Of a stretch of 30,441 bases of DNA, positions 1 through 30,441 are shown in pieces. The position numbers and the translations under genes were made by a program. The notes under the pieces are model-generated. The model did no database searches, was not told the origin of the DNA, and worked only from the letters and a program-made list of their open reading frames with translations. This DNA comes from a virus. Position 1 is the stretch's first letter, and every line of letters starts with the position of its first letter. Location of the stretch: the IMG/VR virus record IMGVR_UViG_3300031801_001120, positions 1 to 30,441 of that record. One strand, 5' to 3'.

Positions 1-222
1 TCGGCTGACGTATTTGCAAATGGAATTGCAGTAAGCAGACAAAGTGATATTAACACAACACATAAACTACCACCAGCTCCATGTCCATCACACACCGCCC
101 CTATTACTACAGGGTCTACCACAGTTTTTGTTAATAGTTTGGGATGTGGTAGAGTCGGCGATGCGGTTACAGCATGTACATCAGTCGCAGCTGGTAGCCC
201 AAACGTATTTGCAGGAGGTTAA
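1..222 (+). CDS. 5.4: PAAR-motif spike-tip protein, C-terminal part (partial)
   Basis: The first reading frame is open from the window edge to a TAA at 220-222, giving 73 residues of a protein whose start lies upstream. It reads like a PAAR protein: a His/Pro/Cys-rich stretch (KLPPAPCPSHTAP), then STTVFVNSLGCGRVGDAVTA, a Cys, and the ending AAGSPNVFAGG. This matches the usual PAAR pattern of S-x-V-hydrophobic-x-N, R-x-GD and GS-x-x-V-x-x-GG. In T4, the PAAR protein gp5.4 caps the membrane-piercing spike at the centre of the baseplate, and its gene lies just before gene 6, as here. The His and Cys residues could bind a metal ion at the tip; this is inferred from the family. An AGGAGG at its very end serves as ribosome binding site for the next gene. 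The N-terminal part cannot be judged. Confidence 0.85.
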   Translation, partial: SADVFANGIAVSRQSDINTTHKLPPAPCPSHTAPITTGSTTVFVNSLGCGRVGDAVTACTSVAAGSPNVFAGG

Positions 223-224
223 TT

Positions 225-443
225 ATGAGTAAAGTAAGTAAAAAGTGGACTAAGGCAGTTCGTAGAGAGAGGAGCTCCTTGGAACGGACTCTTGCCCAGT
301 TGGATGCTTGGGAAAGAGGGAAAAAGGTAGTTCTTAATATACCTAATTCTAATCCACATGAAAAAGGTAAACCGTTTCTTAGGGTTGACGCAAAAGAGGT
401 TTGGCGCAAACAGGAACCTTATATTATGAAGACACAATCTTGA
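225..443 (+). CDS. Small basic protein of unknown function
   Basis: This encodes 72 residues starting at an ATG two bases after the PAAR stop, with a strong AGGAGGT (213-219) ahead of it. The N-terminal half is rich in Lys and Arg (KVSKKWTKAVRRERSSLERTL) and looks helical. The rest contains NIPNSNPHEKGKPFLRV, a Pro/Asn-rich stretch. There is no signal peptide or membrane segment. It is probably co-transcribed with the PAAR gene, and its position between the spike tip and gp25 suggests a baseplate or assembly role. I do not recognise the family. The late promoter for gp25 lies after its stop, so it belongs to the upstream transcription unit. It is a real gene because of its spacing, ribosome binding site and lack of a competing frame. 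Confidence 0.7.
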   Translation: MSKVSKKWTKAVRRERSSLERTLAQLDAWERGKKVVLNIPNSNPHEKGKPFLRVDAKEVWRKQEPYIMKTQS

Positions 444-451
444 TAAAATAG

Positions 452-459
452 TATAAATA
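452..459 (+). promoter_or_regulatory. T4-type late promoter box TATAAATA
   Basis: A perfect TATAAATA lies in the 39-base gap before the gp25 gene, 23 bases ahead of its ATG, with AGGAG (468-472) in between. T4 late promoters consist of just this -10 box, read by the phage sigma-like factor gp55 with the sliding clamp. It should drive gp25, gp6 and the giant protein that follows. Confidence 0.8.
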
Positions 460-482
460 ATACGAACAGGAGTCTATCGTAA

Positions 483-932
483 ATGGTTAATGCTTGGCGA
501 AATACAGATGCATTTAATGATGATCAGGGAAAAACTGATACTCGTAGTTCTCAGGTTTATTCTGATCTCGATTTATTTTTTGGTAGGAATAATAAAACGA
601 AAGATGTATCCAAACTTTCTAATGTTACCGCTGTCAAAAGGTCTGTTCGCAACCTAGTGTTAATGAATGAGTTTGAAAAACCCTTTCATCCAGAAATAAG
701 TTCTGGTATAAGAGACACTTTATTTGAGTTATTGACTCCAGTTACAGCAATTATTCTTGCAAGACAAGTACAAGACGTTATTGAAAACTTTGAACCCCGA
801 GCTCGTTTAATTGGAGTGAGGGCTTGGCCTGATTTAGATCGTAATGCTTATGATGTGTCTGTACAATTTTATGTGGTTAATGCACCAACAGAATTAATAG
901 AATTAACATTACCTTTAGAGAGATTACGATAA
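483..932 (+). CDS. 25: Baseplate wedge protein gp25 (GPW/gp25 family)
   Basis: This is a 149-residue protein, close to T4 gp25 (132 residues). The family core is visible: a variable N-terminus, then NEFEKPFHPEISSGI at about 62-76, a helix with FELLTPVTA at 81-89, and the hallmark NFEPRARL at about 102-109 (the EPR core shared with type VI TssE and P2 gpW). It ends in a beta strand (DVSVQFYVV). In T4, gp25 joins gp6 and gp53 in the inner baseplate and helps start sheath polymerisation. The ATG is fixed by AGGAG at 468-472 and the late box upstream. Its TAA overlaps the gp6 start by one base (TAATG), so the two are probably translationally coupled. Confidence 0.95.
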   Translation: MVNAWRNTDAFNDDQGKTDTRSSQVYSDLDLFFGRNNKTKDVSKLSNVTAVKRSVRNLVLMNEFEKPFHPEISSGIRDTLFELLTPVTAIILARQVQDVIENFEPRARLIGVRAWPDLDRNAYDVSVQFYVVNAPTELIELTLPLERLR

Positions 933-2836
933 TGGCAAACAATAGAAGAGTAGATATAACAGAATTTGATTTTGATGACGTAAAGACAAACCTAAAAACT
1001 TTTCTCAAGGCTCAAACTGATTTTAAGGATTATGACTTTGAAGGTTCTGGTATGAATATCCTTTTGGATACTCTTGCATACAATACTCATTATCTTGGTT
1101 ATAATATGAACATGTTAGCAAACGAGATGTTTATAGACAGTTCTTCTTTACGGTCTAGTATAGTCTCTCATGCTAAGACTTTAGGTTATGAGGTAGATTC
1201 TTGCAGAGCTCCTTATGCAGAAGTTAATGTTGTATTAAACGATAGTGGACTATCTACAGCAACTATGTCGGCAGGAACAAAATTTAATACTACTTTAAAT
1301 CAAATAGATTATCAATTTGTCAATATTGCAGCTGTTACAGCATCTAGTACAGGTTTAGAAATTCCTTTCAAAAATCTTAAAATTTATGAAGGTACATATA
1401 TCACTACCCGATACACTGTAGACTCAACCGATGTTAATCAAAGATTTCTTTTACCAGAAGAGAGAGCAGACACATCAACTCTTACTGTTAAAATACAAAA
1501 TTCTTCTACGGATACAACTCAAACCACATTTTCTAAAGCTACAGACATATCTGCACTAACAACTACAAGTGAAGTTTATTATTTACAAGAAGTAGAGGCT
1601 AGTCAGTATGAAGTTTATTTTGGGGATGGAGTTTTAAGTAAAGCAATATCCGATGGTAATATAGTTCTTCTTCAATATGTGGTAACAAATAAAGATGCAG
1701 CGAATGGTTCTTCAACCTTTACTTCTGCTGGAGCAATAGATACTATCACGGATATTACGGTCACGACAGTAGAGGCGGCTGTTGGAGGTACAGAAGCTGA
1801 AGCTCTTAAATCTATAAAATTAAATGCTCCTTTAGATTATGCATCCCAAGGAAGATGTGTTACTTCCGAAGATTATAAGTTGTTTGCAAAAAAACTGTTT
1901 CCACAAACGCAAGCTGTTATGGTTTTTGGTGGTGAGGCTGGTTCCTATGATCCTACTCTTGGAGTGACTAGTACTGCCTCTTATGGTAGGGTATACATAT
2001 CTATAAAATCTACTACAGGGAATAATCTTACTACGGCTCAAAAAGAACAACTGATAGCTGATCTCCAAAAATATAATGTAGCTTCTATTACTCCAGTTAT
2101 TATTGATCCAGAAATTACTTATCTTATTTTGAATGTCAATTTTAAATATGATTCTAACAAAACAACCAAAGAGAAATCAGAATTAGTGACTGATATTAAC
2201 AGTACACTTTCTGATTTTAACAATAATGAATTAAAATCTTTTGGAAGTTTGTTTAGACATTCTGTTGTTACTGGTCTTATAGATGACACACATACTTCAA
2301 TTTTAAGCAACATAACAAATGTTACTTTAACTAAAAACTTTACTCCCACATTAAATGCTTCAACTGGTTATAATGTATATTTTAATAATCCCCTTTATAA
2401 TCCACACGCTGAACATAATAAATCTGGAGGTGGTATTATAACATCTTCTGGTTTTAAGGTTAGTGGTGATGCAACTAATGAACAATTTTTTGACGACGAT
2501 GGTGATGGTAATTTACGTAGATATTATATAGAGGGAATTACAAGAAATTATCAAGACAGTACAGCAGGGACAGTTACTTATAGTACAGGTGATATTAAAA
2601 TAAATGCTATAAATGTAACTTCTTTATCTGATATAGATGGATCCTCTTCAACTGTTATTCGGTTGACAACTGTCCCATCATCTAAGGATATAGTACCTGT
2701 TCGTAATCAAATATTAGAATTAGATTTGGTGAATACTACAATACAGGGAGAAATAGATTCGATAGCAGTGGGTGATACTGGGGCCAGTTCTACATATACA
2801 ACTTCTACTAGCTACACAACTACACAGAGTTATTAA
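932..2836 (+). CDS. 6: Baseplate wedge protein gp6 (baseplate J-like)
   Basis: This is a 634-residue protein, against 660 in T4 gp6. The N-terminus carries the typical signature: an acidic start (ITEFDFDDVKTNLKTFLKAQ), then DFEGSGMNILLDTLAYNTHY, LANEMFIDSSSLRSSIVSHA and LGYEVDSCRAPYAEV. The middle (about 230-400) has the J-like region with QYEVYFGDG and the segment SQGRCVTSEDYKLFAKKLFP. The C-terminal part (about 430-634) is Ser/Thr/Asn-rich. In T4, gp6 dimers form the ring that holds the six baseplate wedges together around the hub. The gene starts within the gp25 stop and ends three codon positions before the giant protein, so 25-6-giant form one late operon. No break or odd feature is seen. 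Confidence 0.95.
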   Translation: MANNRRVDITEFDFDDVKTNLKTFLKAQTDFKDYDFEGSGMNILLDTLAYNTHYLGYNMNMLANEMFIDSSSLRSSIVSHAKTLGYEVDSCRAPYAEVNVVLNDSGLSTATMSAGTKFNTTLNQIDYQFVNIAAVTASSTGLEIPFKNLKIYEGTYITTRYTVDSTDVNQRFLLPEERADTSTLTVKIQNSSTDTTQTTFSKATDISALTTTSEVYYLQEVEASQYEVYFGDGVLSKAISDGNIVLLQYVVTNKDAANGSSTFTSAGAIDTITDITVTTVEAAVGGTEAEALKSIKLNAPLDYASQGRCVTSEDYKLFAKKLFPQTQAVMVFGGEAGSYDPTLGVTSTASYGRVYISIKSTTGNNLTTAQKEQLIADLQKYNVASITPVIIDPEITYLILNVNFKYDSNKTTKEKSELVTDINSTLSDFNNNELKSFGSLFRHSVVTGLIDDTHTSILSNITNVTLTKNFTPTLNASTGYNVYFNNPLYNPHAEHNKSGGGIITSSGFKVSGDATNEQFFDDDGDGNLRRYYIEGITRNYQDSTAGTVTYSTGDIKINAINVTSLSDIDGSSSTVIRLTTVPSSKDIVPVRNQILELDLVNTTIQGEIDSIAVGDTGASSTYTTSTSYTTTQSY

Positions 2837-2838
2837 AC

Positions 2839-5800
2839 ATGCCATTTGACGCATCACTTATTACAAAAATTTCTCCTTTGATAGAAGGACAGGTTCCCGA
2901 TTTTGTTCAATCGGATCATCCTATTTTTGTCCAGTTCTTAAAACAATATTACCAGTTTTTAGAATCAGCAGAACTTATTGTCTCAGGTACAATTAGTCAT
3001 TTAGTTTTAGAAAAAACTGATACACAATACATATTACCCGAAAGAGAGTTTGAGGGAAAAAAACTTGTAACGGAAACTGGAACTGGTTCAACTGGTAAGT
3101 TTGTTGTAAATGAAACTATTACAGGTGGAACTTCCAATGCTACTGCTACTGTCCTTGTAGATGATTTAGAAAATCTTAGATTATTTATTTCAAGTCAACA
3201 GAAATTTGAAATAGGAGAAACCATTACTGGTGGAACTTCTGCTGCTACTGCTACAGTTACTTCCTATCGTGCAAACCCCGTTGCTTCCATTCAAAAATTA
3301 TTAGACTACGCAAATCCTGATAACACTGTTGCCGCTATGATGGATGAAATGTTTAATCAGTTTATGACTGCAATTCCTAAGACTTTAGCATCTGGCACTT
3401 CCAAACGTGATCTCATAAAAAATATTAAAGACTTATATGCTGCCAAAGGAACCCAAGAAGGTCATAAGTTATTTTTGAGGATGATGTTTGCTGAGGAAGC
3501 TGAACTTAGTTATCCTAACAAATATATGTTTAGAATTTCTGATGGAAAATGGTTGAGAAAAACTCTTATAAGATGCGAAAGTCAGCCTGGTGCTAATGGT
3601 GCAGATATTATAGGAGAATATTTAACTGGCGTAACTTCTGGAACAACTTGTTTTGTAATTAATGCTATTACATTTCAACAAGGCGCTACTTCAATTACTG
3701 AATTTGAAATTTTAAAAGATTCTGTTGTAGGTACATTTATACAAGGGGAAACTCTTAAAGCTAGTTCTCTTACCGAAAAGGTAGAGATGAAATTTACCAT
3801 TCAGAAAATTGTAGCAGACACTACTATTAATGATGGCGGTATATTATATTCAACTGGTGATGTGATTGATTTAGATTCTACGGTAGGTAATGATAGAGCT
3901 GTAATACAGGTTGATCAAACTGCTACTGGTGCTGTAGATGATGTTATAGTTGATGATGTTGGAAGTAAGTATAGAGTAAACGATCCTCTAGTTTTTACTA
4001 CTACAGGATCAAGTATTATAGATGCTGTGGCCTTTGTTTCAGTCGTGGGGGGAAGTCCTTTATTAGAAGATTCAGATAATAGTGATGGTTATGATGATTA
4101 TTTAAATTTAGAATTGGGTTCAAAATCTTCTTTTATAGACTTTTCTTTAACTCTAGAAGATGGTGATTATCTTTTATTAAATGGTACGGATAGTAGTTCT
4201 ACAAATGCTGGTTATTATTTTCAAAGTGAGCCTGGTACAGCAATATTAATTACAGATACGTATGGAACAGAAAATGATCGTATTGTGTTTGAGGAAGGAA
4301 CATCATCTACATTAGGTGAGGTTACGAGAATATATGTATCTGAAGGAGGTTCTGGATATTCTGAACTTCCTACAGTTACTATAACAAGTAAATTTGGAAC
4401 AAGTGTTAAACTTATACCAACTACAAAAGAGATAGGAAAAATTTTAAGTATAAAAATTACAGATTCGGGGTTTAATTATCAAACAGCTCCCGAAGCTACG
4501 ATTGCAGCAAATTTTGTATTGAAAAATGTATCAGGTAATGAAAATTTTGCAAAAGATATAGCCTTAACTTCACATGAAGGAACTATTACTGCTTGGGATT
4601 CTGATAAACAAATTTTATCTGTAGATATTGAAGATGTTGTCAGAGTCCAAATGGAACAAGATAACTCAGCAGTATCTCAACAAATTGAACAGGAAACTAA
4701 TACGGAGTTAGTTTTTAGTAGAATACTTGGAAATAATATTTTAGAAACTAATGATGTTGATTATTGGAAAGGATTTTCCAATCAAGATTTAGCATCACTT
4801 TTAACATCTTTTGTCACTGAAGATAGTGCTTATAATCTTGTTACTGATGCTGATGCTTCAGGCGTAGAACAAATTACATTAGAAAATACTGATTCAGATT
4901 TAGCAACAGCAGGAATTCAACTTGAAGATCGTGGAGCCGATAGTATGGATGATGCTGAACAAGATAGCGTCACTCAACATTTTCTTATGCAAGATTATGC
5001 AGAAACTCCACCCACTCTTATTTTAGAAGCTTCTGCCGTTGGGGATTCAATTTTGTTGGAAGGAAATGTTGGCGCCACTGCCACTGTTAATGGTGCAACC
5101 ACTGCTTCAACTGCACTTGTTGTGGACGGAAATAGTGGAACAATTACAGTCGGGATGGGTATTGCTGGAACAGGAGTTAGTACCACTGCTCCAGCGGTTA
5201 CAGTAATAACTGTGACAGATCAAAATAATCTTGTATTAAGTGAAGTGCAAACTTTAGCTGATGATGTTGATTTAGAGTTTATAGATTTGGGTACTAGTAC
5301 TGATGAGTTGCTTTTAGACAGAACGGCTGCCGGCGGTGCTGATGCTGGTGATAAACTTCTACAACAATCAACGGATGAGGGAGGTAAAATTCTTTATGAA
5401 TCTCATCTAGCTATTTCAAATCTGCAACAACGAAAAGATAAACTTCAACTAGACGGGGCTGGTATACAATTATTTAATGCCGGCGGATGGATGGAAGAAG
5501 ATTCTTCCATTACTGCAATTTCATCTCAAATAGTTACTACTCCTGATGATACTGTTGATTTACTAGTTTTTGAACAACAGAGTGGAGTTGCTAATGAACA
5601 GATAAGATTAGAAGTTGGTATTCCAGATGGAGGATTGATTTTAGAAGAACAAAATAGTGTTTATATTCTTATGGAAGATGATGCTACTTCTGTTTCTGAA
5701 TTTATTAGATTTGATGCTTTTAACGACTCTTGGATTCTCAGAGATGGTCTAAACGTGGTAAACAATTATTATGGAGGTGGTTTAAACTTGAGGTATTTTG

Positions 5801-8800
5801 TTGCCTTGGAAGGAAATCAACCTGTTATTACCAGTGTGCCTCATGACATAGAAAGATCAAGAGATGAAGGGGAAGGTATTCTTCTAGAAGATTATTGGAC
5901 GGATGGTTCATTAACAACTAATGATTCTAGTCGGACTGTAAATTCTGAATACGTTATTCTTTTAGAAGGAATAGATGGAAATTCTGGTGGTACTGATGTT
6001 AATGGGTTTTATAATATCTATGAAGAAGAAACGGTTGATCATGCTAATGATTCTTCTGGTAGACTTATAAGTGAAGATTCAGAACCTTTAATTAATGAAG
6101 ATGTTTCTTCAGAACAAAATATGGGTTCTGGTAAGATTATGATGAATAATCATATTATAGCTGGCGATGAAATACTGCTAGTTATGAATGGTACAGATGA
6201 CTCAGGTACAAATAGTGGCGACAGTATTATTTTAGACGGTGTGTCTGCTACTGAACGTGCTGGTAATACATTGGTTCAAGAGAGTGGGTTACTTTCTGGT
6301 GTGGACGATAATCGAACTGGTGATGATTTATTAATGGAACCAGAAAGTATGGTAGCTGGAGATATAATATTAAATGGTACAGATGGTGATAGCACTAACG
6401 CTGGTGATAATCTTATAGGACAAGGTAAAATTGATTGGGTGGGTGCGACTATAACAGCTGCGAATGGAGCAACAGGAAAAATTATTGCAGCTGATATTGC
6501 AGATATTAGTATAACAAATGATTTTATAACTACTGATGCTGGTTATTATCGAAATACAGATAGTCATATATCTGAGGATATTATAAGAATACAAGACTCC
6601 TATTATTATCAGGACTTTTCTTATGAAATTAAACTTGGTCAATCAGTATCAAATTATATGAACGAATTGAAAAAGGCAATACATCCAGCAGGATTTATGC
6701 CTTTTGGTAAAGTGATAATTGCAAGTTCTCTTGTTGCAACAATGCCCTTCGCTGGTGTTGGCCGGATTGATGCTGGGGAAACGACTTTCTCACCAATATT
6801 GGCTTCCGCATTGAAAACAATATTTGATTTAAGAATTAAAAAAAGAATTGGTATTCCCCATACTTACGAACAGGGTTCTTATTTCCAAGAATTACGTTTA
6901 GAGAATGGAACTATTCCTGATGCCAAAATAGCAATAGACGGTACGAATTATGGAATAGCACTACAACAAGAAGATGGCGTTATTATTTTACAAAGTTTAG
7001 CTAATGATGGAGACAATATTCTTATAACAGCTTCTGATGATGGTTCTCAAGATGATGCTGGGGATAATATTATATTAGATGGCACTGATGCTGACGGCAC
7101 AGATGATGGAGATGTTACAGGAACATATGGCCATTTAATTTTAGATGGAACTTCTATAACTACATCAGGTTCAACCACAACTGTAAATGACGATGGCTCT
7201 TATGTTCTATTGAGTGGTACTGCTTTAGGTGTTTATGAATTGATAGACGCTTCTGATAACAGTCTCGTATTAAACGGAACTGATGATTTTCCAACAGGTA
7301 AACGAGATAGGTTAATGCATGAAGATGGAGATCATGCTGGAAGTAATATTGTTACAAATAATCTTGTTAAGTTTACCACATTAGTAGAAACAGGTGGGCC
7401 TATACAAGCGGAATCAGCAGTATCTAATATTAGAGGCCCGTATATTTGTACTGAGAAAGGTGAGAGAATTGTTTCTGAAAATTTTGCAGAAACCTTAACC
7501 GATGGCCCGATTTTAGATTTACAAAATGCAATTGGTCTAGAAAATTCTAATGGAGATAATATTATCTTTGAAGACACTTCTGGCGTGTTAATGACAGAAG
7601 CTTCAGTTGGAACTACAGGTGACGGCCATGATGTTAATTTTGTAAGATTATTAAAAACAAAAATCCATGTGCCACCGCCAACACCGCTTAATCAAGTAGG
7701 TCTTAGTCACATGGTATTAGATACTTTTGGTGACAGTCTTGGTACTGATTCTATTCAATTAGAGGATGGAGCTAGAAAAAGAGGCCCAACTATTAACTCA
7801 GATAGACTCCTTTTAGATAGCATCGACATGGGCAAAAAAGGTGATCCAACTGATTATGCACACTCAGGAGAACCCATAGAGTTAGAAGTAGCTGCTGTTA
7901 CTAACATGGGAGTAGGTACATCCTTTACGGATTTCTACAAATTTTCTAGATATGAAATTCTCTTAGATGGTACAGATAGTGATGGTTCTAATTCTGGTGA
8001 TAATATTGCTTTAGAAGCAGCTTCTCATGGTAAAATAATTTCAGAAGAGGTTGTTATTGGTTTACCAATGACTGACTTTCTAAGACCTGATCTTATGGTT
8101 CTGGAAACAATTCAAACTAAACACTCAGAATACGGCCGAGTACTTCTGGACGGCTCAGCGAGTGATAGTAGCACTGGTGCGATAGATGATGGAAGTAATG
8201 TATTATTAGATGGCATAGATGCTATGCAAACTGATGCTGGAGAACAAGTTTTATTTGAAACAGATAATGAAGAAAATAAATCCCATGATGATAGAAATGA
8301 TGTATCTTTACTCATGGAGACACATGGCGAAGATGGTGGTTTTATTCTAAGAGAATATGGTGGAGGTGATGTAACAGAAGGAGATAACATTGTACTGAAT
8401 GGTACGGATAGTGATTCTACTGACGCTGCTGATAACATTGTTCAAGAAGATACTGAAAGTAGTAGGGTAACTCAAGCAAGTGGAGCTTTTGCTTTAGAAA
8501 ATGATAACGTATCTCATGTTCTTCTAGACGATAATAGTGGATGTATTGCAAATGAGGATGGAACAGGGGATGTAATTTTATCAGAAATAAATGAAGGCAC
8601 TGGTCACGATATTATTTTAGAAGTAGGTACGGATACAGGAGTTGGTTTTAGATTAATTTTGGACGCTCAAAGAATTGAAATAGAAGCTGGTATAAATGAT
8701 GGTGAAGTTCCAACAGCTAGTTTCGGTGATAATACTGTATTTCCGACATTAACATCACCTACAGAAATTTCGATAAGACCTTTAGGTCATGTTGTTCTAC

Positions 8801-9267
8801 AAGATGAGGGAACTAAAACAAATCAGACACAAGAAGGGGATACTGGAGATGATCTTCTTTTGGAAGGTACAGATACAAGGGGCGCTATTGCTCTTAATGG
8901 AACAAATGGTTCTTCAGCTAACGAGAACAGCGTCCTTATTTTAAATGGCACTGACAGTACTTCACATAATGCTGGAGGCGAAATTCTTCATGAAGATGCT
9001 GAACATGTGGATAAAGGTGATAATTTACTTATGGATGAGACAATTTTGGAACAGCACCATCAAGGTCACTTAGTCTTAAATGCTACAGATGGATCAGCTA
9101 CTGATGCTGGAGATAGAATATTTTGGGAAAATGGTACATATTCTAGTCTTTTAGGTACATATCCAGCATTCATAGCAAAGGGAGCTCAAGCAGAAACTTA
9201 TGATAATACTACCGCAACAACATTTGATTCTACAGAACAAACTTTTGATGTAGTTGAGGGTGATTAG
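2839..9267 (+). CDS. Giant gp7-position baseplate protein with Asp/Asn-rich repeats
   Basis: This is one uninterrupted frame of 2142 residues. The N-terminus resembles marine T4-like wedge proteins found after gp6: VPDFVQSDHPIFVQFLKQYY (about 19-38), then a PNPDNTV-like stretch and IKNIKDLYAAKGTQEGHKLF (about 195-214). A second conserved block, IQDSYYYQDFSYEIKLGQS followed by LKKAIHPAGFMPFG, sits at about 1250-1290. Between and after these lie long, very acidic, repeat-rich stretches built on [LIV]LNGTDxxxTxAGDxI. The GExITGGTS-A-TATV unit appears twice near residues 95-140. T4 gp7 (1032 residues) is at this position and forms the wedge arm, so I infer a gp7-like role with greatly expanded decorations. 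Sequence similarity to T4 gp7 itself is not evident. There are almost no Cys residues. It starts two bases after gp6. Confidence 0.8.
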   Translation: MPFDASLITKISPLIEGQVPDFVQSDHPIFVQFLKQYYQFLESAELIVSGTISHLVLEKTDTQYILPEREFEGKKLVTETGTGSTGKFVVNETITGGTSNATATVLVDDLENLRLFISSQQKFEIGETITGGTSAATATVTSYRANPVASIQKLLDYANPDNTVAAMMDEMFNQFMTAIPKTLASGTSKRDLIKNIKDLYAAKGTQEGHKLFLRMMFAEEAELSYPNKYMFRISDGKWLRKTLIRCESQPGANGADIIGEYLTGVTSGTTCFVINAITFQQGATSITEFEILKDSVVGTFIQGETLKASSLTEKVEMKFTIQKIVADTTINDGGILYSTGDVIDLDSTVGNDRAVIQVDQTATGAVDDVIVDDVGSKYRVNDPLVFTTTGSSIIDAVAFVSVVGGSPLLEDSDNSDGYDDYLNLELGSKSSFIDFSLTLEDGDYLLLNGTDSSSTNAGYYFQSEPGTAILITDTYGTENDRIVFEEGTSSTLGEVTRIYVSEGGSGYSELPTVTITSKFGTSVKLIPTTKEIGKILSIKITDSGFNYQTAPEATIAANFVLKNVSGNENFAKDIALTSHEGTITAWDSDKQILSVDIEDVVRVQMEQDNSAVSQQIEQETNTELVFSRILGNNILETNDVDYWKGFSNQDLASLLTSFVTEDSAYNLVTDADASGVEQITLENTDSDLATAGIQLEDRGADSMDDAEQDSVTQHFLMQDYAETPPTLILEASAVGDSILLEGNVGATATVNGATTASTALVVDGNSGTITVGMGIAGTGVSTTAPAVTVITVTDQNNLVLSEVQTLADDVDLEFIDLGTSTDELLLDRTAAGGADAGDKLLQQSTDEGGKILYESHLAISNLQQRKDKLQLDGAGIQLFNAGGWMEEDSSITAISSQIVTTPDDTVDLLVFEQQSGVANEQIRLEVGIPDGGLILEEQNSVYILMEDDATSVSEFIRFDAFNDSWILRDGLNVVNNYYGGGLNLRYFVALEGNQPVITSVPHDIERSRDEGEGILLEDYWTDGSLTTNDSSRTVNSEYVILLEGIDGNSGGTDVNGFYNIYEEETVDHANDSSGRLISEDSEPLINEDVSSEQNMGSGKIMMNNHIIAGDEILLVMNGTDDSGTNSGDSIILDGVSATERAGNTLVQESGLLSGVDDNRTGDDLLMEPESMVAGDIILNGTDGDSTNAGDNLIGQGKIDWVGATITAANGATGKIIAADIADISITNDFITTDAGYYRNTDSHISEDIIRIQDSYYYQDFSYEIKLGQSVSNYMNELKKAIHPAGFMPFGKVIIASSLVATMPFAGVGRIDAGETTFSPILASALKTIFDLRIKKRIGIPHTYEQGSYFQELRLENGTIPDAKIAIDGTNYGIALQQEDGVIILQSLANDGDNILITASDDGSQDDAGDNIILDGTDADGTDDGDVTGTYGHLILDGTSITTSGSTTTVNDDGSYVLLSGTALGVYELIDASDNSLVLNGTDDFPTGKRDRLMHEDGDHAGSNIVTNNLVKFTTLVETGGPIQAESAVSNIRGPYICTEKGERIVSENFAETLTDGPILDLQNAIGLENSNGDNIIFEDTSGVLMTEASVGTTGDGHDVNFVRLLKTKIHVPPPTPLNQVGLSHMVLDTFGDSLGTDSIQLEDGARKRGPTINSDRLLLDSIDMGKKGDPTDYAHSGEPIELEVAAVTNMGVGTSFTDFYKFSRYEILLDGTDSDGSNSGDNIALEAASHGKIISEEVVIGLPMTDFLRPDLMVLETIQTKHSEYGRVLLDGSASDSSTGAIDDGSNVLLDGIDAMQTDAGEQVLFETDNEENKSHDDRNDVSLLMETHGEDGGFILREYGGGDVTEGDNIVLNGTDSDSTDAADNIVQEDTESSRVTQASGAFALENDNVSHVLLDDNSGCIANEDGTGDVILSEINEGTGHDIILEVGTDTGVGFRLILDAQRIEIEAGINDGEVPTASFGDNTVFPTLTSPTEISIRPLGHVVLQDEGTKTNQTQEGDTGDDLLLEGTDTRGAIALNGTNGSSANENSVLILNGTDSTSHNAGGEILHEDAEHVDKGDNLLMDETILEQHHQGHLVLNATDGSATDAGDRIFWENGTYSSLLGTYPAFIAKGAQAETYDNTTATTFDSTEQTFDVVEGD
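4168..9130 (+). repeat. Dispersed NGTD...AGD protein repeat units
   Basis: At least nine units of the form hydrophobic-L-[ND]-G-T-D-x-[DSG]-x-[ST]-[ND]-[AS]-G-D-x-I are coded here. Examples are near 4170 (LNGTDSSSTNAG), 6180, 6370 (LNGTDGDSTNAGDN), 7070, 7260, 7960 (LDGTDSDGSNSGDN), 8395, 8940 and 9070. Unit spacing is irregular, and DNA identity between units is only moderate. The D/N/G-rich loop after a short strand would suit a beta-solenoid or calcium-binding turn; that is inference. Confidence 0.75.
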
Positions 9268-9276
9268 AAAAATTAT

Positions 9277-9290
9277 TATAAATATAAATA
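9277..9290 (+). promoter_or_regulatory. Tandem overlapping late promoter boxes
   Basis: Two TATAAATA boxes overlap by two bases (9277-9284 and 9283-9290) in the 48-base gap between the giant gene and the next one. The ATG at 9316 lies 25 bases beyond, preceded by GGAAGGG. This should be a late promoter for the fibre-like gene and perhaps gp8. Confidence 0.8.
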
Positions 9291-9315
9291 GTAAAACTAT
9301 TGGAAGGGTGTATTA

Positions 9316-10041
9316 ATGGCATATCAATCAATCGGAATTGGATCCACCGCTGATGACGGTACAGGGGATACTCTTAGAGCCGGTGCTGACAAGGTTAATG
9401 ATAACTTTGTTGAGCTATACACATTATTAGGCGATGCAAGTTCTCTTTCCAGTGGTTTAAGTTCTACTGGTACAGTTGTGACTCTTACTGCCCCTACAAT
9501 CTCAGGAATAGTAGGAGGTACACAAAATTCTGCGACAATAACAACTCTTGCAACAACTACAATAAATGCAACAACTGTTAATGCTGGTACTGCGGTATTG
9601 GCTGCTGGATCACTTACGGATAGTTCTGGAGCAATAGATTTTGGTAATGAAAATCTTGCTACTACAGGAACACTAAACACTGGTGCTATAACATGCGGTG
9701 CTATTACTGCGAGTGGTGCTATTTCTATGACGGGCGCTACATTTTCTGTAGGAACAAGTGTTATTTTTGAAGGTGCCACGGCTGATGAATATGAGACAAC
9801 TCTTACATTAACAGATCCTACAGCGGATCGTACTCTCACGTTGCCTAACGTAACAGGCAGCATTGTAACAACGGGCGATAGTAACACAGTAACAGGGACT
9901 ATGATTACAACTGATACGGTAGCTGAGGCTAATATGGCTGATGACGCAATTGGTGCCGCTCAACTAAAAACACTTTCTACTTTATTGATTAAAAACTCTA
10001 GTGGAACAACACTTAAAACAGTTTATGGTGCTGGTGCATAA
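9316..10041 (+). CDS. Fibre-like virion protein, 241 residues
   Basis: The N-terminus (IGIGSTADDGTGDTLRAG, then KVNDNFVELYTLLG) is the small helical motif that starts many marine phage fibre and baseplate appendage proteins. The middle is a low-complexity Thr/Ala/Gly beta-rich stretch (about 55-145), then the module IFEGATADEYETTLTLTDPT followed by DRTLTLPNVTGSIVTTG (about 149-187), then a short helical end (ANMADDAIGAAQLKTL). The FEGATAD module also occurs twice in the 764-residue fibre gene at 18214. The role is inferred as a baseplate appendage or fibre connector, perhaps at the T4 gp9/gp10 position. It has its own tandem late boxes and a GGAAGGG ribosome binding site. Confidence 0.65.
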   Translation: MAYQSIGIGSTADDGTGDTLRAGADKVNDNFVELYTLLGDASSLSSGLSSTGTVVTLTAPTISGIVGGTQNSATITTLATTTINATTVNAGTAVLAAGSLTDSSGAIDFGNENLATTGTLNTGAITCGAITASGAISMTGATFSVGTSVIFEGATADEYETTLTLTDPTADRTLTLPNVTGSIVTTGDSNTVTGTMITTDTVAEANMADDAIGAAQLKTLSTLLIKNSSGTTLKTVYGAGA

Positions 10042-10044
10042 ATA
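10037..10044 (+). promoter_or_regulatory. Probable late promoter box CATAAATA
   Basis: CATAAATA overlaps the TAA stop (10039-10041) of the fibre-like gene, 16 bases before the gp8 ATG. It matches the relaxed NATAAATA form used by marine T4-like phages but not the strict T4 consensus. The site is close to the start, and the ribosome binding sequence GAGGG lies just downstream. Confidence 0.5.
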
Positions 10045-10060
10045 AACGAGGGAAACGAAA

Positions 10061-11557
10061 ATGACAGCAATTATTACAGAAAAATTTAGACAACATAATG
10101 CAGGCCAGTTTTTTGAATCTTTTAGTGAAGCTTCTGCAAATGCATATTACCTTTTTATAGGTAAGGCAACCTCTTTTACTAGTGGTACTACTGGAGGTTC
10201 GGATACTGCTCCACCAACACCAACAGACGGGCCAGCTCAAGAGTTTTATGTTTGGGACGATATGCTCGCTGCAAAACAAATTAGTTCTTCTTACATCAGT
10301 TATGCTATCCCTCGCAGAAATTGGACTAACGGAACGATTTATGACCAGTATCATCATAATATTAATTCTTCTAATACTGCGACTTCTGGAGCAACGAACA
10401 TTTATGATTCTACGTTCTTTTTTATGACTTCAGATTATAGAGTGTATAAAGTTCTTGACAATAATAGTGGAGTAGCATATAGTGGTGCAGCACCAACAAC
10501 TGAATCTACTGCCCCTTTTGAATTAGGTGGATATGTTTTACAGTACGTTTATTCTCTTACAAGCTCTGAGATTGAAAGATATCTTACTACAGATTTTATG
10601 CCTGTATCAACGGATAGTGTTGTAAGTGCAGCTGCTACGGATGGTACAATTTCCTCTCTTAAAATAACTGCTGGGTCAGGGTATACTAATGGAACTTATT
10701 ATTCTGCTGTATATGGAGATGGTACAAGTCAAGGGACATCTTCTGGTGCAATTATAAGAATTACTGTTTCTAGTAATGCTATTGTTGGTTTTGGTTTAAC
10801 TGCTGGAACAGATACTACAATTCATGCCGCTGGAGCAGGATATACCTTTGGTACGGTTAATCTCGCTTCGGGTTATACCTTTTCTAATGCTACATTAACA
10901 ACGGCCTCTGCAATGGGAGGTTCTGGCGGTTCTGTAGAGGTTCTTATTGGCCCTAAAGGTGGTCATGGTTATAATGCTGTAGAGGAATTTGGTGGACATT
11001 ATGTTATGATGAATACTACTTTGACACAGGCCGAAGGGGATGATATAACGACAGCAAACGATTTTCGTAGAGTAGGAATTTTAGTTGACCCTTACAATTA
11101 TGGAACATCAACTGTTTCCTCTTCTGCTACTATAAGACAGACATATGCATTAAAATTAACTTCTGTTAGTGGTACTTTTGATGTTGATGAAAAAATTTCA
11201 CAGGCAACTACGGCTGCGATAGGAAAGGTAGTTGAATGGGATTCAAGTAATAATATTTTGTATTATCAACAAGAGAGATTTGGAGATTTTGGTACGAGTG
11301 GAACAACTGGAGCATATGTTGCTTTTAGTGGAGCATATGTTGTAACAGGTTCAACTTCTAATGCATATGGCACCCCAGATGCTGCTGCTGATTCTGCTGT
11401 AACTCTTACTGGAGGAAATACTGTAACATTTACTGATGGTTATGCAAATCCAGAATTGCAACCCGATACTGGTCAAATTATCTATATTGAAAATCGGAAA
11501 CCTATTAGTAGAGCTTCTGATCAAACGGAAGATATTAAATTAATTGTGGAGTTCTAA
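10061..11557 (+). CDS. 8: Baseplate wedge protein gp8
   Basis: This is a 498-residue protein, larger than T4 gp8 (334). The N-terminal region has the gp8 signature of marine T4-like phages: ITEKFRQHNAGQFFESFSE, ANAYYLFIGKATSF, AIPRRNWTNGTIYDQYHHN, then FFFMTSDYRVYKVLDNNSG and the segment PFELGGYVLQYVYSLTSSEI. The middle (about 200-300) is Gly/Ser/Thr-rich. The C-terminus carries one GTFDVDEKISQATTAAIGKV unit related to those in the giant neighbours, and ends with IIYIENRKPISRASDQTEDI, typical of the family. In T4, gp8 binds gp7 and gp10 in the wedge. The ATG follows a GAGGGAAAC stretch. The next gene begins two bases after its stop. Confidence 0.9.
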   Translation: MTAIITEKFRQHNAGQFFESFSEASANAYYLFIGKATSFTSGTTGGSDTAPPTPTDGPAQEFYVWDDMLAAKQISSSYISYAIPRRNWTNGTIYDQYHHNINSSNTATSGATNIYDSTFFFMTSDYRVYKVLDNNSGVAYSGAAPTTESTAPFELGGYVLQYVYSLTSSEIERYLTTDFMPVSTDSVVSAAATDGTISSLKITAGSGYTNGTYYSAVYGDGTSQGTSSGAIIRITVSSNAIVGFGLTAGTDTTIHAAGAGYTFGTVNLASGYTFSNATLTTASAMGGSGGSVEVLIGPKGGHGYNAVEEFGGHYVMMNTTLTQAEGDDITTANDFRRVGILVDPYNYGTSTVSSSATIRQTYALKLTSVSGTFDVDEKISQATTAAIGKVVEWDSSNNILYYQQERFGDFGTSGTTGAYVAFSGAYVVTGSTSNAYGTPDAAADSAVTLTGGNTVTFTDGYANPELQPDTGQIIYIENRKPISRASDQTEDIKLIVEF

Positions 11558-11559
11558 GT

Positions 11560-14500
11560 ATGCCTCTCAAAACAGACTTAAACGTAACGCCTTATTTTGA
11601 TGATTATAGTGCGTCGAATAATTTTCAACAAATTTTAGCTAGACCTGGCCAAGCAATTCAGGCTCGAGAATTAACTCAATTACAGAGTATTCTTAGGAAT
11701 CAAAGTGAAAAACTTGGTGACTTTCTTTTACAAGAAGGTACGGTTGTCATACCTGGCAATCTTAAACTAAGTCAAAATATTGATACAATAAAACTTGCAC
11801 CTACTTACGGTGGAGAAACTACAGATGTAACTCAATATCAGGATGCTATATTAACTGGAACAACTACTGGAGTTCAATCAGCAGTAGTACATGTTGAAGC
11901 TGCTACCTCAGATGATCCCCCGACTCTTTTTCTCCGAAATGTTGCTGTTGGTACTGATAATGAAACAAAAGTATTTGCAGCTTCAGAAACTCTTTCTGCT
12001 AATAAAGGAATTACTAATGGATCTACTTCTTATTCTATTGGCGATGTTTCTGCTCAAGTAGCTGAAACACTTCCCAACTTTTCTGGTATTTTAGCAACTA
12101 TGAGTCCAGGCGTTTATTATCTTAGAGGAGGATTTGTTGAAGTAGAAGAAGAGACTTTAACCCTTTCAAAATATTCAAATGGTAATGTTAATGCTAGAGT
12201 TGGGTTCACTATAACTGAGGAAATTATTACACCAGAAGAAGATTCATCTCTTTTGGATAATGCAACTGGTACATCAAACTATGCTGCAAAGGGAGCTCAT
12301 AGAGTAAAAATATCAGTAGCTCTAGCCAAACTCGACGCCGACTCTGATGCTGACAGCAATTTTATACAATTAATGGAACTTAAAGGTGGACGGTCAACAG
12401 CTGAACCCAATAGAGCTCAGTTAGGAACCATACAAGAGACTTTGGCAAGAAGGACTTTTGATGAGTCGGGTGATTATACTGTTCGTCCTTTTATGTATGA
12501 AGCAAAAGAAGCTGTAACTCTGAATGAGAATATAGGAGTGTATGACAAAGGAGATACTACAGAACAAGGAAATACTGCTTCTACTTCTCTCTTATCTATA
12601 AAGGTATCGCCAGGCAAAGCTTATATAAGAGGTAATGAAGTTGAAAAAATGACTAATACCTTTATTGATGTGGATAAAGCAAGAACTTTTGCAAGTGTAA
12701 ATACAGCTTCAACAGCATTTGATATCGGAAATTATCTTAATGTAACAAATGTATATGGAACCCCAGATGTCACTTTTATAACTGGTGAAACAACTCCATT
12801 TAAACAAATCAGTTTGTTTGATACTCCAACTGCTACCAGAGGTAGTTCTTCTGGTACAAGAATTGGAGTTGGTAGAACAAGGACAATGGAATATTCTTCT
12901 GGTACAGTCGGCCCAGAGGCTAATTATAAACTTTATATATTTGATTTCCGTCCCTTTACAATTGTAACTCTCGATGGAACACCAAGTCCTACCCTTGAAG
13001 CAAATCATTCTAATGGAGGCGTACAGATTAAAGGAGATAGTTCTGGTGCTACAGGTTGGGTCTTTGCTGATGGGACATCCGGCACTACTCTTATTTTAAC
13101 AAATGTTTCTGGAACTTTTCAGGCTGATGAAAAAATAACTGCATCAGACTCAGAAGAAACCGATAAAATTGTAGAAACATCAGGCAATACAGATATTACT
13201 ATATCTAGAGCAGTAACTAAAACTGTATCTGAAGCTAGACAAGTACATATGGCTGATGATGATGGTGGACAAAACTTCACTGCTGATATTGTATTAAGTC
13301 CTACTACTACGACAGAATCTTTTCTTTTGTTGAATGGAACAGATTCAGCCGGAGCAGATGTGGATGATCATATTGTTGCAGAGTTAGATACGATTCCTAT
13401 TGGATTAAACCGTGCAACTACCGGCGGTACTGGATCAACTTTAAATCTTGCTAAATTACAATTTGCTGAAAAAAATGCAAGTTTATTTAAACTTAATAAG
13501 AACACTGTTAAAACTCATTTAACCACCAAGAATTCTGGAGCAAGTGATACTTCATATTATCTACGTAGACAATTTATTACAACTTCAAGTGCTTCTGGAG
13601 TTATAACTCTTAGTGCTGGAACTAATGAAGTTTTTAATGCTCATGCTGAAGTGGACTACACATTATCCATACTTTCTGCTGGTGGTGGAGGAACAGGACA
13701 ACAGGGTGATATTATAAGCGCTTCTACTGGATTTTCTGGTGGAGGAACGGCAACTGTTACAGTAACAAATAATGCCGTGTTTGGGAACGGTGCGAAAGTA
13801 AAAATTATTGCAACGCTATTAAAATCTTCTGCAATTGCAAAAACTAAAACGACAAAGTTGATGAAACAAGTAAAGGTTGTGGCTGGTGCAACTGATGCTT
13901 ATGGTACGAGGCCATCAGATAAAACCATTTCTTTAGGAAGGGGAGATGTATTTAAACTTGTAGCAGTACTTGATTCAGAAGATACTGCAGCTGATGCTAC
14001 TGCACCAATTTTAACCATAGGAAGCATCTCTGGAAATTTTGTTAAAGGAGAAGAAATTACTGGTTCATCTTCAGGCGCCGCTGGTAGAATTGTTGATACT
14101 TCAAGTCCAATGTCTTATGTTCTTAAAAGAGGAACGACAGCACAATTTACTACTGCTGATACGATTACAGGATTTTCCAGTGAAGCAACTGCTCCAGTTA
14201 CAGCGGTTACAACTGGTAGTACTAATATTACTGCAAGATATGAGTTAGATACAGGTCAACGAGATAATTATTATGACATTGCTAGAATAGTAAGAAAGCC
14301 CGGAGTTTCTTCTCCATTAGGAAGATTATTAATTATACATGACTATTTGGAACATGGTACTGGAGATTTCTTTACGGTTGACTCGTATATAGATGTTGCT
14401 GATCAAATGACATATGAAGATATTCCCATATACACTGCTACTAAAGTTGACCCAGATGATCCTGCTCCTTCTGGATCATTCCCTCTACAGGATTGTTTCG

Positions 14501-17500
14501 ATATTCGTCCTCGAGCAGAAAATATAGCAGGAACAGCTGTTAGTATTGAAACAGTTGATGAGATAACAGGCAATTCATTCGATTTCTTTAATAGACAATT
14601 TGACGGAACCGGAGCTTCTTTAGTAGATTTTTTAAAACCTAGTTCTTTGATAACAAGTGATTTTGAATATTATCTTCCATATCGAGCATTACTTATAATG
14701 GAACGTAGTGGTAAGATTAACTTCATTAAAGGGGTTTCAACTGAAAGTCCAAGATTGCCGGAGATGGTTGACGGTGCTATGAAATTAGCAGAAGTAACAA
14801 TTCCAGCTTATACATTCAGACCTCAAGATGTAATAATGAAGAGAGAAAAAAATAGACGTTATACCATGAGAGATATTGGTAAGTTAGATGAACGGATGCA
14901 ACATGTGGAATATTATACAGCTCTGAGTTTATTGGAAAGAGATGCTGAAGGCTTTGAGATACAGGATGCTAACGGACTGAATCGTTTTAAATCTGGTTTT
15001 GTTGTTGATGATTTCTCAGGTCATAGAGTGGGCGATGCAAAACATAAAGATTACAAAAACAGTATCGATATGCAGAATAATGAACTTAGACCAACTGCTG
15101 TACCTAAAGGAATTGGTCTGATAGAGGCTGCAACTACGGATGCTGAGAGAGCTAATGTTGGATATCAAAAAACAGGTGATCTTTTAACTCTTCCTTATAC
15201 GGAGGTTGTCTTTACAGAACAGCCTTATGCAACAAGAGTGGAGAGGGTTACTCCTGTTTTAGTTTCTAATTGGGTAGGTACAATTGAACTTGATCCTGCT
15301 GGTGATGAATGGTTTGAAACTGAAGTAGCACCTGATCTTATTATTAATGTTGAAGGTAATTATGATACTTTTTTTGAGGCAAATAAGAGTGCAATTGGTA
15401 CTGTATGGAATGCTTGGCAAACTACTTGGAGTGGTACTTCAGTATCTACAAGTGGTTCGACGGCACCCGGCGGTGTCCAAAGAACAATAACGACAACTCG
15501 TTCTAATTTAGCTAGAACTGGAGTCCAGACAGATATAGTTCCACAAATTGATTTGGAATCTCAGGGCTCTAAAGTAATTCAAAGAGCATTTATTCCATTT
15601 TGTAGAGCAAGAAATATTACCTTTACGGGAACACAGTTTTATCCTAATATGAGACTTTACCCATTTTTTGATAAACAAAGTATTGTAAAATATGTAACAC
15701 CGTTGAGTGGGTTTACTACAGATGCAGCAGATGTTAGTGGTGTTCCTGCTGCTGAATCTCCTTTGATTACAACTGCTTCTGGTCAAATTAAGGGCGTTTT
15801 TGCTCTCCCAGATCCAAGGGTTGCTGGTAATCCTAAATTTAAAACAGGTGAAGTTGAATTTAGACTTACCTCTAGTGTCAAAGATGTTCGTACTAAAGAT
15901 CCAGAAACAGAGGGAACTACCACTTATCAGGCTGTAGGTATTTTAGAAACAGAGCAAGAAACGATTATTGCTACAAGAAACGCTAAATTATTTTCTACAC
16001 CAACATCTCAAAGTACTTCTGTATCCTCTTCAAGTGTAAGGGCTGTCCAGACTCGCTTCAACGAACCTGATTCTGTTTCTGATCCTCTTGCTCAAACATT
16101 CATTGTTGAACAGGATGTTGATAATGAGGTAGATTCTGCTGGAACTAATCGTGCTGAATTTGGTGCCAAATCATCAGGCAGATTTGTAACATCTATTGAA
16201 CTTTACTTTTCTGCGAAAGCTGAGACTTTACCTGTTACAGTAGAAATTAGAACAGTTCAGAACGGATTTCCAGCTTCTAAAATTATGCCTTTTGGTAGAA
16301 CTGTTAAAGAACCAGCTGACGTTACTTTAACTTCAGATGCATCAACTCCCACTAAATTTACTTTCGATTCTCCTGTTTTTCTTCAACATGAAACAGAATA
16401 TTGTTTTGTTGTTATTGCTTCTACACCAGAATATAAAGTCTGGTTATCTAGAATGGGGGAAACTGTTATTGGAGCAGGAGCTGGAAGAACTGTATCTAAA
16501 CAACCACATATTGGTGTGTTATTTAAAGGTCATAATAATAGAACGTGGGCTCCTTCGTTAACTGAAGATTTGAAATTTAAGATGAATGTTGCTAAATTTG
16601 ATACTACAGCAGCAGGAAAAGTAACTTTAAATAATGATGCTGTTGATTCTAGACGATTGGACGAACATCCCCTTATATTTACTAATGGTAGTACAACTTT
16701 GTTGGTCAACCACTCAAACCATCAAATGTATTCTACTTCAAATAATGTTACTATATCTGGAGTTGTATCTGAGGCAGAAACTACTCTTGCTGCAGCGTTG
16801 GATGCAACTGCAACCACATTAACATTAACCTCTGGAACAGATTTTGACGATACTTCTGGAAAGTACGCCTATGATAGTAGCAGTTTGTGGTGGATAAAAA
16901 TTGATGATGAAATTATGAAGTATACTACTATTAGTGGTACAGCTGTCTCCAGTATAACTAGAGGAGAAGATAGTACTTCTGCGACTACACATGCAGATGG
17001 AGCTACAGTAAAATTGTATATGTTACATAAGGTTCCTTTCACAGAAATCAATAAAACACACACTTCTCTTTCAAATATTAATATTGATTCATATACTGTT
17101 GCTTTAACAAGTTCACCCACAATAACTGGAGGTTCGACTGATGCTTCAAATGGTGGTTCTGAGGTTTATGCATCTGAAAATGCTAGTTTTGATGTTGGCC
17201 TACCAGCAGTGTCAGTAATGGAACTTCCAGCAACAAGTGTAACTGCAAAAATTAGGCCTATGACAAGTACAAGTCCTTCTGGTTCACAAACTTCATTTTT
17301 GACTACAGCTGAAGTAGACGCAATCGAAATAAACTTGAATGATAATGAGGAATATGATACTCCTTATATGATTGCCTCACCAATTAATGAAACAAATGAA
17401 AATGGTGGAGTCAAATCTTTGATAATAGATAATGTTCTTGTTTCCTCAAATTCTGATGTAACACCCATTATTGATCTGGGCAGAATGTCATTTATTGCAG

Positions 17501-17970
17501 TAGGTAATAAATTGAATAAAATAGATTCTTCTTCCGATGTATATCCCACCACAGATTTTATAGCATCAACGGAACCTGATGGAGATAATAATGCTAACAT
17601 TTATTTGACTAAGAAAGTGACTCTTGAAAATGCAGCAACTGCTCTTAAAGTATTTTTTGCTGGGCACAGACATTCTACTGCGACTATCAAAGCTTACTAT
17701 AAGATTTTAAGAACTGATGATGCATCAGAGTTTGATGATTTAGGATATGTTGCTTTTAATAGTGATGGGTCGCCGGATTCGGCAACACAAAATGCTACGA
17801 CTAAAGAGACTTTTGCTCAATTTGTGTATACGGCTGGAGTAACGGATGATGGTGTAGGTACACCTTTGGATGAGTTTATTTCTTTTCAAATTAAAATTGT
17901 ATTACAAGGAACAAATACAGCAGAACCACCTCGTATTAAAGAATTGAGGTGCTTAGCATTGGCAATGTAA
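11560..17970 (+). CDS. Giant DUF4815-like virion/baseplate protein
   Basis: This is one frame of 2136 residues. The N-terminus (LNVTPYFDDYSASNNFQQIL, then RPGQAIQARELTQLQSILRN and GTVVIPGN) is the DUF4815 signature seen in marine T4-like and other phages. Later conserved blocks are RPFMYEAKEAVTL (about 307), LSIKVSPGKAYIRGNEVEK (about 346-364), VSNWVGTIELDPAGDEWFET with GTVWNAWQTTWSG (about 1235-1295), and a C-terminal domain with LPVTVEIRTVQNGFPASK and EYKVWLSRMGET (about 1560-1635). A segment near 1785-1815 reads IKIDDEIMKYTTISG...SITRGED, a module common in tail proteins. Inserted stretches carry an NGTD unit near 13330 and two GExITGSSSGAA-type units. Its position after gp8 suggests the T4 gp10-type part of the wedge or fibre network; this is inferred. 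Its length is well above that of typical relatives. Confidence 0.75.
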   Translation: MPLKTDLNVTPYFDDYSASNNFQQILARPGQAIQARELTQLQSILRNQSEKLGDFLLQEGTVVIPGNLKLSQNIDTIKLAPTYGGETTDVTQYQDAILTGTTTGVQSAVVHVEAATSDDPPTLFLRNVAVGTDNETKVFAASETLSANKGITNGSTSYSIGDVSAQVAETLPNFSGILATMSPGVYYLRGGFVEVEEETLTLSKYSNGNVNARVGFTITEEIITPEEDSSLLDNATGTSNYAAKGAHRVKISVALAKLDADSDADSNFIQLMELKGGRSTAEPNRAQLGTIQETLARRTFDESGDYTVRPFMYEAKEAVTLNENIGVYDKGDTTEQGNTASTSLLSIKVSPGKAYIRGNEVEKMTNTFIDVDKARTFASVNTASTAFDIGNYLNVTNVYGTPDVTFITGETTPFKQISLFDTPTATRGSSSGTRIGVGRTRTMEYSSGTVGPEANYKLYIFDFRPFTIVTLDGTPSPTLEANHSNGGVQIKGDSSGATGWVFADGTSGTTLILTNVSGTFQADEKITASDSEETDKIVETSGNTDITISRAVTKTVSEARQVHMADDDGGQNFTADIVLSPTTTTESFLLLNGTDSAGADVDDHIVAELDTIPIGLNRATTGGTGSTLNLAKLQFAEKNASLFKLNKNTVKTHLTTKNSGASDTSYYLRRQFITTSSASGVITLSAGTNEVFNAHAEVDYTLSILSAGGGGTGQQGDIISASTGFSGGGTATVTVTNNAVFGNGAKVKIIATLLKSSAIAKTKTTKLMKQVKVVAGATDAYGTRPSDKTISLGRGDVFKLVAVLDSEDTAADATAPILTIGSISGNFVKGEEITGSSSGAAGRIVDTSSPMSYVLKRGTTAQFTTADTITGFSSEATAPVTAVTTGSTNITARYELDTGQRDNYYDIARIVRKPGVSSPLGRLLIIHDYLEHGTGDFFTVDSYIDVADQMTYEDIPIYTATKVDPDDPAPSGSFPLQDCFDIRPRAENIAGTAVSIETVDEITGNSFDFFNRQFDGTGASLVDFLKPSSLITSDFEYYLPYRALLIMERSGKINFIKGVSTESPRLPEMVDGAMKLAEVTIPAYTFRPQDVIMKREKNRRYTMRDIGKLDERMQHVEYYTALSLLERDAEGFEIQDANGLNRFKSGFVVDDFSGHRVGDAKHKDYKNSIDMQNNELRPTAVPKGIGLIEAATTDAERANVGYQKTGDLLTLPYTEVVFTEQPYATRVERVTPVLVSNWVGTIELDPAGDEWFETEVAPDLIINVEGNYDTFFEANKSAIGTVWNAWQTTWSGTSVSTSGSTAPGGVQRTITTTRSNLARTGVQTDIVPQIDLESQGSKVIQRAFIPFCRARNITFTGTQFYPNMRLYPFFDKQSIVKYVTPLSGFTTDAADVSGVPAAESPLITTASGQIKGVFALPDPRVAGNPKFKTGEVEFRLTSSVKDVRTKDPETEGTTTYQAVGILETEQETIIATRNAKLFSTPTSQSTSVSSSSVRAVQTRFNEPDSVSDPLAQTFIVEQDVDNEVDSAGTNRAEFGAKSSGRFVTSIELYFSAKAETLPVTVEIRTVQNGFPASKIMPFGRTVKEPADVTLTSDASTPTKFTFDSPVFLQHETEYCFVVIASTPEYKVWLSRMGETVIGAGAGRTVSKQPHIGVLFKGHNNRTWAPSLTEDLKFKMNVAKFDTTAAGKVTLNNDAVDSRRLDEHPLIFTNGSTTLLVNHSNHQMYSTSNNVTISGVVSEAETTLAAALDATATTLTLTSGTDFDDTSGKYAYDSSSLWWIKIDDEIMKYTTISGTAVSSITRGEDSTSATTHADGATVKLYMLHKVPFTEINKTHTSLSNINIDSYTVALTSSPTITGGSTDASNGGSEVYASENASFDVGLPAVSVMELPATSVTAKIRPMTSTSPSGSQTSFLTTAEVDAIEINLNDNEEYDTPYMIASPINETNENGGVKSLIIDNVLVSSNSDVTPIIDLGRMSFIAVGNKLNKIDSSSDVYPTTDFIASTEPDGDNNANIYLTKKVTLENAATALKVFFAGHRHSTATIKAYYKILRTDDASEFDDLGYVAFNSDGSPDSATQNATTKETFAQFVYTAGVTDDGVGTPLDEFISFQIKIVLQGTNTAEPPRIKELRCLALAM
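13321..13383 (+). repeat. NGTD-type repeat unit in the DUF4815-like protein
   Basis: One unit reading FLLLNGTDSAGADVDDHIVA lies within the DUF4815-like protein. It is the same type as the units of the giant protein at 2839, showing that the module has spread between virion genes. Confidence 0.65.
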
Positions 17971-17971
17971 A

Positions 17972-18214
17972 ATGATAGATGGAGAATTACAACATATACC
18001 AGTGGAAGGCCGGGATGATCTGGTTAGAACTACGGATGGCAGCCATGCAATTGTAAACCGTAATCGTAATGCATATGAAATGGCAAAAAAACGTGCGGCT
18101 GATGCTCAAGCACAAAGAGATGAGATAAGAAATACAACAAGAGAGATAAATACTTTGAAATCTGAGATGCATGAAATAAAAAATCTCTTACAAGAACTGG
18201 TAGGTAAACAATAA
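17972..18214 (+). CDS. Small coiled-coil protein, 80 residues
   Basis: The ATG lies one base after the previous stop, and the TAA overlaps the next start (TAATG). The N-terminal half (ELQHIPVEGRDDLVRTTDGS, then AIVNRNRNAYEMAKKRAADA) is polar. The C-terminal half is helical, with heptad-like hydrophobics (INTLKSEMHEIKNLLQELV), suggesting a short coiled coil. There is no signal or membrane segment. Small proteins of this kind occur between structural genes in marine T4-like phages, and coupling to the fibre gene suggests an adaptor or assembly helper. The function is unknown. The GATAAATA at 18145-18152 within it is a weak late-box candidate for the next gene. Confidence 0.75.
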   Translation: MIDGELQHIPVEGRDDLVRTTDGSHAIVNRNRNAYEMAKKRAADAQAQRDEIRNTTREINTLKSEMHEIKNLLQELVGKQ

Positions 18215-20508
18215 TGGCAATTACAGGTTCAACAGTAACAGCAAATCAATCTCTAGAAGAATTCAGATTAGAGTTTAATAAAATTGTAAGTGATGTATCT
18301 CAACTAGAAAGTAATCCTACTTATGGTACTTCTCTTATCTTTGAAGGTGCTACAGATGATGCATTTGAAACCACTTTTACCGTTGCAGATCCATCGGCGG
18401 ATCGTACTGTAACGGTTCCAGATGCAGATGGAACAATTCTATTAACTGGAGCTGCTTCATTTGCAGTTGCCGATGGAGGAACCCTTGGTTCATCTACAAC
18501 TGCTGATGCAATGACGATTGCAAGTGATGGTGTTGTTACATTTGCTTCTTCTCCTGCTTTTACATCAATCTCTTCTGGTTCTACTTTTACAATAGATGCA
18601 ACTACAGATATTATTTTAGATGCAGATGGTGGAGATGTGTTCCTTAAAGACGCTGGATCTACTTTTGGTAGTTTAACAAACACATCTGATAATCTTATTA
18701 TAAAATCAGGCACAACTACAGCCGCAACATTTTCTGGTGCAAACACAACATTAGCAGGAACTTTGGGTGTTGGTGCAATAACAACAACTGGTGCCTTTAA
18801 AGGTGCTGATGGTTATACAATCGGTAACGCTTCAGTTGCAGATATCATGACTCTTGCTTCTACTGGCATTGTAACATTTAAAGATGATATTGTTTTAAAG
18901 AATGATGCCACAATTGGAAGCGCTGGTGCAGCAACAGCAATGACGATATCTTCTGGTGGTATCGTAACCTTTGTAGATGACATCAAGATTAAAGATGGCG
19001 GTACAATTGGTACTGCTACTACTCCTGCTGCAATAACAGTTGCCGCTGCCGGAGCTCTCACATTAAGTGGAAGAAGTGTTCACTCTGCTGGTATTACTGT
19101 TGCAGATGATGGAGAGATTGGTTCTACTTCTGACCCAAATGCGATTGCAATTAGTTCTGCTGGTATTGTTACCCTTAGTAGCAGTACTGCTTCTTCAAGT
19201 AAGACTACTGGTGCGTTGGTTGTCACTGGCGGTATTGGTACAAGTGCAGACCTTTATGTTGGTGATCTTTTAAATGTAGAAGGCGGTATTAATATCGCTG
19301 GATCAAACCAAGAATTACGTTTCTATGAAGGTGCAAATTATGTTGGATTTGAGGCACCAGCATTAAGTGCAGATCAAATTTGGGTATTACCAGCGTCCGA
19401 TGGTTCGGATGGTAATGTGTTGGTTACTGACGGTTCTGGTACAACGACATGGAGTTCTGCTGTTTCTGGTACTGCGGGCAATATTACAATCAATGCAAAT
19501 AACTCTACTGATGAAACTGTGTATCCAGTATTTGTTGATGGAGCTACAGGTGGTCAAGGCCTTGAATCTGATACAGGATTAACCTATAATCCTAGTAGTG
19601 GAATTTTAACAAGTACAAAATTTAATGGAACACTTACTGGTAATGTTATTGTGGCAAATGATGGGAATATCGGTTCTGTTGGTGATTCAGACTCCGTTGC
19701 TATAGATTCAAGTGGTAATTGGACTTTTAGTCAGAATTTAACTGTTACAGGTGTTACTACTCTTAACGGTAACTTGGTTCTAGGTGATGCAGCTGCAGAC
19801 ACACTAACAATTGGAGCAACTTTAGTAGGAGGCAGTCCTCTGATCTTTGAGGGTGCAACTGCTGATGGAAATGAGACTACCTTTGCAATTACAGACCCAA
19901 CTGGAGATCGTACTATTACATTTCCTGATCAAACTGGTACTGTGCATACCACTGGTGGAACAACAACTCATACTGCAATTTTAATTGCAGATGCTGGAAC
20001 TATCGGTTCTGCATCAGACCCCAACGCAATCGGAATAACTGCTGGTGGTGTTGTATCTGTTACTGCAACTACTGCTTCCACAAGTGCTACTACTGGTGCA
20101 TTGACGGTTGCTGGTGGTGCAGGTGTTGCTGCTGATTTGGGTGTTGGAGATGATCTCTTTATGATTTCTGATGGTGCAGTTATTACCTTTGGTGCTAACT
20201 CTGAGATTAAATTAACACACGTTCATGATACTGGACTTCAAATGACTTCGACAGTTTATGCTCCTCTGTCTCGTAGAGGTGAGGATACGTTTATTGTCTT
20301 AGATCAAACAGCCGCAGCTGGAACTGATGCTGGTGATAATGTTATCATGGATAGAAGTGCTGCTGATGGAACTGATGCTGGTGATGACATTATTGGTGAG
20401 GATGAAGTATTCTTACACTCAGGTATGCAAAGAAATGTTATTCAAATTGTTGGTTCTGATGGAAAGGTTAAAAATTCTGTAGCAGGATTTGCGCCAGGAG
20501 CAATTTAA
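18214..20508 (+). CDS. Tail-fibre-like protein with beta-rich repeats
   Basis: This is a 764-residue, Gly/Ala/Thr-rich protein. The N-terminus (TANQSLEEFRLEFNKIVSDV) is a short helix, followed by the module IFEGATDDAFETTFTV...DRTVTVPDADGTILLTG (about 42-79). Residues about 85-430 contain repeated units of 30-40 residues of the type DGGTIGTA...AITVAAAGALTL, plus two longer copies beginning IGSTSDPNAIAISSAGIVTL and IGSASDPNAIGITAGGVVSV, each followed by TTGAL-V-GG. A second FEGATAD module is at about 545-580. The end carries KLTHVHDTGLQMTS, two TAxxGTDAGD units and a short helical tail. This is typical of long trimeric fibres built of beta-helix or beta-prism repeats; host recognition is inferred. 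The DNA codes for the three MORN proteins directly after it. Confidence 0.75.
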   Translation: MAITGSTVTANQSLEEFRLEFNKIVSDVSQLESNPTYGTSLIFEGATDDAFETTFTVADPSADRTVTVPDADGTILLTGAASFAVADGGTLGSSTTADAMTIASDGVVTFASSPAFTSISSGSTFTIDATTDIILDADGGDVFLKDAGSTFGSLTNTSDNLIIKSGTTTAATFSGANTTLAGTLGVGAITTTGAFKGADGYTIGNASVADIMTLASTGIVTFKDDIVLKNDATIGSAGAATAMTISSGGIVTFVDDIKIKDGGTIGTATTPAAITVAAAGALTLSGRSVHSAGITVADDGEIGSTSDPNAIAISSAGIVTLSSSTASSSKTTGALVVTGGIGTSADLYVGDLLNVEGGINIAGSNQELRFYEGANYVGFEAPALSADQIWVLPASDGSDGNVLVTDGSGTTTWSSAVSGTAGNITINANNSTDETVYPVFVDGATGGQGLESDTGLTYNPSSGILTSTKFNGTLTGNVIVANDGNIGSVGDSDSVAIDSSGNWTFSQNLTVTGVTTLNGNLVLGDAAADTLTIGATLVGGSPLIFEGATADGNETTFAITDPTGDRTITFPDQTGTVHTTGGTTTHTAILIADAGTIGSASDPNAIGITAGGVVSVTATTASTSATTGALTVAGGAGVAADLGVGDDLFMISDGAVITFGANSEIKLTHVHDTGLQMTSTVYAPLSRRGEDTFIVLDQTAAAGTDAGDNVIMDRSAADGTDAGDDIIGEDEVFLHSGMQRNVIQIVGSDGKVKNSVAGFAPGAI
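20290..20400 (+). repeat. Two tandem TDAGD units at the fibre C-terminus
   Basis: Two units (LDQTAAAGTDAGDN and MDRSAADGTDAGDD) follow each other. They share an exact 18-base stretch at 20320-20337 and 20368-20385. A similar unit, LDRTAAGGADAGDK, is in the giant protein near 5310. Confidence 0.7.
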
Positions 20509-21195
20509 ATGGGGGATAATGATTTAGAATATACCTTTGATAATGGAGATCATTATGTTGGTGAGTGGAAGAATGGTAAGATGCATGGCCAAGGAATCTT
20601 TACCCATAACGATGGAAACAAATATGTTGGTGAATTCAAGGATGGTAAAAAGAACGGACAAGGCACCTTAACCCTTACTGAAGGTTTCGGGTTTGAAGGA
20701 GACAAATACGTTGGTGAATGGAAAGATGACAAACCTCATGGCTATGGCACTGAAATTATTAGTCCTAATGGTAGGTTTGCAGGGAACAAATACGTTGGTG
20801 AGTGGAAGAATGGTAAACAACATGGCCACGGCACTGCGACTTCTCCCGAAGGACAAAAATACGTTGGTGAATACAGGGATGGTAAATGTCATGGTAAAGG
20901 TACACATACCTATACCAATGGAAATAAATATATCGGCGATTTCAAGGAAGGTAAAATGCAAGGCCAAGGCGTTCATATCTTTGCTGATGGGGAAAAGTAT
21001 GAAGGTGAATTTAAGGATGATAAATTTAGTGGACAAGGTACATATACATTAATTCTTTCAGAGGATTCCAAGAAAAAATATGTTGGCCAATGGAAGGATA
21101 ACAAAGCACACGGACAGGGTATTACTTATGGCGTTGGTGGAAAAGTGTATCAAGAAGGAATATTTGAAAACGGCCACTTTTTGAATGGGGTTTAG
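20509..21195 (+). CDS. MORN-repeat protein 1, 228 residues
   Basis: The protein is almost entirely MORN repeats. After a leader, DLEYTFDNGD, there are eight good units of the form KYVGEWKNGKxHGxGTxT-x-x-G plus one degenerate unit at the end (EGIFENGHFLNG). Most units are 23 residues; units two, three and seven carry small insertions (for example GFGFEGD). MORN repeats fold as stacked beta-hairpins and in eukaryotes often lie at membranes or act as dimerisation scaffolds. There is no signal peptide, transmembrane helix or added enzyme domain. The ATG directly follows the fibre stop, with AGGAG at 20496-20500, so it is co-translated with the fibre. The role is unknown; a virion appendage, a fibre chaperone or a membrane-binding protein are possible. 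Confidence 0.85.
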   Translation: MGDNDLEYTFDNGDHYVGEWKNGKMHGQGIFTHNDGNKYVGEFKDGKKNGQGTLTLTEGFGFEGDKYVGEWKDDKPHGYGTEIISPNGRFAGNKYVGEWKNGKQHGHGTATSPEGQKYVGEYRDGKCHGKGTHTYTNGNKYIGDFKEGKMQGQGVHIFADGEKYEGEFKDDKFSGQGTYTLILSEDSKKKYVGQWKDNKAHGQGITYGVGGKVYQEGIFENGHFLNGV

Positions 21196-21204
21196 ATACA
21201 AAAA

Positions 21205-22356
21205 ATGGATAATAATGAATTAGAATATACTTGGGACGAAGGGTTTCGTGCTGGAGAAAAATATGTAGGGGAATGGAAGGATTACAAACCCCACGGACAT
21301 GGCACCTATACCTTTGCCGATGGAGATGAATATGTCGGTCAATGGAAAGAGGGCAATCAACACGGACAAGGCACCGTAACCAATACTAATAGAGACAAAT
21401 ATGTAGGTCAATGGAAGAATGGTAAATACCACGGCCAAGGTATTGAAACCTTTGCTGATGGGGGTAAGTACGTTGGTGAATTCAAGAACGGAATATATCA
21501 TGGATTAGGCACCGTGACCTACGCCAATGGGAACAAATATGTTGGCCATTGGAAGGATGGTAAAGAAGACGGATTCGGCACCGTGACCTATCCTACTGGA
21601 AGAAAATATGTCGGTGAACTTACAGACGGTGATAGACATGGCCGAGGCACTCTTACCTATCCAGATGGAAACATATACATTGGCGATTTCAAGGAAGGTA
21701 AAATGCATGGTCAAGGCACTTTTACCCATCCCAATGGATCGAAATACGAGGGCGAATGGAAGTCTGGCCAACCCAACGGACATGGTATTGAAACCTTTGC
21801 TGATGGGGGTAAACATATCGGTGGATACAAGGATAATCAAAAGCATGGACAAGGAATTTTTACCTATGCTGATGGGTCGAAATATGATGGTGAGTGGAAG
21901 AATGGTAAATGGCATGGGAAAGGTGTCTTTACTAAGCCCACTGGAAGAAAATATGTTGGTCAATATATAAACGGTAAACCTGATAGACAAGGTACTTATA
22001 CCTTTGACGATGGAAGAGTGATGGAAGGTATATGGGAGGATAAAGAATTGATCTCTCACAAGAATGGCAAACCTAACGGAATAGGTACTTTTACCTTTGC
22101 TAATGGGGTTAAATATATCGGTGAATGGAAGGATGCCCTATTTCATGGATACGGCACCCTTATTTTTGGTAATGGAGACAAATACGTCGGTGAATTTAAA
22201 AATGGTCAATCACATGGGGAAGGTATTGGTTATGGTGCTGATGGTAAAATACGCCAATCGGGCCTGTGGAAGAACGGTCAATTTGATTCGTTATTGGAGT
22301 TCACCCATACAGAAAGGGTGGATGCAACTGGTCACGTAAATGCTAGTGTGATATAA
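21205..22356 (+). CDS. MORN-repeat protein 2, 383 residues
   Basis: The leader NELEYTWDEGFRAGEKYVGE is followed by about thirteen good MORN units and two degenerate ones. The unit near residues 272-300 carries an insertion (EDKELISHKNGKPNG). The last unit (IRQSGLWKNGQFDS) is degenerate, and a non-repeat tail of about 25 residues (FTHTERVDATGHVNAS) ends the protein. It lies nine bases after MORN protein 1 with only a weak ribosome binding site (a G-rich stretch at 21187-21190), so coupling to the first gene is likely. The His/Lys/Trp-rich repeat faces could bind acidic lipids or glycans, as proposed for other MORN proteins; nothing in the sequence proves this. No enzyme domain is present. Confidence 0.85.
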   Translation: MDNNELEYTWDEGFRAGEKYVGEWKDYKPHGHGTYTFADGDEYVGQWKEGNQHGQGTVTNTNRDKYVGQWKNGKYHGQGIETFADGGKYVGEFKNGIYHGLGTVTYANGNKYVGHWKDGKEDGFGTVTYPTGRKYVGELTDGDRHGRGTLTYPDGNIYIGDFKEGKMHGQGTFTHPNGSKYEGEWKSGQPNGHGIETFADGGKHIGGYKDNQKHGQGIFTYADGSKYDGEWKNGKWHGKGVFTKPTGRKYVGQYINGKPDRQGTYTFDDGRVMEGIWEDKELISHKNGKPNGIGTFTFANGVKYIGEWKDALFHGYGTLIFGNGDKYVGEFKNGQSHGEGIGYGADGKIRQSGLWKNGQFDSLLEFTHTERVDATGHVNASVI

Positions 22357-22359
22357 ATA
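22352..22359 (+). promoter_or_regulatory. Late promoter box TATAAATA before MORN protein 3
   Basis: A perfect TATAAATA overlaps the TAA stop of MORN protein 2 (22354-22356) and is 17 bases ahead of the MORN protein 3 ATG. It suggests late expression, in step with virion genes. Confidence 0.75.
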
Positions 22360-22376
22360 GAAAGAATGGAAAAAAA

Positions 22377-23312
22377 ATGTCTGATAACGAATTAGAATAT
22401 ACTTGGGATGAAGGGCCACGTGCCGGAGAAAAATACGTTGGAGAATGGAAGAATTACAAATTCCACGGTAAGGGCAAATATTATTACATGAATGGGGCTA
22501 CATATGAAGGTCAGTGGAAGGATGGAGAATACCACGGAAAAGGCCACTTTATCTATCCTGATGACGTTCCAGATGAGCTCGAAGAATGGGGAGCACCTGT
22601 AGCGAGTATTGATCCTGACATACCTAAGTCTCACGACGAACTGCGGGCTGACCACGGGTGGGCCCACCCTCCTGGCGGTTGCAGAATGGAAAATGGTGCG
22701 TATTATGGGGAAAGTTACGAAGGTGAATACAAGAATGGTAAAGCACACGGAAAGGGTACATATATTTCTAACAATGGGATGAAATATGTTGGTGAATTTC
22801 AGAACGGTTTAAAGCACGGAAAAGGTACGTTGGACTTACCTAATGGAAACAAATACGTTGGCGAATTCAAGAATGAATGGAGACACGGACAAGGCATTCA
22901 AACTGATGCTGATGGAAGAGTGAAAGAAGGGATGTTTGAAAAGGATACTCAACATGGTCAAGGCATCACAACCTTTGCTAACGGAGACACATACGAAGGG
23001 GAATTCAGAATGGGTGCAAAGTGGGGTCATGGCACTTATACTGTTTTTAATGGTGGCACATATGTTGGTGAATGGAAAGAAGGTATCCAACATGGCCAGG
23101 GTGTTGAAATTTGGGTAAATTCAACTGGTAAGAAAGATAAATATGAAGGTGAATTTAAGAACGGCAAACCAAATGGTCAAGGAACATATACCTACAGTGA
23201 TGGGAAAAAACATGAAGGCGAATGGAAGGACGGAGATTATATCCAAATGGGATCTATAGTAATAGATGAAGGTGAACTTCGTTCAAAAAGAGAAGAGGAA
23301 GGTAAAAAATAA
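22377..23312 (+). CDS. MORN-repeat protein 3 with inserted segment, 311 residues
   Basis: The leader NELEYTWDEGPRAGEKYVGE is nearly identical to that of protein 2. Two MORN units follow, then a 50-residue non-repeat insertion (about 61-111) that is acidic, Pro-rich and has HGWAHPPGGC. Seven to eight further units follow (SYEGEYKNGKAHGKGTY onward). The C-terminus (IVIDEGELRSKREEEGKK) is charged and helical. The His and Cys residues of the insertion are the only candidates for a metal site in the three proteins. The start is an ATG with a weak GGA-rich site; a late box lies upstream. Its TAA overlaps the next start (TAATG), tying it to a virion-like gene. The function is unknown. Confidence 0.85.
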   Translation: MSDNELEYTWDEGPRAGEKYVGEWKNYKFHGKGKYYYMNGATYEGQWKDGEYHGKGHFIYPDDVPDELEEWGAPVASIDPDIPKSHDELRADHGWAHPPGGCRMENGAYYGESYEGEYKNGKAHGKGTYISNNGMKYVGEFQNGLKHGKGTLDLPNGNKYVGEFKNEWRHGQGIQTDADGRVKEGMFEKDTQHGQGITTFANGDTYEGEFRMGAKWGHGTYTVFNGGTYVGEWKEGIQHGQGVEIWVNSTGKKDKYEGEFKNGKPNGQGTYTYSDGKKHEGEWKDGDYIQMGSIVIDEGELRSKREEEGKK

Positions 23313-24259
23313 TGGCTTCTAGAAATTTACTATACGTTGATGACAATAATGATCTTGCGGAAATGTCTAGTGCAGAAATGGTAGAGATACAGAAAAGAAT
23401 GATCTATGCTTATAGTGTTACTCCATCAGCGGTCATAACACAGGTTAGCGATAGTGGTGCAAATATAGCTTCTATGGATGATACCAGACAAAAAGCTGGT
23501 GCAACTTCACAGTCTGCCTCGGCCTTTGTTGCAGAAGGTACAACTGCTGAACCTGGCACTGTTACTGTAACATATGATAAAATAAATTTAGCATATACAA
23601 CAAGTGATGTTGGTCACACTACTGACACTGGAACAACCTTTCCTGTATATTATGACGGTAGTGGGAACATTCAATCTTGTTCTCTTACTGATTTGAAGGA
23701 TACTCTTATTTACGATTGCATTGATCTTCTTGTTTCTGGTACAGAGAGTGCAACTACAGCAGGAACATATACAATAACTGATTCAGCAACTGCTGCTTCA
23801 AATTATACTAATGTTTCAACCACAGCAGTTTTCACAGATACACGAGCAGATACAGATGAATATTCAGCTGCGGGCATTCCAGAAACATTAGATCAACCGA
23901 CTACTATCACGAATTATTATCTTCATGAGAGAGATGGAGTAGCTAATACTCCCAGTAGGATGCCGGTAGTTGTTAACGCCAGTAATGATTTGGCGGAAAT
24001 GTCTAATTCTACTATAGATTCTGTTTTAGGGGATTGGTTAAGATATACAGCTGCTAATGATGGTGATGGATATAAAATTGTATATACAGTAGCAACTTCT
24101 GGTGGTAACACTAGAGGAACTGCTATGGTAGACACTAGATTAGATGGTGCCGGTAATTATCAGACATTGCAGTCTGGAGATGATTATCGATCTCAGGAAT
24201 TTCCAAATGGATCATCTGGGACGGTTACTACGTATAATTTACGTATAAATAAAGGATAG
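23312..24259 (+). CDS. Virion-like protein with internal duplication, 315 residues
   Basis: This is a Thr/Ser/Ala/Asp-rich protein with short beta-like stretches. The N-terminal motif LLYVDDNNDLAEMSSAEM (about 5-22) recurs as VVVNASNDLAEMSNSTI at about 219-235, each followed by a Tyr-rich helix (MIYAYSVT; WLRYTAAN). So the protein seems to be a fused or duplicated two-domain form. The ending, YRSQEFPNGSSGTVTTYNLR, is a beta strand. Proteins of this composition are common among marine myovirus tail appendages, so a structural role is inferred. The ATG overlaps the MORN protein 3 stop. Its last codons hold the late box of the next gene. Confidence 0.6.
   Translation: MASRNLLYVDDNNDLAEMSSAEMVEIQKRMIYAYSVTPSAVITQVSDSGANIASMDDTRQKAGATSQSASAFVAEGTTAEPGTVTVTYDKINLAYTTSDVGHTTDTGTTFPVYYDGSGNIQSCSLTDLKDTLIYDCIDLLVSGTESATTAGTYTITDSATAASNYTNVSTTAVFTDTRADTDEYSAAGIPETLDQPTTITNYYLHERDGVANTPSRMPVVVNASNDLAEMSNSTIDSVLGDWLRYTAANDGDGYKIVYTVATSGGNTRGTAMVDTRLDGAGNYQTLQSGDDYRSQEFPNGSSGTVTTYNLRINKG
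24244..24251 (+). promoter_or_regulatory. Late promoter box TATAAATA before the 168-residue gene
   Basis: A perfect TATAAATA lies in the last codons of the 315-residue gene, 17 bases ahead of the ATG at 24269. AGGAG (24258-24262) lies in between. Confidence 0.75.
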
Positions 24260-24268
24260 GAGTAAGAT

Positions 24269-24775
24269 ATGGCTGTTGGTCAGGGTGAACCTTTTGCATT
24301 TTGTGGTAGAATAGTAGAGGCATATTATTCTAGCCCGGAATTAGATACTGTTGCTATTATGTGGAGCGATGGTGAAAAGAATCGTGAATACTACGTTGTG
24401 GTTGATGAGGAAGACGATCAATTTCAGGCTCTCTTAAAAGAGTGGTCTTATGAAAGTCTTGATGAGTGTACAAGAACTAGAAATGAACAACATCGACAAG
24501 AATTTAGAGATGCTTTCCACCGATATGCTACAGAACGTAATATGTATGGTCATAGTGATGGAGAGTCATTTGAAGAACGTCAAGCTTCTTTAGACATTAT
24601 TTTTGATTTTGATCCAGAAGAGCCAGAACATAAAGAACAACTTTTTAAACTTAAACTTAAAATGTTTGAACAGGATGCGGTTAAAAATAGTAAAGCACGG
24701 ACAAAGAAAACAGCTATTCGAAAAGCTGAAACCCCCGTTGAAGCTCTTGCCGCATATGCATCTTTTATAAAATAG
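24269..24775 (+). CDS. Conserved-looking unknown protein, 168 residues
   Basis: The N-terminal half is beta-rich (FAFCGRIVEAYYSSPELDTV, AIMWSDGEKNREYYVVVDEE), and a charged helical part follows (QALLKEWSYESLDECTRTRN, EQHRQEFRDAFHRYATERN). The C-terminus is helical with a Lys/Arg-rich segment (NSKARTKKTAIRKAETPVEA). There is no signal peptide, membrane segment or recognised catalytic motif. It has a late box and strong AGGAG of its own, which suggests high late expression, as for a structural or packaging-linked protein. The function is unknown. It is the last late-type gene before the accessory operon. Confidence 0.75.
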   Translation: MAVGQGEPFAFCGRIVEAYYSSPELDTVAIMWSDGEKNREYYVVVDEEDDQFQALLKEWSYESLDECTRTRNEQHRQEFRDAFHRYATERNMYGHSDGESFEERQASLDIIFDFDPEEPEHKEQLFKLKLKMFEQDAVKNSKARTKKTAIRKAETPVEALAAYASFIK

Positions 24776-24779
24776 TTAC

Positions 24780-24808
24780 TTGACTTTTGTTGTTCGGTAT
24801 TTTATTAT
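24780..24808 (+). promoter_or_regulatory. Sigma70-like promoter before the accessory operon
   Basis: TTGACT (24780-24785) and TATTAT (24803-24808) are separated by exactly 17 bases, each one mismatch from the sigma70 consensus. The expected transcript start (about 24815) would leave only a few bases before the ATG at 24818. So the message would be almost leaderless and would lack GGAG (24809-24812). No late box precedes this operon. It could be an early promoter, or chance in AT-rich DNA. Confidence 0.4.
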
Positions 24809-24817
24809 GGAGTTGCT

Positions 24818-26176
24818 ATGAATATATTAGGTATATCTGAAGGATTTCATGACGCAGCAATTTGTTTGATTCGAAATAGTACAAAAATTCATTATGCTTC
24901 TTCTAGTGAAAGATATAGTGGTATAAAAGGTGATAAGTGGGTTCATGCAGACCAATTTCCCAGAAGTCCTAGTAATCAAGCTAACGTAGTTGCATATTAC
25001 GAAAAACCTTTCCGTAAAAATTTAAGACGATTATATGCTGGTCAGAAGTGGCAAACTCCACGACTCAAGTATGATTGGTGTTACGGTCATCATGAATCCC
25101 ATGCAGCTGCTGGATATTATACCGCACCATTTGACGATTGTAATGTTTTGGTTATAGATGCTATTGGAGAGTGGGATACTATTTCTATATGGGAAGGGAA
25201 AAAAACTCATTTAAAAAAGATCAAGTCTTGGAAATATCCATACTCTCTTGGTCTTCTCTATTCTGCAATCACACAAAGTATTGGACTGAAACCCAATGAG
25301 GATGAATATATCACTATGGGTATGTCGGCATTTGGTGAACCAATATACGATCTAAGTGAATTGTTATGGGAAAATAATCATAGAGGAGCAAGAGAAATAT
25401 GGAAAGATAAATGGCAGGGGTATCATATAAAGGAAGAAGACCTTGCTGCTTCTGTGCAAGCTCTATATGAGAAGGAATTTCTAAAACTTGTGGAGATGTG
25501 TCCCAAGAAAAACTTAGTTATTATGGGAGGGTGTGCTTTAAACTGTGTTGCAAACTCCAAGATAAAAGGAAAGAATATTTGGATTATGCCTGCTCCTGGC
25601 GATGCTGGTAGTTCTTTAGGTGCGGCCGCATTAGTATTAAAAGAAAAATTGGAATGGAAACATCCTTATCTTGGGTATAATATATTAAAAAAAATTAATA
25701 CAAATTCAGTTGTTAAAGAGCTTCTGAAAAATAAAGTTGCTGGTGTTGCAAATGGAAAAGCAGAGTTTGGCCCAAGGGCGTTGGGAAACCGTTCTCTTCT
25801 TGGTGATCCTCGATATGATATAAAAGATACTGTGAATGAGATTAAACAGAGGCAGAAATTTCGTCCCTTTGCTCCAGCAATATTATCGGAATTTGCAGAC
25901 GAATATTTCGACGGCCCAATGAATGAGTATATGCAGTTTGTTGCAAAGGCAAAACACGATTTTAAATCTGTTACTCATGTTGATGGTACAGCAAGAGTAC
26001 AGCTGGTAAAGAAGAATTGTGGTTCTATTATTAGGTCTATCTTGGAAGAATGGTTTGAACAAACTGGATGCCCTATGTTATTGAACACATCTCTTAATAT
26101 TAAAGGTAAACCTATAGTAAATACGTGGGACGATGCAGAGGAATTTTCAAAGAAATATAATGTCAATGTTTTCTAA
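24818..26176 (+). CDS. Carbamoyltransferase (NodU/CmcH/TobZ family)
   Basis: This is a 452-residue protein with both family domains. The Kae1-like N-terminal part opens with NILGISEGFHDAAICLI. It has the metal-binding HHESHAAAGYY at 91-101, LVIDAIGEWD at 111-120, YSAITQ with a GLKPNEDEY-TMGMSAFGE run, GGCALNCVAN at 237-246 and the GDAGSSLGAA loop at 261-270. The YrdC-like C-terminal part has FGPRALGNRSLLGDPR at 317-332, RPFAPAIL and CPMLLNTSLNIKGKPIV at 418-434. Such enzymes make carbamoyl-adenylate from carbamoyl phosphate and ATP, then carbamoylate a hydroxyl, usually of a sugar or antibiotic. It is shorter than TobZ (about 570 residues), missing linker and end pieces but no key motif. It is cytosolic. 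The substrate is unknown; sugar-related neighbours suggest a glycan. GGAG lies five bases before the ATG. Confidence 0.9.
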   Translation: MNILGISEGFHDAAICLIRNSTKIHYASSSERYSGIKGDKWVHADQFPRSPSNQANVVAYYEKPFRKNLRRLYAGQKWQTPRLKYDWCYGHHESHAAAGYYTAPFDDCNVLVIDAIGEWDTISIWEGKKTHLKKIKSWKYPYSLGLLYSAITQSIGLKPNEDEYITMGMSAFGEPIYDLSELLWENNHRGAREIWKDKWQGYHIKEEDLAASVQALYEKEFLKLVEMCPKKNLVIMGGCALNCVANSKIKGKNIWIMPAPGDAGSSLGAAALVLKEKLEWKHPYLGYNILKKINTNSVVKELLKNKVAGVANGKAEFGPRALGNRSLLGDPRYDIKDTVNEIKQRQKFRPFAPAILSEFADEYFDGPMNEYMQFVAKAKHDFKSVTHVDGTARVQLVKKNCGSIIRSILEEWFEQTGCPMLLNTSLNIKGKPIVNTWDDAEEFSKKYNVNVF

Positions 26177-26963
26177 ACGTAAAAAATTAATCATAGGAGG
26201 GTGTTCGTATACTGATAATTATGCAAAGAAACACAAGATGCCCGAATTTCCTATATGGGGAGAATTACTAGCAGATAAGTTAGATATGGATTTGATTAAT
26301 CTTGCAAGGTGTGGTTTTGGTAATCAAGCAATATACACTACTATATTAGAAAGAACATTAAAAGAGAAAAATGTTGGACTTATAGTAGCTATGTGGTCTG
26401 AAGTTCAGAGATTAAACATCTACAAAAATACACAACTCAACCCCAAATGGCAACATTATAATTGGCAATGTTTTCATCCAGACAGAATTGTTTTGGACGC
26501 AGAATGGCATGATCAATTTTATAAACCCCCATCAAAAAATCCTAAAAAATCTGGACTACAATGGGATGTTAGTAATGTATATAGAGACTATGATATAGAT
26601 TGTATTAAGGGAGCTACTATTTCTTCTTTAAGTTTTATGTATTCTTTTCAGAATTTTTGTGAGGCAAATGATATACCGTATTTACAGGTACAAGGTTGTC
26701 AACCATTAATGGGTAAGTCAGAACCTACACAGAATATTCAGTATAAAGAATTTTGTAATCTTATTATTAATAGCCCCTATGTGGATAAAATTAAAGATAC
26801 ATTTTTAGGGTGGCCTATCGATCCTCGTATTGGTGGTTATAGTATTGATTCTAAATTAGAAGATGAACATAGATTTGCTCCAGAAGATACACATCCAAAT
26901 GAAATTGGACATAAATTTATAAGTGAGGTTTTGTATAATGCAATTAATAGCAAGTGGTTGTAG
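26160..26963 (+). CDS. SGNH-type hydrolase-like protein 1
   Basis: Read from ATG 26160 it has 267 residues; the frame is open further upstream (to 26133), but a start there would cut deeper into the carbamoyltransferase gene. The start gives MSMFSKRKKLIIGGCSYTDN, a strand followed by the nucleophile Ser16 in GGCS (block I). Block II is RCGFGNQ (about 50-56). In place of block III's GxND there is VAMWSEVQRL. The end has DTHPNEIGH (block V; Asp243, His245). FQNFCEAN and LGWPIDPRIGGYSIDSKL are shared with paralogue 3. SGNH enzymes hydrolyse or transfer acyl or acetyl esters; the substrate is unknown, with glycan O-acetyl groups a possibility. There is no signal peptide, so it acts in the cytosol or on virion parts. 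It overlaps the carbamoyltransferase stop by 17 bases. Confidence 0.75.
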   Translation: MSMFSKRKKLIIGGCSYTDNYAKKHKMPEFPIWGELLADKLDMDLINLARCGFGNQAIYTTILERTLKEKNVGLIVAMWSEVQRLNIYKNTQLNPKWQHYNWQCFHPDRIVLDAEWHDQFYKPPSKNPKKSGLQWDVSNVYRDYDIDCIKGATISSLSFMYSFQNFCEANDIPYLQVQGCQPLMGKSEPTQNIQYKEFCNLIINSPYVDKIKDTFLGWPIDPRIGGYSIDSKLEDEHRFAPEDTHPNEIGHKFISEVLYNAINSKWL

Positions 26964-27666
26964 TTTTACAGAAAATGTGCTTGTGGAAGATCCGTGGCCT
27001 AATCGTTTAGCAAATAAGTTAGGAGCGAAACTTACAAATTTAGGAGCAGGAGGAAGAGGGAACGAGTATATTTTTAATATGGCATTTGATAACTTAGATA
27101 AAGCAGATTTAATGGTTGTTATGTGGTCAAGTTTTGATAGGTGGGATTTTGTTAATAATACGTTTGAGATTCCGTATCTATTGGCAGATGGTGGTACTAT
27201 GCCACGAAGGAATGAACTTATAGATAATACTACTGGAAAACCAGCAAATTTGTATTTAGCAGAAAATAAATTTGTAACAGCTTCTAGGGCGTTAGTAAAT
27301 GCAAGATGTGTTGATCCTCGGCATCAGATTAAAAAGAGCTTGAGATGGATGGTTGCATTACAAGATATATGTAAACAAAAAGAGGTGCCTCTTATAATGA
27401 GTATGGGGTTTTTACATTGCACAAAACTTGAGGACACAGAGGTTGCAAAGACTTTTACAAACTTTTCAAGATTTTTTGATTTAGAAGGAACAATAGGTTG
27501 GCCCTATAGTTATCTTTTAGATGGTTTTACACTACATGATAAAATGAGAGAACATGGGACTGATATGTGTATATCAGAATTTGACGAACACCCTAATGAA
27601 TTAGGGTGTGAATTAATTAGTGAGGTTTACTATGATGAATATAAAAAGATGTATCCTAAAGGTTAG
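26938..27666 (+). CDS. SGNH-type hydrolase-like protein 2
   Basis: This has 242 residues from ATG 26938; an in-frame GTG at 26923 is better read as part of the ribosome binding site (GTGAGG). Block I is LIASGCSFTEN with Ser9, block II is GAGGRGNEYIF (about 36-46), and block III is replaced by VVMWSSFDRWDF. Block V is DEHPNELGC (Asp216, His218), where the final His of its paralogues is a Cys. IGWPYSYLLDGFTLHDK aligns with the GWP...GG motif of paralogues 1 and 3. The catalytic residues appear intact, so I expect esterase or acyltransferase chemistry on an unknown substrate. It overlaps paralogue 1 by 26 bases, and the codons for SEV near the end of paralogue 1 supply its Shine-Dalgarno sequence. 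It is more like paralogue 3 in its N-terminal half. Confidence 0.75.
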   Translation: MQLIASGCSFTENVLVEDPWPNRLANKLGAKLTNLGAGGRGNEYIFNMAFDNLDKADLMVVMWSSFDRWDFVNNTFEIPYLLADGGTMPRRNELIDNTTGKPANLYLAENKFVTASRALVNARCVDPRHQIKKSLRWMVALQDICKQKEVPLIMSMGFLHCTKLEDTEVAKTFTNFSRFFDLEGTIGWPYSYLLDGFTLHDKMREHGTDMCISEFDEHPNELGCELISEVYYDEYKKMYPKG

Positions 27667-27817
27667 ATTATTTTTGTCAACTTTGTATATGCGGCCGCAT
27701 AAAGAAGAAAAGGGTTTCATATATGAATTCAACGATGAAGAGTTTAAAGAACTTCCAACAGAAGAACAAGCTAAAGAAGTTCAAAAAAATTGGAATAAAC
27801 ATATGAGAGAAAAGTGA
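27632..27817 (+). CDS. Small acidic-tailed protein between SGNH genes
   Basis: From ATG 27632 (or the adjacent ATG 27635) it has about 61 residues. The ribosome binding site GTGAGG (27620-27625) lies in the end of SGNH gene 2, at the same place as in the previous junction. The N-terminal 20 residues (MNIKRCILKVRLFLSTLYM) are hydrophobic and basic. The rest (KGFIYEFNDEEFKELPTEEQ, AKEVQKNWNKHMREK) is charged and helical. The N-terminal part could be a membrane anchor, or the true start may be ATG 27689, giving a 42-residue soluble protein without that segment but also without a clear ribosome binding site. The function is unknown. Its TGA overlaps the GTG start of SGNH gene 3. Confidence 0.5.
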   Translation: MMNIKRCILKVRLFLSTLYMRPHKEEKGFIYEFNDEEFKELPTEEQAKEVQKNWNKHMREK

Positions 27818-28539
27818 AAAATCAAATTTTAATGGTTGGAGATAGTTGGACAGCCGGAACTAGAATACAAGCTCTTGGATTTAATACCTGGCCTATCTGG
27901 CCGGAGTTAATTGCCAAGAAGTTGAATATGACTTTTAAAAATTATGCTGATGGTGGCAGAGGAAACGAGTTCATATACAATCAAGTAATAGATAACTATG
28001 ATGGTGAAGAATTAATTATCGTTTTATGGAGTCATTATGATCGTTGGGATTTTGCTCATTATTCTTTATCATGTAATCCCTACCGTGGAAAGGATGCATA
28101 TGATGGCGATGATCCGACTTCTAGAGAAAAAAAAGAAAAGATATTTGATGTTTTGATGGAGACAGAATTATTAAATGCAAAATATAATTTTAATAAAAGT
28201 ATCAGATGGATCCATGCTTTTCAAAATTTTTGTGAAGCCAATAAAATAAAGTATATGCAAGCACAAGCCTTTCATCCAGCATGGGAGTTAGATCAATGGA
28301 ATGGTATTAATCATTTTGTTGATAGCCCCTTATTATATTACATAGATGAAACTCATTTTTTAGGTTGGCCCCTGTTTAAACAAATTGGTGGTTTTACTAT
28401 GTCAGATAAATTAGATGAAGTTGATCCAGATCAATCTAAACTTAGAGTCAACTTTATGTATGATCCACATCCAAATGAAGAAGGTCATAAGTATATAACA
28501 GAACTATTTTATAAGTTCTATAGAGGTTTATATGATTGA
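27814..28539 (+). CDS. SGNH/GDSL hydrolase-like protein 3
   Basis: This has 241 residues from a GTG start that overlaps the previous stop (GTGA). The ATG at 27832 is in frame but would remove the first beta strand (KNQILMVGDSW), so GTG is preferred. Block I is the classic GDSWTAG (Ser11), block II is ADGGRGNEFIYN (about 45-56), and the third block is VLWSHYDRWDF as in paralogue 2. The C-terminus has DPHPNEEGH (Asp217, His219). IRWIHAFQNFCEANKIKYMQ and FLGWPLFKQIGGFTMSDKL match paralogue 1. The catalytic Ser, Asp and His of an SGNH enzyme are present; block III lacks the usual GxND Asn. The substrate is unknown. The following glycosyltransferase starts within its last codons. Confidence 0.8.
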   Translation: MKNQILMVGDSWTAGTRIQALGFNTWPIWPELIAKKLNMTFKNYADGGRGNEFIYNQVIDNYDGEELIIVLWSHYDRWDFAHYSLSCNPYRGKDAYDGDDPTSREKKEKIFDVLMETELLNAKYNFNKSIRWIHAFQNFCEANKIKYMQAQAFHPAWELDQWNGINHFVDSPLLYYIDETHFLGWPLFKQIGGFTMSDKLDEVDPDQSKLRVNFMYDPHPNEEGHKYITELFYKFYRGLYD

Positions 28540-29278
28540 AAATACTATATTATGTGTGAGATGGGGTGACAAATATGATCACACTTATGTAGAAAATTTA
28601 AAGAAACAGTGTGAGAATAATTGTTCAGTACCATTTAACTTCTATTGTCTAACAGATAATCCAACACAATCTTACGACATTCAACTTCCTACAACATGGG
28701 ACAAATACTATTTGTCTGATAGAAATTTCTTTTGGGCATATCGTAAGTGTTATATGTTTTGTATAGATGAAGAACCTGATAAGAACTTTTGGAAAATTGA
28801 GGGCGATAAGTTTCTGTTCCTAGACCTTGACGTTATTATTCATCAAGATTTAAAATATTTCTTTGACCTTTCTATGGATAAACCATATATTGTAAGAGGA
28901 TGGTGGAATAATATTGATGTTGTTAAACGTAATTTTTCAAAACATAAATCAACTCCATTAAACTCTTCTGTGATTCGATGGAACCGTGGCCAATTAAAAA
29001 AAATATGGAAAGAGATTGAAAAGAATGCTGAGATTATTTTCTACACATATCCGAGCTTAGATAATTATCTTAATCATCATTGGTACAATCTGTGGAAAGA
29101 GGATGAAGGATTTTTTAGAGGATTTCCACAGGGAGATACATATTCTTGGTTTAAAGGGAACATATATCCAGATGATATGGAACGTAGAAAAGTGAGAAAG
29201 GATCATAAAATTTGTTTGTTTAACAATAGTTCCTATGGAGAGGGTATGAACGATAAAGAGATCGAAGATTTATGGTAG
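28532..29278 (+). CDS. DxD glycosyltransferase-like protein
   Basis: This is a 248-residue protein. The N-terminal strand-helix unit (ILCVRWGDKYDHTYVENLKK) and VPFNFYCLTDN fit the nucleotide-sugar fold of GT-A enzymes. FLFLDLDVIIHQDLK holds the metal-binding DLD at 98-100. RGWWNNI, NSSVIRWNRGQLKKIW and a late FRGFPQGDTYSWFKG with HKICLFNN are typical later parts of this family, which occurs in several marine phages. It lacks a signal peptide or transmembrane helix, so it would act in the cytosol. It probably adds a sugar to an unknown acceptor such as a glycan precursor or virion protein. It is coupled on both sides: its ATG lies within the end of SGNH gene 3 (AGAGG at 28522-28526) and its stop overlaps the methyltransferase start. 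Confidence 0.75.
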   Translation: MIENTILCVRWGDKYDHTYVENLKKQCENNCSVPFNFYCLTDNPTQSYDIQLPTTWDKYYLSDRNFFWAYRKCYMFCIDEEPDKNFWKIEGDKFLFLDLDVIIHQDLKYFFDLSMDKPYIVRGWWNNIDVVKRNFSKHKSTPLNSSVIRWNRGQLKKIWKEIEKNAEIIFYTYPSLDNYLNHHWYNLWKEDEGFFRGFPQGDTYSWFKGNIYPDDMERRKVRKDHKICLFNNSSYGEGMNDKEIEDLW

Positions 29279-29946
29279 ATGGAATAAATTATACGCCTGA
29301 GGTTGCTAACGATTGGAAACAAACTGCGGCAGATGTAACTAAAGATTATCCACATCAGTTTAGAAGAACTTTAGACGCAACAACAGCCTCACAACTGCAA
29401 AGTAAGTTGTGGTTAATCAATACTATATTGGATTTAAAAATTAAACCTAAAAAAGTTGCCCTTATAGGAGGGTGGTATGCAAGTTATATTGTAGAATTGT
29501 TAATATCTGAAGTTGGTGTGGAGTTTGTTCATAATTATGAGATAGATAACGACACAAAAAATATTAGTTACAAATATAATAAGAGATATAAAGACGGTGA
29601 TAAGTATGCATGTTCTATCAGAGATATTATGTTTAAGTCTGTTTATAAACCTTTAGATTCAGAACTGAAGTTAGGCCCACCGCACCCAAACTGTCAATTT
29701 GATATGGTAATTAATTGTTCATGTGAACATATGTTTCCCATGATTAGGTTTCATGATCTAAATAAAAGAGATATAGATCCAGTGTATGTTTTACAATCTA
29801 CTGATGAAGAAATGTATGACGATCATATTAACTGTGTTGGTTCCCCCAAAGAATTAGCAGAACAGAGTAGTATTGTAAATTTAATGTATTCTGGTTCAAA
29901 AATTTTGGATAATGGAATGAACAGATTCATGGTAATAGGTAAATGA
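29272..29946 (+). CDS. SAM-dependent methyltransferase-like protein
   Basis: This is a 224-residue protein. VALIGGWYASYIVELL (62-77) fits motif I of class I methyltransferases. NYEIDNDT (88-95) has the acidic residue expected to bind the SAM ribose. DMVINCSCEHMFPMI (144-158) takes the place of motif IV. VYVLQSTDEE and RFMVIGK form later strands. The motif I glycine pattern (IGGWYA rather than GxGxG) is not the strict consensus, so function is inferred from the overall fold pattern. No DNA target domain is seen, so a small molecule, sugar or protein acceptor is as likely as DNA. It overlaps the glycosyltransferase stop by seven bases, and its TGA overlaps the next ATG (ATGA). Confidence 0.6.
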   Translation: MVDGINYTPEVANDWKQTAADVTKDYPHQFRRTLDATTASQLQSKLWLINTILDLKIKPKKVALIGGWYASYIVELLISEVGVEFVHNYEIDNDTKNISYKYNKRYKDGDKYACSIRDIMFKSVYKPLDSELKLGPPHPNCQFDMVINCSCEHMFPMIRFHDLNKRDIDPVYVLQSTDEEMYDDHINCVGSPKELAEQSSIVNLMYSGSKILDNGMNRFMVIGK

Positions 29947-30441
29947 CAATTATCGAGTGGTGCAGATATCATGATGTATGGTATCTACAAATGGATTTAG
30001 AAATACCCGAAGTATGTATAAAAGAAGCCCAAACTGTTTATGATGAAGGTTTCTTTGTCGATCATAGATATGGAACTGGTGATGGTTGGCGTTCTGCTGC
30101 TATTCATAGTTTTGTTCATAAAAATGCAAAAGATACCAGCATGGGGTGGCATCATACAAAAAATCCTAATAGTTATGACCTTCGAGAAGAAGATGTTACA
30201 TGGGGATGGACGGAAGTTGCAGAACTAGCTCCTGAGACTAAACGATGGTTGGAGGATTTCCCTCACACTGAATATAGACGATTGAGGTTTATGTTATTGG
30301 AGCCTGGAGGAAGTATCGAACCTCATAATGATTCTAATGCTCCTAGAGATAAGAGAGGTGCAAGAAGGAATATAGCATCTGCTATTAACCTTGCTTTCTA
30401 TCAACCTAAGAATTGTTATCTTCGAAGAAGTGATAGTAAAG
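29943..30441 (+). CDS. Aspartyl/asparaginyl beta-hydroxylase-like oxygenase (partial)
   Basis: The frame is open from ATG 29943 to the window end, 166 residues, without a stop. RRLRFMLLEPGGSIEPHNDS (112-131) gives the HxD metal pair His128 and Asp130 of a 2-oxoglutarate/Fe(II) cupin oxygenase. INLAFYQPKNCYLRRS (149-164) matches the strand after it in aspartyl/asparaginyl beta-hydroxylases. The second His and the 2-oxoglutarate-binding Arg should lie downstream of the window. The N-terminal 110 residues (WCRYHDVWYLQ, GDGWRSAAIHSF, GWHHTKNPNSYDL) are unfamiliar and aromatic-rich. Such enzymes hydroxylate Asp, Asn or other side chains, and the family is common in marine phages. It is coupled to the methyltransferase by ATGA. 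The substrate is unknown. Confidence 0.75.
   Translation, partial: MTIIEWCRYHDVWYLQMDLEIPEVCIKEAQTVYDEGFFVDHRYGTGDGWRSAAIHSFVHKNAKDTSMGWHHTKNPNSYDLREEDVTWGWTEVAELAPETKRWLEDFPHTEYRRLRFMLLEPGGSIEPHNDSNAPRDKRGARRNIASAINLAFYQPKNCYLRRSDSK

Follow-up and report, generated by a model that had tools for sequence, protein, structure and literature searches.

Comparison with related phages strongly supports the view that three tandem MORN-repeat genes in a marine myovirus are an insertion that separates two genes adjoining each other in relatives. The genes lie in the window, by which we mean the entire 30,441-nucleotide stretch analysed (positions 1 to 30,441 of IMG/VR virus record IMGVR_UViG_3300031801_001120). 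The trio appears to be a recent, late-expressed addition to the host-recognition region. A preliminary description had reported the three genes; that every examined relative lacks the insertion is new with respect to that reading.

All features given here are on the + strand. MORN1 (20509..21195; 228 aa, 8 MORN units) starts directly after the fibre stop codon and is followed by MORN2 (21205..22356; 383 aa, 14 units) and MORN3 (22377..23312; 311 aa, 9 units), the last with a non-MORN insert at approximately residues 64-112. Multiple units of ~23 residues scored above the gathering cut-off of Pfam MORN (PF02493), with E-values of 1e-49, 2e-85, and 3e-55 for MORN1, MORN2, and MORN3. Profile searching thus upheld the family call in all three ORFs, and the description as three near-pure MORN proteins stands with its coordinates exact. 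Its unit counts were 8, 13, and 9, of which the outer two hold; 14 were counted in the middle gene, close to 13. No Pfam family besides MORN was matched by any of the three, in agreement with the earlier claim that they carry no enzyme domain. A six-frame scan of the contig (E<=1e-3) returned 31 MORN units, every one within these ORFs, and no match arose when 900 shuffled versions of MORN1-3 were searched with a MORN profile derived from the window.

The three proteins are paralogues, 38-48% identical to each other and with a common N-terminus, MxDN(E/D)LEYT. On sequence evidence the trio is under purifying selection (paralogue dN/dS ~0.27-0.31, with dS near saturation). All three matched PHROG 7324 (E 1e-32 to 2e-56), a repeat-level family of phage MORN proteins of unknown function whose members, where found, stand in differing contexts. 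Single-protein and alignment queries recovered no close viral relatives of the trio, only repeat-level matches. A tblastn search of INPHARED gave two remote records only, although low-complexity filtering perhaps hides repeats.

The window represents part of the genome of a myovirus of the Kyanoviridae/pelagimyophage type. It encodes T4-type baseplate proteins (gp25-like, gp6, gp8-like, and a VrlC-type protein), and the presence of such genes in the flanks ruled out a eukaryotic or giant-virus origin. The nearest isolates, at only 47-49% gp6 identity, are the Kyanoviridae phages Melnitz (host OM43), Mosig, and HTVC008M (host SAR11), so that a marine bacterium is the presumed host. In pelagimyophages, a hypervariable host-recognition cluster begins after VrlC and also contains many non-structural cargo genes (PMC7029224). 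The large VrlC-type baseplate protein of the window (11560..17970; 2136 aa) lies upstream of the MORN trio, which occupies the position of this cluster. The resemblance extends to the tail fibres and cargo cassettes that follow VrlC, but the term "MORN" is absent from the main text of PMC7029224 and the searched relatives are without MORN. Gene order is kept in relatives (gp8-like, VrlC, small virion protein, fibre, ORF 23312, ORF 24269, cargo genes), while the length of the fibre gene is very variable. Farther downstream, the window encodes a Nol-like carbamoyltransferase (phrog_1601; 24818-26176), frequent at the same place in relatives, and a row of small genes (26133-29946). At least those starting at 26133, 26923, and 27814 are SGNH/GDSL-hydrolase-like (GCSxT/GxGN motifs), with the Pfam GDSL score of 27814 slightly under the cut-off.

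The gene before the cassette encodes a tail-fibre-like protein (18214..20508; 764 aa), ending in ..SVAGFAPGAI before the stop. This bears out the upstream half of the earlier placement in a tail-fibre region, whereas the "virion-like" label for the downstream gene derives from position only. That downstream gene, ORF 23312 (23312..24259; 315 aa), is a conserved fibre-following gene, and its use as a search query yielded 71 relatives (loci L014-L084). A fibre gene directly abuts the ORF 23312 homologue in 48 of the 57 scored IMG/VR relatives (gap -1 to 37 bp); the upstream gene in these slots is nearly always fibre-like, and 15 of the 48 show a one-base overlap into ORF 23312, as in the window. 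No MORN gene stood between the two in any of the 57. Five relatives (L015, L016, L018, L036, and L052) share the fibre end of the window, NS(V/L)AGFAPGAI, and in these ORF 23312 starts at the fibre stop. MORN1 of the window begins at the very base at which these relatives begin ORF 23312, and at the other end the MORN3 stop overlaps the ORF 23312 start (TAATG). A search of 50 whole relative records, many of them fragments but with the three isolate genomes included, likewise found no MORN. Only one copy of the cassette is known. Relatives that lack it retain both ORF 23312 and the same C-terminus of the fibre; the fibre can therefore do without the cassette.

Composition also sets the trio apart. 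GC3 is 0.316 in MORN1, 0.350 in MORN2, and 0.338 in MORN3, against 0.195-0.216 expected from the amino acids of each gene and the codon usage of the phage's structural genes (z = 5.0, 8.3, and 5.9 relative to structural genes). By this codon measure the trio is compositionally foreign. No donor is named, because the best cellular matches are ~50% identical and spread over many phyla.

The claim that these are late genes was supported; MORN3, in addition, has a T4-type late promoter of its own. The T4 late promoter core, TATAAATA, occurs at four sites in the window, and each of them lies 25-39 bp ahead of a gene start (gp25, 9316, MORN3, and 24269). The chance of all four preceding starts is, by position, ~0.0228^4, or ~3e-7, with the overlapping matches at 9277 and 9283 taken as one site. 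The MORN3 site (22352..22359) lies 25 bp before the start and overlaps the MORN2 stop; that before ORF 24269 is at 24244..24251. In relatives, the motif occurs 136 times on the coding strand and 19 times on the other. There it precedes structural genes and homologues of 9316, 10061, and 24269, but none of 144 downstream cargo-gene starts. It precedes only 1 of 62 ORF 23312 homologues, so the late promoter of MORN3 is absent from the empty site. None of the late promoters found precedes MORN1, whose likely ribosome-binding site, CAGGAG, lies inside the 3' end of the fibre gene. At both ends the cassette is coupled to phage genes.

Like a moron, the trio consists of extra genes of deviating composition between genes that are adjacent in relatives. 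A classical autonomous moron has its own promoter and terminator, and here a late promoter is present before MORN3 only. The cassette is moron-like by position, not an autonomous classical moron.

AlphaFold prediction, one of the checks originally proposed, gave for MORN2 alone an array of beta hairpins (mean pLDDT 87) that matches MORN1 crystals. Eleven units form the first hairpin array, followed by a break near residues 278-291 and ~3 more units. The best PDB matches are the MORN1 proteins of T. brucei, T. gondii, and P. falciparum (6t4r, 6t6q, 6t69, and 6t4d), at 37-42% identity and a target-normalised TM of 0.86-0.92; for MORN2 only, the predicted fold is the antiparallel hairpin array of these crystals. 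Like the phage proteins, the eukaryotic ones are near-pure MORN with a matching fold. They are encoded by a single gene, however, and an antiparallel dimer has been shown for them. MORN repeats mediate protein-protein interaction and dimerisation (PMC7725318).

The view of MORN as a mainly eukaryotic, lipid-touching module fared poorly. MORN relatives are encoded in 255 stretches of bacterial and archaeal genomes, SAR11 included. Direct tests detected no attachment of T. brucei MORN1 to membranes or vesicles; the protein does interact with single phospholipids, and phosphatidylethanolamine co-purifies with it (PMC7725318). By analogy, the lack of membrane or vesicle binding weakens the idea that the phage proteins touch lipid, and lipid binding should not be assumed for them.

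Most cellular MORN proteins sampled have a signal-like N-terminus. Judged by the hydrophobicity of the N-terminus rather than by a signal-peptide predictor, a strongly hydrophobic N-terminal stretch is present in 72 of the 92 cellular MORN proteins that have four or more units. By the same measure none of MORN1-3 has one, and so they lack the N-terminal signal sequence of exported bacterial MORN proteins. This suggests that the phage proteins act in the cytoplasm or in the particle. Among other viral MORN proteins, a hydrophobic N-terminus was found on one contig only (L098/L104). Exported MORN proteins of marine bacteria, SAR11 among them (L119, L120, L146, L173, and L124), are near-pure arrays, sometimes in tandem pairs, and ~40-53% identical to the phage proteins. 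They differ in having a signal-like N-terminus where the phage proteins begin with the MxDN(E/D)LEYT motif. The pairs in SAR11-type genomes (L119 5782-7431, L120 5719-7464) directly adjoin and have signal-like N-termini.

ORF 23312 may itself belong to the fibre. In its predicted structure (pLDDT 87) a beta-beta-alpha-beta unit occurs three times; hhalign gives probabilities of 94, 72, and 59 when the copies are compared pairwise. No Pfam or PHROG family matched its sequence, and no entry in PDB or BFVD matched its predicted fold. In some relatives it follows the other fibre-like gene (9316) instead, which indicates that it travels with fibres. Three copies in a protein next to a fibre that is presumably trimeric would fit a cap or adaptor, and we regard the family as a candidate fibre cap/adaptor with a new fold, as modelled.

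Scans found ~20 MORN-bearing viral contigs. In other marine phages, MORN proteins occur in tail settings in L189/L190 and L088. In the L189/L190 myophage, which is unrelated to the window, a 431 aa MORN protein is encoded downstream of the tail sheath gene and directly after the tail-tube gene, before a family that directly follows the tube in some relatives. It has a C-terminal non-MORN part, and its N-terminal ~30 residues (LNEEINRMKSLF..ERL.GNLV) recur on neighbouring genes, including the next one. This tag, LNEEINRMKSLFTEERLFGNLV, stands on several differing proteins after the tail tube (L189/L190 5881-7176 onward; L191-L209), also in relatives without MORN. Its recurrence on neighbours and on the post-tube genes of MORN-free relatives suggests a shared targeting or assembly tag, which might direct proteins to the virion or mark them for processing.

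L087, L088, and L090 encode a probable tail lysin (L088 75-3113, L090 4650-7094) in which blocks of MORN repeats are joined to peptidoglycan-binding and phage tail-lysozyme domains. MORN is here part of a probable tail-associated protein, as it may be in the window, but fused to these other domains. MORN genes of L093, L095, L096, and L103 lie outside obvious tail operons; for these and L188 a structural context was absent or unclear. MORN therefore recurs in tail settings of phages and is not confined to them. Two further arrangements were seen: tandem MORN genes of 13 and 17 units (L104 7890-10292), flanked by two ~600 aa genes and with a signal-like N-terminus on the first of the pair; and a phage protein of >2,190 aa in its locus (frame 2,979 aa) with four mid-protein MORN repeats (L102 1-6588). 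Searches of the literature on phage virion MORN proteins turned up nothing relevant except a remark on MORN in phage endolysins.

We read the cassette as a set of late, cytosolic, paralogous beta-sheet proteins that probably serve as a fibre- or tail-associated accessory, and we put the odds of this reading at about even. A few MORN paralogues would have been acquired by a pelagimyophage-like ancestor and placed precisely where the fibre gene meets the following gene, within the host-recognition cluster. MORN1 would be translated from the ribosome-binding site in the fibre 3' end and MORN3 transcribed from its own late promoter, with ORF 23312 staying coupled through the TAATG overlap; on these three features, the trio would be made with the late tail proteins. 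Each protein is predicted to fold as a long, flat beta-hairpin sheet without enzyme domain or signal peptide. MORN1-3 would likely self-associate, as known MORN1 proteins do, and would most likely assemble with the fibre or its partner into an accessory virion element, such as a rod, plate, or bracket, that would alter fibre reach or presentation. Virion location, fibre contact, and dimerisation are the steps that we infer.

The main rival to this accessory tail role is intracellular cargo. Since the host-recognition cluster of pelagimyophages holds non-structural cargo, position alone is insufficient for a virion role. Late in infection the MORN proteins could act inside the cell, where they would serve as scaffolds or bind host proteins, and could be mere passengers in the late operon of the hypervariable region. 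Foreign composition and the lack of a signal peptide would fit such a role, as would the cargo enzymes in which the downstream region is rich (carbamoyltransferase and SGNH-like genes), the phage MORN genes found away from tail genes, and the nature of MORN repeats as protein-protein interaction modules (PMC7725318). The trio, however, lies between two tightly linked fibre genes and not in the cargo part, and its type of late promoter precedes structural rather than cargo genes. We consider this reading possible, if tentative.

Within the tail, MORN1-3 might amount to a new kind of appendage, in which rigid, repeat-built sheets are anchored either on the fibre or on the pseudo-threefold protein of ORF 23312; the sheets could be swapped as a cassette, and gain or loss of 23-residue units would change their length. 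We regard this as rather unlikely. An assembly chaperone or adhesin is often the product of the gene that follows a fibre gene in T4-type phages. Together with the tight coupling of MORN1 to the fibre gene, this would suit chaperones or temporary brackets for fibre folding or attachment that are absent from the mature particle, but relatives with the same fibre C-terminus manage without MORN and three proteins would be many for an assembly aid, making such a role improbable. An assembly chimera with misjoined bacterial MORN DNA, or a transient, functionless passenger, is very improbable: the differing composition, the single contig, and the report that MORN repeats break short-read assemblies (PMC9238414) are outweighed by the two junctions, which coincide precisely with gene boundaries and are translationally coupled, by three frames that are open and show dN/dS ~0.3, by the late promoter inside the cassette, and by the lack of signal peptides that most sampled bacterial MORN proteins have.

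These findings correct the view of such repeats as mainly eukaryotic lipid modules. With clean empty and filled sites to hand, fibres of the same kind can be compared directly in cassette-bearing and cassette-free form. If the proteins are not in the virion, the trio is still a clearly delimited insertion of late cargo in a group of phages that is abundant in the ocean. If they are, MORN repeats would have to be counted among the building blocks from which phages make or lengthen the structures that contact the host.

Follow-up and report, generated by a model that had tools for sequence, protein, structure and literature searches.

O-Carbamoyltransferases (CMTs) use carbamoyl phosphate to form a carbamoyl-adenylate and place the carbamoyl group on a hydroxyl. 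TobZ, GdmN, NovN and NodU carry the domains PF02543 and PF16861, both of which are common to the CMT encoded in the 30,441-nt viral stretch analyzed here (IMG/VR record IMGVR_UViG_3300031801_001120; "the window"), although the window CMT falls in a separate clade and is paired with SGNH enzymes and a tail peptide. ORFs of this clade are mostly about 435–500 aa long, compared with about 540–620 aa in most other rows of our tree. Among phages, a sewage-virome CMT of the same superfamily is reported to carbamoylate 5-hydroxymethylcytosine in vitro (PMC8670742), but it is distant from the window CMT and differs at two key residues. Cyanophage S-SSM7 carries CMTs and 2OG oxygenases between its tail fibre gene and gp13, but its CMT is outside the clade and no SGNH was detected there by profile. 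Pelagibacter phage Mosig EXVC030M is the nearest cultured relative found; its variable region holds an SGNH (29% to SGNH1 of the window), a CMT, a methyltransferase and a relative of the window protein g23312 in one stretch, but its CMT also lies outside the clade, no micropeptide was found in it, and it has no AspH match to the window family. The crocagin pathway, a RiPP system, uses the same enzyme kinds: as outlined in PMC10070186, it includes a 2OG dioxygenase (CgnC), a leader-removing hydrolase (CgnD), a methyltransferase (CgnL) and a carbamoyltransferase (CgnI), with glycosyltransferases in related clusters, acting on a precursor of 21 aa that has a basic leader and an Ile-Tyr-Trp core. 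Sequence kinship between CgnD and the window SGNHs was not detected with the SGNH profile. In the open-access PMC literature we found no paper describing a CMT-SGNH-tail unit and none with the term DUF6071; one candidate, PMC11796379, is unrelated to the unit. The CMT-SGNH-micropeptide set, common to marine phages and soil bacteria, appears to be undescribed biochemistry.

An earlier note had described eight overlapping genes in a row, and positions 24,818–30,441 indeed hold eight consecutive plus-strand ORFs, each overlapping the next. The gene types first read there are also borne out. These ORFs and the two upstream genes are as follows.

23,312–24,259, + strand: g23312, adjoining the fibre genes; 48.9% identity to a Pelagibacter phage Mosig protein
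24,269–24,775, + strand: g24269, the left boundary of the insertion slot; directly precedes GT in insert-free loci
24,818–26,176, + strand: CMT, O-carbamoyltransferase of 452 aa, in the clade paired with SGNH/DUF6071
26,160–26,963, + strand: SGNH1, SGNH-fold enzyme 1 (possible ORF start 26,133), a distant DUF6071 relative
26,938–27,666, + strand: SGNH2, SGNH-fold enzyme 2 (possible ORF start 26,923); SGNH profile 202 bits
27,635–27,817, + strand: micropeptide, a small ORF (possible ORF start 27,620) with a basic helix and a GFIYEF motif
27,814–28,539, + strand: SGNH3, SGNH-fold enzyme 3, GTG start; SGNH profile 241 bits
28,532–29,278, + strand: GT, GT-A-like glycosyltransferase (GT8-like, DxD), opening the fixed GT-MT-AspH part
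29,272–29,946, + strand: MT, methyltransferase-like Rossmann protein, adjoining the 3' side of GT in relatives
29,943–30,441, + strand: AspH, Asp/Asn/Arg hydroxylase-like 2OG-Fe(II) enzyme, truncated where the contig stops

With the likelier starts (ATG at 26,160 or 26,166 for SGNH1, 26,938 for SGNH2 and 27,635 for the micropeptide), the largest overlaps shrink to 11–32 nt; that between micropeptide and SGNH3 is 4 nt. By hydropathy, the cassette proteins showed no long hydrophobic segment (maximum 19-residue Kyte-Doolittle mean 1.37). The small ORF, overlooked in the first reading, belongs to a conserved family. Only the CMT, among the eight proteins, passes curated cut-offs on its own sequence (PF16861, 4e-48, 163.6 bits vs. 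a cut-off of 27; PF02543, 6e-37, 128.4 bits vs. 24); it can be aligned to the decarbamoylnovobiocin CMT and GdmN chains, and judged by sequence it is certainly a member of the O-carbamoyltransferase family.

Comparison with related loci shows that the region consists of two separable modules, and the reading of it as a single cassette was rejected. In related marine T4-like phages, GT-MT-AspH form part of a fixed island that runs from fibre-like genes to gp13/gp14, which bears out the virion-gene neighborhood proposed earlier; the junction just ahead of GT takes an optional insert composed of the CMT, the SGNH genes and the small ORF. Of 60 distinct loci, 32 have no recognized gene in this slot, and there GT-MT(-AspH) stand without CMT-SGNH. 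A CMT occupies the slot in 26/60, a proportion that does not represent a natural frequency since the phage loci were mostly fetched via CMT, GT or AspH; an SGNH gene comes next in all 26. Conversely, CMT-SGNH occur without GT-MT-AspH in many other loci, with SGNH after CMT in most such relatives. The genes are therefore not scattered in other marine phages but fall into two units that can occur apart. Further genes, which the note had suggested seeking past position 30,441, are present in related loci, where the island 3' of AspH contains radical SAM/SPASM genes, a second GT-like gene and then gp13/gp14. Because gene order is kept in relatives, the arrangement at 24,818–30,441 is not due to chance. 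It is very doubtful that these are miscellaneous auxiliary genes that gathered in a hypervariable region and share no function. The variability of the island and reports of similar clusters in other marine T4-like phages (PMC3909814, PMC3037559) fit such a view, but order and pairing are kept in both modules, CMT-SGNH-tail recurs across phages and several bacterial phyla, and the linkage counts below weigh against it.

Assignments within the fixed part draw largely on relatives. The DxD of the GT is invariant (D98/D100), and weak matches to Glyco_transf_8 (PF01501) were obtained for 5 of 23 GT relatives (best E 0.003), while the window GT itself gave no match to this family, falling below the cut-off. 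MT has weak Rossmann matches, with a profile E of 0.01 to spermidine synthase chains and a Methyltransf_11 match in 1 of 20 relatives; the MT and GT profiles returned nothing decisive against the PDB. The hydroxylase scores 20.8 bits against PF05118 (cut-off 22.6) in a window copy that ends at the contig end, before the second Fe-binding His; complete relatives have H128-x-D130...H185.

The window CMT has 191 relatives in viral contigs, the best 80 of the 191 at 60–77%, and its clade has a support of 100. Among 81 phage CMT loci, an SGNH gene lies immediately downstream in 69 and within 3 kb in 6 more; 2 reach the contig end and 4 have none. The in vitro precedent (PMC8670742) raises the alternative that the CMT modifies 5-hydroxymethylcytosine in DNA, which we consider highly improbable and which residues and tree both disfavor. 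The positions linked to DNA activity correspond to TobZ W408, G421 and R423 and were mapped to the window CMT by motif. G323 and R325, where C and T stand in the DNA enzyme, are canonical in 41/41 rows counted as phage or close, and the third position (V310) is non-Trp in both the window CMT and the DNA enzyme. The DNA enzyme also has a very long branch that does not belong to the clade, and glycosyltransferase neighbors mark the CMTs of unmodified contigs, according to the same source (PMC8670742).

The partners of the CMT are predicted SGNH-fold enzymes. The AF2 model of SGNH1 (pLDDT 91) matches TesA with a Z of 15.3, and the catalytic residues are kept across the family: Ser in 118/118, Asp in 110/115 and His in 112/115. 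The region that we take to be block III, placed by eye from the SGNH blocks, holds WSxxxR in place of the Asn of that block, with Arg in 118/120. SGNH1 matches DUF6071 (PF19547) with an E of 1.3e-4 at 22.2 bits, under the Pfam cut-off of 27, and SGNH3 matches the GDSL Pfam family at 8e-5, just under its cut-off. In nine cassette-carrying records, whole records being the scope within which SGNH-first linkage in phages was covered, 14 of 16 SGNH genes lie inside the cassette; a single-protein scan of viral contigs with SGNH3 returned no relative.

The same CMT clade adjoins DUF6071 (SGNH-type) in Actinomycetota, Oxalobacteraceae and Magnetococcales, where the SGNH partners are full DUF6071 members over the cut-off. 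Of 80 CMT loci from the genome collection, 25 fall in the close group; SGNH lies within about 225 nt of the CMT in 13 of these 25 vs. 0 of the 55 others (Fisher 1.7e-8), the 55 including L162 (44% over a short fragment). One organism contributes both L139 and L140 as separate contigs, L111 and G1131 are a single contig, and the genome-bin contigs L087, L088 and L090 resemble phage. Starting instead from DUF6071, a CMT was found within 3.5 kb in 6 of 8 further genomes. Three systematic searches recovered tails in 17/25 close loci vs. 0/55 others, superseding an earlier count of 8/25: the phage HMM (L087, L088, L090), a pattern (L091, L093, L096, L097, L098, L099, L101, L103, L106) and a long-ORF pattern (L092, L095, L100, L104, L111). 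The tails of L089 and L107 were added by eye from a reading of close loci only, and that of L101 lies 4 kb from its CMT. Several modules have a sugar context, with a WbsX GT, formyltransferase and DegT aminotransferase in L338, a GDP-mannose dehydratase/epimerase in L106, and a nucleotide-sugar dehydrogenase and GT17 in L066 and L083. The L089 module lies beside NRPS genes and that of L331 beside radical SAM and PP-binding genes, and the substrate may therefore be something other than a sugar.

The small ORF represents an unannotated family with a helix-like basic stretch of 20–30 residues, its hydrophobics spaced, and a conserved aromatic-Ile-Tyr motif; an NCBIfam scan of 10 micropeptides, the window's included, gave no match. 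The tail profile matched 122 of 55,470 ORFs, all on the + strand and representing 57 distinct phage genes, 56 of which lie ≤300 nt from a CMT or SGNH gene; the exception, in L188, has neither in view. Between 0 and 37 residues follow the motif Tyr in phages, and the window copy is a long version with a conserved C-terminal extension, so that its motif is internal rather than C-terminal. Pooled dN/dS is 0.65, mildly below 1, with pN<pS in 461 of 551 pairs, which are not independent, and Shine-Dalgarno-like sites precede 27/57 micropeptides vs. 157/681 random ATGs. In bacterial modules the tail, which ends in DP[FYH][ILM]Y, can be a separate peptide or, in several lineages, an extension of the SGNH C-terminus; among other long ORFs the same pattern was absent except in ORFs running in frame into a free tail. 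No motif fusion was seen in 117 complete phage SGNHs. L071 carries two SGNH-tail pairs. In a predicted model of the fused protein, a disordered linker bears the tail, a basic helix whose end is free, an arrangement that fits a tether. Such a basic amphipathic helix could instead anchor SGNH and CMT in the inner membrane, with a lipid-linked host glycan altered there during infection. The basic stretch and the surface-glycan-like context in Oxalobacteraceae agree with this anchoring role, which we nevertheless judge distinctly unlikely, as it leaves the conserved aromatic-Ile-Tyr end unexplained and an untargeted reading of the islands noticed no flippase or lipid carrier gene.

We tentatively favor, at somewhat less than even odds, a late-gene tailoring island in which a mobile CMT-SGNH-FIY tail unit, its tail a docking element, is plugged into the fixed part. 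The fixed part (GT, MT, AspH, radical SAM and the second GT-like protein) would add a group to some product of the phage and modify it, the likeliest such product being a protein or glycan of the virion; the island lies before the head-neck genes. Linkage, fusion and residue conservation are observed and the fold is a prediction; for the mobile unit we infer chemistry, docking role and target as follows. The CMT would put a carbamoyl group on a hydroxyl of a sugar or similar compound, and the SGNH, probably an active Ser-His-Asp hydrolase or transferase differing from phage to phage, would put an acyl group on that substrate or take one off, thereby setting the position that receives the carbamoyl. 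The FIY tail, which phages encode as a free micropeptide and bacteria either likewise or as the C-terminus of SGNH, would join SGNH with CMT. A virion or host-surface glycan is a plausible target. Counted against the docking unit are the 4/81 phage CMT loci without SGNH and the 21/81 without a recognized tail, the lack of phage SGNH fusions, the L188 micropeptide and the internal motif in the window.

Much of the evidence for docking also fits a peptide that is itself the substrate. In such a ribosomal-peptide pathway, which is possible but on balance unlikely, the CMT would carbamoylate the micropeptide at or near its invariant Tyr or terminus, the SGNH would cleave or release it, and the phage GT, MT, AspH and radical SAM enzymes may also act. 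In favor of this reading, the peptide that adjoins the enzymes is short and basic and has a single conserved terminal motif, and crocagin, made by the same enzyme kinds, starts from a short basic precursor whose core contains Ile-Tyr (PMC10070186). A structural search with SGNH1 recovers CgnD (8a2n, Z 11.8), but many other SGNH folds have a similar Z and no CgnD chain appears among the PDB sequence matches of the SGNH profile; kinship with CgnD was accordingly rejected. Borosin precursors, which are fused to an enzyme, provide a precedent for fused tails. On the other side, the SGNH-fused motif and the variable number of residues after the phage Tyr suit a recognition element at least as well, and the phage GT-MT-AspH part also occurs without the peptide. 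A broader version, in which phages and diverse bacteria share a CMT/SGNH system acting on or through a ribosomal FIY-tail peptide, the phage form being RiPP-like with GT, MT, hydroxylase and radical SAM in the virion-gene island and its product decorating the virion or acting in the host, we regard as unlikely, if only slightly more so.

Marine-phage carbamoyltransferases have been widely listed as auxiliary genes with their role unexplained. One CMT clade now has a fixed partner enzyme and a linked peptide of sharp signature, which occurs free or fused in lineages ranging from Actinomycetota to marine phages. This offers a testable system in ordinary bacteria (e.g., Collimonas relatives and Streptomyces), a route to naming DUF6071, and a handle on the products of hypervariable regions beside phage fibres.

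The contig is linear and constitutes the complete viral record (30,441 bases). The eight genes of the earlier note, all on the + strand and each overlapping, form a run with baseplate and fibre-like genes upstream:

20509-23312: three successive MORN-repeat ORFs, between the fibre gene and g23312
23312-24259: g23312
24269-24775: g24269
24818-30441, + strand: O-carbamoyltransferase (CMT), SGNH1, SGNH2, a small ORF (micropeptide), SGNH3, and glycosyltransferase-like (GT), methyltransferase-like (MT) and 2OG-Fe(II) hydroxylase-like (AspH) genes

Farther upstream lie T4-like baseplate genes (gp25-like, gp6-like and other wedge-like genes in PHROGs), giant ORFs and the fibre-like gene. Pfam strongly supported the CMT and gave weak or no support for the other seven genes; the SGNH, GT, MT and hydroxylase assignments were reinforced to differing degrees by alignments, folds and profiles, with weak matches tentatively suggesting the MT and GT functions. 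The hydroxylase gene is truncated by the contig end. The MORN-repeat ORFs matched nothing in the 85 other loci compared, so this contig may have acquired them recently; a single MORN-like ORF is also present in a bacterial locus (L101).

Scans of viral contigs yielded 191 relatives of the CMT (best 80 used, 60-77% identity), 309 of the GT (best 80 used) and 79 of AspH, and the sampling of loci follows these queries. The loci share a common frame: g23312, g24269, a slot, GT, MT, AspH (absent from a subset, e.g., L210-L211), in some loci radical SAM genes, then a 430-520 aa protein, a second GT-like gene and gp13, which in L019 is the head-tail adaptor Ad2 and precedes head closure Hc2. MT follows GT in all of loci L167-L241 except L219 and L239, where the contig ends ∼110 nt or less from GT. 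Among 60 distinct loci having both g24269 and GT, the slot between them held CMT-SGNH in 26, SGNH without CMT in two, and no recognised gene in 32 (gaps of 10-138 nt in 29, and of 609-1470 nt in L209, L213 and L217). Since the slot can lack CMT-SGNH while the frame is otherwise kept, the eight genes are not the single cassette that had been proposed; they instead comprise an optional insert (CMT to SGNH3) and the genes GT, MT and AspH, with which a fixed part begins. In L232 and L236 the CMT and micropeptide are placed after AspH rather than before GT, indicating that the cassette used another site of the same island. One of the 32 slots (L188, 7887-7991, equivalent to L290) contains a lone micropeptide, possibly a remnant, with neither CMT nor SGNH in view.

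The earlier note asked about further sugar genes beyond position 30441; relatives carry the second GT-like gene, and also radical SAM/SPASM genes, before gp13. This continuation, which the window contig ends too early to include, spans 15070-18588 in L009, 15482-17475 in L019 and 14052-15083 in L020, where it consists of radical SAM/SPASM genes, the 430-520 aa protein (of no known family) and the second GT-like gene. That the virion is the target is a guess read from gene position.

Within the insert, CMT and SGNH are tightly paired. Counting the window together with the 80 phage CMT loci, an SGNH gene starts between -120 and +150 nt from the CMT end in 69 of 81; in the remaining 12 it lies within 3 kb (6), is out of view (2) or is missing (4). 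Counted by 67 distinct CMT sequences, the pair is adjacent in 57, within 3 kb in five, out of view in two and missing in three. CMT identity to the window copy is 60-77%, and that of the SGNHs drops mostly to 20-40%. In the SGNH alignment Ser is nevertheless conserved in 118/118, Asp in 110/115, His in 112/115 and an unusual Arg in 118/120. From these sequence patterns the SGNH enzymes look active and substrate-variable, and their predicted fold resembles thioesterase I and carbohydrate esterases. Block III of SGNH1-3 and all their relatives reads Trp-Ser-x3-Arg, the near-invariant Arg replacing the usual Asn, possibly an altered oxyanion hole.

A profile search of 55,470 ORFs (loci L001-L314 plus the window) gave 122 micropeptide matches at E ≤ 0.01, all on the + strand, and placed the window's small ORF among 57 distinct genes, 56 of them within 300 nt of SGNH or CMT. 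The peptide is present in 60 of 81 phage CMT loci, including six read by eye that end in FIY plus up to a few residues. A basic helix-like stretch precedes [F/Y/W]-I-Y, usually followed by acidic residues; the window peptide is of a longer type, in which a conserved extension continues past GFIYEF. The motif Tyr occurs in 62/62 distinct anchored phage peptides; the anchor itself requires Tyr, though 56 of the 62 were chosen by profile.

The unit extends to bacteria. Searching one genome per species with aligned CMT sequences gave 80 loci, 25 of them forming the group closest to the phage CMT. An SGNH-profile partner lay within ∼225 nt of CMT in 13/25 close loci vs. 0/55 others (Fisher 1.7e-8), and anywhere in the locus in 17/25 vs. 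0/55. Five of six scanned partners (L106, L103, L097, L100 and L096, not L092) exceeded the Pfam cut-off for DUF6071 (PF19547). Searching from DUF6071, the family proved rare, e.g., 4/398 Pseudomonadota and 1/396 Actinomycetota (the starting genome), and six of eight further DUF6071 genomes had a CMT (42-45% identity to the window CMT) within 3.5 kb; L332 and L333 had none nearby, the L333 contig being only 10 kb. Gene order varies between taxa, which argues for a functional link and not co-transfer alone. In the CMT tree 41 rows formed one clade (support 100, branch 0.82; quick method), with a Streptomyces parvus CMT nested among those of phages. That CMT (L089/L334) shares 65% identity with its marine phage counterpart and is flanked by large ORFs, the scanned one an NRPS; a tail peptide ending KKDSYIYD directly follows it, and DUF6071 lies ∼12 kb away. 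L087, L088 and L090 are phage-like contigs in bacterial genome bins (Gammaproteobacteria, Parcubacteria and Rhodobacteraceae). Bacterial neighbors point to sugars in some loci (WbsX, formyltransferase, DegT; GDP-mannose dehydratase), whereas other loci have a natural-product context (NRPS; radical SAM with PP-binding).

Close-group bacterial peptides are basic, mostly adjoin CMT or SGNH, and end in DP[FYH][ILM]Y plus at most 1-2 residues. The same motif ends the DUF6071 proteins of L100, L104, L111, L322, L324 and L325, and both L107 SGNHs end in FIYE; among 7,542 long ORFs scanned, the sole other matches (L092, L095, L323) are ORFs that continue in frame through a free tail. By systematic search the tail was present in 17/25 close loci vs. 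0/55 others, a count that leaves aside two close-locus tails added by eye. For the fused SGNH of L100, AF2 predicts a disordered linker leading to a helix (275-289) and then a free end of low confidence; in this model the tail thus makes no return contact with the SGNH that carries it.

The CMT would have the chemistry of its family, and the SGNH partner may be a hydrolase or transferase on the same substrate, which would explain both the strict pairing and the variable SGNH sequence. The tail may be a docking element, as expected of a sequence sometimes separate and sometimes part of SGNH; the free flexible end in the L100 model also fits. The main rival is that the peptide is itself the substrate, for which crocagin offers a possible precedent by analogy: a 2OG dioxygenase, SGNH-fold hydrolase, methyltransferase, carbamoyltransferase (or glycosyltransferase) and short basic precursor with an Ile-Tyr core are described as one pathway (PMC10070186). 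Trees and sequence patterns do not separate docking from substrate.

We found no description of the CMT, SGNH/DUF6071 and peptide unit in our searches of the open-access PMC literature, and no close versions in cultured phages. Carbamoyltransferases and 2OG oxygenases are reported from cyanophage genomes (PMC3037559), and flexible islands with tail-fibre genes from marine phages (PMC3909814). CMT matches occurred in 140 phage records. Pelagibacter phage Mosig is the nearest cultured phage for g23312 and SGNH, but its CMT belongs to another clade than that of the window.
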